A stretch of DNA of 64,000 nucleotides from Crambe crambe. Taxonomy: Eukaryota > Porifera > Demospongiae > Poecilosclerida > Crambeidae. The stretch is from contig OZ004586.1 of NCBI GenBank assembly GCA_963924555.1, positions 8,452,501-8,516,500 of the forward strand, given 5' to 3'. The notes below the pieces were generated by a model. That model saw only the letters and a program-made list of their open reading frames with translations. It was not told the DNA's origin and searched no databases. Positions 1 through 64,000 of this stretch are shown here, in pieces (within the stretch, counting starts at the first letter, position 1; the number at the start of each line of letters is the position of its first letter). The position numbers and the translations under genes are program-made.

Positions 1-1480
1 ATAACCGAACTTGCCTGGTTATAAAGCACATGCTCTCAACTCGTACGAGAGTAAAAAGGTAAGGCATGTAGCTATCTCTGGAATACACTTAGAATGAGAG
101 TGACCGAACTATAAGAAAAGAGTAGTCCATTCTTCAACAAATTATGGAATTGACAGTCTTCATGCTGGTTGCAAGAAGACGTATACTAGTGTAATAGCTA
201 GCTATTATAATTTTGTCCCAAAAAGGTAGCTATGACTGAAGCAAATAAAGTACAAGCTATAAGCAGATATAGCTAACTTAAGAAAGCTAGCTATATATTC
301 TTCTGTATGTGATAAAAATTATTAACAAACTTTGCATGCCCGCATTAATTAATACAATAAGAAGAAAGACAAATTTGGGTATTAAGTGTGCAGCCATTGA
401 TCCTGGTGATTTCTTTCAGGTTCTTCTTCACCTCTGCACCTTCTTATTCTCTGCCCGAACTACAAGTGAAGATATTGAAGCCTCCCTCTCAGTCGATCAT
501 CCCTGAGGAATATAATATTAAAAATTAATGTACTCTAATCATTGAGCTTTTTCTCGGCAAGGGAATGCATACATTTGGAAAGCATAGGTGGAGGGCATGA
601 AGGAATAACTACTTGTGAATATAGATTGGGGTCACTAGAAACAACTTAACTTTTTCAAAAAAGGTACGCAAAGACACACCCAGCAAATGTGAACTATTGG
701 CTGAAACTCTTGAATACATGCAAAGTTCACTACATCTTAGGTATGAGGGCATGAAGTAGAGTGTACACTAAACTCTGAAACTGTAAGTTGCAAATCTATT
801 CTTTCATGTAAGGGGATACAGGTACACAAAGCCAAAACAGGCTGGTCTGGTATGGGTGTCCTAGCATCAAAAAAATTTGCTTTTTGCACGAGTAAGGTGG
901 TGAAGTTACTAGCTATGCTATGGACTTCTGAACTTTGAGAGATCGATTCCTCCACGTTAGGCTTTTTCAGCTCTTCCACGCACCACAATACGGATTGTAC
1001 CGCGCAGATTGTATTGTTGCTATGGGGCGTTTCCAATCCCGGTTACGTAGTCTATACAATCTATGATTCTACTATCTACCAATGCCGAGGCACAAGTCTT
1101 TTTGAAGACAAACTTGTTATAACATATACAGTCCAGCTGATTTTAGTGCCATCCCTACATAACCCACTCACTTGTGCTAATAATTCTGGACCCATTAATT
1201 TTTTGATAAGTAGACACATGCTTGACCTCCGACCTAACACAGCCTATATGGTTACTGAATATCTGTGAAGTAGATAAGAGTGTATCAATACTCTCATCAT
1301 CGGCATGAAATTTTCATGAGGGGAAAATCGTGGTTTAGGAGTGAACCATAATAAATTGTATTTCAGAACCATGAAATTTTATCCTACAAAAATTTCCCAC
1401 TTTCTTATAATTTGATACTAATCACTATAATATTGTGTGCACTTTTAGTCTCAGACTTAATTAACCACTTAATCCTGCTG
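1..1480. other. intergenic, no supported gene
   Basis: Only short open frames lacking recognisable domains or splice structure are seen on either strand. The stretch is AT-rich and lies upstream of the first NLR-like gene, so it probably includes its promoter, but I see no specific motif to mark. Confidence 0.6.
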
Positions 1481-1496
1481 AGCTGAAGTGACTGCT

Positions 1497-4400
1497 ATGG
1501 AGGAGTCCAGGGAATACAACACTTTGGTCAAGTGTACAAGACAACTGGAAACTGCTTTGCGTGGAGACAGAGGCATTGCACACTATCTCCATAAGAAAGG
1601 TTTTCTTAAGAAGGACGACTATGATGATGTCCTCAATCCAAATTCAAGACTGCCGCATGTTAATAAAGCTGGTGTGTTGATGACTGCAATCAAGAAGAAA
1701 GTGAAGCTGAACCCTGACAACTACCACAAGCTACTCCATTACTTCCACAGCAATTTTGTGAAGTATATGGACATTGTGGCGATACTTGATGAAGTGTATG
1801 AGACTCTTGGAAAAGGTATGTCATATATTCGGGTGATGGTGAAAGAGCATATAGCTGGATGTTACATATGTATTCATGATTTTACTGAGTGACATTCTTT
1901 CTTTATATAATAGGTGGTATTGAAATTCATTCAAGCAATACTGCACTGTAAGTAACTACATAGCTATATTTGGCACTCAAGTAACTGGAGATCGTTCCAC
2001 ATGGGTGTAGGAAGCAAATTTCAGTTGGGGAGGAGGCATGCCTCATTTTCATATTTCTGCGATCAGATGCCATCCTTGAATATTCACCACCCTCAAGTAG
2101 CCCCTAGTCTCATGTGGGCCAGACTCTCACACGCAGAAGAGAGAGTCTGGTCAAACTCCTATACCAACTTTGTTCTAGAAACCCATGAAAATTGTGGATA
2201 GCATGCGCAGAACACGTAGGTACGTCATCAAATTTGAGCATGAGCGTAGTCTTTACTTGGCGAGCAGATAATTGCTGCCTCTTTATCTAGGCTAGCTCTG
2301 CTGCATGCAATCGATAGCGATTGTCCCTTCATGAAGGAGCTTACTGCTTTTATTTGTATGACTTTTAGAATTGAATAGCCAAGCCTACGTCCACCTTCTT
2401 GAATAGCTTCAAGAAATCTTTAGCCATCTTTTTGCTTGCACTATTTCGACTGAGTCATGACGTATAGTGACACAATTTTTTATCCGCAGCGTGCGCTGCT
2501 GCTTACTCAGCAGAACAAAGTAGGTATAGGAGTTTGACCAGACTCTCTCTTCTGCGTGTGAGAGTCTGGCCTGCGCGAGACTAAGTAGCCCCCTGCTACC
2601 CAGATTTTTGCTGCCCTCCTGTACTCCAATTATAGCACACTGGCCACACCCACATAAACCAATGCACATGTAAAATTTGATTTGCAGCTTGTTAACAAAG
2701 TATGTCTTGTTCCATTGAAGATGCTGCATTCAAACAGCTCAAAGTGATAGGCTGTGCCAAGACTATACCTGAAGTTTAGAAAAGATTTCACAAAGTTATC
2801 ACAAAGGTTGAAAGGAGAAAGCAGTGCTTCAAGAAATGAAAGAAGAGCTAGTAGCCTGGATAGTAGAATGTAGAGGAAAAAATTAATGCACATTATAATA
2901 TCTAGCTTTTAATATTGGAGACCATTACCTACTTGCCATACTAATATAAGGCCACAGCAGGGAAATTTCCTGTTTCTCATCCACCTCCCTCATTGATTCT
3001 TGACAGATTCTCACCAAAAACATTCTATGGCATTTTCCTCAGGATTTTGGTAAAAAAGGTTTTTGAAAATACTACAAAAAATGATTGACTACAGTTTCAT
3101 AGCTTGGTAAAGGTATGATGTACAGAAGCATTGAAGGAAAGACTGTTACAACAGTGACTAGACCACTAAAAACTGCAACAAGAACCCACGCCCTGTGTTT
3201 CCTATTGTACTCCACATTAGTTTTGATTAAAAATGAGGATGAGAAACAGAACTGCAGTTGACTAACTTCCAATGTGAGATAAACCAGTCTCATACATGTA
3301 CCTAGATTCTTGCCAATTGAGTTTGATAGCTGTCTGCAAGACTGCTAACATGTCAGTATTTTCAATCATACCATGACAGTATTTGTACATAGACTAATGG
3401 GCCTTATGCATAATAAAATTTCCAAATAGCGCACTGTTTTTCTAAATGACGCACTAGCACGAATTTACCGGGAACCATTTCCGGGGTAATGACCTGACAA
3501 CCGCAGAGCTTGTAAATTATCAATTTTGAACCACAACAAACAGCTGCTGCGCGTGAGCTATGCGCTAAATAACCACAGACAGAGCCTAGCAACCGCAAGA
3601 CAAGACCTTGTACAAGTGCTACAGCTATTGCAGGTAAACTAACATAGTGCATGCGCTGCAAAATGCAGCTTTTAGCGAGCTAACCTTTTTAGAGGTAGTA
3701 GATTCTTGTTCTTTAAAGGAAATGTATAAAATTTAATAGTGGTTGACTTTTTCGAACGATTGTGGCATCCCTTCATCACACAATAGTGCATTTTGACTAT
3801 ATTGAAGGAGAGAATAATGCTGTAGTTAATTTAGTACAAGCTGTTGCTATGTATTAATAACAATACTGCCAAAGACTACATCCACAAAGGAAGAAATCTA
3901 TCTAGCTAATCCACTCTGTGGGTGGGGCTGACCAGCTACAACACTAGATGTTCCATTTGTGGGGGTTTGAAGGTAGGCTGCTAATCCATTTGGAACTTCA
4001 GCTGGCCTCAAGTATAGTGCCCCCAGCTATAGCCACCTCTAAAAAGGTTTGTCTTGCGGTTGCTAGGCTCTGTCTGTGGTTATTTAGCGCATAGCTCACA
4101 CACAGCAGCTGTTTGTTGTGGTTCAAAATTGACAATTTGCAAGCTCTGCGGTTGTTAGGTCATTACCCCAGGAATGGTTCCCGATAAATTCATGCTAGTG
4201 TGCGTCATTTAGAAAAACAGTGTGCGTTATTTGGAAATTTTATTATGCATAAGGCCCATTGCTAGCAATTATGTAATTATGTTGGGGGGGGGGGGGATGT
4301 GAACTAGCCTGTGCTTGTACTTATTTAGTGATAGTGTTTTAAAGTAAGAAAGAGTAAACTCAAGTATCCTGCATGTGTCAATATAGTTATTGTGAAATGT

Positions 4401-7400
4401 CACTCAACAAAATAATTATATCCATTACAGGAATGCTTCATCTTTGTCCAGTGACAGTGATCATTCTGACCAGTCTTCCTCTATCTCCAACACTCCACCA
4501 GCTAAACATAAGAAACCCTCTACCTCCACGAGGCAGCACAAAAGAACACACAAACACAAGGTACTGGACAAACACAAGAAAAGTAAGAAAAGAAAACATG
4601 TAGTCTCATCGTCTAGTTCATCATCTACATCAAGTAGTGCCACTAGTTCTGACTCCTTTGATAGCAATCACGTGACCACAACAACGAGACACAAAAGGAA
4701 ACACCACAAAAAACATTCCAAGAGTAAATATTTGAAGCTGATTAAGCCTGCAATGATGCCATATGCTTCATTTGCATCAAGTAGTGCCACTAGTTCTGAC
4801 TCTTTTGATAGTGATCACATGACCACAACAAAGAGAAACAAAAGGAAACACCACAAAAAACATTCCAAGAAGATTTCCAGTAAATCTTTGAAGAGAATTA
4901 AGCAAAGAATTGATCCTGCACTGGTACGATATGCAAATTATCTTAAATCGTATTACCAGAATGAGCTTATAGCTTGTGATGACAAACTTTCCATAGCTCC
5001 TTGTAGTCAGTTCATTAACCTTGCTTTGGTTGAAAATGCTGGGACCATTTTTGAAGATGACACATTCTCAAAAGCGTCCCTGCATAGTGGTGTGGATGAA
5101 ATTAGAGGAGCAGAGGCTCCTTTAGAATTGGACGATATTGTACCTTCAGGGACAAGGTCTGTGTTGGTGGAAGGACCCCCTGGTATTGGTAAGAGCACTT
5201 TGGCCTGGGAGTTGTGCAGGAAGTGGGACACCTTGACTTCATTGAAACACTATAAAATGGTACTTCTGCTAAAGCTTCGAGAAAGAAGGGTCCAGAATGC
5301 TACTTCCTTGGAGGACCTGATACATCATGAAGATAAACAGTTTCAAAGGAAAGTAGTGAATGAGGTGCGGAAATGTGAGGGGGAGGGTGTCCTATTCATA
5401 CTGGATGGATTCGATGAGATGCCTTCTGTGATTCACAATGAGAACCGTTTGATAATGCAATTAATTAGTGGTTCTTGCTTACCTAAAGCTACTCGCCTCG
5501 TTACTAGTCGACCATCTGCTCTTAAGAGTTTCTTCCCTTGGGGTTTCAGGCATGTAAAGGTAATTGGTTTCACTGATGAGTGCAAAGTAAGGTTTGCAGA
5601 AAGAGCTTTCCAATCAGAACCCAAGGTTCTTGCTCACTTTAAGAATTTTATATTTTCTAACCCTGTCATTAACTCACTGATGTACATTCCTATCAATTGT
5701 GCCATTATTGTACAAGTGTACAAAGACCTCAGAAAGAGCAGAGAGCTGATGCCCAAAACCATGACACAGCTCTACACCATCCTTACTCTAATTCTGATCA
5801 AGAGGCACATGATTTCTAGTGGGAAATGGGACATGCATTCCAGAGTACCCAGTAGTCTTAAAGATCTACCAGAGAGTGTTTCCATAGACCTTAAGAGAGT
5901 TAGTCAACTAGCTTACAGTGGTCTGTTCAAGGAAGATGTGCAGCTAGTGTTTACTGATAGTGATGTTGGAGAGGGTTTCCAGCATTTAGGTCTCATGAAT
6001 GCAGTTCGGGAGATATACATGTGTGAGGGTGCAGCAACCTCCTACTCCTTCCTCCATCTCAGCATCCAAGAGTTTTTTGCTGCTTGGTATGTTTCATGTC
6101 ACTCTGATTTGGCAGACGAAGCTTTTTCTAAAATGGTATCCCAATCTGTACTTAGAGTGATACCACACCTCAGAGTCTTTGGTCAGTTCTTGTGTGGCAT
6201 TGTGGGCTACAATAAAGAATTCTTTCATAAAGTCTCTATTCTTGGTTCTTCTTACCTATTGCATTGTTTATATGAAATTCAAGACCTTTCTAAACTTCCA
6301 ATAGATATGAAAGTTTCCATTTTACATCTGTTCAACCCCTTGGACATGTATGTTTTTGGATATTGTCTAGTCCATGTTGCTATTCAGTGGCAGTCTGCAC
6401 ACATACATACATCTCTAGAGATGTTGGTGCATAGTTTGTCTAATCACACAAAGAAAACAATTGGTGGAACATTAGGGACTATTAAGGACTTGTATATAGA
6501 TGTACAAGAAAGTGTGCACATATCATCCACACTTACATCACTCACAAAGTACTTACCCAAATTTCACATCAATTCTCTCACTCTAAGTGGAATTTCTTCT
6601 CCATTAGTACCAGTTCTTTCTGATTGGATTTCAAAAAATTCACCAGGATTGAGAAGTATTGGCTTAGAATTCTCTGAATCATGTGAAGATGACTATTTAC
6701 TTTTCCAATCCATTCAACATATTACAAACTTGAAAGAATTCAGTCTTGAGTGCCGTACTCCTACTCAGAAAGGGGTACAGGAATTATGCAAAATCATAAC
6801 CACTAGTTCTTTTCTAACAAAATTAGTAGTATTTACGAAATTTAAAAGGTCAGAACTGTTCACCTCTTATGAGCTTTATCCAGTACTTCAGGCAGCACTA
6901 TCTTTCTCCACTATTTCAACATTAAAGACAAACTTTGGATATAGAGTGTCTACCAATGCTGGGAACATAGAGCATGTTACCCTACTCTTAAACTTTATCG
7001 TTCTCTCATACAATATTCACCCACTGGAGATGTTGAGATCTTTCCAATACTTGAGCTGCATTGCAAAGATGAGCTCCATCAAGTCAATAAGAGTACAAAT
7101 TGGCAACATTGATGACATACTCTTTGCAATGCCTCATTTCTGTTGCAATTTCATCATGAGTCTAAATGACTCTCTCCGTCATTCCATGGAGAATTTAGAC
7201 TTTTCTGATATTGATGGTTTATCCCCAAAAACAAATCCCTCTTTCCGTGACTGCATGGCCCGTGCCCTGCGAAGAGATTCTGCTGTTCCACGACACAACC
7301 TAAGGAGATCCCAGTCCCTCTGTGACCTCGGAACTCTGCACTTCCCTCAACAGCATGACTCCCTCAGACCACTATCCTCACTAAGATATCACTCTCATCC

Positions 7401-7596
7401 TAGCTATGGGTGGCGACATATCCCTCTCAGGTCAAGACCAAAGAAACATTTCATTCATTTCCCTTCTCCCTTCGAGCCAACATTGTACCAGTCATGTCCT
7501 GACCTGCTGGAGATGCAGGCACTCCGAAACATGCACCCTCTTTTACAGGAAGCTCTGAAATGTGATCAGCTATACTACAATAAACACAAAATATAA
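1497..7596 (+). CDS. NLR-like receptor: CARD-like death fold, NACHT, degenerate LRR-like region, conserved C-tail
   Basis: Three exons, 1497-1815, 1914-1947 and 4431-7596, join with consistent phases (1 then 2) at GTATGT and GTAAGT donors and TAG/CAG acceptors, giving 1,172 aa. I chose the ATG at 1497; the in-frame GTG at 1488 is less likely. Residues about 5-95 form a helical domain with the CARD pattern (RGIAHYLHKKGFL...KAGVLMTAI). Residues 123-235 are a Ser/Lys/His-rich linker with an internal repeat. NACHT motifs are Walker A GPPGIGKS (366-373), Walker B DGFDE (443-447) and a TSRPSA sensor loop. HLSIQEFFAAW (about 660) is the winged-helix/HD2 signature of animal NLRs. The rest has LRR-like helical-strand repeats without a clean consensus. 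The last 117 residues include RRSQSLCDL, shared with the paralogs downstream. Likely a cytosolic pattern receptor that oligomerises on nucleotide exchange; the ligand is unknown. The 4431-7596 exon is certain; the first two exons rest on phase and domain logic. Confidence 0.85.
1914..1947 (+). other. 34-nt microexon of the CARD-NACHT gene
   Basis: Flanked by TAG| and |GTAAGT. It takes a phase-1 input (2 nt completing the codon), encodes 10 codons and leaves 2 nt, which the first nt of the NACHT exon at 4431 completes. A 37-nt counterpart with the same phases lies at 36808-36844 in the second NLR-like gene, which supports both calls. Confidence 0.7.
2096..2592. mobile_element. MITE with about 75-bp TIRs and 9-bp target duplication, in NLR intron 2
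   Basis: Inverted arms at 2105-2180 and 2513-2583 share GGCCAGACTCTC and the following AGAGAGTCTGGTC block. AGTAGCCCC occurs directly at 2096-2104 and 2584-2592, so element boundaries 2105-2583 are exact. The 9-bp duplication is typical of MULE-type transposition. No internal coding capacity is seen. It sits in the long intron between the microexon and the NACHT exon. Confidence 0.85.
3398..4258. mobile_element. Non-autonomous DNA transposon with about 210-bp TIRs
   Basis: The left arm 3398-3607 (starting TGGGCCTTATGCATAA) is repeated in inverse at about 4047-4258 with some substitutions. The 440-bp core has no coding capacity. No clear target duplication was recognised, so the superfamily is not assigned. 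It lies in intron 2 of the CARD-NACHT gene, close to the 4431 acceptor. Confidence 0.85.
4606..4890 (+). repeat. Duplicated Ser-rich/basic coding module in the NLR linker
   Basis: Two copies, about 4606-4738 and 4772-4880, each encode a Ser/Thr run (SSATSSDSFDS) followed by a basic KRKHHKKHSK cluster. The basic clusters look like nuclear localisation signals or RNA/DNA-binding patches. The module lies between the death-fold exon and NACHT and is absent from the paralog at 39412-42088. Confidence 0.8.
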
Positions 7597-7880
7597 CTGA
7601 ACATTCTTTCATGTTAAAATTAATAAATTGCAACAATTCACTATAAAATAAAAATAACCCAATTTAGGGTTGTCTGAGTTGCAAATAGGAACTCAGAGAG
7701 CTAACCTAAAATGGGTTGTTTTTACACATTTCATTTACAATGTTCTTGTAGTTCAGTTCCTTTGTATTCAATAAAGTTTCATTGAATTATCAGTAAACAT
7801 TAAAAACTTGATGCCTGAGTAGGCTTGGCTGTAACTATACACTCTTTTGAGATGAAACTGTCACTGAAAATTTTTTACAG
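7597..7880. other. 3' flank of the NLR gene
   Basis: AT-rich DNA after the stop, with AATAAA-like signals near 7619 and 7770 that could serve the NLR transcript. No gene seen. Confidence 0.5.
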
Positions 7881-8054
7881 GCACAAGAGTTACTGAAGAC
7901 TGGAGATCTTGCTGTTCAAGGCTTTCCTGTAGGCTCTCTTGCTGCCTTATCAGATGATCAAGCTTTGTACAATCTGCTCTCACTGTTTATGACTTTCATG
8001 CTCCCAGTGCTTTCTCAGACAATTATTAACTTGCCTACTACATACATATTTTAG
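7881..8054 (+). CDS. Orphan exon-like open frame, unknown
   Basis: A polypyrimidine/TTTTTTACAG acceptor is followed by 56 open codons (AQELLKTGDLAVQG...) ending in TAG at 8052-8054. It has no start codon of its own near the 5' end and no recognised domain. It could be a terminal exon of an unrecognised or alternative transcript, or chance; coding-like composition is the only support. Confidence 0.25.
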   Translation, partial: AQELLKTGDLAVQGFPVGSLAALSDDQALYNLLSLFMTFMLPVLSQTIINLPTTYIF

Positions 8055-8430
8055 GCCTCTGCTCTTGCTGCTTGACTTTCTAGTTCTCAAGTCAAGTAAT
8101 CACTTGCTTCATGTGCACATGCATGTGTATAACTATTTACATGTGCTACTAATTGGGGGTTAGCGTAGCAACACTAGTACTGGCTAAGAAACTTCTAGCT
8201 ATTCCCAGAAAAAAAAACATGCCTTCAAGAGGACCGCGACAGCTCTTGAAAGAATAATTGGAGTGAGCCCCACACTAGCGAGTTGGCTGAGATATAGCTA
8301 TATATAATTATTTCGATCTGTCCTATTAATTTTGTTCTACACACACCTCACAAGACACTTCACAAGACACCTTGCTACACATACACACACCTCACAAGGC
8401 AATAACGCATGCGCATGCATCTACTAACCG

Positions 8431-8795
8431 CTTAGTGCTGGTCACATGACTTGTGACCAATCAGATCCTCTGAAAAGTGTCTCATACAGAACACTTTTAT
8501 GTGCACTAAATGTTTAATGCACACTTGAGGAACTGTGCTGAAGGTACATAGGAGCCTAGTGAAAGATCCACTACCTTCCAGCCTCAGTTCCTATCTTAAT
8601 GTCCTCTTTTATAGACTTTAGCATTTCGCTTGTCACATTGGGTTTCAAATTTACCTCATTTATATTTTGAATTAGAGCATTCTTACTGAACCAAAGTGTG
8701 TCAGAGCTTGCTAGGTACTAGGGCTGGGCTAGGCTAGGGTTCTGTAAGGACCAACTGGAATTTGATTGGTCACAAGTCATGTGATCAGCACTAAA
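8431..8795. mobile_element. MITE with about 35-bp TIRs
   Basis: GTGCTGGTCACATGACTTG near 8437 recurs in inverse near 8790 with few changes (GTGCTGATCACATGACTTG on the other strand), enclosing about 300 bp without coding capacity. Boundaries are approximate. Confidence 0.7.
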
Positions 8796-8806
8796 ATGTT
8801 TAGATC

Positions 8807-8974
8807 ACTCTCTTCTAGCTCCATGTGTTTTAATGTATGGTGCACTTGAATGATGCTATAATGCTCTTGGTGATGTAATGCACTCACCTTTGGCTCGTGC
8901 ATTACATTCACCTCAAGCATTATAGCATCATTCTCGTGCAGGTGCATTAAAACACTTAGAGCTAGAAAAGAGTG
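8807..8974. repeat. Foldback (long hairpin) element
   Basis: Arms 8807-8885 and 8896-8974 are imperfect inverse copies (CACTCTCTTCTAGCTC against its inverse with GAGCTAGAAAAGAGTG), with a short loop around 8886-8895. Typical of a MITE hairpin. Confidence 0.75.
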
Positions 8975-10430
8975 AACTAAATATTACTTAGACCATCATA
9001 GCTATAGCCGCAAGTATTGACAGGAATTATATTACTGTGGTTTTAGGGCGCATGCATGCTATGTAAGCTAGCTAGCTATCATCGATTTAGCATGGATACT
9101 TTCAAGTTCTCCAGTTGTGTGAGGGGCCATCTAGAAAAGTGTATGAATTAGAGTGGTAGCAATCCTTATGCTGTTGCTGTTCTTAAAACGGCTGCAATCG
9201 TTGGACACAAAAATTTCAGCCGCTTGTTCTTTCTTTCTTTACAGTGATGGATGGCTCTTCAATTTGTTACACTATCACAGGTTCAAGGCACTACTCCTCT
9301 GATTTACCCCAGGGAGGCCTATCAGTTTCCAAACATTCTATAGCCGTGTTTACACGCGCGCCCGACCCGGGTTGAGATTCAATCCGGATTCCAATCCACC
9401 TAATTGATGTGGGTTGGGCCACCCGGATTGGAATTCGGGTTGGTACCGTTCACACACAAAGCAAATCCAGGTCGAATCTGGATTAGAACCCCCGGCTTTT
9501 GACTTTCTCTCCAGCAAGCTTTAATTCTTCATGGGATAGAGCTACACACGTCTTTATTAGGCAGGACTGGATTATCCGATTCTCCTTCTTTGGTAGAATA
9601 TACTTCAGCTGAGACATGTATAGCAGCTGCATATGCGTGTAGTTGTGTGTAATAAATGGCACGCAATATGCGCATGCATACGTATCGCAAACTTAATTGA
9701 CTTTTCGACGGCTATGGTTTTATTTTTGGCGATATGATGCTTAAACTGCTAAAGCGTCAAATTAAAATCTTCATCAATATTTCTGGCTATACGGTAAACA
9801 ATACACATGTATGCATGGAGCTTCAATATCCATTATCCTGAATGGATGCTGAAAAAGGAGCACGAGTGTAGAATCTACAATTATGTTTATGGTTCTTTTC
9901 CTGTCCCATTCCCATTCAACCATCTCACCCCAGTGTGCATGCGTGAAGGTAATTTACACATACAGTATTAGAAGGCGTACTATATACACATCATGGTGCG
10001 ACTAGCAAACAGTCATTTGAGATAGCAGCAAGAGCCATGACTTCAGGAAGAGCAAAGTCTCTATTGCTAGCTAACATAGAAAGTTATAATATTAACGGAA
10101 TCATTGATAGTTTTAATACGAGGCCAGTGTTAATGATATTCCTGTTTCTGGTCAACCGCCCGCATTGGAAAATTGACACTGCTCCAGAAGCATTAATTAC
10201 AGCTATTCAGCTGAGCAGCTGGTGCTTGTACTAGTGATGATTTTGTGGCTAGAAAAATGGACACTGATAATAAATGGTAATGACTACCGCACCGCATGGT
10301 TGTGAGGAAAAATCCTGACCGGAAACATGAATGTCATTAACACTGGCCCAATATAATAATGAAAGCACAGTAGTGCTGAATCCTCGGCGTTAACATATTG
10401 CACATTAGCTACATGGAGCAAAAATTAATG
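8975..10430. other. intergenic, no supported gene
   Basis: No coding structure recognised. A small imperfect inverted repeat with AATCCGGATTCCAATCC lies around 9380-9450 near the phrase GCCGTGTTTACACGCG, and could be a transposon end. Confidence 0.4.
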
Positions 10431-10640
10431 AATAATGAGTAACGGTGACAAGGTCAGACTTGTCACAAGATGATCTACAAAATAATGGTAAGTGAATGGG
10501 TAAATAATGAGTAATGGTAAAAAGATCACACTCGTCACAAGGTGATCACGGTGCCGGTGGTGGTGCAATGAATGAGTCAGACTTGTTGCAAGTAAGATGA
10601 GCTAAATGATTGGTTGGACTTGTCACAAGATAATCTTCTC
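10430..10640. repeat. Degenerate tandem repeat (ACTTGTCACAAG motif)
   Basis: The motif ACTTGTCACAAGATGATC or a close variant recurs near 10457, 10525, 10579 and 10617, with intervening AATGAGTAAYGGT copies. Period is irregular, about 40-70 bp. No coding function seen. Confidence 0.55.
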
Positions 10641-13100
10641 TGTGAGATATCGCATCTCATGGATATCTGGCATTTGAGGTGGTCTGATTTGAAACCAAAC
10701 TCCAGTTAAACCAGCTAGCAGTCAAACAAGAAGAAACTCCTCTCAATAGCAATCACGATGCATGGTATCACAGATATACTAGACTACATAGTAAGGTAAG
10801 TCAGGGTAATTCTGAATACTTTTTCGGGAAAATGGTTCTTATTCCTGACTGGGAGCAGATAGAAACATTCTGTAAAGTGCAGGTGAAAGTTGAATCTTTT
10901 CTCTAACTAGCAGTGAAAGTTTCACTATTGTGGATAATTTATTATAGAGCCAAGAATAAAGGCACTCAAAAATTGGTGGGTTGGGGTAATTACGAATGAT
11001 TGTTGTGGCCACACTGAAATCTTTGCAATTCTTAAAGTAGTTTCTATGGACTTAATTGATGAGCATCAATCACAGACCACAGGTTGAATTCATAATCATC
11101 CTACACAGTAACAAGTTAGTCTTTTAAAAGACTAGGAATGCCTCGGCACTTAAGTGCAATCTTTAACTTTCTAAATTTTATTTATTTTAAATGCTTTACA
11201 GTGAATATGACAGTGGTATATAAGAGACAAGTAAAAAAAGGTGATAAAGATACACTGAGGGATCATCGGCTTGAAGCCAGTCCTACAAGGATGATTATGT
11301 TTGGAATTGCTGAACACTTGCTGCATGGGCATAAATAATGAAAAGTGCAGGGATTTGTGGGGTCAAATGTTTCTGTCAAAATATTTCTCTCAGCTACTTT
11401 TTAATGCTGGCTGGAGAGTTCCAAATAATGCGCACTGAGCAACATGGCTTATTGTAGAAAGATTAGTATTTACACAGCTAGCCTAGTATTCTTGCTGTTC
11501 AACGCTTTCGAACTGCTGTTTTGAATGGTTACTCTCATGCATAGCTTGATTGAAGTATGTGTACTGGATTCTCTCATTGTTTGGAAGCTTCAAAGTCTTT
11601 TTCCTTCATCATGGCTCTCTCTTTGGCACTTCAAACGATCACTAGTTCATGTACACTGCAATCTCTGTTATTTTTGTTCACTGCTGTCTTTTAGTCAGTT
11701 CTCTGCATGTCATAATGGGCTTGATTCGTTGGCAAAGACGGCCAAGAAGCATTAGCACTTTCTTCACGCATGTAGTGACTGCGAACCTGAGCCTGTCTTA
11801 CTAGGTTGTGTCGATACGCATCATCGTTTCAGTCAAAGTTCATTGCAAAGACCCAAGTGGGCATAACAAAATAAGAAATACAGGGTTCAAGTTTGAAACA
11901 GTTTAGTGAAATGACATAAATGGTTGAAGAAGACAGAGTCAGCGTCTGTGACTGAGTTCTTTGCTGCTGAGGTGGCAGTTGGTGTGAGTGTTGAGGACGT
12001 GGCTGAGTGGGGAGTCTCTGCAGATGTCTTCTCTCTCACATAAGGGGCAAGCATGCATGGCATGGGGTGGGAATGTAATCACCCATAAGAGCTTCGATGC
12101 ACCTGGCACCGTTGTCTAGCGCAAGGTCCCATAATCGTGGCCATCCAATTTCACTCTCCACCTCCACCACGATGGACATGTCAGCCCTTCCTCATGCTTG
12201 GCTAACAGCAGGTCACGATCGTGCATCATTGCGCGTGCGCGTGTGAAACGTACTACCATAGTCGCCTCCAGCACTGTGCCGAGGCAAAAAATACCACACC
12301 CTGAGCACATTATTTTTAACCATTGCCTTCAAAAATAAGCATCAGTCCATTCTTTCAATATACATATCGACCAAATCACAATTGAAGCAATCCATCATAC
12401 ACAACTAACATCTAACCATGTAAACTCCTAACAAAAATGCTGTCCTGTGAAATTTGATACTGAAGTCCATTGTTGATCAAAGCTAACCCGACACTCTGCT
12501 GATTGTTGAGAATTGAGCAGTTAGACAGTGAATACATCATACTCTGATTAAGAGTCCTCTTGTTTAGAACTTCCAGTGTAACAGGAAAATACCTCGAAGT
12601 ACGGACTGGAGGAGATCATTTACAAGATGGATAGAGAGAGAGTGGTAAACTAAGTAGCTAAACACAAACTGACACAGGTCCAACTTTGTTATCTACATGA
12701 GGGTGGTTCATTTGTATGATGCCAGGACACTTATTAAAGGAGTCAATAATAACTGACTGATAATTGCTACAATTTATTATGTATACAAAGTTCAATGTTC
12801 CCTCCACTGTTCCCAAGACTACAGTAGGGGTCCTCCATAGTAAACCTGTATGTTAAACCACAATCATAAATCCTTGAGCATAAAACATTCCTTCTAAGTT
12901 ATGTAGAGATCTAGCTGGGCTGTACTATGTGATATGAGATATCATTATTAGAACCATGTATATAATTACGTTATGATAGACCCACATTGAGGTGCACTTG
13001 CATTATGGTAGAACTAGAACTTGGATAATGGTACAACTCCTGATGCCTCTTTAGTCTACCAACTTTGTACATGAATATTGAACATTTCCCTTATAACATG
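10641..13100. other. intergenic, no supported gene
   Basis: Several short open frames on both strands lack splice logic or domains. The GCCTCGGCAC/GTGCCGAGGC string at about 11145 and 12280 also occurs near 30090, marking a dispersed repeat. Nothing else stands out. Confidence 0.45.
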
Positions 13101-13104
13101 ACAT

Positions 13105-13290
13105 TTCGATACTCAGCAATGCTTCATTTATATTTTACTGTTGTGAGTCTCTTCATCCCATAGACCTTAGAGGTTATAATTTTACCTCAAATGGAATCTA
13201 TCCATTTGTGACTGTGCTCTGTGAAGAGATGATTAGAGCTCCTGCTGTTCCATGACATAACCTAATGAGTCTCTGCGATCTTAGGAATAA
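13105..13290 (+). pseudogene. Relic of an NLR C-terminal tail
   Basis: About 13110-13160 resembles the GCAATGCCTCATTTC...ATGAGTCT segment of the NLR exon at 7128, and 13215-13285 resembles the conserved tail codons at 7260-7330 (GCTCTGTGAAGAGAT, CTGCTGTTCCATGACA, CTCTGCGATCT). Frames are broken and the intervening sequence is deleted. It lies just beyond the 3' end of TRAF copy A, as the better preserved NLR pseudogene at 43.4-45.1 kb does for TRAF copy B. Confidence 0.6.
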
Positions 13291-13928
13291 AACACTCGTT
13301 TGTGTTCGTTCCTGTACCTGTTAGCTACATGTGCATTTACTGTTTAACTTTTTAGCTATTTTTGCATGTACATTGATAATAGAAACTATTAGTGTCTACA
13401 TGAAGCAGTTGGTAGCTGTTGTGTACATTATAGAGATCAAAATTATCTCTCTTTGGAGGCAAAAATATTTGCATATTCTATAGGAGACATATGCAGACTT
13501 ACTTCAGGTGCATTGAAAGGTGTCATTAACCCTTTATACTATTATACACAATACCATGCCCCTTTTCCTTCCTGCATCTTTGATTCCAAGCAGATTGATG
13601 AACAAAAAAAAAAAGTTTCTAATTATGCTTCCTCTATAGGTACTTGCTTTCAATAGAATTACACTTATCTTTCCCTGTAAACTTTTTTCACTTCAATTCC
13701 TCCAACTTTGGTTACCCAAATTAATGTTGTAATCACACTATAAGTTAGCTATCTGATGTATACATAATGCAGTTAATTTTTTTCATTGAAAAGATTTAAT
13801 AAAGACAAACAAGAATGCGATTACAACAATCACCAAAACTTCATGCTACATGATAATTGGTTTACTCTCTTTAGAGAACTAGCTATGAGTCTATACAATA
13901 ACCCCTTAATTAAAATTGATAAAGTGCC

Positions 13929-16900
13929 TCAGGGGTGGAATATCTTGGTGGTGTCCACAATACATTTGATGAACATCACGTCATTCTTGACATAACTCTC
14001 GTCATCAAAGATGTTGAGTTTGGCAAACTGTGGACAGCCTGAGGCCACATTCATGTCAGTCTGAGGTTGCTGGAAGGAGCTGGACTCCACTGTTGGTTTG
14101 AAGGTCTGCACCACATGCTTCCTATGTGTCTGATCTAAAGATGAAGAACATAAATTATTATTATTAAATTTAGCTCTTAATATTATGCATGCTTGACTTA
14201 CCAACTAAAATCATGGAGATTTTGTACTCGAATGGCCACTTGAGGAGGGGGTCACACTCTCCCTTCATCAGGACGAAAAAGAGAGAGAGGTGTGTCTTGT
14301 AACCCATACCATCTCCATTCAGATAGGCACGGATACACATTTTATATCCGTTCCTGGTTCCGGAATGAAAATAAACAGAATTATGATGAAAATCTTCTCT
14401 TTACAGATGGAATTGTGGGCTATTTTTTGTTTGTTTGTTTGTTTTTTTCTTCATTTCTATTTGTTTTTGTTTTATTTTTCGTTATATATATATTTTAAAT
14501 AAAATACTTTAAAAAGATTGCAGACCTTCCTGTATAGAATGGCGGGCTATAAATGGAAGTGACTCTCTCCTCAATGGCATCCCTCTTCCTCCGAGACACA
14601 TCTGGGATCCTCCAGAGGAACGCTCCATTGTGAGTGCTGGCCAGAGAAGCTTGTAGTTGCAGTTCCAGTTCTTGCACGTGGACTTTGACGAGGGTCATTT
14701 GTTTGGCCAAGTCCTCCACCCTCTTCTCCACCACAGCCATTCGAGAATCGGAGCTGCTCCCAAGGGGTATGTGACCTTTGCACCCATGGCATCAGTTTAT
14801 GCGGGTTTGGAAGAAAAATAAAGAAAAAATCCATTATTAAACCACAATAATTCAAACCACTGTGTTCATGCATTATCTTTAGAGATTGGATGGAAATAGG
14901 AGTGGCTTATAAAAACCACAAAACCCATAGATAATTAAACTTCTCCCTGGAGGTTAAGGTGGTTTCATGGTTTCCCCTAGGAATAACTTCAATTTCCCCC
15001 TAGAGGACTGGGGTAGGGTTTTCCCTAGAGGTAATCCTCAAGGTACTCCAGGGAGATTGGCAACTAAACAGAAAGTTAGCTATTTACTGCACAGCCTTTA
15101 CTTCTCTAGTATAACCTTGGGCACCCTGTATTATAGGGTGTGATCTGCTATCAACCACATCAAATACCAAATCTTCCTCACATCTAAACACTTAACGATT
15201 CTCTATCTCGGGGGGTTACAATATCACATGACTCACCAGTTCTTCTCCTGACACTGTCTTGTTCCACCACCCCCATGGTTGTCATGGTATCTCCAAACTC
15301 TCTGATATTGCTCTCTGACTGAGTCTTAATGACTTCAACTGTCCTCTGAAGGTGATTCAGCTCGGTCTTTAAGCGGATGACGGTAGCAGTTTTCTCAGCA
15401 TCGGACTTTCTGAGTTCCTCCAGTTTGCTGATAAGGGTGTGGTCAATGATAGGCTTCTTGTAAGATTCAGTCTGTTGACGTATTTCATTTACTTGGTTAG
15501 TCAGTGCTGATATTTCCAACTTCAGCTCCTGCACCAACGACTTCAAGTTCTGATTTTCATTCTGCAATAAAGACAGTGTCATTATGCCAACAGTCAATGG
15601 GATATGAGGAGCAATGGATGATGGATTATGAACCCACAGTGGGATGTAATGTGAGAGATTACGGTGGAACCTCCGATGAAGGGCACTCCAAAAGAGGACA
15701 AACCTCTAAAGCACCTTTATATACACACTCGAACCTCAAAGAAAAAAAAGGACCACCTCTTTACAAAAGGCTGGGGAAAGTGTGTCCATTAAAAGGCTGG
15801 GGTTTCCACTGTATAGCAATGGATTAAAGAAAGAGCATAATTATTGATTTCTCACTTGAATGGAACATTACCAGGGGAAATACTAACTCTATTACTGCTC
15901 ACTTTCGATACTTTCACTCACTAACTCCTACCTCTTTAAATATGGTAAGGTTCCTCATACATGCATTGTCTAAGGGGGGGGGGGGGGGGGGGGGGGGGTA
16001 CCAGGTATCTGAAATGCTCTGCTGGTAGTTTCACTTTAACAATAATTATGGCTTTAGAAAATCACTTATGATTATGAGTCCCTAAAACTTTCCCTAACTG
16101 CAGATTGATTTTGTGTAATTACCCATTGACCACATGACCAGGAAACTGGTGGGTAGGAGAGGCTGTTTGAGGTTTGTTTATGGTGAGCCACACATGCCCA
16201 CACTCCAATATTATTGTAAACAGGAAAGGGGACAATCACAGACAACTAAAATTTACCCTCAGCACACGTGCTGGAGGGTTACAATAGTCAGTAGTGTCTG
16301 TGTGTATCTGTTACATCAACCATGCTGCCAGTAGCGATCAGAACACTTCAATTTCAGCCTTAATGGTGTCTAGATGATATTCTCCAGTGTTTAAATTGAG
16401 TGGATTTTTGGATGTAGCCCTTAGAGTTCTGCATGTGGACTCTGTAGTAGAAACATGCTCAAATGACTTTTAAATACCTCCTGCTCATCAGTTATCTATT
16501 AACTAAACATTTTTTTCAGTGTGTACTGAGGGTTAGCACTTCAGTGCTTGTCCTTTTTTTCCCCCAAGAGTTGACCACATACCAAGTAGAAAAAAACAGG
16601 CAATAGTTTTAATACTTCATATTTACTGCTTTTTTTACATTACAGATGTGTCAAGCTGTCAAGGCAATGATCATAAGTAAACAGGTGAAAGGTCAGGCTT
16701 GCACATGTTCTTAGATTGATTGTCAACATGGAGCTGGAGACAGTGGTATATTCTACAATGACCGATGATAGTAAAGCTTACTAGATACTCTCCTGAACCA
16801 CATAATGCCTGCTAATACACACTGCTTAGCAGAGGAGGATAAAGCTAAAGAACTCTGCTTGCACTGGGCACGTGTTCTTAAATGGTATGGTAAAGATCGT

Positions 16901-19900
16901 CAACATGGACAATTTCTGATCTGATGCGCAGTCCAAGGCGCTCTAAGGTACTTTAGAGATCCGTGATGGCAGCAAAACGCTGAGTTACTCAGGGAAGAAA
17001 CGCGCTTTTTGATTAGATTATTTAGATTACATTACGTATTTCTTTTTTTTCTTTCCTACTTGGTATGTAATTTTTTTTATTTTTTATTTTTGGGGGGGGG
17101 GGGGGGGGGGGGGCATTGCATTAACAGAGTGACTGACCTGAAGTAGGGTGAAATCCTCCTTTGTTCCTGCCCACTCCTTGCACAACTGCATCTGTGTACT
17201 GGTAGTGGAAGTGACTTCACTTTGCAGCTTCTTGACGCTCTCAGCAACATGCTGATGGTGTCGAAAGTTGTCTAGTGGATTAGAGAGGTGGATATTATAG
17301 AAAAGTGAGGAGGGAGGAGGAGGTAGAGAGGACCCTCCAACAGGATCGCTACGGAAGGAGGAGAAGGGAGAGGAGGAGGAAGAGGATGAGGGGAGTGGGT
17401 GTGGAGGTTCCAAAATTTCCCTCGTTGAGGGGGTCGATATGGATTTATGAAAACCACGTGACTCTGCAGGGAGTGGTTCCAACTCCTCCCCAGTTTTACG
17501 TAGTACCTGGTAGATTACATACATAGGTGTCGTGACTAATAATGGTTTACAATATGTATCCTTTATTTAGAGGTTATCCTTTATTCAGAGTCCTTTATTC
17601 GGAAGTATAGTGCATTATTATAATGAATATTGATATGGGCACCTCATTTCAATATTTGCTATTGGTCTTTTGATGTGTAAAGGTCCTCTCCAAAAATAAA
17701 ATATTAATTTTACTAAGACAGTAAACAATAAAGAACCTGCCAAGATATTTGAAGTCTGATAATGTGCTTGATTGAGGGTTTATAAAATAATGTGAATTTC
17801 TCCTAATTCCAGATAATGGATTTCATTCACTTCAGGAAGGCATAAGCAGACTATGATCCTAATACCAGGCACTGTCACTATGGACTAACCCTTCACCCTT
17901 CAAAATCTTTTAGGTTCAAGTTGGTTTCTGCCCTTAATTCCCTATTGCAGCCCTATCCACACAATAATCGAATTTGCAACCATAAAATACTAAATTCCAA
18001 GATTCCCATTTGGTGTCTTGAATGTAAGTCTAAGAACATAAATTGATAAGGATTATAACAAGCTGTTGACAGGGATGAGATGATCATGTTTAGAAGAAAC
18101 ACAACAGGGTTTTACATTACAATCGAATGGCTTAATTGATTATGGCTGTGTTGCGTGTAAACATGTTGTTCGTATTGAAATGCTGTCGGTATCCTGTGAC
18201 AATTTATAAAGATAAGATGGCTAATGACGGTTAGAGAGGTCATCAGATGCTTCCCTTCCAGCCCCTCCCCCTCATTCAATGGACCCTAGACCCTTCCCTA
18301 CTACATCCCAGCATGTTTACTACATCCAATTAGAAGCCAACATTAATTTTGAGCCAATGATGTGATTAGAACAATGGAATACAACATAATTAGTGCCGAT
18401 ATCTGAAGGAATAAAGCTCAGCTGTCGCCAAAGGAGATAACTTGGAAATTAATTGTAGGTAGGTATTATCACCCATATATTTCTCTTATCTCTATCTGTA
18501 CCATGACATTGCCATGAGCATGTATTTTTAGTTACCTTGGCATCACAGGTGCTGCACACTTCAACTGTGCATTCTTCTTTCCTGTGCCGAGAAAGCTGTG
18601 AAGAGTACATCAACACTATCACACTTCTTCTTCAGAAAGCTATCAACACTTGAGACATTAATTACCTCTTTTCTCTTGAATTCTTTCCCACAGTGAGGCT
18701 CTTCACACTTTACAAGTGCTTCATCACAGCTCAACTCATGAGACTGAAAATCAGAAATACACTCAATCAACAAGAATTCCACAAGGAATTTTTCATTCTG
18801 TACCTGGATTTGATTGAAAGGAAGCTTCATCGAACAATGGGTGCAGGAGGCGGGGCGAAACAGACATGCCTCCTCATGATCCTGCAGGTCCTTCTTGGGG
18901 AGGAGCTTGCCGCACCCCTTGTGTGGGCATGCAATGCCCTTGTAGGAACAGTCGGAGCTATGCAGCTATTGGAAAGAGAGCAAGACACTATACATTAATT
19001 TAAAATGTCACTCTTAGTAGCAGGAAGCTGGAGAGAAGCTCTGAATTCCAGCAGATCTATCCTTCATATAACCAACCGACAACCTGATAGCTAAGCTACA
19101 CTACTTTACAATCATTTACGAATATAGCTATAAACAGAATAAAAGATCAACAAAAAAGGTCACAAGTGGTCAGGATGAGGTGACATGCATGAACCCTAGA
19201 CCTGACGTTACTCACTAATAAAAAAAGACAAGGGTAGGTGTGGTTACAAAATCTGCAAAAATGTAATGAGTTTGTAAATAGGATATTATTGTAAAGGTGC
19301 TGGACAACTTACTGTGTGATGGAGGGTGGAGGCTTGAAGGCGTGGTGATAGTGGGAGGGGTAAGGGGTGTAGTCACAAAGGTGGAAGTGAAGAAAATAAA
19401 AATGAAGAAATAGTTGAAAATATTGGAGAACGAAATGATAAAGCAGACACGTAGAAAGGAAGGAAGATTGGAGCTATGATATGCTTAAATAGATAATACC
19501 TCCCAGTCCTTTAATTGTCCTTGCCACTGGCAGCCTAGCTCATGATGCCGGCACAGGACTTGGAGCCCTAGGATTTCCCTCTGGACTGCTTTATCAGGGT
19601 ACTGCATGAAAATATTAGAATATATGGCACTATAATATCTATATTATACCCAGACCCAGTGTTACCTATTTGAAACAGAAAGTTTCAGCCATATTCTACC
19701 AAACTATTTTAGTTTCAAAGTTTAAACCCTGCACAATCGTATTGTGATGGACACACAAGCACACCAGAACTTGAAGGCTCAAAGATAATGCGCTATTGTA
19801 AGCTAATGTGCCAAAGGTTTCCATGGCGATAGCAGCCATAATCGGAGGACAGACACAATAATAACCAAGGCATTGCCATGGACCCAAAGACACACATGCA

Positions 19901-20244
19901 AAGATGAATGTAAATAGCTAGTTGGCTACCAGTCAGAAACTGTTGACTTACATTTTCAGAAGATAAAATTGAAGTGTTGCAATTCTTGCAAGTTTTATCT
20001 GGTAAACTAGGTTCCAATAAAGAAAGTATCATAAAGGACGAGTCCACTTACTCCTATGCATAGTTCCTCACATGCATAGCTAGCTGCTCAACTGCTCACC
20101 TTTGTATTTCTGCAAAACAATCTCTGCAGAGACGTTGACCTTCTTCAGTTTGTACGGGGTCCTTCAACAGGAGGTCACAGTGCACACATTTGAGTCCTGG
20201 TTTGGGGGAGGAGTCTGAAGCAGTAGCTGTGTAGCCAGGCACCC
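13929..20244 (-). CDS. TRAF-like adaptor, copy A: degenerate RING, TRAF zinc fingers, Ser/Pro linker, coiled coil, MATH
   Basis: Eleven phase-consistent exons on the minus strand: 20100-20244, 19952-20006, 19500-19601, 18804-18965, 18666-18743, 18536-18595, 17138-17506, 15237-15561, 14526-14775, 14202-14353, 13929-14134. In order: a RING-like module, TRAF-type zinc fingers (one is Cx6Cx11Hx3C across two exons), a Ser/Pro-rich exon, a heptad-rich coiled coil, then a TRAF/MATH domain (NGAFLWRIPDV, YSPPFYTGR, YLNGDGMGYKTHLSLFF, VKNDVMFIKCIVD). TRAF proteins trimerise through the coiled coil and MATH and couple receptors to NF-kB/JNK signalling. In the RING the CGH core is replaced by EEGQ, so a zinc-ligating Cys and His are missing and ligase activity is doubtful. 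The first exon frame begins GTG where copy B has ATG, so this copy either uses an upstream exon or has lost its start. About 633 aa from that codon. Confidence 0.85.
15659..15815. mobile_element. MITE of the CAGTGGAACCTCC family, in a TRAF A intron
   Basis: Starts with an ACGGTGGAACCTCC form and ends with GGGGTTTCCACTGTA. Internal text on consecutive unit-like motifs (GGACAAACCTC, GGACCACCTC). Further copies lie near 47742, 48911, 52749, 52987 and 55029. Confidence 0.65.
15974..15998. repeat. Homopolymer G tract, 25 bases
   Basis: An unbroken run of G in a TRAF A intron. The matching position in copy B (about 48032) has only eight G, so the tract expanded, or the other shrank, after the duplication. 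Length may be an assembly estimate. Confidence 0.9.
16575..17068. mobile_element. MITE-like insertion with CATACCAAGTAG termini
   Basis: CATACCAAGTAGAAAAAAA at about 16578 pairs with the inverse TTCCTACTTGGTATG at 17053-17067. The intervening ~480 bp is noncoding. A short foldback with the same terminus is at about 24510-24570. It sits in the TRAF A intron between exons 17138-17506 and 15237-15561; I did not recognise the sequence at the matching place in copy B. Confidence 0.5.
17092..17113. repeat. Homopolymer G tract, 22 bases, beside a splice donor
   Basis: On the transcribed (minus) strand this is a C22 run starting 25 nt downstream of the GTCAGT donor at 17137. Copy B shows no such run by its equivalent donor at 48423. 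Confidence 0.85.
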
Positions 20245-20303
20245 CTGCAGTTCTTAGCTAGCTTACTAGCTACTTAGCTAGTCCCCTGGCTACTAGCAGC
20301 TAC

Positions 20304-20523
20304 TGCTGCAGTAGCACTGAATTGAACCACTTAGAGGACAAGAGGTCAAAGTAATTGATTTTTGAGAGCCCTACGAAATTACTACGAAATACGGAAACTT
20401 AATAGTTTGATCTGGCGGCCCGCGCCCGGGCTCTCAAAAATCAATTACTTTGACCTCTTGACCTCTAAGTGGTTCAATTCAGTGCTGCTGCAGCAGTTTC
20501 CGTATTTCGTAGTAATTTCGTAC
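20304..20523. repeat. Interlocked inverted repeats (A-B-A'-B' order)
   Basis: Arm A 20304-20370 pairs with A' 20428-20496 (AAGTAATTGATTTTTGAGAG against its inverse). Arm B 20371-20398 (CTACGAAATTACTACGAAAT) pairs with B' 20496-20523. The arms alternate instead of nesting. The structure lies just upstream of TRAF copy A; near copy B (about 51598-51625) only a short part of arm A is present. Confidence 0.8.
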
Positions 20524-20551
20524 GGAAAAATCCGGGCAGTTGGGGGCAGTG

Positions 20552-22363
20552 CAGTCGTTACGCCAGCGGTAATTTATGCCCACTTTTATTTGCACAATTA
20601 CGTCATAATTTTATTAAAAATGGCTATTCGACCACGTGGAAAGGTGTCCGTGTTTGGCTGATGCTGTTGGTGTGATGCTTATTGCTACGATTATTTGGAT
20701 AGTTTGTAGCTCCTTTGAAGGAAGCTTTCTATCTTTTATCACCAGTTTTAGATGCCAGGACTAAGCCTTTCCTAAGTACCACTACTAGTTTTTGTGGATG
20801 TGCTACAATTAGAAACAAAGATGATCGAACAGAAGAGGATGCTATGCAGCATTGGCTGGACAGAACAACTCTAAATTGGATATTACAACGGAGGTGTGAG
20901 TAAAGACTGTAACTACCAAGTTTCATAACCTAGGAGAAAACAGAAAATTTGTTTGCACGTGTCCACCATTAGCTAGCTCTGTTTCACACTAATTGAACTC
21001 ATTTGCATCCAACTCCAGATTACCTTGATTGTCCTCTTCTCCAAATATCATGTCCATGATTTCTTCTGAGTGGTTACAAGTGCATCACAGGCTGCTCCAC
21101 CAGACGCTGCAGCTGCCTCAGGAAACAGACCCAGTGTGGCGAAGAGTGCCAGTGCCAGAATTGTGACAATCTCTATCCCCCCTCTGATGACAACACCCAG
21201 CAAGAGGCTAGTGAACCCTTACAATGGTAAGCTTTACTTCCCACCCATGATTAACTAGTGGTTCCAGAATCATAGAATTTGGTCGGCTTGTTGCCACATG
21301 TCAACATGTTCTTTGCCAATGTCATCTGAGGGTGTAGCCAGGTGTTTTGTTGTATATCCTCCAACCATTCAGAATGTTGTTTGTTTGATTTTGGCTTTCT
21401 AAATTTTAGAAAATGGGCTGTCGGTGATACATTAGCAAAGCCAGTGGCATATTTCTTGTCATATGCAGTTCCAATTAAATGTATAAATACCAACTGTATA
21501 TTGGTGTTAGGGTGTTATACACCATAATTATGATAGTTTGACTTGCACATGGGGGTTGGTGAAGGTACATCTATTGCTCTGTATAGCTCTAGCTATGCTT
21601 TGTGGATTCATTTTAGTGGCTACAAATGAAGTGTCTTCACACCCTGGTACTTAGCATTTCTAACCCAATGAGCCCTTCGGGTATGTGTTGGCATATTCAT
21701 AACTTTATTGATATCCACCCTACAGGGCCGGCAGTGCAGATGGCTGCATCAAGAGGCAACTCTGGAGAGACAGGGCATACTCCCAAGCTGGCTCACATAC
21801 CTATTGTCTTGTGTGGCTGTGATAGCTATTACATATTTGCCTTGTATCTCTACTCATAATGACTCTTTTAATAATTCATTATCAACAACTGATTACCTTG
21901 TGGTCAGGTATGGATGTTCATACAAAAAAGGTAGAGACGCATGTCTAGTCTACCGCCTTGATCGATAACAGCTGAAATTGTAGCGTGTGTAGCGCGCTTT
22001 CTACCGTTGGGAACAAAATGTATTTTGCGTGAGTGTAACTTCAGTTAATGGTCTCAAAGATGGTGCAGAATTTAAGTCGTGGCCACTTACAGAAAATCCA
22101 GTTGCACCTCTACCGTCAAGGCACTTGTTTCCAAGTGATCGTGACTTCGTGTATCTGGAAGTAACAACTTTTTCACATAGTTAGATAGGTCTATGTGTGA
22201 TCTGTTTGTGTGAAGTGTTTTACTTACTACACGTATAAAGCGTACGAGTTATAGCAGGAATTATAAGTTAACTAAACAGGAAAATATTCCAAATGAAGAA
22301 CTTCCGGTGCAAATAAAATTGTATGGGGCCCTATGACTTCCGGTTCCGCTGGCGTAACGACTG
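20552..22363. mobile_element. Putative 1.8-kb TIR element carrying exon-like pieces
   Basis: CAGTCGTTACGCCAGCGG at 20552-20569 is exactly inverted at 22346-22363. AGTG precedes the left end and follows the right end, a possible 4-bp target duplication. Inside lie a possible exon at 20715-20895 ending in a GTGAGT donor and a Cys-rich exon at 21072-21230. The right-hand ~750 bp has a diverged relative at about 30355-30890. Confidence 0.6.
21072..21230 (+). CDS. Cys-rich zinc-knuckle-like terminal exon, partial
   Basis: After a TTTCTTCTGAG acceptor, one frame reads YKCITGCSTRRCSCLRK followed by CGEECQCQNCDNL and ends at TAA (21228-21230). The CxxGCxxxxCxC...CxxxCxCxxC spacing matches a Cys-rich tail often found at the C-termini of invertebrate transposon proteins. 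The rest of the protein was not found. It probably belongs to the surrounding TIR element. A competing longer frame (start 21070) has no features. Confidence 0.35.
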   Translation, partial: GYKCITGCSTRRCSCLRKQTQCGEECQCQNCDNLYPPSDDNTQQEASEPLQW

Positions 22364-22369
22364 AGTGGT

Positions 22370-23290
22370 CAGCGACTTCAGAGAGTTACAATTTGAAAGG
22401 TTGGTTTATAGATCAAGGTCTGTACTAAGTAGTCTAAGGCCAGACTACTTTCCTTTTGAGTAGGGGTGAATAGTAGATACCTAACTTAATTGTTGAAGGA
22501 GCGAGTGCTACTGGAGATAATCATAGAAACAAATTTTTCATTTAGAGGGGGGTGGCATATTGGCACATTCCTGCATAGCCAAATTAATATTGTTGGTAAC
22601 TGTTGTCTTATTTTACAATGCCCTGTTACTTGGTATAGGGTTGATTAACAGTAGTTAATAGCTGAGTACCTTTGGCCATACGCAGCCTACCACAGCTAGC
22701 TAGAAGTCTGACCATATTACCAGAGTTAACCACACCAGGATCCCTCTATGGGTTATCTCCCACAGTGTCTTATCAGGTTGGCAGATAGTTATTTCAAAGT
22801 ACACTATACATATTGTAAATGCAAAGTAGCTACTTAGAAAGCCATTGCATGTGATTGAATCAACACTTTACTTTATCTGCATGCTAAGACAAGACTGTCC
22901 CACCCACCCCCCTGGGCTAAGGATATAGAAGTTGCTGATAATCCCATTCTGAAGTCTGACCATATTCCCACTATCTCTACCACACTCAAGATATCCCCAC
23001 AGGCTCACCAGGGCCTTGTAGATGGGCTTGACACAGAACAGAGTGTGCATTGGGACCAGTAAACACTTTCATTTTACAGTGGTATGTATACATGATAATT
23101 ATGCTCATGTGGACCATATTGTTTGCAGTGTCAGCAAGACTATAGAGTGTGTGCAGTGGCAATTCTTTAATAGTCAGCGACTTCACTTCTGTTCATTACA
23201 ATTTGAAAGGTTGGTTCATAGATCAAACCTGTAGACTAGTCTGACCTTTGGGTGTGAGGTATCAGACCACTTTCCTTTTGAGTCTATAGA
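22370..23290. repeat. Local direct duplication
   Basis: GTCAGCGACTTCA...ACAATTTGAAAGGTTGGTT and the following CCACTTTCCTTTTGAGT are present at 22370-22470 and again at 23172-23287. AAGTCTGACCATATT also repeats at about 22706 and 22953. The copies are diverged by small indels. No coding capacity recognised. Confidence 0.6.
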
Positions 23291-25265
23291 AGTCATTTGC
23301 AAGGAAATAGTTCCCAGTTTTGAATCACAAGGTTCATAAGATGATGTCAGACCACACCCATCACAAAAAGGGTACAAAAGTGGGGTGGGTCAAGAGAGCA
23401 ACTTCATGCTATCTCGGGCTTTCACTGAGCTGGCATTTACCAACCGAGGAATAGCCAACAAATCAAATTCCACACAAGCTTATTCTAGCTTTCCTTGTCA
23501 ATTCAGACATTCCTTTGTACGAACCAGATAACTAGAATCAGAGAGAGAGGTAGACTTGCGAACGCCGGCATGCACCGCATATAGACTATAGACTTAATAA
23601 AGGCTGATTATCCAGCCTACTAGAGCCATACTAAAAAGTGCAGACCAAGTTTCAGAAATACAGCAAGCAGATAAGATACTGGATTCTTCTTCTTCTCTAT
23701 ATTGTTATTCTTAGACAGCCATATCTCTCGAATCACTCAAGCTGCAGCTATGATTTCCGGATAAATCCACCTATCAACCAGACACTCTTTTGCGACCTGT
23801 CTAAAAGAGAGCTGGTATCAGTTGTTCTTGTTAGCCTCGGAATTCTGAGGCTTCCATATATCTCCATTTAAATAATCTGAGAGCCAAAAGCCTAAAGTCT
23901 GTAAAGACAGACTTTAGGACCAATTAGCTAATGGTAGCTATGGGAAAACTGGACAAAAACATCTTCATATCGACAGAAAACTTTTTTACATGTAAACTGA
24001 GAATACGGGAAAAAACATTCATCGATATTTCAACATCTATCAATCGTTTACAGGTACACTGAGAATATGGATAGTGGATGTATGGATTATTTTTTCCCCA
24101 CAATTTGCACCATAGGATTGGTGAATCGGGGGCCGAGGCTATACAAAGTGCCAAATTAAAGACCAGAAAAGAGCAACCAGATACTGAGATAGCTTAGTTT
24201 ATATTTCGAGCATAAGCTTATAGCACCTTAGCTCAGGTAATTTTCTACATGACCCTCTGCTGTTGGATTCTCCGTGCATGACGCTTATAGATGATTAGCT
24301 AACTTCTCCATGCACGAAGCTTTCATGGCTGGCTAGCTTGCTTTATTTGAACCCTTTCTGCTTTTGTTACATAATGTCAATCTACAGAAAAGAAAATGGT
24401 GTCCTGCTAGCCTCACCGAACTATCTGTGTTTTCTTAGCAATTGCTGAGAACTAGCATAGATGGGAAGAATAAAGTTTTAGAGTGCCTGTAAGAGCAGAA
24501 GTTAGTTTTTTCTACTTCCTATTTTTTGTATGTAACAAGGGCAACTGCATACCAAGTAGAAAAAAAATCATGCCCACGCACAAGAACTAGAGTCAGAGAG
24601 AAGCTAGTTTCTTGCTCTCTGGCACTACAAAGCGCCATCTAAGGCCTAAAAGTAACATAATTAGCATTTCCAAGTCTTTCAGAGCCACCAAAAGCGGGAG
24701 ACTACTTTTATAGCTAGCTGGAGCCAGGTTTCGCATGAAAAAATAACTGAGGGGATGTGCCTGATTTCCAATGCATCCAGGTAGTTTAGTTTGGAAACTT
24801 ACTCTTTCTCTGGAACCAAGTATGGGACTGCATGGGCCCATATGTTGCATGCAGCTACTAATGGGTAAGTGGAAATTACAGAAGGAATTTTTTAAAACCA
24901 AGTAGAAGGGGTGCTGCTATGGTGAATGTTTAGTAGCTGCATAGACGATTCCTCTCAGCATGAACCAGTAGTTTGTGGCACGTTACCAGAATGAATCAAT
25001 ACTTAACTTTTTACTGACTGACAAAACCAGTTATGACTAGATTGTTACATGAATATGCATAAGTTAGTGATGATTTAAGGGAGCTGAAACCCACAGAAAT
25101 AAAAAAACATGAAAATATTTCATCGAATTTCTAGGCCTCATACCACCTTCCCTAGAACATTTTTTTACCACCAAAATGCAGCTTTTTGAAAGAGCTTCCC
25201 TAAGTCCAACCATGACCGAGATAGCAAAAATGTTTTGGAAAATTGTACAACTGATATCTCAAAAT
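23291..25265. other. intergenic repeat-rich stretch, no supported gene
   Basis: About 23545-23870 is a diverged partial copy of the AGAGAGTGC repeat family (AAGTTTCAGAAATACAGCAAGCAG, CATATCTCTCGAA). AAGTCTGTAAAGACAGACTTTAGG near 23894 is a short palindrome. A CATACCAAGTAG foldback lies at about 24510-24570. No exons recognised. Confidence 0.45.
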
Positions 25266-25267
25266 AT

Positions 25268-25579
25268 CAGAGAGTGCGGTAGCACTCTCTATGTAGGGAT
25301 GACTCAGACGGCCACGTGCGCCGCCTATAGACTGATACAAAAGTGAAATTCTAGTTCCCCCACTTAAACCTACTGTGAATGATTATCCAGCCTACTAGAG
25401 CCTACTACAATGTGCAGACCAAGTTTCGGGACCAGGGAGCTTACCGTTTCAGAAATATGGCAAGCAGGTAAATCGCTTCTTCTCTATTGTTATCGTTATT
25501 CTTCTTTGACAACCATATCTCTCGAACCACTCAAGCTACAGATTCGAAATATAATATTACTCAGCTATCTCTAGCTAGC
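25268..25579. mobile_element. AGAGAGTGC repeat family, copy 1
   Basis: Starts with the hairpin AGAGAGTGCGGTAGCACTCTCT then TAGGGATGACTC, and runs through AGCCTACTAGAGCCTACTAC and ATATCTCTCGAACCACTC. A second copy at 32443-32830 is nearly identical, and a third partial copy lies at 23545-23870. Noncoding dispersed repeat. Confidence 0.7.
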
Positions 25580-26170
25580 TAGCCTCGTCCCCAGGCTCTA
25601 ATTTTGCGGAGGCGGACAAAAGAGCCTGGTACCCACTGTTTGCGCATGCACCAAATTTTCCCCCAAATTGGGGGAAATCGTAATCTCTAAGTAATCTTCC
25701 GTGACGCATGACGCAATACTGCTGAATCAGCATTGCAGCAGACTACCTCTAGTTCTTTGCGGACGGTGTTTTTTTTACGCCCTATCTCGGCTGGGACAAT
25801 CCCACCTAGTACTGAACAAGGAGCAGCAGCAAGCAATTCTCTCCGTTCGTTTATTCATTGGGGAATATTGCAGAGCTGAGGCTGTGATCATCTCCTCTGG
25901 ATTTTGAGAGCAGCTTATGGATAAAGAAATTCTTGCCACTATAAATAGTTTTAGAAATGCCAGTCTTGTCTTCTCTTCTCCAGAGAATTTAGCTTTCTTG
26001 GTACCTTATAGCACATGCTCATACACGTAGTTACATGTTGTGACATCACACACCGTCATAAAGTGTAATAGGCGGGAATTTCGCGTGAAATTTTTGGCAC
26101 ATGCGCAGACAGTGGGTACCAGGCTCTATTTTCCGCCTCCGCACAATTTTAGAGCCTGGGTACGAGGCTA
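25580..26170. mobile_element. MITE with TAGCCTCG ends and about 70-bp TIRs
   Basis: The left arm 25580-25650 (TAGCCTCGTCCCCAGGCTCT...GTACCCACTGTTTGCGCATG) is inverted at 26098-26170. The interior is noncoding. The termini match those of the tyrosine-recombinase element at 37012-39382 and of the related MITE at 31383-31987, including subterminal CCTGGTACC and GCGCATGC. Confidence 0.8.
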
Positions 26171-26242
26171 GCTAGATGATAGACTACTGTATCAACTCGG
26201 GGATTTAGATTCACCAATCCATCTACCGGTAGACTCTATTTG

Positions 26243-26531
26243 AAAAAGCATTTCATGAAATGAAAAAAGATGTAGGGATGACCACTGCTCAAAAAAATAA
26301 GGAAATAAGAAGGATAGAAATGGGATCAATCTTTGTTCTGTATATCCAGCCAACAATCCCTACATATACGTCAGGTAGCTTCAGATTATAGTGTAGTAAT
26401 ATACGTATATGTAGGGATTGTTGGCTGGATATACAGAACAATGATTGATCCCATTTCCATCCTTCTTGTTTCCTTGTTTTTTTGAGCAGTGGTCATCCCT
26501 ACATCTTTTTTCATTTCATGAAATGCTTTTT
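26243..26531. mobile_element. Foldback MITE (AAAAAGCATTTCATGAAATG ends), copy 1
   Basis: Near-perfect hairpin arms 26243-26375 and 26401-26531, each with GATGTAGGGATGACCACTGCTC. A close copy lies at 33228-33517. Noncoding. Confidence 0.85.
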
Positions 26532-26580
26532 CCCTTACTTGTATACAATTATAACCCTTCATACTTATTATGTGTTAAAC

Positions 26581-26692
26581 ACAATGTATGCAGGGAAATC
26601 AGCTGTGTACATACCACTAAGTGGTGGTCATTCACACTTGAGTAGCTTCCAACCACATGTCGACACAGCTAATTCCCTGCATACATTGTAGA
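26581..26692. repeat. Short foldback, TGTATGCAGGGA arms
   Basis: ACAATGTATGCAGGGAA at about 26581 is inverted as TTCCCTGCATACATTGT at about 26674. About 75 bp of unrelated sequence between. Likely a small MITE. Confidence 0.6.
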
Positions 26693-27446
26693 TTATGCCT
26701 ATTTTACAATGCTCCAAAATTCGACCTATTATTCCCTCAAATGCACCAATTATTCCCTTAAATGTACCAATTATTCCCACTATTATTCTTAAATAAGCTA
26801 ATGATTATGGTTGCCCAGTCCACCAGTAGCAGTAGCAGAGCTAGAAGTAGCTTAGCCATTGCCATAAACTAACAGCTGCATGTAGTTAGTTGTCCATATT
26901 ATGTACTCATGATTCAGGTCTTAGGGATATAGCTAGACACTGTCACAGTGTAGCAAGAAACTACCTCGGGCAGTAGAGAGTGACAGAAGTCTTCATTTTC
27001 AGGCTTGCAGCAGCTCCAATTATTCTCATCATGCTCAAAATATGCCCCCTGGCATTATGCTTGATTCCAGGAAGTCCCGATTATTCCCAAAATTATGCTG
27101 GCATAATCTACCTAAGCCTAATAAAGTATAAATATATATATTTGAGATATCAGTTGTACAAATATTTTTGCTATCTCGGTCATGGTTGGACTTACGGGGT
27201 TTTTAAATAGACCATTGGAAAGCTCTTTGAAAAAGCTACATTTTGATGGTTAAAAAATGTTCTAGGGGTATGTATGAAGACGGTATGAAGCCTAGAAGTT
27301 CGACGTAATATTTTCATGATTTTTTGGTGTTTTTTTTTGGTTTTTTTTGTGCCGAATCCATCCCCATAATAATTGTGAGCATGCCCAATACAATTAACTT
27401 AAACATAACCACAGGATGAGAGAAGGGAGTATACTTATATATGTAT
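26693..27446. other. intergenic, repeat-like, no gene
   Basis: 26720-26800 repeats CCAATTATTCCC phrases, and 26995-27120 holds related GATTATTCCC/GCATAAT text on a probable MITE. No exon recognised. Confidence 0.4.
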
Positions 27447-27708
27447 ACAAGTGAGTGCAAAAAATTTCTTCTAAATAAAAAGGTTAAGTAGGGATAGCTT
27501 AAAATCTAGCTGGGCTATAATAATGTACTGCAGCCTCGTATGAAAATAATCCCTACATTTACATCCACTACCTATAGCTAGCTATGACAGTTGTAAAAGT
27601 AGGGATTGTTTTCATACGAGGCTGCAGTACATTATTATAGCCCAGCTAGATTTTAAGCTATCCCTACTTAACCTTTTTATTTAGAAGAAATTTTTTGCAC
27701 TCACTTGT
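27447..27708. mobile_element. Foldback MITE with about 115-bp arms
   Basis: Arms 27447-27560 and 27597-27708 are almost perfectly inverted, with GTAAGTAGGGATAGC-like text in each (AAGTAGGGATAGCTTAAAAT). The short loop at 27561-27596 is noncoding. Confidence 0.85.
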
Positions 27709-28111
27709 TTCCATCCTTTTTTCTTATTGCTTGAAGTTGAATGTAAGTTTGTGTATGTAAAGAATTGAATGGCAGTAGTGATACTACTATAAGATGAGCA
27801 TCTGTACTGTAATTCAGCAAGGAGTGACTAGAACATCATCAGATAAGAATAAAATTAGCTACCTAAACTTGGAAGCTTACGTGGCTCCGCCCATAAGCCC
27901 CGCCCCCTACCGACGTGCGCTTCAAAATGGCGTCGAAAGATTGGCTAGTGTTCCGAGTGCTCGAATAGTGAAGTAGAGCCTTAGTCAAAACTAATAGCAA
28001 AAGACCAGCCTCTAGGTGCCGCTCTAACAGATGGCCAAAGCAGAATTTTGATGACTATAGCCAGTAAGCCGGTACGTCGATCTTATATTTATTATCCTTA
28101 TTATTATTATT

Positions 28112-28559
28112 ATAAAGAAAAAGAACAAAAGTCAATTTTAGACATCGTTTTTTTCTTATGTTAGCGAATGAATTTTTGGTTTTGGAACATTCTCCTCTCT
28201 TCTTTGTAGATGTAATAATTCACTGTAGCCTTCTGAGAACCTGTAGAGTAAGGGTAGAAGAGAAAGAAGAGTTTTTAGTTTATACAGTCTTATGACCTTT
28301 GACCCGCTATCCCTACTTAGAGAGTGCTAGCGCACTCTCTGATAAAGAAAAAGAACAAAAGTCAATTTTAGACATCGTTTTTTTCTTATGTTAGCGAATG
28401 AATTTTTGGTTTTGGAACATTCTCCTCTCTTCTTTGTAGATGTAATAATTCACTGTAGCCTTCTGAGAACCTGTAGAGTAAGGGTAGAAGAGAAAGAAGA
28501 GTTTTTAGTTTATACAGTCTTATGACCTTTGACCCGCTATCCCTACTTAGAGAGTGCTA
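28112..28559. repeat. Tandem duplication, period 230 bp, directly upstream of the PNP exon
   Basis: 28112-28329 and 28342-28559 look identical base for base over about 218 bp, separated by a 12-bp piece (GCGCACTCTCTG) that completes an AGAGAGTGCTAGCGCACTCTCT palindrome. The second copy ends 25 bp before the ATG at 28585, so it probably contributes promoter or 5'UTR sequence. Confidence 0.9.
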
Positions 28560-28584
28560 ATTTATACCTCATATCCTGTAGAGT

Positions 28585-31500
28585 ATGGAGGTACCTGCCT
28601 TTGGGGATGAAGATTTACGAAGGATTGTCAAGGAGAAAAAGCCACTTACACATGTACAAGAGAAAGAAGAGGATAAATTTAGCAAACTTATTACATTTCG
28701 CCAAACGGTTGAACTCATTATTCACACGGTCAATGGAAATGAGAAATGGGCTGTACTTGATTTGTTCAAGCCTCCTGAATTGCATCCCAATAATCCTATT
28801 ACAGAAAGGCATGTTGACCTTTCTGGACCAAACTGGATTGTGCTTGGAATGTTTGGAGGATACAAGTCTGCTTTAATTCAGACTGAACAGGGTGTTGAGT
28901 GTCAGGAGGAGATTGAGGAGGCTCTGGATAAATTTCCAAGGGCAAAATTCATCCTAGCTATTGGTGTTGCATATGGTTTCGATCCTAAAACCAAATATTG
29001 TGATGTACTAGTATCTAAGTTCATCGATGGGGTGGGCAACATCAAGTACGAGAGTGATAATTCAATCATTTCCAGAGCAAGCAGTCGCCGTTTCAATGAA
29101 GTTTCAAAGACTCTGAGAAATGTTTTTGCCAGAAATGTAGAAACATGGGGTGACTTCAAATGTACTAAAGAGGGGCGCTGTTCAATAGCTCATTCTGGAG
29201 TCATTATTAGTGATAAAGTGTTGGTCAACAACAAAGAAGTACGTAATGAAATTAAAAGGAATGCACCTGAAGCACTCGGAGGCGAAATGGAAGGCGTTGT
29301 TCTGTGTAAGATTAAGCAGAGTTTAGCGAAACGAAACAATCGTGAAATTGATGTAATCATAATCAAGGGAGTTGCTGACTATGCAGATGGAACAAAAGGG
29401 AAAGAGTGGCAACTTACTGCTGCCATGGCTGCTGTAAAGTATGCAGAATACGCATTGAAGTCAACTGAGGGAAAACTTTTTACAGAGGGTAAGTGGCATG
29501 TGTGCATTTTGCATGATATGATAATGAATATGCCATCTAGCTCATAGCAGTCTTGCCTAGCTTTAACATGGCCATGCCATACACTCAAGCTCAATCTTCA
29601 AGCATGAGTTTATTGTCCGTATTTTTTCCTTCCTCCTTCATATACTTTAGCTTGACCTTGCCAGGCCAGCTAGCAAGTGAAAGCTATGAACAGCGACAAA
29701 GTTCAAGATTTTACAATTTGTTTGAAAAAGGCAGGGTTAAAGTAGCAAGAACAGAAGCTACAAAGTCATAAGAAAGCAAATTAACAGTCGTGAGAAAGCA
29801 TGAAGCCGTAGGCAAGTCAACAATTGTTCAAGAAAGTACTGTGAGCAAGAAAACCAGCATGAAAGCCATGATCAGCTGCAAGAGAGCTTGCAAGAAAGCC
29901 TTAAACAGTAAGAGCAGAAGCTACAAAATCAAGAGTAGCTAGGTCCTAAGAAAGAGAGCCAAAAAACAAGGAAAACAAGCTATAACTATGACCACAATAA
30001 ATACTAGCTAACTAAACCTGTTTACCATTAAATCAAGATATAGTACTGCAGATACGTGAATGATTGTGCTTTTAATGATAATTTTTTGCCTCGGCACCAA
30101 AGTGCCAAGGCACAGTGCTGGAGGTGACTATGTCCTATTAGTAGCACACGAAGCGCATGACCTTAACCTGCTTACAAGCCCACAAGCAAGCCACGTGCAC
30201 AAGTGAGAAAGTAACTTAACGATCATCTGAGGAGCAAGAAAACCAAACAGCGAGAGCAGAGGGAAAAATTTTAGCTGTTTCCTCCATGGCATTATTGACA
30301 TGCTAAAGACTGCTATGTGATAGTGTGACTTATACACCATGACTTGCATCTATGGGGGTTGGTGGGTACATCTGTAACTCCTAGCTATACCTTCTGGATT
30401 CATTCCGTATAGTGGCTACAAATGGTATCTTCGCACCCTGGTACATAGCATTTCTGGGATTCATTAACCTGATGAGCCCACCTTGGGGCATTCATTACTT
30501 TCTTGATGTCCACCCTATAGGGCCGGCTAGAGAGCTGGCTCACATACCCGTTGATGTGTGATTGTGTTAGTATATTTGCCTTGCACATCTATATTATTAC
30601 TAGGGAAATGCAAAGCATTGTGGTAAGTGAAGCTTTAGCCTCATCACAAAGGACAGATCTAGAATCGCAATATTCTATGTCAAGGGACTCGTGTCATGAC
30701 TTCTGGCACCTTTGAAAGAAGGAAGTAACAACTTTTTCATATAGTTAGGTACATAGGTTACTATTTTAGCTAGTATACAATGTAACAGAGCAGTGTAAAT
30801 GAAGAAGTATTCTAAATGAAGAACTTTCGGTGTAAATGAAATTGTTTAGGGCCCTATGACTTTCAGTTCCACTGGTGTAGCAACTGAATTGACTTGTACC
30901 TGCTACTGAAGATAAATTTCGAGTAACAGAAAATGTTATTGGGTGCTTGGGAAGTTTGTCTGGTGGAGAGAGCATGATGCATGGTCACTGAGCTAGCTAT
31001 GTTGCTAATTCTAGCATATTTTTTTTCTTCGAGGTTTACGTATAAGCTTACATGTCTCCTTTGTCTGTTGTTTCTTTATTTTTTGGATTTCCACCATTAT
31101 ATTCCTGCCAAATTTGCACGCTCTGCTATTATTATTGCGCGGACATTAATGTTATTCAGTCTTCTCAATAGCTCTAGAATGTAGGACCTGGAGTTATGCC
31201 TTTGTAGAGGTTTGACTGGACTTTCACCGCTGGTTTAGTTTTTAGCAAGATAGTCTAGGAAAATTTATTTTGTGTATATTTTAATTAGTGTTAAAAAAGG
31301 CGTGTACAATAACAATAAAACAATCACTACAAAATAGACGCAGTATGGTGTGTAGTAGCTCGACATTAGGTGCATGAGTCAGCTTAGCCTGGTACCCATA
31401 ATCTCTCAGTAACTGTTTGTGACGCATGACACAATATACTGCTGAATCAGCACTGCAGTTCTAGTTCATTTCATGTGCCAGTTCTTCTTTGCAGATGGTG

Positions 31501-32676
31501 TGTTTGTTTTGACACCCTATCTCAGCTGGGACAACCCCGTCTAGTACTGAACAAGGAGCAGCAGGAAGCAATTCTCTCCATTCGTTTGTTTGTTGGGGAA
31601 TAGTGCAGGGCTGAGGCAGCTGTGATCTAGCCTCTTTCCCAGGCCTTCCTCTCCCCCTTGCAAAATTTAATGCTCACACGTGAGGGGGAGAGGAAGGCCT
31701 GGGAATGAGGCTAGCTATGATCATCTCTTCTGGCTTTGAGGGGGAATGGCTTATGGATAAGGATATTTTTGCCACTATGAATGGTTTTAGAAGTGCTTCT
31801 CTTCTCCAGAATTTCATTGCAATAGCTTTCTTGGTAACTTATAGCGCACACTCATACACGTAGTTACATGCTGTGATATCACACACCTGTAATAGGCAGG
31901 AATTTCATGTGAAATTTTTGGTGCATGCACAAACAGTGGGTACCAGGCTATATTTCCCATCTCTGCATAATTTTAGAGCAGGCTAAGGTCAGCTGTGCTA
32001 TTTTTGAGAAATAGGGTTTGTTTGTGGTTGTCAAAAATATACTTGCTATGCTCTTAGTAAGGTCAGTCAATAACAGCCTAGCAAACCTATATTGGTTTAA
32101 GGGCACTTCAATAACTTCAGATTCCAACATCTCTACAGATATAGGGATCAATTATGATAGTACTTGGGAAAAGGTACAATTTCACCCCCCCCCCCCCAAA
32201 AAAAAAAAAAAATGGAGTTATTAGTACCACGTTATAGCTCATTACCTTAAAGATACAACACTTGAAGCTAAATCTTAAACCACCGCAGTGTAATGTAGTG
32301 AGTAATAACTGTAATAGACTATTTCAACCAACACAAAACAAGACTAAAATGACAGAGACTAAAGCAGAGAGTAAATGTAAAACAATAAATACATTCAAGA
32401 AAAACCACAAGCAGATGATTTAACCACACAGCACAGAATCAGAGAGTGCGGTAGCACTCTCTATGTAGGGATGACTCGGACGGCCGCGCACACCGCCTAT
32501 AGACTAATACAAAAATGAAATCCTAGTTCCCCCACTTAGACCTAACAAAAGCTACTGTGAATGATTATCCAGCCTACTAGAGCCTACTACAATGTGCAGA
32601 CCAAGTTTCAGGACCAGGGAGCTCACCGTTTCAGAAATACGGCAAGCAGGTAAATCGCTATATTCTTCTTCTTCTC

Positions 32677-32720
<44 letters not shown>

Positions 32721-35700
32721 TTAGACAACCATATCTCTCGAACCACTCTAGCCTACAGCTATGATTTCTGGACAAATCCACTCCAAATTCTACGAACTAC
32801 GATCTTTTGTACTCGTTGATCCTCGAAAGAGTCGATGAAAAAAGGAGACACTACGGAGCACAGCACTCGACTAATTCAATTAGGAAGCCATCTTTTCTAT
32901 AATACGCATGCGCATGTATTTGATATCTAATTATTCGAAATTATAATATTACTCAGCTATCTCTCGATCTCTAGCTAGCTAGCTAGCTCTAGATAATGGA
33001 CTACACTATCGACTCGGGGATTTTAGATTCACCAATCCAGCTATCGGTAGACTCTATTTCAGCATCTTCGACCTCCAAGTATAGCTCAACAATAACACAA
33101 CACCTTGACTCGTTACTATGCTATTGGAGAACTATTCTTCTTCCATCTGTCCCCTGCATAGAAGAATGAACTCTATACATAGCTAAAACCATAAAAGAGA
33201 GGAAAAAAGACCAGAAACAAGTAAGAGAAAAAGCATTTCGTGAAATGAAAAAAAGATGTAGGGATGACCACTGCTCAAAAAAGTAAGGAAACAAGAAGGA
33301 TGGAATGGGATCAATCTTTGTTCTGTATATCCAGCCAACAATCCCTACATATACGTATATTACTGCACTACAATCTGAAGCTACCCGACGTATATGTAGG
33401 GATTGTTGGCTGGATATACAGAATAAAGATTGATCCCATTTCCATCCTTCTTGTTTCCTTACTTTTTTGAGCAGTGGTCATCCCTACATCTTTTTTCATT
33501 TCACGAAATGCTTTTTCCCAATTGTTACAGTATTCCACATGCGGAGCTATAAGCGCACCACTTCAGTCTAAGATTGAGTACCGTAGTCACTGTAATTCAA
33601 GCGCCAGAAAATAATAATTCCATGTAGGCATGGCACTTAGCTTATGACTTAAAAAATGCACTTCCTCTGGGCGTGGCGCTTAAATTACAGTGGCGCTTAG
33701 TTAATTGTAGCTTATCTGGACTGTAAAAACGTGGAGATGGCTGCTAGCAGTGCCAATCACTTTCAGCTGTCATTCAGCAGTGTTGTGAAGGGATTTCACG
33801 TGTATCAGGCAGTTTGGACCCCAGTGCTCAATGCTGAATACGTAACACAGCAAGAACATGGCAATAGTGAAGATCAGTATGCTGTGGCTGTGATTAACAA
33901 TGACCAGGTTGTCGGGCATGTACCTAGAGAGCTTTCCCAAATATTTTGGTATTTCATTGAAAGAGAAGGTGAAATTTTCTGCAAAGTCACTGGGAAAGGT
34001 CTGGACTCCTGCAAGGTGGGATGGAAATACCTTACATTCACACTCTGAAGGGGAAGAAAAAACTTGTGAATAAACTTAGGTTAGTACTGAATATTAAAAA
34101 ACTAAACAGTACCACATGATCGAGCTATCTACATGTTTTCATCAATATCAGACAAAGGTTCATAGGATGGGGGGTAATAGAGCCTTCAGCCTCACTATCG
34201 GTCATATCAGCATCACTGTTGGTCATAATTATATTCTGCTTCTTCCTCAGAACTGCAATCAGATTCAGCATCATCAGAACCACAATCAGATTCAGCATCA
34301 TCAGAACCACTATCAAAGGGGTCATGATCAGTCTGTTCCGGCTCATAGAAACCCATGTTGGCCTCCCCAAAAACTTCCACGATTATTTCATCTATTTCCT
34401 TTCTAACACGGTCATCTCTAATAATCTGATCTTCCTCTTTTCCAAGAGCATTTGAAAGCCCAGTAACTAGAAATGATTTCTTAACAATACATAAATTTGA
34501 ATCAAGCTTTTCATTAGCCTCCTCCATCCAGCTTACTACAAGTTGCTTGGGTGGTTTTTTTATTACCTCATCATCAGAGTGTTCAAGCATGTATTGAACC
34601 CATGAATTTCTCATATAAGCTTTTATTGGTTTGTTGATACTGACATCAAGAGGCTGAAGGATTGATGTACAACCATCAGGGATCACCAGGACAGTAGTAT
34701 TAGAATTCTGAAATGCATCCTTTACCTTATCAGTTAAGTGAGCACTAAATGTATCAAGGAAAAGTAAGGATGGCCGCCTCTTTGTGTACTTGACCCAAAT
34801 GTCCGAAATCCATTTTAGCATTAATTTTTCATCCATCCATGCTTTCTTTTGATAGCTAACTAGAGTGCCTTCTGATCCTTGTACCCCTCTTATAGATCTG
34901 GAAGTAGTACCTTTAAAAATCAACATGGGAGGAAGCATATTCCCCACCGCACTGCATGAAAGAACAGCTGTTAGCCGATTTTTTTCAGATTTGGTTGTCC
35001 TGACTTTGATAGTCTTTTTCCCCCTAACATCTACAGTTTTTGAAGGCACCATATCCATATAAACTGGGGGTTCATCCATATTACAAATTAAATGATACAG
35101 AAAATCACCATTCTCCCTTATACGCCTTACCTGTCTCCTGAATTCACTGATTTTACTTTCCAGATCTTTGGGCAATTCTTGAGCCATAGAGGTCTTAGCC
35201 CATAAAACTAAATTATGTCGCACCATAAATGATTTAAGCCACCCATCAGAAGCTTTAAAGTTAGGTAAAGTACTTTGTATAAGGCTTAATGCTTTTAACT
35301 TAATAGCTTGGGTAGAAACAGGCATGTTCTTCTCTTCTCGTTGCTCCAAAACCCACTGCAACAATTTCATGTCTATTTCAGGGGGATTTCTTCCTTGACC
35401 CTATCGCTTAGCACGATGTGGGTGCTTGATGATGTCTAGCTCATCTTTGAGCCATCTTTGGACATTTTTGGGGAATTGAATACCTGGTTCTCAGAGTTGG
35501 GGTTTTTTCTGTGGGGGAAGGCCCAGCAGAATCAGCAGGAAAATCAGCTGACAGAGGAGTGTCAGTAGAGAGATTGGCAGGTGGAGAAGAATCAGCAGAA
35601 GGATTGGAAAATGCAGGAGGATCAGCAGGAAGACTGGAAGGAGACAACAGTGGATCAGGACAAGGAATGGCAGGAGGGTTTTTCCTAGGCCTCCCAACCC

Positions 35701-38700
35701 TGTGCTTCTTGGATTTGGAAGCTGGTGCAGTTGGTTGAAATGCCCACTGTGAATCTAGAGGCTCAGTTGTTGGGACAAAAAAGCTCTTGATGAAAGTCTG
35801 CTTGGACGACATCGCCTCTCAAAAAAGCTGCTTCAATAATGACCACGTGGGTTGCATTTATTTAAGCGCCGCCTAAAAATAATACAGGAAGAGGTGTGGT
35901 GCTTTTCTAACAACTGCTAGCTGGCGCTTAAATTATAGTGGCGCTTGAATTACAGTGACTACGGTAAGCGTTTTGCAATAAACTACGTCTAAACATTGAA
36001 CTTCCGGTCAATACCCAATTACTCCATAAATCCTTACGTGTGTCCGTATAGCGCAATGACATCATTCAATTTCTCACCTCATGTAGCAGCTGTGTGGAGA
36101 AGAAGACTGCTTTACTCTATTGCTATCTTCGAGTGCTTGGGTTATCTAAGATATACAAAATGTAGGACAAGTTCTGAATAATGATCAAGTAAAGTTTATG
36201 GGTAGATAAAAGTGTAGTGTTTGATAGTTTTAAAATTCTTTATGATCCCATCTCTATATTTAAGCTTTATTAATTGATTCCTGTGGAAGCGGTGTTAGCC
36301 TGGGTTGGAATCTAGACACCGGTAGCTGTGTTTGAATGAACGCACTTCATTGTCAACGTTTAAGATCTTCATCCAGCACCTCCAGACCTGGATCTTCTGA
36401 CCTGTGAAGTTGGATGGCCCCTACCACAGCCTCTTCATAGCTAAATATCTGTGTAGCTAAATTGTATTCAATATGAATTTTTATTATTGTATGGGGAATT
36501 TCCCTAGATATCTTGAAGCATTAAAATTTGGGCACGTAGGATGTGAACATAAGTTCCAGGTGAGGTAGCTCATTTCAACTTGAACGCTTTCCCAGTTCAT
36601 ACTTACTGAAATCAAGAAAAAAAGAAGTGGATTTAAAAAAAACAACAACATTTTAACCTAAGGCTAGCTTTAGATGCACATATCTAATGATTCAATCTTG
36701 TGTGAAATTGTACCTTTTCCCCAAGTACTATCACATATTGCTATTGTTATTGTTATCATTCAGCTATGAGATATTGTGTCAGTGATAATGTCTATCTTTT
36801 ATAACAGGTGACCTTCAAGATGATGCAAGAGTCATCTCTACACCGTAAGTATTGGAGACTTTCATATACCATGGAACTGAATTATTGTATCAAATATAGA
36901 ATAAACCATTTATTGCACTCATCATGGAGTATGGTGAGTCATTTCACTCATAGGCTGTCCTTCAGCTCTTGAAGATACGCCCACCTTACTTGTGAAATAA
37001 CTTGCCATATTCTTAGCCTTGTACCCAGGCCCACTTTTTTCATGGGGCAGTGGAAAAGCGAGAGGGCCTGGTATCAATTGCATGCGCATGCGCTTAATCA
37101 AATATGTAAAATTTCGCGCATGGTGAATGATGTAATCATCAAAACGTATAAACATGCGCTCTAGACCTGATCCACATTAATGAAATAGAGTGAGACACAA
37201 CAAGAACAGCATTATATCCCTCCCAAGCCAAGCTTATGGTCAAAAAACAAAAGGTAAGAGACTCTTCTCGTCTAACCAGTTGGTAGCGACACAAACACAT
37301 CACTTCTTTCATAAACAGCTTGCACAGAACACTTTTGAGAGTGAGGCAATCTAGCGCAGAAAGAGCAAAGTGACAGAACAGTCTTTAGCTAGAGTTGCTA
37401 ACTCAGCTCTCAAAAATACGATGATGTAATATTTATTATTATGTAGTTACTGAGCATGTCCCATAGAGAATAGTAGTATCACAACTAGGGTGATATTTTA
37501 CCATATCGCGTAGTCATATTACATCCCCCTAGGCAATCTTGCATAAATTATTTTAAATAGTAAGTTCACTATTTTGCAGTACTGATAAGTTATAACTGTT
37601 CAGATAATAGAAACGTTCTGTTGGGTCTGTGTATTGCTTGATGGTAGTCCAACATTTATTGTACAACCTGTTAAGGTAGCACCTGAAAAAAAGGACTGGT
37701 AAGATTGGTCATTCACATCTCCAAGGCCAAAGGGTGTGGGAGTCTCAGCTGGAGCTGAATATGAACTTAGCACATGACTCATGTCCTTTTGCTGTTCCAT
37801 GGATGCCTTTTTGTAAGAATTTAGACTCTGGAGGTTTTTGTGACCAGTGAGCTGAATGATTTGAGTCTCAGGTACATTTTTGTTGGTAAGAGCTGTAACC
37901 ATGGTTTTTCGTGCTGAATGGTTAGTTTTTTTCCCAGTTACTCCTGCACTACATGCCATTCTCTTCATAATTGAACCAATTCGATCTTTTCCCATTCTCT
38001 GCCGTTTGTACCACAAATCATCACAAGAGGCTTTGTAGTTGACTGCCAAATAAAAAGGTGAGCCAGCTTCACACATTTCTGATGGTCTCTTTTGTAAATA
38101 TTTTTCAAAAATCCTTACAGGACATTTATCAGGATCAAGAGGTGTGCTCCACATCTTGGGTTTGAATGCTCGAACAGCACTAGTTTCTCTGGTTCTCGTT
38201 TTTGTATTACGTTCATTAAATTCTATATATCTGTAATTATCTTCTGTGGATTGTATGCTAAAATCACCATATTGAAGCTTATAATGCTTATCTCGACCTC
38301 TCATTCCCATGTGCAAAGTTAGAAGAAACCAAACAGTATTTTGTAGAATCTCTGGTGTAGAATTTCCTAGAACTCTAACACTCCACATTTTCTCAATATC
38401 TGCATTTTCTAAAGGCTCAGATGCATTTATCCTGTTCCCTTTGCCTTCTTTTTTTAACATTTTCCTGGCTGCTTTCAGCTTTTCACGTGATGAGGCAAAC
38501 TGAATATCACGTATGATACTATAACTTTTATGCAGATCTTTGGTTAAATGCCTGTCAATACTCCTTTGAAAACATGTTAAAGTTTCTGGTTCATATGTAG
38601 ATCCATCTGCTTTCCTCACTTTGCAATAAAAGTGGCCAAGTAGCCTATCTAACTCACTAGGAGATATTTCTCCTAATTTTCTTCTCTCATTGACGGATAA

Positions 38701-41700
38701 ACACCAGGTATACCATTTTTTAAAGTCAGACTCTGTTTTTCTCTTAGTATTTACATTCTCTTGCTGTTTTACAAACTCCTCTAGTTGTTCATCGTTTAAA
38801 AGTGACTCTTCACATGTAACAGCCTGTTTGGTTAAAAAATCAGTAATTCAGTTAGCTAGCTATTTTTGTTGCTGAATTCTTGAAACTGACCATAATATCC
38901 TCAGCAGCTATTTCTAATACCAATGGTTCTTCTTCTTCCACAATTGGATATTGTTGCTATGTGATAAAAAATACTGTTGTCTAGCTAAAGTATGAAAAAG
39001 TGACACAAATAATTTACCTGGAATTCTTGATGCATTTCAGGCAAACTTAAATCCATTGATTCAGCCATTTTTCAGCTAAATGAACTGTGGTAGCCTTTTC
39101 AATTTCGAAAAGAATCTGGTAACTAACGACCTTGCGCAACGCGCATGCTCAGTAACTACATAATAAATAGATTATTACGTAGATACCGTGAAATATCACT
39201 CGTCTGATTGGCCGGTATTCACACTCGTGCCACAATGTAATAATCTATATTTACGATTTGTGTAATGGATGTGCCTGAAAGTATAGCGAATCCCTTTAAT
39301 TCAAGGGCTGGAGCGCATGCACATGCAATTGATACCAGGCCCTTCACCCAGCAAAAAAAGTGGGCCTGGGTACAAGGCTATAGCCATATTAATTTGCAAC
39401 ACTTTAATTAGGTCTTCTGGTGAGTCAGCACTGATGCGATATGCAAATCAATGTCTGAAACCACATTACAAGAAAGACTCTATATGCCGTGATGACAAAT
39501 TTTCCATGAATGTATGCAGTGAATTCATTAAACTAGCTTTAATTCCAAAAGACAAGACCAAATGTGAAGATGATGTGTCTTCAAAGGCTTCCCTGCATTT
39601 TAGTGTGGATAAAAACCTAGAAGCTAAAACTCCTTTAGGTTTAAATGAAGTTATTACATCAGACACCAAATTTGTGTTGGTGGAAGGGTGTCCTGGCTTT
39701 GGTAAAACCACTTTATCCTGGGAGTTATGCAGGAGGTGGGATACCTTCAGTTCCTTAAACCATTATAAGATCGTACTATTGCTGAAGCTTCGTGAACCAG
39801 GTGTCCATAATGCTACTTCCTTGAATGAACTGTTTTCAATTTGTTATGTTGATGAAGATCTATGTAAGGAAGTAGTGGGAGAGGCATTGAGATCTTTAGG
39901 GAACGGCATTCTCTTTGTATTTGATGGATACGATGAGTTGCTTTCTTCTGTCATCCGTAATAACAAAAGTTTGATTATGAAACTGATCAATGGTTCTTGT
40001 TTGCCGTGTGCCACTCGTGTGGTCACCAGTCGACCATCTGCTCTTCACTACAACAAGCACTTTCCAGCAGAATTTAGGCACATAGAGATACTTGGTTTCA
40101 CAGATGAGTGCAAAGAAAGGTTTGCTGAAATTGCTTTTAAATCAGAACCTGATCTCCTAAAACAATTTAAGGTTTTCATGGTTTCCAACCCCATCATCAA
40201 CTCACTGATGTACATCCCTTTCAACTGTGCTATCTTAGCACAAGTGTACAAAGATATCAGAAATAGCAGAGAGCTGATCCCAAAGACCATGACACAGCTC
40301 TACACCATTTTGACTGAAGCTTTGATTTTGAAGCACATGACTTCTAGTGGTAAGTGGGATGAAGATTCCAGTGAACTTCCTGACCTGAACCATCTGTCAA
40401 ACGACATCTCAACTGACTTTGAGAGAGTATGTGAGTTAGCGTACGAGGGTCTTTTTAAAGAAGATGTGCAGCTAGAGTTCAGTAAGAGTGATGTAGGAGA
40501 TGGTTTCCAGCATTTAGGTCTGATGACTGAAACCAAGGAGAGGAACATGGGTGTAACTACTTCCTACTCCTTCCCCCATCTCAGCATCCAAGAGTTTCTT
40601 GCTGCTTGGCATGTTTCATGTCATTCTGATTTGGTATACGAAGCTTTTTCTAAAATAGTATCCCTATATGGAGATATTATACCACACCTCAGAGTCTTTG
40701 GTCAGTTCTTGTGTGGCATTATAGGCTACTATGAAATTTTTATTCATAAAATCCCAGATCTTTTTCCTTACATACTACATTGTTTATATGAAATCAAAGA
40801 TATTTCTAAGCTTTATCCAATATATATTCCCAATTTACACTTGTCCACCCCCTTGGATGCGTATGTTTTTGGATATTGTCTAGTCCGTGTTCCTATTCAA
40901 TGCCAGTCAGTGGTCATAAATACATCTCTAAAGATGTTGCTGCATAGTCTGCATAGTTTGTCTGAGAAAACAAATGGTGCAACATTAGGGACTATTAATG
41001 ATCTATGTATATTTGGTAAGCATACATCATCCATGAAACTTAAATCTCGTACAAAGTACCTCCCCAAACTTCACGTCAAAAGTTTCAGTCCATGTCAAAT
41101 TTCTTCCCCATTGGTACCAGTTCTTGCTGAATTGATTTCAGTGTCTTCAGGATTGACACTAGTTGACTTGAGTTTTTCTGAATCGTGTGAAAATGACTAT
41201 TTACTTTTCCAATCCATTCAGCATATTGCAAATTTAGAAAAATTCTACCTTACTTGCTGTACTCTTACTCAGAAAGGTGTACAAGAATTATCCAAAATCA
41301 TAACCACTAGTTCTACTCTCACATCTTTAAGGCTTGAATTACATCCTCTTTTACTGTGTGAAGCTGAAAGTAGTGAGGAACATAAATTACTGGTATCAGT
41401 CTTATCAACATCTTTTGAACTTTATTCTGCACTAATTAGGGCTTCCACGACTATTTCAATATTGCATACTAATATTCCATGTATTACGAATATTGATGTC
41501 TGTTTTCTGGTCTTCTCCTCCACTTATCATCTGCATCCACTGGAAGTGCTGAGATATTTCCGATACTCGAGCTGCAATGTAGAGATGAACTCCATTGAGT
41601 CACTAGCTATCCCAGCAAGAATTGATGACCTACTAATTGCAATGCCTCAATACTGTTGCAATCTTATCATGGGTCTAAATGATTCTCTTCATCTCAATCA

Positions 41701-42088
41701 CTCCATAAAGGAGTTGACATTTAAGCATAAATTTTATCTCAGAAGGTATTCATCCTTTCGTGACTGCATTGCCCGTGCTCTGCGAAGAGATCCTGCTGTT
41801 CCACGACACAACCTAAGGAGATCCCAGTCCCTCTGTGATCTCAGAACTCTGCACTTCCCCCATCGCCACCAACTACTACAACAACAAAGTATCTCTTCCT
41901 TGTCATTGCTCTCTTCTGGGTGGAGACATATTTCCCCCAGGTCACAAGTATCATGTTATCCTTACCAGTCTTGTCCTAACCTGCTGGAGATGCAGGCACT
42001 CAAGAACATGCACCCTCTTTTACAGGAGGCTCTTGGATACAATGAACTATCAATAAATGAGTTTTACTTACACTACTGTTATCCATGA
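28585..42088 (+). CDS. PNP/nucleosidase-like domain fused by splicing to NACHT receptor with conserved C-tail
   Basis: Exons 28585-29488, 36808-36844 and 39412-42088 join with the same phases as the CARD-NACHT gene and give 1,205 aa. Donors are GTAAGT, acceptors ACAG and TTAG. The first exon is a PNP_UDP_1 fold: Gly-rich strand-loops (GMFGGYKSA, AIGVAYGFD), EMEG at 234-237 for ribose binding, and GVADYAD with the putative catalytic Asp265, aligned with EMEA and SDVAD of MTA/SAH nucleosidase. The NACHT exon has GCPGFGKT (406-413), DGYDE (485-489), TSRPSA and HLSIQEFLAAW (about 705). The tail contains RRSQSLCDL. Known relatives: nucleosidase-NACHT/STAND proteins of fungi and cnidarians, and bacterial immune effectors in which this fold hydrolyses ATP or nucleosides. 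The ATG at 28585 has a good context (AGTATGG). The join across 7.3 kb containing transposons is inferred; each exon alone is secure. Both introns carry mobile elements. Confidence 0.7.
29489..31382. other. first intron of the PNP-NACHT gene, proximal part; dispersed repeats only
   Basis: No further exon recognised. 30086-30130 has GCCTCGGCACCAAAGTGCC, a dispersed repeat also near 12280. 30355-30890 is a diverged relative of 21600-22363 (TGGCTACAAATG, GAAGTAACAACTTTTTCA, GGGCCCTATGACTT). Confidence 0.5.
31383..31987. mobile_element. MITE with CTTAGCCTGGTACCC ends
   Basis: CTTAGCC at 31383 and GGCTAAG at 31981-31987 bound the element, and GTCAG flanks both sides. The interior resembles the MITE at 25580-26170 (CTGAATCAGCA, ACAAGGAGCAGCAG, ACATGCTGTGATATCACAC). 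A nested hairpin with GCCTTCCTCTCCCCC arms lies at 31631-31720. Confidence 0.75.
32443..32830. mobile_element. AGAGAGTGC repeat family, copy 2, with ATT microsatellite
   Basis: Same order of blocks as copy 1 at 25268. A perfect ATT run occupies about 32679-32719, absent from copy 1, where the site reads ATTGTTATCGTTATTC. Confidence 0.75.
33228..33517. mobile_element. Foldback MITE (AAAAAGCATTTC ends), copy 2
   Basis: Close copy of 26243-26531, with arms carrying GATGTAGGGATGACCACTGC and GGGATTGTTGGCTGG near the loop. Noncoding. It lies 63 bp upstream of the pogo element. Confidence 0.85.
33737..34048 (+). CDS. HIRAN-like small protein carried by the pogo element
   Basis: 103 aa from the ATG at 33737 (the in-frame GTG at 33731 is less likely). 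The pattern EHGNSEDQYAVAVINN followed by VVGHVPRELS is that of the HIRAN fold, which binds DNA ends in helicases such as HLTF. It lies on the strand opposite to the transposase, inside the same TIRs, and the two genes converge. A possible GTGGGA donor at 34016 could extend it. Stand-alone HIRAN-like ORFs accompany transposon genes in other marine invertebrates, so it is probably an accessory factor; function is not known. Confidence 0.6.
   Translation: MAASSANHFQLSFSSVVKGFHVYQAVWTPVLNAEYVTQQEHGNSEDQYAVAVINNDQVVGHVPRELSQIFWYFIEREGEIFCKVTGKGLDSCKVGWKYLTFTL
34213..35812 (-). pseudogene. Pogo-family transposase (CENP-B HTH plus DDE_1), broken
   Basis: The main frame 34213-35370 encodes the end of the CENP-B-type HTH (DGWLKSFMVRHNL) and a DDD catalytic core: NMDEPPVYMD, LLFLDTFSAH and VIPDGCTSILQPLD. 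The N-terminal part 35441-35812, starting MSSKQTF, has an AT-hook-like RVGRPRKNP and a Pro/Ser/Ala-rich repeat region. The two are separated by a frame change around 35450-35500 and an in-frame TAG at 35401-35403. The catalytic aspartates persist, so decay is recent, or an undetected intron explains the break. The C-terminal end carries a repeated acidic DDAESDC motif. Confidence 0.85.
35967..36807. other. first intron of the PNP-NACHT gene, distal part
   Basis: No alternative N-terminal exon (CARD-like or otherwise) is recognisable here. This favours the PNP exon as the partner of the 36808 microexon. The only long frame (35996-36181) has no features. Confidence 0.45.
36808..36844 (+). other. 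37-nt microexon of the PNP-NACHT gene
   Basis: Bounded by TTATAACAG| and |GTAAGT. Encodes GDLQDDARVISTP across its junctions with phase 1 in and phase 2 out, the same as the 34-nt microexon at 1914-1947 plus one codon. Confidence 0.7.
37012..39382. mobile_element. Tyrosine-recombinase element with TIRs, 2.4 kb
   Basis: The left arm 37012-37093 (CTTAGCCTTGTACCCAGGCC...GCGCATGCGC) is inverted at 39313-39382. GCCATATT occurs directly at 37004-37011 and 39383-39390, an apparent 8-bp target duplication. Each arm can itself fold (ACCCAGGCCC against GGGCCTGGTA). It carries one three-exon recombinase gene and sits in the second intron of the PNP-NACHT gene, ending 30 bp before the NACHT-exon acceptor. 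Confidence 0.8.
37600..39068 (-). CDS. Tyrosine recombinase (Crypton/DUF3504-like), 446 aa
   Basis: Exons 39018-39068 (MAESMDLSLPEMHQEFQ), 38891-38956 and 37600-38823 join in phase 0 at GTAAAT and GTCAGT donors. The C-terminal half is a YR integrase fold: Arg in GMRGRDKHYKL, a Lys-containing strand (NTKTRTRE), HSAR, LTGHKN and the Tyr nucleophile in SLNSYKKAS. The closest animal pattern is the Crypton-derived DUF3504 domain of ZMYM2/3/4, QRICH1 and KCTD1. The upstream part (FKKWYTWCLSVNERR) matches the SAM-like DNA-binding region of such proteins. No disabling change is visible, so the gene may be active. It lies antisense to the host NLR-like gene. Confidence 0.8.
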
Positions 42089-43407
42089 TTATAACTACCA
42101 TTAAGTTCCATCCTGTTATGTTATCACTTGAATAATACAATAGCAATATACATACTAGCCTTGTACCCAAGCCTTTTCTTTTTAAGGTCTGTGTACAAGG
42201 CTAATTCCCATATCGAACTTCGCGCAATATAGCGCGTAATAATGCGTTAATTCGCTATCAAAATCGACGCGTGTAGTAAACCCCTTTGGCTTCCAAAACC
42301 ATGCATTTTTGCACATCCAGTTATCCAGGAGAAAAACGGGAAATTTCCTGCTAATGAATATTCATTGTCGGCATGTCGGCACTATCAGTAAATAGAGATC
42401 TCAGTGAACAATAGAAAGATTGATAAGCGCTTTGATTCAAGTGCTTTTGCTTTGAAGAAGCTTTGATGTTTGCTTTCATCACTCTTTTTTTTTTTTTTTT
42501 TTTTTTTTTTCAAAGGAATGACTAGACATGCATGCCTCTACTTGCCTACGTAGCCCATAGTTGTTTGGAGGTCTTAGCAGGAGAAGAAGCGGTGGAAAGG
42601 AGTGGCTCGTGCTGCTCGAGCTGCAAGTCAGGTTGCCATGGGGAGCATTGATGACGTAGGATTGGCCGTCCAATTTGCCACTGGTGTGTCGATCCTTTCT
42701 CGAGAGAAGAAGACAGCACTACTGAAGGTAAAGGGGTAACATCATCTCACGTAAAAAGTCGCGGATTACGCGTTATTATGGCCACGTAAATTCGCGTAAG
42801 AGTGCCGTTTAGTGACTGGATCATACTGCTGCTATTGAAAACTTATGACGCTTGAATAACGTTTAAGGATCAGCTGTTTTGTACAATGCATAATTGAGCT
42901 CTCTAAAATGAGACAATTTGGTTGGTCCGTGTGACGTGATATTACATGCCTGCGCATGCACATAAATTATTGCTATGGTTTTTATAATAGTTCATGGACT
43001 GCTGTTAGTGTGTGTGAACCGTCCAACCCAGTTCACCACTTGCACTCTGAGAACCTCTCCAGGTCCAGGACAACACTCTGAATATTCAAAACAAGAGCAT
43101 CAATCTTGAATCAACAAACAAAATTCATAGCTAACTGTTCAGTGAACATTGCGCATGAAAGTAAACACTAGTAGCTCATTTTTTTCCATGACGTGGACAT
43201 GGGGACCACACCAGCTAGCATAAGCTAATAATAAAGGGTGGGCCCAACAAAAAAGAAACAAAGGGAAGAACAGGTACATGAACAAACAAATAAAAGAGAA
43301 GTGTTCACACAATAATAGCTTCATAAAAATAAGATGTCAGCTCGACAATTCCACCTGGTATCGAGTTCCATAGCCTGGCAGTGGTGGGGAAGAATGAGTT
43401 AGCATGT
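42089..43407. other. intergenic between PNP-NACHT gene and NLR pseudogene
   Basis: No gene recognised. Contains a solo hairpin at 42156-42203 and a 26-base T tract at about 42485-42510. The remainder is anonymous AT-rich sequence. Confidence 0.45.
42156..42203. repeat. Solo TAGCCTTGTACCC hairpin, copy 1
   Basis: TAGCCTTGTACCCAAGCC is followed closely by GTGTACAAGGCTA, forming a hairpin that matches the outer ends of the tyrosine-recombinase element. An equal copy in the same context follows the NLR pseudogene at 45179-45226, so it predates that duplication. A related one is at 57926-57982 and another at about 63496. Confidence 0.75.
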
Positions 43408-45060
43408 ATGTACTTCTAGTGGTAAGTGGGATGAAGATTCCAGTGAACTTCCTGACCTGAACCATCTGCCAAACGACATCTCAACTGACTTTGAGAGAGT
43501 ATGTGAGTTAGCGTACGAGGGTCTTTTTAAAGAAGATGTGCAGCTAGAGTTCAGTAAGAGTGATGTAGGAGATGGTTTCCAGCATTTAGGTCTGATGACT
43601 GAAACCAAGGAGAGGAACATGGGTGTGACTACCTCCTACTCCTTCCCCCATTTCAGCATCCAAGAATTTCTTGCTGCTTGGTATGTTTCATGTTCTGATT
43701 TGGTAGACGAAGCTCTTTCTAAAATAGTATCCCAATCTAGAGTTATTACACCACACCTCAGAGTCTTTGGTCAGTTCTTGTGTGGCACTGTAGGCTACTG
43801 TGAAGAATTCTTTCAAGCCATGCCATATTATATTTCTTCTTACCTACTGCATTGTTTATATGAAATCAAAGATATTTTTTCAATAGGCATCAAAATTTCC
43901 AATTTACACTTGTCCAACCCCTTGAATATGTATATTTTTGGATATTGTCTAGTCCATGTTCCTATTCAGTGCCTGGTAGTGAACATATGTACATCTCTAG
44001 AGATGTTGGTGCATAGATCACACAAAGAAAACAAATAGTGGAACATTAGGGACTATTGAGGTCTTACATATACATGTACATCACAGTGTCCATATTGTAT
44101 CATCCAAACTTACATCACTCACAAAGTACCTCCCCAAATTTCACATCAACTTTTTCGCTCCATATAACATTTCTTCTCCATTGGTACCATTTCTTGCTGA
44201 ATGGATTTCAGTGTCTTCAGGATTGACAAGTGTTCACTTGCACTTTTCTGAATCATGTGAAAATGACTATTTACTCTTCCAATCCATTCAGCATATTGCA
44301 AATTTAAAATCGTTCTCTCTTGATTGCTATGCTCTTACTCAGAAAGATGTACAAGAATTATCCAAAATCATAACCACCAGTTCTACTCTCACATCTTTAA
44401 AGCTTAAATTACATCCTCTTTTATTGTGTGAAGCTAAAAGTAATGAGGAACATAAACTGCTGGTATCAGTCTTATCAACATCTTTTGGACTTTGTCCTGC
44501 ACTAATTAGGGCTTCCTCAACTATTACAACATTGCATACTAACTTTCCATGTATTACTAATATTGAACACTTTACCCTCGAGTCCTCCTCCTTCCCCTTC
44601 CACTTTACTTCTTTTCATCCACTGGAAGTGCTGAGATGTTTCCGATACTCCAGCTGCATTGCAGAGATGAACTCCATCAAGTCACTAACTATACTAACAG
44701 ATATCGATGACCTACTATTTGCAATGCCTCATTACTGTTGCAATCTCATCATGGGTTTTAATGATTCTCTTCATCTCAATCACTCCATTATAAGGAATTA
44801 ACATTTCGTTGTATTAGCAGGGATCTCAAAAGGTCTCCATCCTTTCATGACTGCATTGCCCATGCTCTGCGAAGAGATTCTGCTTTTCCACGACATAACC
44901 TAAGAAGATCCCAGTCCCTTTGTGATCTCAGAACTCTGCACTTTTCTCACTGCCTCTCTCCAGTCTTGTCCTAACCTGCTTGAGATACAGGCACTCCAGA
45001 ACATGCACCCTCGTTTACAGGAGGCCTTCAAATACTATGAACTATATTATCCTCGATAAA
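43408..45060 (+). pseudogene. 5'-truncated NLR-like pseudogene
   Basis: Begins abruptly at TACTTCTAGTGGTAAGTGGG, matching the middle of the NACHT exon at 40337, and is almost identical to that gene for about 220 bp. It retains SIQEFLAAWYVSC and parts of the LRR-like region, then breaks at a TAG (44036-44038), resumes at about 44181-44801, breaks again, and ends with recognisable tail codons (RRSQSL, SCPNLLE-like). NACHT Walker motifs are missing. The 3' flank including the solo hairpin matches that of the PNP-NACHT gene, so the piece arose by local tandem duplication. Confidence 0.85.
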
Positions 45061-45178
45061 TCTCTTACTAGTTTATAGACCCTAGCTACTTACTTGGAAT
45101 GTAGACTACGTTTATAGCTACTATTAAGTTTCATTCTGTTATGTTATCACTTGAATAATACAATAGCGACATACATAC

Positions 45179-45226
45179 TAGCCTTGTACCCAAGCCTTTT
45201 CTTTTTAAGGCCTGTGTACAAGGCTA
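45179..45226. repeat. Solo TAGCCTTGTACCC hairpin, copy 2
   Basis: Same sequence and context as 42156-42203, one substitution apart in the right arm (GGCCTGTGTACAAGG against GGTCTGTGTACAAGG). Confidence 0.75.
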
Positions 45227-45713
45227 AGTAACATAATACTGCTGCTATTGAAAACTTGCAGGTGCATTCTGATACTTGAATTAAGCTTAAGGATCAGCTG
45301 TTTATTATTATTTAGAGGCTGTCCTAGCCTATGAGACTTTTTTGTGGAAAGCAGAGGATCCAGTAGAGGCCATAAAAACAAAAAACAACAACTGGTACTT
45401 CCAAATAATGAACACACTTGTGCATTTTATAGAGGTTCGCCTGGTTATTGTGTATAGTTTGAGGTTGTCTCATTGGAGGGCTGTAATAGCTAATGATGCA
45501 CGCACGTTATGCTGTAGCTATTACAGTTAATTTTCATTGAAAGATTATTGTGTGGGTATTAAAAAACAACAAAAAACAACAAGTAATTATAATTATGTAA
45601 CAATCAACCAAACATTCATAGCTAACTACAATGATGATAGCTAATCAATCTTCCATGGCTACAAGTCTACAGCATGAATAAGAGTAACATAAATTTGAAA
45701 TTGGTGCAGTGCC

Positions 45714-48700
45714 TCAGGGGTGGAATATCTTGGTGGTGTCAACAATACATTTGATGAACATCACGTCATTCTTGACATAACTCTCGTCATCAAAGATGTT
45801 GAGTTTGGCAAACTGTGGACACCCTGAGGCCACATTCATGTCAGTCTGAGGTTGTTGGAAGGAGCTGGACTCCACTGTTGGTTTGAAGGTCTGCACCACG
45901 TGCTTCCGATGTGTCTGATCTAAAGATGAAAAATACAATAGACTAAATATTAATATTATGTGTGTTTGACTTACCAACTAAAATCATGGAGATTTTGTAC
46001 TCAAATGGCCACTTGAGGAGGGGGTCACACTCTCCCTTCATCAGGACAAAAAAGAGAGAGAGGTGTGTCTTGTAGCCCATACCATCTCCATTCAGATAGG
46101 CACGGATACACATTTTATATCCGTTCCTGGTTCCGGAATGAAAATAAACAGAATTATGATGAAAATCTTTGCAGGTTTTGCAATTGTTCTCTTTACAGAT
46201 TGTACAATTGAATTTTTTTGTTTGTTTGTTTTTCTTCATTTCTGTATGTTTTTGTTTGTTTTTTTCGTTATAATTTTTTGTTGTTTTTAAAAAATAAAAT
46301 ACTTAAAAAGATTGCAGACCTTCCCGTATAGAATGGCGGGCTATAAATGGAAGTGACTCTCTCCTCAATGGCATCCCTCTTCCTCCGAGACACATCCGGG
46401 ATCCTCCAGAGGAACGCTCCATTGTGAGTGCTGGCCAGAGAAGCTTGTAGTTGCAGTTCCAGTTCTTGCACGTGGACTTTGACGAGGGTCATTTGTTTGG
46501 CCAAGTCTTCCACCCTCTTCTCCACCACAGCCATTCGAGAATCGGAGCTGCTCCCAAGGGGTATGTGACCTTTGCACCCATAGCATCAGTTTATGTGGAG
46601 AAAGAGAAAGAAGTTCATAGCGCATGGGATGTGGGACTTCAATATACACATTAAACGATAAGTTGGTAACCATTGCAAGCATGTTGTACGAGGATTATAT
46701 CAGACAATGTTCCACCTTCATTCAACCAATTCAATATCAGCTGACTCCCACTGTGTTCATGCATTATCTATTGAACCTGACAAAGTACAATCTCTACTGT
46801 ATAGGTTGTCATAGGCAAGTATAGATGGACTCTCCATTGGAAAAATGTGTGCACTACTGCAAACACAATAGAGAGTTTACATAGCTACAACTGCATGAAT
46901 CTGGTCAGGTTTCATTTGATCAACCACAAAACCTGATCAGGAGTTTTGTAAACCATAGAACAAATTGTATTCACCACCTATTCCCCTAGCAACGGACAGT
47001 ACATACATAGCTTCTCCCTAAAGGTTTATTTCCCCTGAGGACTGGGGTGGGGTTCTCCCTAGGGATAATCCCAAGGTACTCTCATTCCCCAGAGGGTATA
47101 GAAGATTGCAGAATCATTGCAACAAAATATGGCATTTATATTCCTTATACAGAAGCTCTCAACTATCTGCACACCTTTTACTTCTCTCCCTTGGGCACAA
47201 AATTCTGTATATTAGGCATCAACCACCCAATCTTCCTCACACCTACTTTTCTCTCTCGTGAGGGGGGTTACAGTATCACATGACTCACCAGTTCTTCTCC
47301 TGACACTGTCCTGTTCCACCACCCCCATGTTTGTCATGGCATCTCCAAACTGCCTGATATTGCTCTCTGACTGAGTCTTGATGACCTCGACTGTCTTCTG
47401 AAGGTGATTCAGCTCGGTCTTCAAGCGGATGACGGTAGCAGTCTTCTCAGCATCGGACTTTCTGAGTTCCTCCAGTTTGCTGATGAGGGTGTGGTCAATG
47501 ACAGGTTTCTTGTTGTAAGATTCAGTCTGTTGACGTATTTCATTTACTTGGTTAGTCAGTGCTGATATTTCCAGCTTCAGCTCCTGCACCAAGGACTTCA
47601 AGTTCTGATTTTCATTCTGCAATAAAGACAGTGTTGTTATGCCAACAGTCAATGAGATACGAGCGATGGATTATAGCAATGGATGTGAGTGACGATGGAT
47701 TATGAACCCACGGTGGGATGTGATGTGATGTGAGAGATTACAGTGGAACCTCCAATAAAGGCACTCCAAAAGAGGACAAACCTCTAAAGTGCCTTTGTAT
47801 ATACACTCGAACCTCCAAAAAAGACAACCTCTTTACAAAGGACAAAAGGCCAGGCAAAGTGTGTCAATTTTGGAGGTTCCACAATAATTATAGTAATAGA
47901 TTAAAAGAACATGATTATTATTGATTTCTCACTTGAATGGGGGAAATACTAACTTTATTACTGCTCACTTTCACTCACAAACTATTGAATTCCTACTCTG
48001 ATATGGTAAGGTTCCACGTACATGCATTGTCTGGGGGGGGAGAAATGCTGTGCTGGTATTCGGTATTATTCATGTGACCTTAACAATAATTATGGCTTAG
48101 AAAGTATGATATCCAGAAGTCCCTAGAACTCTCCCTAGCTGAGATTCACTTTCTTACCCATTGACCAGGAATCGTGGGAGGGGTTTTTAGTTGTGTATTT
48201 GTGGTGAGCCACAATGTCCACCATAGCAGCCAATGACAGCAGTTTCCCACCTCCAATATTGTAAACAGTTTGTAACAGCTCCCACTACTAACAGGCCAGA
48301 CTCACTGAGATCAAATGAACCAGACAAATATAAATTGACTGGGGAGAATTTGACCCAACAAAAATTGGCTGGAACATGTCTTTAAATTTTTTGAGTATTG
48401 AACTAACAGAATCAGTGACTGACCTGAAGTTGAGTGAAATCCTCCTTTGTTCCCGCCCACTCCTTGCATAATTGTATCTGTGCACTGGCAGTGGAGGTGA
48501 CTTCACCTTGTAGCTTCTCAACGCTCTCAGCAAGACGCTGATGGTGTCGAAAGTTGTCTAGTGGATTAGAGAGGTGGATATTATAGGGAAGTGAGGAGGG
48601 AGGAGGGGGCAGAGAGGACCCTCCGACAGGATCACTACAGAAGGAGGAGAAGGGAGAGGAGGAGGAAGAGGAAGGGAGTGGGCATGGCAGTTCCAACATA

Positions 48701-51510
48701 GTGGAAATTTCCCTCGTTGAGGGGGTCGATAAGGATTTGTGAAAGCCACGTGACTCTGCAGGGAGTGGTTCCAACTCCTCCCCAGTTTCACGCAGCACCT
48801 GGTAGATTACGTAGATAGGTGTCATGACTAACATGTTAAAAGACCAATAGCAAATATTGAAATGAAGTGCCTATATCAAATTAATTGATTCATTATAAAG
48901 ACATTACTATAGAGTGAAACTTCCAAATAAAGGACACTCTGAATACAGTAAAGGAAACCTCTAAATAAAGGATACTTGTTGAAAACCAAATAATGCATTT
49001 ATAAAGGACCTCTCTACAAACTCGTCCATTATTGAGATGTTCCACTGTGGTTTCATCTACAAAATATTAGCCTCATAAGTGATTTTACTAAGACAGTAAG
49101 CAATAAAGAACCTGCCAAGATATTTGAAGTCTGCTAATGTGATTGATTGAGTGTTTATTAGAAATATATTCTCCTAATTAGTCACGACCCAACCCTTCAA
49201 AATTGCAACAAACAATGTTCAGTCAATCTTTTAGGTTCGAGTTGGTTTCTCCCCTTGATTTCCTATTGCAGCCCCATCCACATAATAACCCAATGAGCAC
49301 AAGTTTGCAAACCATAAAAATAGCCAGCTAGCTAAATTCCAAGATTCCAATTTGGTGTCTTGGCTGTGTACACTAGCCCCAAAAGTCTAAGAGCATAAAT
49401 TGTAAGGATCACAACAAGTTGTTGACAGGGATGAGATGATCATGTTTAGAAGAAACACAACGGGAATGTACATCAGAATCTGATGGCTTAATTGATTATG
49501 GCTGTGTTGCAATCAGTAATCAATGTAAACAAGTTGTCAGGTATCATGTGAGTTCAAATGGAGGTGGCTAATGAACAGAGAGGTCCTCCCTCCCAGCCCC
49601 TCCCCCTCATTCAATGGACCCTAGCTCCTCCTCCTACTACTACTACATCCCAGCAGGTTTACTACATGCCAACATTTATGAGAATCTAGAGCCAATCATG
49701 TAATTAGAACAATGGGAAAACTATGAGTGGCAGATTATCCAAGCTCAGCTGTGCCCACAAAAATAACTGGTCACTAAAGGAAATTTGCAGGTAGGTATAA
49801 TCATCATCTCTATCTGTACCATGATATTTGCTATGAGCGTGTATTTTTAGTTACCTTGGCATCGCAGGTACGGCACACTTCAACAGTGCATTCTTCTCTC
49901 CTGTGCTGAGAAAGCTGTGAAGAGTACATCAACAGTATCACACTTCTTCCTCAGAAAGCTATCAACACTTGAGATATTAATTACCTCTTTCCTCTTGAAG
50001 TCTTTCCCACAGTGAGGTTCTTCACACTTCACAAGTGCTTCATCACAGCTCAACTCATGAGACTGAAGATCAGAAATATCCTCAATCAACAAGAATTCCG
50101 CAAGGCATGCAGGGAAAAAAATTATATATATTTTTTCATTCTGTACCTGGATTCGATTAAAAGGAAGTTTCGTTGAACAATGGGTGCAGGGGGTGGGGCG
50201 AAACAGACATGCCTCCTCATGATCCTGCAGGTCCTTCTTGGGGAGGAGCTTGCCGCACCCCTTGTGTGGGCATGCAATGCCCTTGTAGGAACAGTCAGAG
50301 CTATGCAGCTATTGGGAAGAGAGCAAGACACTATACATTAATTTAAAATGTCACTCTTAGTAGCAGGAAGCTGCTCTGAATTCCAGCAGATCTATCCTTC
50401 ATATAACCAACCGACAACCTAATAGCTAAGCTACACTACTTTACAGCGAGAGTAAACCGTTTACAGATATAGCTATAGTTAGAAAAAACAAAACAGAATA
50501 AAAGATCAACAAAAAAAGGTCACAAGTGGTCAGGATGAGGTGACATGCATGAACCCTAGACCTGACGTTACTCACTAATAAAAAAAGACAAGGGTAGGTG
50601 TGGCTACAAAATCTGCAAAAATGTAATGAGTTTATAAATAGGATATTATTGTAAAGGTGCTGGACAACTTACTGTGTGATGGAGGGTGGAGGCTTGAAGG
50701 CGTGGTGATAGTGGGAGGGGTAAGGGGTGTAGTCACAAAGGTGGAAGTGAAGAAAATAAAAGTGAAGAAATAGTGAAAATATTGGAGAACGAAATGATAA
50801 AGTAGACACGTAGAAAGGAGGGAAGATTGGACCTATGACATGCTTAAATAGACGATACCTCCCAGTCCTTTAGTTGTCCTTGCCATGTGCAGCCTAGCTC
50901 ATGATGCCGGCACAGGACTTGGAGCCCTAGGATTTCCCTCTGGACTGCTTTATCAGGGTACTGCATGAAAATATATGGCACTATTATACCCAGACCCAAT
51001 TACGAGGGGGCTTAACCTATTTGAAACCTATTTTAGTTTCAAAGCTTGCACAATCATATTGATAATACCTATTATTGTAAACTAATGTGCCAAAGGTTTC
51101 CATGGCGATAGCAGCCATATTGGAGGACAGACACAATAATAACCAAGGTATTGCCATGGACCCAAAGACACACATGCAAAGATGAATGTAAATAACTAGT
51201 TGGATACCAGCCACCAAATTATTGACTTACATTTTCAGAAGATAAAATTGAAGTGTTACAATTCTTGCACGTTTTATCTGGTAAACTAGGTTCCAATAAA
51301 GAAAGTATCATAAAGGATGAGTCCCCACTTACTCCTCACATGCATAGCTAGCTGCTCAACTGCTCACCTTTGTATTTCTGCAAAACAATCTCTGCAGAGA
51401 CGTTGACCTTCTTCAGTTTGTACGGGGTCCTTCAACAGGAGGTCACAGTGCACACATTTGAGTCCTGGTTTGGGGGAGGAGTCTGCAGCAGTAGCTGTGT
51501 AGCCAGGCAT
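45714..51510 (-). CDS. TRAF-like adaptor, copy B
   Basis: Eleven exons on the minus strand, 51368-51512, 51241-51295, 50859-50960, 50147-50308, 49985-50062, 49855-49914, 48424-48798, 47289-47616, 46320-46569, 45975-46126, 45714-45919, in continuous frame. With the ATG at 51510-51508 (MPGYTATAADSSPK) they give 636 aa. Domains in order: RING-like module (C19, C22, C39, C42, C54, C57 present, the central CGH replaced by EEGQ), TRAF zinc fingers (about 70-200), Ser/Pro-rich linker (200-325), coiled coil (326-434), MATH (from about 475). Exon lengths equal those of copy A except +6 nt in the Ser/Pro exon and +3 nt in the coiled-coil exon, all in frame, so both copies have stayed under coding constraint. 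Likely an adaptor for a receptor or intracellular sensor; partner unknown. An upstream noncoding exon is possible since a CTGCAG acceptor precedes the ATG. Confidence 0.88.
47742..47885. mobile_element. CAGTGGAACCTCC MITE in a TRAF B intron
   Basis: TTACAGTGGAACCTCCAATAAAGG at the left and TTTTGGAGGTTCCACAAT at the right. Occupies the same place as the copy at 15659-15815 in TRAF A, so it was present before the duplication. Confidence 0.7.
48911..49048. mobile_element. CAGTGGAACCTCC MITE, diverged
   Basis: AGAGTGAAACTTCCAAATAAAGG at the left and TTGAGATGTTCCACTGTGG at the right. Counterpart sequence in copy A near 17545-17625 is more decayed. Confidence 0.55.
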
Positions 51511-51599
51511 CCCTGCAGTTCTTAGCTAGCTTACTAGCTACTTAGCTAGTCCCCTGGCTACTTAGCTAGTCCCCTGGCTACTAGCAGCTACTGCTGCAC

Positions 51600-51864
51600 C
51601 TAGAGGTCAAGAGGTCAAAATTATTGATTCGCCATGCACTTTGCAGCGAGAAAGTCAGGTGGATAGGTATAAGGTGATCAAGAAATCTTTCGATTTGGAA
51701 CTACGAAGTAAAACACCGCTGCAAGACATTGCTTGAAGATAATCAATAATACTACAGATTTTGACCAAATAAAGACGTTTTATGTAAGCATGGTGGGAGA
51801 TACCCAGGTGAAATCCCTTCTCGTTTACTGCGCATGCGCTACTCAAAGGTGAAAGGTTAAAGAC
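51600..51864. other. region upstream of TRAF B
   Basis: Contains a fragment of arm A of the interlocked repeat seen at 20304 (AGAGGTCAAGAGGTCAAA). No exon seen. Confidence 0.4.
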
Positions 51865-52227
51865 AAACTCCAGGCTGCTGATCGTGACTACATTTGGTCC
51901 CTAGTGTCTTCACGTGAGAACCTTGCTGCTCTCTCCCGTGATATTAGTTGGATGAGACTATGGGATGAGGCCAGGGAGCAAGGTATTCGAGGCGCCAGGG
52001 CAATTGCCACAGTCCTTCGCGTTATCACCATCCCAGTGTTCACAGATGACTTTGCCTGTCCTGTGTGCGGGCACAAGTATGGCAGGAGCAACCTTCCTGC
52101 GGACCACATCACCAAGGTTCACCTCGGCTGCGAACTCAAGCACCTGCTGCACCTTCTCACAACTCCTTGCGAGGAAACCTTTGAAAAGGCACTATCACTT
52201 AGAACAATATTGCACACAACTCTATAG
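51865..52227 (+). CDS. C2H2-tail protein fragment, probably from a retroelement
   Basis: An open frame reading LQAADRDYIWSLVSSREN, then WMRLWDEAREQGIRG and a CPVCGHKYGRSNLPADH...H zinc-finger-like motif, ending at 52225-52227. The LWDxARxxG...GTR/GAR followed by CPxC...H pattern resembles C-terminal regions of repetitive marine-invertebrate ORFs annotated with reverse transcriptases, but I could not verify that. No start or splice site is clear, and GC is higher than in the surroundings, which suggests insertion of a foreign or repetitive piece. Confidence 0.35.
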   Translation, partial: KLQAADRDYIWSLVSSRENLAALSRDISWMRLWDEAREQGIRGARAIATVLRVITIPVFTDDFACPVCGHKYGRSNLPADHITKVHLGCELKHLLHLLTTPCEETFEKALSLRTILHTTL

Positions 52228-52746
52228 CAAGTTATTGTATCATGTCACATCATAAGCCTGGTTATTTCATATTATGTTCTCTCTGTATGTATCCCTTGCG
52301 GGCTTTACAATGAAATTTTGTGAATTTTGTGAATTTTGTGAACAAACAGGATCCGGTATCCATTATAGGGAGATACCTAATGGTTTGGCTAATGAATAAA
52401 TTTGAGGATTTGGTTTATTATTCATTAAATTAGGGTCTGGTTTATTATTGAGTTCTTATTGACACTCCAAACTTTCCATTTGCTGCAATACAGAAGAATT
52501 TTGTAAGATAATTATTTAGTAATAACAATTCTGACTGAGGATTCTACAGTTATACATAAATATATGCATTGGAACCCAGCGTCTCTACACCACTTGCAAG
52601 TCCCACTGGCCAGCTAACCTGGCATGCATGATGCAAGGATGAAATGACTCTAATACAGTAATTGGGGAAAAAATTACGGGAGATTGATTCCATGGGTATG
52701 CTAACTTCCCTCTACAAAACAATCAAAAATCATCTTATTCTAATTG
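52228..52746. other. intergenic, no supported gene
   Basis: Anonymous AT-rich sequence with a short TGTGAATTTTG direct triplication at 52318-52342. Confidence 0.45.
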
Positions 52747-52748
52747 TA

Positions 52749-52882
52749 CAGTGGAACCTCCAAATAACTGACAGGTTGGGGCTACTTTCCTTTACTAAGA
52801 GGATAAACTAGTGAAAGTGCCCTTTACAGAAAGGTCAGAGGTGTCCTTTATTTAGAGGGTCCATTATTTGGAGGTTCTACTG
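52749..52882. mobile_element. CAGTGGAACCTCC MITE with TA target duplication
   Basis: CAGTGGAACCTCCAAATAA at the left and TTATTTGGAGGTTCTACTG at the right, flanked by TA on both sides. TIRs and TA fit the Tc1/mariner/pogo superfamily, though the TIR differs from that of the local pogo element. Confidence 0.8.
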
Positions 52883-52986
52883 TAAAATTAACACTTTATA
52901 TGTGGTGTTATAAATCCAATGATCCTGCAGTATTGGCTTACAATTATATAGGGTGTTACGGGATGCCAGTTATTCTTTAGTGTCTA

Positions 52987-53062
52987 CAGTGACCTCCAAA
53001 ACAGGACAACTTCTCTACAAAGGCTGGGTCCCAAGTATGTCCATTATTTGGCGGTTCCACTG
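52987..53062. mobile_element. CAGTGGAACCTCC MITE, short copy
   Basis: CAGTGACCTCCAAAACAGG at the left and TATTTGGCGGTTCCACTG at the right. It lies about 95 bp beyond the METTL14 stop codon. Confidence 0.65.
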
Positions 53063-53156
53063 TTATAATATTATAGCAAAACAGCATTGTTTACATTTAC
53101 TGTATAGCTAATTAAACTTTGTTAGCTAGCTAGGCTAGTCTGCTGGGATGCTTATG

Positions 53157-54101
53157 CTAAAAAGTCCGTCCAATAGCTCCTCTGCCTACAGAAGGTCCTC
53201 CCCTTCCCACCCCAGCAAGTCCTGTCCCTCTCCCTCCTCCACGACCACCACGTCCCCCTCTTGTCTTCATGGGTGGAGTCTTGGGCCTACGAGCCTCGAT
53301 CTCATCAGAATGGCCAAGAAGGTAGCCATCTTGACCCTCAAAGAAAGATAGGTAAATGTCCTTGGAGAAGTTAGAGCTAGTCAGATCAGGTCCGAGAGTG
53401 AGCCAACCTGAAGGGAAGGGGAGAGAAATGGAGCATTAATGTTTGATAATATCAATAAAATAATTTTACGGGTATAAAATTTAGCCTTTTGTGATTTCAA
53501 GGTATCAATTTTGCATCTATGGAGATATTAGGGTTATAATTTCAAGCAGAAACAATAGCTTATAATAAGGGTGGCTATTGAACCAATATTTATAGTAGTC
53601 CATAATAACTTGCTGACAATGGCATGATAATAATTTGCTGATCTCACCACAACAACCCACCCACAATGTATGACAGTGCTGTAATTTCTGCCCCCTCCCA
53701 CCCCACCTGGTCTGATGGTGCTGTCGCTGCCAAAGAGATGGAGCCTTCTCCTTCCAAGGCAAAAGTGCTCAATGATGTCGTAGATCTCGTCCGGCTTCAC
53801 TGAGTAGTCAGTCTCAAGCTCAGGCTATAGAGAAATAAAAGAGAGACCACTCTTCAATCAGATTTAGGTGCTGCAAGGAAGTATGTAGCTATGCAGTGGA
53901 AAGCAGGTATCTATAATTATAAGGAATTCGAGCATTAAATTTCATAGTTTCCAGTGGAAGGGTCAAATTTGGTCATTAGGTCATGGCTAATATATAGTTG
54001 CAGATTAAATTTTCCTGAACATCTGGCTAGCTTGATATCTGATGAACACATAACAATCTATAGCTAGCTACCTATATATCATTCATGCTTTGCATACTTC
54101 A

Positions 54102-54178
<77 letters not shown>

Positions 54179-57100
54179 ATTTCCACACCTCTTCAGTGAT
54201 AATGATATCCAAGTCGATATTTGCATGGATGAAGTGGCCGTCCTGATTCCTGCGAACTGTCCCCTTAATGCCTACACCCATGCAATATTAACATTTCACA
54301 GGAAAAAAAATTATCAGATAGAGTAGGTAGTTACCACTAATCCTGCTGAACATCCCCTGGGGATTTCCCCACTGTGGCATGCAACAATTGAGTGATTGGA
54401 ATTGTATACATAGCTAACTGAGTCCCTCCGAAAAACTATTACCTGGGAATTTTCAATGCTGTACTACACTTCTATGAATTCAAATAAATAGGACCCTGGC
54501 ACTATAATGAAAGATATCTTCTAACTATGATATAAATCTATGCCAAAATTATAATCCAGTCACCTTGGAGGTAAACTTACACAGCCATGCAATCAATGCC
54601 AAGTCTCAAAAATCTTGAATCATAATTAGCTTACAAAAGGTTGCATGCAGAGGCTGCAGATACATGCATACATTATGGCATGGACCCTACACACTTACCC
54701 ATTAAGCAGTGTTCTTTTGTGTTCTGGAAAATGGATTTCTGGTCGAGGTAAGTTTTGTTGCCTGGTCTGTTGATGTTTGACTTAACCCAGCAGATGTCCT
54801 CACAACGCCTGTACCCCCACTTCTTGAAACACTCTCTCCCTGCATAGAGGAGGAAGCCACCAGTACGTTGCTTATTACTCCTTTATTAAGACTATAATCT
54901 GCAATTTAATCACTGCAGCAAATTGCTACCCTATAATATCTCCTTTCTTATGAAAATAGCTAAAGGCCTGGGATGTTATAATCAAGGCAAGCAAATTGCA
55001 TATTTGAAAGAACATCAGTATTTATAGGTATAATAGAACCTCTGAATACAACTCAGGACCCATGCAGCCTTATCCTCTTTGGAGGTTAGTGTATGCATGT
55101 ATATACAAAGATATGAGAGAGAAGAGTGTGTCCTTTTATCGAAGGTTCCACTGCATAGCTATAGAGTACCTCTTGCATACTGACATGGCCATGGAATGAT
55201 GTAATAATGTAGCTACTTAAAATAAAATGGGGAAAATCTAGGGAAATTTCCACCAAAATAGCTTACACTGCACATGATTAGCTACAGATGTCGATGACGC
55301 ATGCATGTAATGAGTATAATCATATTCATTATCAGATTGAGATTCATAACATTGCTACACTAAGTTCACAGGAACCATGTAGCTATATTCATAATGTTAT
55401 GAAGACTCCATGCACACATAGCTACACACGTAATGGAAATCATGACACACTAGCTAGATTTGAATTGTGTTTTTGAATCACAATGCGCAGATTGTTTAGT
55501 CTCACAAGAATAAACAAAAACAGAAGATTCACGAGTGTTGGCTATATGATAGCAGTTCCACTTAGACCGCAGTTCTTGATCAAAGATCTGAGAGTTAATA
55601 GCTAATTAATTCAGTCTTATAGAGCTATATATAAACATATACATTCAGCTAGAATATGTCTGCTATGAGTGGTGGTGGCACACAATCACTTGATCAAGAT
55701 TCACTACTCAAGAAGCTTGAAAAGGAGTTAACTTGTCCAGTTTGTCTGCTTCAGTTCAAGGAGCCCAAGTTCCTTCAGTGTCATCACATCTTCTGTAGAT
55801 GTTGTATCCAACAGCTCACAAAACAGGAACTAATGGAAATCAATTGTCCCATCTGTCGTCAAGCCACGCCCATCCCATTTGGAGGTGTGGCAGATCTACA
55901 GACTGCTTCTATTATCCAGAACATAATGGATCACATGCACGAAGTGAGTGGCCATGGGAGACAGTATTCTGACCACACCCTCAATCTGGACGCTCCAATT
56001 GCGAGTATTGAGGGGGCAGAGGGACCATGGGGAGTGGCCATGGGCAAAACAAAAGAGGAGGTTTTTGTGGTTGAAAATGGTGGCAATTGTGTCTCTGTAT
56101 TCAATGATAAAGGAGCTAAACTTCGATCCTTTGGGACGTGTGGATCCTGTGAGGGACAGTTTGACAGTCCTCGTGGAGTGGCAGTTGACAGCGAAGGATG
56201 TGTGTTAGTGGTGGATGAGAAAAACCATCGAGTCCAAAAGTTCTCAGAAGATGGGAAATTGCTCACTACAGTAGGTAGACGTGGGAACGGACCTTTAGAG
56301 TTTGAGTTTCCCCACGGCATTGCTGTGCACCCTCACACACAAGACATATACATCACAGAAATTGACAATCAGAGAGTGCAAGTACTAAAGAAAGATTTGA
56401 CTTTCTCTCAAAGTTTTGGCAGAAGAGGTCAATCAGATGGAGAATTTATGTTCCCGTTTGACGTGTCTTGCAGTGCCAGTGGCAAAGTGTATGTTGCTGA
56501 TACCAATTCCATCCAAGTCTTTACAGATAAGGGATCGCTTATTGATAAGTTTGATGAGAGACGTAGAGATGATATGAAACGGGTTCATCCAGTTTGTATT
56601 TGTATCAGTGATGATGTGGTGTTCGTCAGTCGCTGGGAAGGGAACAGGGTCATGGCATTCAGCGATGATGGAAAACCACTCGTATTGGATGAGAGAGGGA
56701 AAGGAGAGGGTGTGTGTCATCCTCGTGGAATGACAGTGGATAAAAGAGGCAGAGTGTGGCTTGCTGACCAAAACCATGTACGATGCTTCGAAATAAAGAT
56801 GTAACACCTTTTCATGCACATCAATATCATATCTATACTTACTGTATTGTTATTGAATAATGAACCATGTATTGTTGTGATAAACTACAATTCCCATAAT
56901 CATCATTATTATTATTGTTGTGTTCCCAAATGTTTTGTTTTTGTGTAACTTTAGACGTGGGGAAAGATACGCTAACACACCACATATGATATGCACATGA
57001 ATACCTACTCCCAAAGAGTAGAGGATCATATCTATTCCTTGAACCACACCCACCCATGTCTTAACATGGTGCCTGAATTCTTGAACTACACCCACCTGTA

Positions 57101-60100
57101 CTGAACCACACCCACATGAATCACACCCACCCACACCTAGCCGAAATCTTGAACCACACCCACTGATACCTAAATCCATACCCTTGAGCCACACCCACCT
57201 ATGTCCAAGCCCTCGCTGGAACCACTCCAGAGGAAGACGAAGGACCTTTGTGCGGACACCTCCTCCAGTTTGAGTCCCATGATGTCCTCCCACTCCCACG
57301 GCTCCCAACTGAAGGTGACCCCACTGGCCCTGCGCTGTAACTCCTCCAGGGGTGGGGTGATCAGGATCACATCAAACTTGGTGCTCAGGGAGTTCAAGTC
57401 AAAGGTACGAAGGTCACACTTGAGGTACATGGGCTGGGTGGCACGCTTCTTGATCTGTTCATCCTGTGCACGAGAACAAAGAAAAGGAAACCACTCTCAC
57501 CTCTCTCAACTTATTTAATTAACGTCATTTACATAAATATATTGATATGATATATTAAGAGGAAACCCCTGTGATCTACAGCATCATCCCCTTGCCACTC
57601 CATTATTAAGAGGAACCCCCTGTAATCTACAGCATCATCCCCTTGCCACTCCATTATTAAGAGGAATCCCCTGTAATCTATAGCATCATACTTGAGGTAC
57701 ATGGGTTGTGGGTTCTTGATTCGTGCACAAAAACAAAGAAGAAGCAACCACTCTCAACTAATTAATGTCCTAATTTTAGGGGCAGATCTTGTACCAGAGT
57801 TTACATTGAGGAGTTCTACAGCAGTGCATAAAATTTAGGAATCATTATTTGCACTGGGACTTGGAATATTGTCCGGATTGTAAGGATATCAGGAAATCCA
57901 CCTTTGAGGGAGTGTCACTATAGCAGCCTTGTACCACTTTTTCTCCTGCCCGTGAAAAAACAGGGCCTGGGTACGAGGCTAATGACAAGGACCTCATGAT
58001 TAGTGCTTCTTTAACTTTCTACAAAACATGCAGCACTTTCACTGCAATTTCCAAGTAAGGTCTACTTCAATTTCCAAACATTTCCTTGAAATTTAGAGCT
58101 CTTTCATTATCGTATACACAATATTTGGGGAAGGGAATTAATGGATGCACTAATGTGGTTGTGCAAGCTTTCATGTTAATGAATATGGCTACATCTAGGG
58201 GGAATTCCCCTGGAATCCCCCACTAAATCTACCCTTTTACTGTAGGGTCATCCTCTAATAGGACCCCACACAATTATACACAACATCTCCAATTAACTAC
58301 AATTCAGCTTATGATAATTATAAGGCAACATCACTTACTGAGAAGTTCATGCTTATGATAATAGTTCACCTGTGGGTACAGGTGCAAGGACAACAGATGT
58401 GACCCATTATCTTGCTACTAGAAGCCAACATAAATTTTGTTGTAAGTTGTAAACATGTACCCGGTGAACCCTTATCAGCATGAACCCTTATCAGGCATTA
58501 TAAACTTTGTCCTCTACAGTGCTTTGCAAGTCCTAGCTGCTATGTGAACTCTTTTTAAAATGTGTTTACATAGCAGCTATGGCATGAAATCAGCCAAAGC
58601 CAGGAACCTAATAACATCCTCACTGCTTCCCTATAGGTACAGAAACAAAATACCTGCTACACCCTATTCCGCTGAAATTTAGGTGCCTATAAAGCAGCCC
58701 CACCCTCTTTTTTTGCTACAAAGTAGCTACCAATATAAAGCCACCCATAAACTGACCTTTAACCGAATGAGTTCTTGCAATTTTGGATACTCTTTGAACC
58801 GTTCTCCTTTTCCTATAATTAGATAAAGGGATAATATTGAAATGTGAATCCCACCCTTGGAATCAACCCCAGGGTATTATTTAGACAATATTTAGGGTGT
58901 GCCCGTGATTTTATTCAGTCTGTGGTCATCCCTAGACTGACTGCAGCCTTTGAAAATCAGGCACTGGGAATTGAGCTACCGACACATGTGCAGTACCAGC
59001 TCTCACTTTAGGCCCAGATTTCTTGATCACACTTACCAACATCCCTGATGAAGTTCTGGGCACGTTGCCCTGTATCCACAAAGTGTTGGGAGTAATCATT
59101 ATGGGGGTTAGCACTCTGTGTCCCCTTCAGGAAGACATTGGTTCCTTTGTACTCCTCCTCCTTCCCTGCACCCGTTATATCAGCTACTTCCTGCATCACA
59201 CACATCAAGTATTACAAGTCATTCAGCAGAGCCTCCAACCATACTGATTCATAGCATTTTCATTGAAATTTAGGTAAACTTATATACACATTTTATATTA
59301 GCATTACTTATGAAATGGCTGAAATACTAAAAATAGGAGCACTTCATCAAAGTCCAGTTAAGATCAAGATTTACATCACCCAGTGTACCATCCTTACCCA
59401 GTGTTCAATTGATTTATATTGTGGAATGGGGTGGGGAGAAAAGGCTCTTTGAGTTGGAATGCTCAGTACGTGGCATCGTGTTAGTTACAGGAAAGATAGC
59501 AAGGTACCCCTGAAAATTTGATAGGGGAGGGGAAAACCCCAGAGAAATCCCCTGGGGAAACCCAGTTCTATTATTGTTTCATGTTAACAAGTACTACAAT
59601 ACATTAAACACTCAAACACTTTGAATATTGCCTACTCAGGCATTGCGCCATATGCATGTCAGTCCCTACTATACAATACTTACATCATCTTCTGCAGTTC
59701 TCTTTCTGGAAGAATGACGATCTCTACTTTGTCTGCACATAAATAATTATCATAAGAGTCTGTGGGTATGTATAAAGACATAACCACACCCATCACTTGC
59801 CTGTACTTGCTGGGGTTGATCTTGTAGCGCAGTCGTCTGTATTCATCCTGCTCCCTACGCCCACTCAAAACCATGCTCATTTCATTTGGATCATTCAGTG
59901 AAAACTATAGAACAGGTTATAAGGGCAACTAGGTCACAAATACCAGTCCCTACATAAATATGCACACAAAAATTATACTTACTCTATAGCACAAATTTTT
60001 CATGGGGTAAATGTCCTGCCTACAGACAGACAGCTAGCTACAGATAGCTTAGCTAGCTTTACACACTGTCGATCCTTTACCCATTATTAGGAGACCCTTT

Positions 60101-60379
60101 ACCTAATATGTTTGAATTTCCTAACTCCCTCACAGTGTTTAGTACCTGTTGTGCCAGCATCTTCCTCCTTATTTCAGACTTCTTTTTTAGTATCTTGACT
60201 ACAGTCTTGTTGGTTTCATGGCGCTTATCGCCTTTTTCCTGTCTTGAGCTGGAAGCTCCGTTGTCTCTAGAGGTCGACTGCTGCTGCTGTTGCTGCTTAG
60301 AGGATGAGACTATAGCTGGCCGCTTAGGCGGAGGAGGAGTCTCACCACTACCACCTTCAGCACGCTTTCTACCAGACAT
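53157..60379 (-). CDS. METTL14: METTL14, non-catalytic subunit of the m6A mRNA methyltransferase
   Basis: Ten minus-strand exons, 60146-60379, 59801-59904, 59684-59732, 59037-59190, 58757-58812, 57199-57463, 54699-54839, 54189-54271, 53707-53824, 53157-53407, sum to 1,455 nt in one frame (484 aa; human about 456). METTL14 pairs with METTL3 in the nucleus, binds RNA and positions the substrate adenosine. Family signatures: RRKMLAQQ at the N-terminus, [106 protein letters not shown], and a C-terminal RGG tail. The vertebrate EPPL motif reads TPPL here. The N-terminus is longer than in human and has a Gln run and a basic PPPPKRP stretch. The intron after 59801 has a GC donor, required by frame. 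The protein is well conserved and surely functional. Confidence 0.96.
54101..54176. repeat. AAT trinucleotide microsatellite
   Basis: About 25 perfect AAT units in a METTL14 intron, ending 13 nt beyond the donor of exon 54189-54271 on the minus strand. Confidence 0.95.
55029..55153. mobile_element. CAGTGGAACCTCC MITE, diverged
   Basis: ATAGAACCTCTGAATACAACTC at the left and ATCGAAGGTTCCACTGCAT at the right, in a METTL14 intron upstream of the nested RING-NHL gene. Confidence 0.6.
55656..56804 (+). CDS. RING-NHL protein (TRIM-like without B-box), nested in METTL14 intron
   Basis: Single-exon gene, ATG at 55656, then TAA, 382 aa. Residues about 27-70 are a complete C3HC4 RING ([17 protein letters not shown]) with the ubiquitin-ligase pattern. 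From about 110 there are five or six NHL repeats ([50 protein letters not shown]), a beta-propeller that in TRIM-NHL proteins binds RNA or protein. B-box and coiled coil are absent, so it is shorter than TRIM2/3/32/71-type members; such RING-NHL forms also occur in plants and sponges. It lies on the strand opposite to METTL14 between its exons 57199-57463 and 54699-54839. Intronless structure may reflect retroposition. The NHL propeller appears intact. Confidence 0.93.
   Translation: MSAMSGGGTQSLDQDSLLKKLEKELTCPVCLLQFKEPKFLQCHHIFCRCCIQQLTKQELMEINCPICRQATPIPFGGVADLQTASIIQNIMDHMHEVSGHGRQYSDHTLNLDAPIASIEGAEGPWGVAMGKTKEEVFVVENGGNCVSVFNDKGAKLRSFGTCGSCEGQFDSPRGVAVDSEGCVLVVDEKNHRVQKFSEDGKLLTTVGRRGNGPLEFEFPHGIAVHPHTQDIYITEIDNQRVQVLKKDLTFSQSFGRRGQSDGEFMFPFDVSCSASGKVYVADTNSIQVFTDKGSLIDKFDERRRDDMKRVHPVCICISDDVVFVSRWEGNRVMAFSDDGKPLVLDERGKGEGVCHPRGMTVDKRGRVWLADQNHVRCFEIKM
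57041..57196. repeat. CCACACCCAC clusters
   Basis: At least eight CCACACCCAC-like units with GAACCACACCCAC phrases. On the transcribed strand they read GTGGGTGTGG and follow immediately the METTL14 donor at 57198 (GTGGGT), so the first unit is part of the splice site. Confidence 0.8.
57556..57690. repeat. Minisatellite, about 54-bp unit, 2.5 copies
   Basis: AGAGGAAACCCCTGTGATCTACAGCATCATCCCC is repeated three times with few changes, in a METTL14 intron just upstream (in the gene's sense) of exon 57199-57463. Confidence 0.85.
57690..57785 (-). pseudogene. Duplicated fragment of a METTL14 exon boundary
   Basis: CTTGAGGTACATGGGTTGTGG... and the following GAAGCAACCACTCTCAAC match, with gaps, the acceptor side of METTL14 exon 57199-57463 plus its intron (57419-57515). 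About 30 nt of the exon are included. A third copy lies at 63425-63495 in inverse orientation. Confidence 0.75.
57926..57982. repeat. Solo hairpin with CCTTGTACC / GGGTACGAGG arms
   Basis: AGCCTTGTACCACTTTTTCTCC pairs with GGGCCTGGGTACGAGGCT. Related to the termini of the tyrosine-recombinase element and to the solo hairpins at 42156 and 45179. Confidence 0.65.
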
Positions 60380-60506
60380 TTGGAGGTTGGTCTTGAAATT
60401 TCTAAATAGAGCTCACCATCACCCTTTCCGGCCGGCCGGATCCGCGGAAGCTAGAGGCGGGCTCTCGGGGACTCGACTGCGCCCTCTTCCCCGCCGGAAG
60501 GCTCAA
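60380..60506. promoter_or_regulatory. Divergent promoter between METTL14 and a plus-strand transcript
   Basis: A 127-bp GC-rich island in AT-rich DNA, with GGCCGGCCGGATCCGCGGAAGC and CCGCCGGAAGG, i.e. two GGAA ETS-type cores in CG-rich context. Typical of TATA-less housekeeping promoters that fire in both directions. Confidence 0.6.
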
Positions 60507-61134
60507 ATGTGTGCACTATTAAAGGACCCAGGCAAACTAAAGATAGGGATCGTTTATGCAGAGGATGTTTGGTGAGTCTAGCTAAAGCATAGGTCCGGCG
60601 ATCGCCGGACCTGAGATTTTATTTGGTCAGGCCATTGTGCATGTGACCATACAGCGCGTAAAGCGCGGGGTTCTGGGGGTATGTCCCCCCAGTTGTGCAC
60701 ATTTAGGGTATCTGAGAAGCAATCTGAGGGGATTTTGACATGTATTGACATTATTAGAAATTTCCGGATAGTCTGTTTTCATGTCCAGCAATAAAGTCAT
60801 TTGCAGCATCATTTGCGTTATCATTTGCAAAGTCATTTGCAAAATATTGGTCCAGCCTGGCTTTAATGGAAATTACCCCCCTGATGCACATCTTTGGGTC
60901 CATGCAATACTAGACACGGAACAGGATTGGAAACTTTAATACTATATACCATGCACGTGCTATCCTTGTCGGCCTTGCACGAGGGGTGGCCACGCCAGAC
61001 TAGGGATGGCACGGATTGCCCCATTGCACTAATACAAAACATTTTTTTCATTATGCAGGAATACTTCTCTTCTACTATCAACCTTGAAGACAGAACATCT
61101 TCAATGTGCTAGGACTCAAGTATGAAGAGCAGAA
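60507..61134 (+). CDS. Putative first exons of an unidentified gene
   Basis: Exon 60507-60571 reads MCALLKDPGKLKIGIVYAED and ends at a GGTGAGTC donor with 2 nt left over. A candidate second exon begins after TTATGCAG at 61059, completes a Trp codon and continues NTSLLLSTLKTEHLQCART before a TGA at about 61125-61130 or a GTATGA donor. The hydrophobic strand-like LKIGIVYAEDVW looks like real protein, but I do not recognise the family. Later exons were not found. Position right across the divergent promoter from METTL14 supports exon 1. Confidence 0.4.
60591..60612. repeat. Perfect 22-bp palindrome
   Basis: A perfect inverted repeat centred on GCGATCGC (left half AGGTCCGGCGA). Located 20 bp downstream of the donor of the putative exon 60507-60571. 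Could be a transposon end or a dimeric protein site. Confidence 0.9.
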
Positions 61135-61747
61135 GATAAATCATTGTCATTTTACAGCGATTTCTAAAATCGCCGTTTTCATCTGGTCATTCATCATCTT
61201 TCATTTCAGATATGGTTCGTTCAAATGCTATAATTTTTATACCACACTACTCAAAATTGACTCTGCTATAGTCCTTTACCTTCAACTCGACATGTTCAAA
61301 AATAGTTTGTCATTTTCCAACCTGCTAGCTTTCCACCTACAATGTGGCAGACATTTTTATGCCCCACCCCCATGTGATTCTTGGACCTTGATCTCGCATC
61401 TGACTCTGAGCCCACTTACTGCGGTCTGGTTATGAATCAAGCCTTGAATGGAGTGATGCAACACTAATCAAGTACAACACCAGTAAAGGCCGATAAACTG
61501 TACAGATACGAGCTCCATCAGCTTCCAGATAGCTAGATTCATTTTGGCTCACAATGATGAAAACTCCGATGAACTGCATAGCTACAATACATATTTGGGA
61601 TGGATAGGAGTCACAGCATCCAGTTGCCTATAATAAAATAAACAATAGTTATAAAGTAATAAGTATCTCTGAGACTATAATTACATGAACCATATCTTCA
61701 ATAGCTATCTGCATTACATCAAAAAAGGTGATGAACAAGTAAAGGAA
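61135..61747. other. no supported gene
   Basis: A 109-codon frame at 61106-61435 lacks domain features and its composition is AT-rich. Could hold later exons of the putative gene at 60507, but none could be phased. Confidence 0.4.
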
Positions 61748-61998
61748 AAAAAGAGAAGTAGGGATGGCTGTGTGCAGTTCAAAAAATTCAGCAACTAGGG
61801 AACTTCAGTCAAGTAACCCCTTACCCATTACCAAACTACGAGCTAACTTCCGTTATATCATCTTGACCTGTCATGGGAGTGAAGTAGGAATAGTTGGCTC
61901 ATAGTTTGGTGATATTGGTAATGGGTAAGGGGTTACTTGACTGAAGTTCACTCCCTTGTTGCTGAACCTGCACACAGCCATCCCTATTTCTCTTTTTT
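61748..61998. mobile_element. Foldback MITE, TAGGGATGGCTG family, copy 1
   Basis: Arms start AGAGAAGTAGGGATGGCTGTG at about 61751 and end CACAGCCATCCCTATTTCTCT at about 61994. GTAATGGGTAAGGGGTTACTTGACTG is near the inner ends of both arms. Confidence 0.85.
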
Positions 61999-62013
61999 AT
62001 ATTTTTCCTTTAT

Positions 62014-62288
62014 AAAAAAGAGAAGTAGGGATGGCTGTGTGCAGTTCAAAAAAGTTCAGCAACAAGAGAGTGAACTTCAGTCAAGTAACACTTTACCCAT
62101 CACCAATATTACCAACCTACGAGCTACTTCACTCCCTTTATATCTCATCTTGGCCTGTTATGGGAATGAAATAGTTATGGGAATGAAATAGGAATAGTTA
62201 GGTCGTAATATTGATGATGGGTAAGGTAACTTGACTGAAGTTCACTCTTTTCGAACCGCATACAGCCATCCCTACTTTCTTTTTAAAT
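62014..62288. mobile_element. Foldback MITE, TAGGGATGGCTG family, copy 2
   Basis: Same family directly behind copy 1, with arms AGAGAAGTAGGGATGGCTGTG and ACAGCCATCCCTACTTTC. A GTTATGGGAATGAAATAG unit is duplicated inside. Confidence 0.8.
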
Positions 62289-62463
62289 AATTTATGACTG
62301 CTTTAGTTTTAGTTCAACCAAAACTACACTTGGGTAAAATGTGAGCATCTATATGAATGACAAATTTATGGAATGACATCATAACCAATAATTGTAATAG
62401 CATAATTCTTGCTTTCTCAAAATAACAGACCGATTGTAGGTCTGTGTAGCTACCTGCATTCAT

Positions 62464-63015
62464 GCAGTACCCAGATAAAGCAGTGCAGAGGGAAATCCTA
62501 GCCCTGTGCCAGCATCATGAGCTAGGCTGCCAGTGGCAAGGACAACTAAAGGACTGGGTAGGTTTGTGCATGTCACCTCATCCTGCATGACCACTTGCTT
62601 GTACTAGAATCTTTTGCGTCACACTGGGTGCCCAAGGTTGAGAAGTAAAGGGAGTACCTGGCTTGGGGAAAACCATTATCCTTTGAGTGCCACCTTAACC
62701 TCTAGGCAGAAGCTGTGTATGTACTAGCTAGGGGAAAAGGTGGGACAGATGTAGTCATTAGCTATAATCCTTTTAGTTTATTATGTGCCACACCCCTAAA
62801 CTTGTACTTCTCCCCTTCTTTCTTCCAAATTAAAACTAATGCTGTGGGTGCAAAGGTCACACACCCCTGGGGAGCAGCTCTGATTCTCGAATGGCTGTGG
62901 TGGAGAAGAGGATTTGACCAAACAGATGACGCTTGTCAAAGTCCACATGTAAGAACTGGAACAGCAACTACAAGCTTCTCTGGCCTCCATTTATAGCTCA
63001 CCATTCTATACTGGA
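62464..63015 (+). pseudogene. TRAF-like gene fragments
   Basis: 62464-62567 matches the zinc-finger exon at 19500-19601 (CAGTACCCAGATAAAGCAGT...CAACTAAAGGACTGG) with a small deletion, and 62845-63015 matches exon 14526-14775 (GGTGCAAAGGTCACA, CGAATGGCTGTGG, CAGCAACTACAAGCTTC), with the FLWRIPD part deleted. Orientation is plus, opposite to the two TRAF genes. The exon pieces are out of normal context, so this is a decayed partial copy. Confidence 0.8.
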
Positions 63016-63424
63016 AGGTCTTGTATTAAATTTTATATTGGGACTTATAGGGGCCACTATTATTATAGCCCATAATTCCAATCCAAAATAATTACACAAT
63101 CTGCAAAGATTTTTCATTTCAGAACCTATCTGAAAGTTAAGGCATAGCAGGGCGCTATGCCTTCAGTTCTATCCCCTTCTTTTTGTATTGTAGATTAGTT
63201 ATTCTTAATGTAGCACACCAGATTAGTCATGCATGCATTTGCTAACATAATTCGCAGGTGTTGTTATTGTAGTACACATGTAAGGTTGCAGCTGTTTAAT
63301 GCATAATGCTCAGTTATCTCATTCTTTGCAGTCAGACCAAGGTTAGATGATAATGGTGTATGTCATCTGCATCTGTTTGTTGTACACCTGGCTACAATGA
63401 TGTATGTGATCTGCCCCTAAGATT

Positions 63425-63495
63425 AGGACATTAATTAGTTGAGAGTGGTTGCTTCTTTGCACAGATCCCCATGAACAATCCATGTACCTCAAGTT
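63425..63495 (+). pseudogene. METTL14 exon-boundary fragment, inverted
   Basis: TAGGACATTAATTAGTTGAG, then GAGTGGTTGCTTCTTTGCACAG and CATGTACCTCAAG, match the intron/exon edge of METTL14 exon 57199-57463 through the copy at 57690-57785. Ends at a TAGCCTCGTCCCCAGG hairpin terminus at about 63496. Confidence 0.7.
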
Positions 63496-64000
63496 AGCCT
63501 CGTCCCCAGGCCCTCTTTAATTATGATTGTGGAGGGCCTGGTACACGAAAACCATAGAAACCCATAGCGTGGGTGTGTCCAAGGAAACACATTCCCATCG
63601 CATACGTCACCGGTGCTTACGACCACACATGAGCACATGGCCCTGCCCGGCCAGGCCTAAGAAAGAAGAGACATTGAGCCATTGACCTGCCACTGAATTC
63701 GAGTGTTGCTACGCTAGCAGCAGATAGTATTGGAGCTGCCTATCGTTAGATAGTAAAGCTATCAAGTAGTCTAGATTTTAGGCTTAGCGCAGAATTCTTC
63801 ACGAGTTTGAATAAGTCCTTGGTTGTATGGCCATAGCGAATTGGTCATTTTGTTGTAGCAGAAGTTCTTCTGAACACCTGGTGCCTTTAGGTTGATCCTG
63901 TAGTCGCTCCAGTCCGTAGCCCAAATGCATGGGCATGCTCTTGTGCACTACCCACGCCCAATTAAGACAGTTCTACCCAGTTCTATCCCCCCGTGACTTT
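63496..64000. other. window end, no supported gene
   Basis: Begins with a TAGCCTCGTCCCCAGGCCC/GGGCCTGGTACACGA hairpin terminus, then anonymous sequence with no exon logic that I can support. Confidence 0.4.

Follow-up and report, generated by a model that had tools for sequence, protein, structure and literature searches.

A predicted nucleosidase-NACHT receptor gene in the sponge Crambe crambe

A gene of the sponge Crambe crambe appears to encode an NLR-type receptor with a nucleosidase at its N-terminus. Quite probably, the N-terminal Death or CARD exon of an NLR gene has been replaced here by a nucleosidase (PNP) exon through the phase-1 junction of the family. The product would consist of a nucleosidase, a short linker, a NACHT domain and an LRR-like region, and would cleave adenine nucleotides when triggered. 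A preliminary description had read the locus as an animal NLR-type receptor with a PNP effector. This gene model is supported because its structure is homologous to that of sister genes, no Death or CARD exon is detectable between the PNP and NACHT exons, and a transcript-like protein from another organism, P0195, joins a PNP domain to a STAND NTPase. The gene lies in a window of 64,000 nucleotides, the whole stretch analysed (C9:8452501-8516500), of a 143-Mb genome comprising 119 contigs. Positions without a contig prefix refer to this window.

Proposed gene structure and the microexon

The proposed first coding exon encodes a PNP/MTAN-type nucleosidase (28585-29488, plus strand). It opens with an ATG at 28585, spans 301 codons plus one nucleotide, contains the motifs EMEG and GVADYAD, and ends with TTTACAGAGG at 29488, directly before a phase-1 GTAAGT donor. 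Beyond a first intron of 7,319 nt (29489-36807) lies a 37-nt microexon, GDLQDDARVISTP, on the same strand (36808-36844), which is preceded by TTTTATAACAG, followed by GTAAGT, entered in phase 1 and left in phase 2. The NACHT exon (39412-42088, plus strand) then encodes a NACHT domain, a helical region and a C-terminal part that looks LRR-like by eye, and runs to the stop codon. Joined together, the three exons form 3,618 nt with no internal stop and encode 1,205 amino acids plus the stop. The motifs, the donor and the in-phase continuation through the microexon were thus all recovered as first described. Phase and microexon homology support a predicted splicing of these exons that would place PNP N-terminal to NACHT. 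At the locus, neither splicing of the PNP exon elsewhere nor a death fold joined to 36808, the two contrary cases named in the preliminary description, has sequence support.

Phase agreement was rejected as proof of the microexon because chance candidates are frequent. When 200 segments of 9.9 kb were drawn at random from the window, on both strands, they held a mean of 6.4 phase-compatible microexon candidates, compared with four on the plus strand and none on the minus strand of the actual interval. The microexon is assigned by homology to the NLR family of the sister genes, because together with its intron flanks (36765-36864) it aligns to the Death-NLR L038 on the same contig (L038rc 896-1006; 77.7% identity over 112 nt, E 1e-18). 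L038, whose NACHT exon is at C9:7868762, has a 37-nt microexon followed by GTAAGTATT, about 200 nt past its Death match. The local match stops at 36765; farther upstream in the interval, searches revealed no Death exon. The microexon itself has one copy in the genome when up to three mismatches are allowed.

Four of the five sister genes examined carry a microexon (the CARD-NLR in the window, L034, L036 and L038); in L037, nothing comparable lies within 700 nt of the Death exon. Full models were built for two of them, and in both the microexon is entered from a phase-1 donor. The CARD-NLR of the window (1497-7596, plus strand) consists of a CARD-like exon (1497-1815), a phase-1 junction, a 34-nt microexon (1914-1947), a phase-2 junction and a NACHT exon (4431-7596). 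The Death-NLR L034 (C9:8375060) has a Death domain in two exons and a 25-nt microexon before its NACHT exon, with the same two phases in the same order. Pfam scores for these sister effector exons (Death E 7e-4, CARD E 0.011) are both under the curated cut-offs. In these two sisters, 57 and 98 nt separate the microexon from the effector exon and some 2.2-2.5 kb separate it from NACHT; in the PNP gene the two distances are 7.3 kb and 2.6 kb.

The 7.3-kb intron with its transposons had been named as the weak point of the model. The length of the introns can be put down at least partly to later insertion, because a mobile element nearly fills the second intron and another is present in the first. 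A single element with terminal inverted repeats (about 37015-39379) occupies 2,365 of the 2,567 nt of intron 2 and has a minus-strand open reading frame (37600-38847) for a DUF3504/QRICH1-like tyrosine-recombinase protein. Without it, some 200 nt separate the microexon from the NACHT exon. Intron 1 harbors a palindromic repeat near 33,250-33,500 and a Tc5/pogo-type transposon (inverted repeats 33579-33606 and 35939-35966).

Effector exons across the NLR family

An effector census was made for 38 NACHT exons with at least 57% identity, chosen from 84 matches; four fragments at 60-78% identity and every match below 57% were set aside. Effectors entered for contig C9 were 17 Death first-exon, 26 CARD and 2 PNP matches, exclusive of fragments and antisense matches. 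Within 12 kb upstream on the same strand, the effector closest to NACHT is a CARD exon in 21 cases, a Death exon in 11 and a PNP exon in one, the gene under study. The remaining five NACHT exons have none; farther upstream, at 14.6 and 15.3 kb, two of these are preceded by a Death exon. The two NACHT exons on C16 and C11 have no neighboring Death or CARD match among those listed. Death and CARD exons lie 1.2-4.8 kb from NACHT in 31 of 32 cases and 10.2 kb away in the other; the PNP exon is at 9.9 kb.

No Death or CARD exon was found between 29488 and 39412, either in a genome-wide search with two protein queries (for Death, among the matches listed) or locally with six Death queries and one CARD query. 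The sole match, 19 residues long (E 0.95), is at 24816, outside this interval, and a hidden Death or CARD exon before NACHT was rejected on these searches. Pfam genome scans for Death and CARD were uninformative, as they scored the best candidates alone and the NLR exons tested fell below the curated cut-offs.

The NACHT exon

Profile searches bear out the proposed NACHT domain (PF05729, E 1.8e-17, 64.1 bits against a cut-off of 26.7), and a P-loop (GCPGFGKTT) and a Walker B motif (LFVFDGYDE) are recognizable by eye. The C-terminal part matches no Pfam LRR family at E 0.1; its LRR-like spacing was judged by eye. The exon shares 94% amino acid identity with its copy in the Death-NLR L035, 114 kb away. 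All five indels between these copies in the coding sequence are divisible by three, versus two of eight in the downstream flank (44011-46774). However, dN is about equal to dS (0.031/0.040 by NG86; 0.034/0.031 by YN00), so dN/dS shows no sign of constraint on NACHT. Identity rises from 90-97% in the first 1 kb to 98-100% beyond it, a step that suggests gene conversion. Homology to sister exons starts at 39422. Because bases 39412-39421 do not match and the sister linker is missing, the acceptor at 39411 is not conserved.

The nucleosidase domain

The PNP exon has the predicted PNP_UDP_1/MTAN-type fold, and the proposed profile match lies just above the curated threshold (PF01048, E 1.1e-5, 25.4 bits against 25.1). 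E236 and D265 align to the MTAN catalytic residues E174 and D197; E236 is unchanged in all 40 aligned sequences, and conservation of D265 among them is at least 90%. All 21 profile matches among solved sequences are MTA/SAH nucleosidases, as are the best fold matches. The structural matches have 12-20% identity, and the best single-sequence match to a solved enzyme has E 0.27. With E 6.9e-6, the match to the NCBIfam MTA/SAH nucleosidase model is far under that model's cut-off. Among PADLOC models, PDC-M60C (E 8.6e-9) and PN-superfamily (E 1.1e-4) are matched; a type II methyltransferase model matches P0001 at E 2.1e-4, about equal to the PN effector. The domain resembles a hydrolytic adenine nucleosidase, and the receptor may, by analogy, deplete purine nucleotides.

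PNP paralogs and a second STAND architecture

The PNP-NACHT pairing is unique so far, because 14 full-length PNP paralogs were searched for this NACHT type over about 8 kb of downstream sequence and none has it on the same strand (E 1e-4). One paralog (L031) has this NACHT type on the opposite strand. Death-like open reading frames occur near three others, one above the cut-off (L027, E 5e-7) and two below it (L026 and L028). When PNP and NACHT proteins of other organisms were compared by the length of their contigs, with 120 of 766 NACHT matches listed, the sole coincidence was a contig of this same species (511,430).

P0195 (JGI), of 1,056 amino acids, was the sole long protein recovered with a PNP domain of this type. 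Its 3,265-nt contig is probably a transcript, judging from its length, and possibly an intronless gene on a short contig. The PNP part is 53% identical over 95% to the one described here, although its own Pfam PNP score is under the cut-off. It is followed by a hydrophobic segment, a STAND NTPase and another hydrophobic segment (both segments by eye). This NTPase scores just under the Pfam cut-off for NB-ARC (E 1e-4) and matches the present NACHT in the P-loop stretch alone (E 0.02). No P0195-like STAND was found at E 0.01 in the window or downstream of PNP at 16 PNP loci.

The P0195 STAND domain has one close homolog in the C. crambe genome (C10:125264-126913, 54% identity; next best 29%). 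Upstream of it is a Death domain in two exons, weak singly but above the cut-off when joined manually (PF00531, E 6.7e-6), and no PNP among the matches listed. These Death exons are presumably spliced to the STAND exon. If so, a second receptor type carries PNP in one organism and Death in the other at the same position.

Proposed mechanism and alternative explanations

In the favored explanation, the nucleosidase exon would have taken the place of a Death or CARD signaling exon, joined through the family's phase-1 junction. The C-terminal part would sense a ligand and cause NACHT to oligomerize; oligomerization would cluster and turn on the nucleosidase. The enzyme would then cut the N-glycosidic bond of adenine nucleotides (ATP or dATP, as immune ATP nucleosidases would suggest) and so starve the cell or parasite directly in place of recruiting a caspase adaptor. 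Open frames, phases, microexon homology, the predicted nucleosidase fold and catalytic residues form the sequence basis of this scheme; splicing, activation by oligomerization, the substrate and the outcome are putative. Several observations weigh against the explanation: the pairing of PNP with NACHT is unique so far, the PNP exon lies farther from NACHT than 31 of 32 Death and CARD exons, the acceptor at 39411 is not conserved, dN is close to dS, L037 showed no comparable microexon, and a methyltransferase model fits P0001 about as well as the PN effector.

The locus might instead hold two genes: a PNP gene that reads through to a stop at 29545-29547 or is spliced elsewhere, and an NLR that either has a damaged 5' end and begins within the NACHT exon (in-frame ATG, 39434) or represents a duplicate in decay. 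Paralogous PNP exons without this NACHT type downstream, the late start of NACHT homology at 39422 with its absent linker, and a dN/dS near 1 all fit such a division. It is nonetheless unlikely, as the NLR microexon is preserved with its flanks upstream of a NACHT reading frame that has been maintained, and entry from a phase-1 donor is seen in the sister genes read. Furthermore, the terminal residues of several of the closest PNP relatives fit the same donor, as read from protein ends alone, and P0195 continues beyond the donor point into STAND.

Other doubts concern the enzyme. Low similarity to solved enzymes would agree with a catalytically dead domain that serves in binding or oligomerization alone, but the conserved E236 and D265 and the uniform profile matches to MTA/SAH nucleosidases make this quite improbable. 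Those same matches lend some weight to a true MTA/SAH nucleosidase activity rather than ATP destruction, and interference with bacterial signaling has been raised for fungal PNP_UDP-NLRs in PMC4986451. This remains a minority possibility, somewhat doubtful given that the receptor context would favor a triggered effector. The superfamily also includes the immune ATP nucleosidases, few of which may be present among solved structures.

Relationship to known systems

N-terminal nucleosidases have already been reported on coral and fungal NLRs (PMC4986451), as the preliminary description partly stated. Coral NLRs with N-terminal PNP_UDP (Hamada et al. 2013, via PMC4986451) combine it with an animal NLR core, like the present gene, by comparison of descriptions alone. 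In the present gene, by contrast, NACHT has its nearest relatives among the Death- and CARD-NLRs of its own genome, which makes an exchange on a single chassis visible. PNP_UDP combined with a death domain in a sponge (Yuen et al. 2014, via PMC4986451) is likewise a pairing of PNP with an immune-type domain and recalls the Death-like reading frames near some paralogs, whereas in this gene PNP sits before NACHT at the Death position of its sisters. Fungi have many PNP_UDP NLRs in the same effector-NACHT-repeat order, and N-terminal domain exchange has been inferred among fungal NLRs (PMC4986451, PMC9815663). Their repeats are ANK, WD40 or TPR rather than LRR-like, and they belong to another kingdom.

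In immune proteins, PNP effectors act on ATP, which they cleave after the system has been triggered (PMC11249213, PMC12881547; see also PMC12409349). Bacterial immune ATP nucleosidases (Detocs/PNP, PMC11249213; PADLOC PN-superfamily) are of the same superfamily, with a weak profile match. Unlike Detocs, no two-component signaling is seen here, and ATP cleavage is putative. P0195 shares the PNP type and differs in its NB-ARC-like STAND with hydrophobic flanks. The literature searched yielded no report of a sponge PNP-NACHT NLR. For Dysidea avara, 126 NLRs are described as 20 with CARD, 25 with Death and 81 without or with a few other N-terminal domains; the words 'phosphorylase' and 'nucleosidase' are absent from the main text of that paper, whose full domain lists sit in supplementary tables.

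N-terminal PNP on NLRs of corals and fungi, and PNP with a death domain in a sponge, were thus already known (PMC4986451). What appears new is the exchange of Death or CARD for PNP by way of a conserved microexon on a single NLR chassis, and possibly a second PNP/Death exchange on another STAND type.

Implications

If the favored explanation is true, the gene would represent a clean swap on an animal NLR, with an enzyme in place of the death-adaptor domain, and its Death-armed sister would serve as a built-in control. It would open a test of whether animal NLRs can act by direct enzymatic nucleotide depletion, like bacterial and fungal ones. There is an even chance that the nucleosidase exon serves sponge-type animals as an exchangeable weapon cassette that swaps with Death or CARD on at least two unrelated STAND chassis, the NACHT-NLR family and the P0195 type with its homolog after Death exons, making sensors evolutionarily switchable. 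If so, the same sensors would switch between recruitment of cell-death adaptors and destruction of nucleotides, as in bacterial defense.

Mobile elements and neighbouring genes

The introns of the proposed PNP-NACHT gene harbour mobile elements. A Tc5/pogo-type element at 33579-35966, in the first intron, carries a minus-strand DDE_1 transposase (34213-35400) and a plus-strand ORF (33701-34045) that, judged by eye, resembles a HIRAN domain. The terminal-inverted-repeat element in the second intron (37015-39379) codes for a DUF3504/QRICH1-like tyrosine recombinase, and 32 nt separate its insertion from the NACHT exon. Immediately 5' of the PNP start codon lie two identical copies (100%) of a 218-nt repeat, spaced 230 apart (28112-28559). 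The window also contains a CARD-like NLR gene model with an open frame (1497-7596, including a 34-nt microexon), which served as a comparison gene, and a TRIM-NHL type ORF with a RING finger and NHL repeats (55653-56804).

Genomic distribution and duplication

Most related NACHT exons (27 of the 38 chosen among genome matches with at least 57% identity) fall in a dense minus-strand cluster at G000:C9:7060000-7552000, where nearly all have a CARD or Death exon upstream. At G000:C19:5263000-5272900 (locus L021), a PNP paralog is followed by a GTPase ORF and a 1,160-aa ORF, named by eye as GBP-like and as having fibronectin-like stretches, respectively. Loci L026 and L033 form a single stretch (G000:C1:2185600-2205400) combining a Death-like ORF that scores below the cut-off (E 0.009), a PNP exon and a caspase ORF (Peptidase_C14, E 8.8e-13).

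Downstream of the NACHT exon, a truncated, frame-broken partial NACHT/C-terminal copy (43403-45050) matches 40340-40621 with 98% identity across 282 nt. Because a similar partial copy lies behind the sister Death-NLR gene (C9:8381898), and because 44011-46774 is 95.6% identical to L031, a locus with NACHT on the opposite strand, these sequence matches indicate duplication of a several-kb segment.
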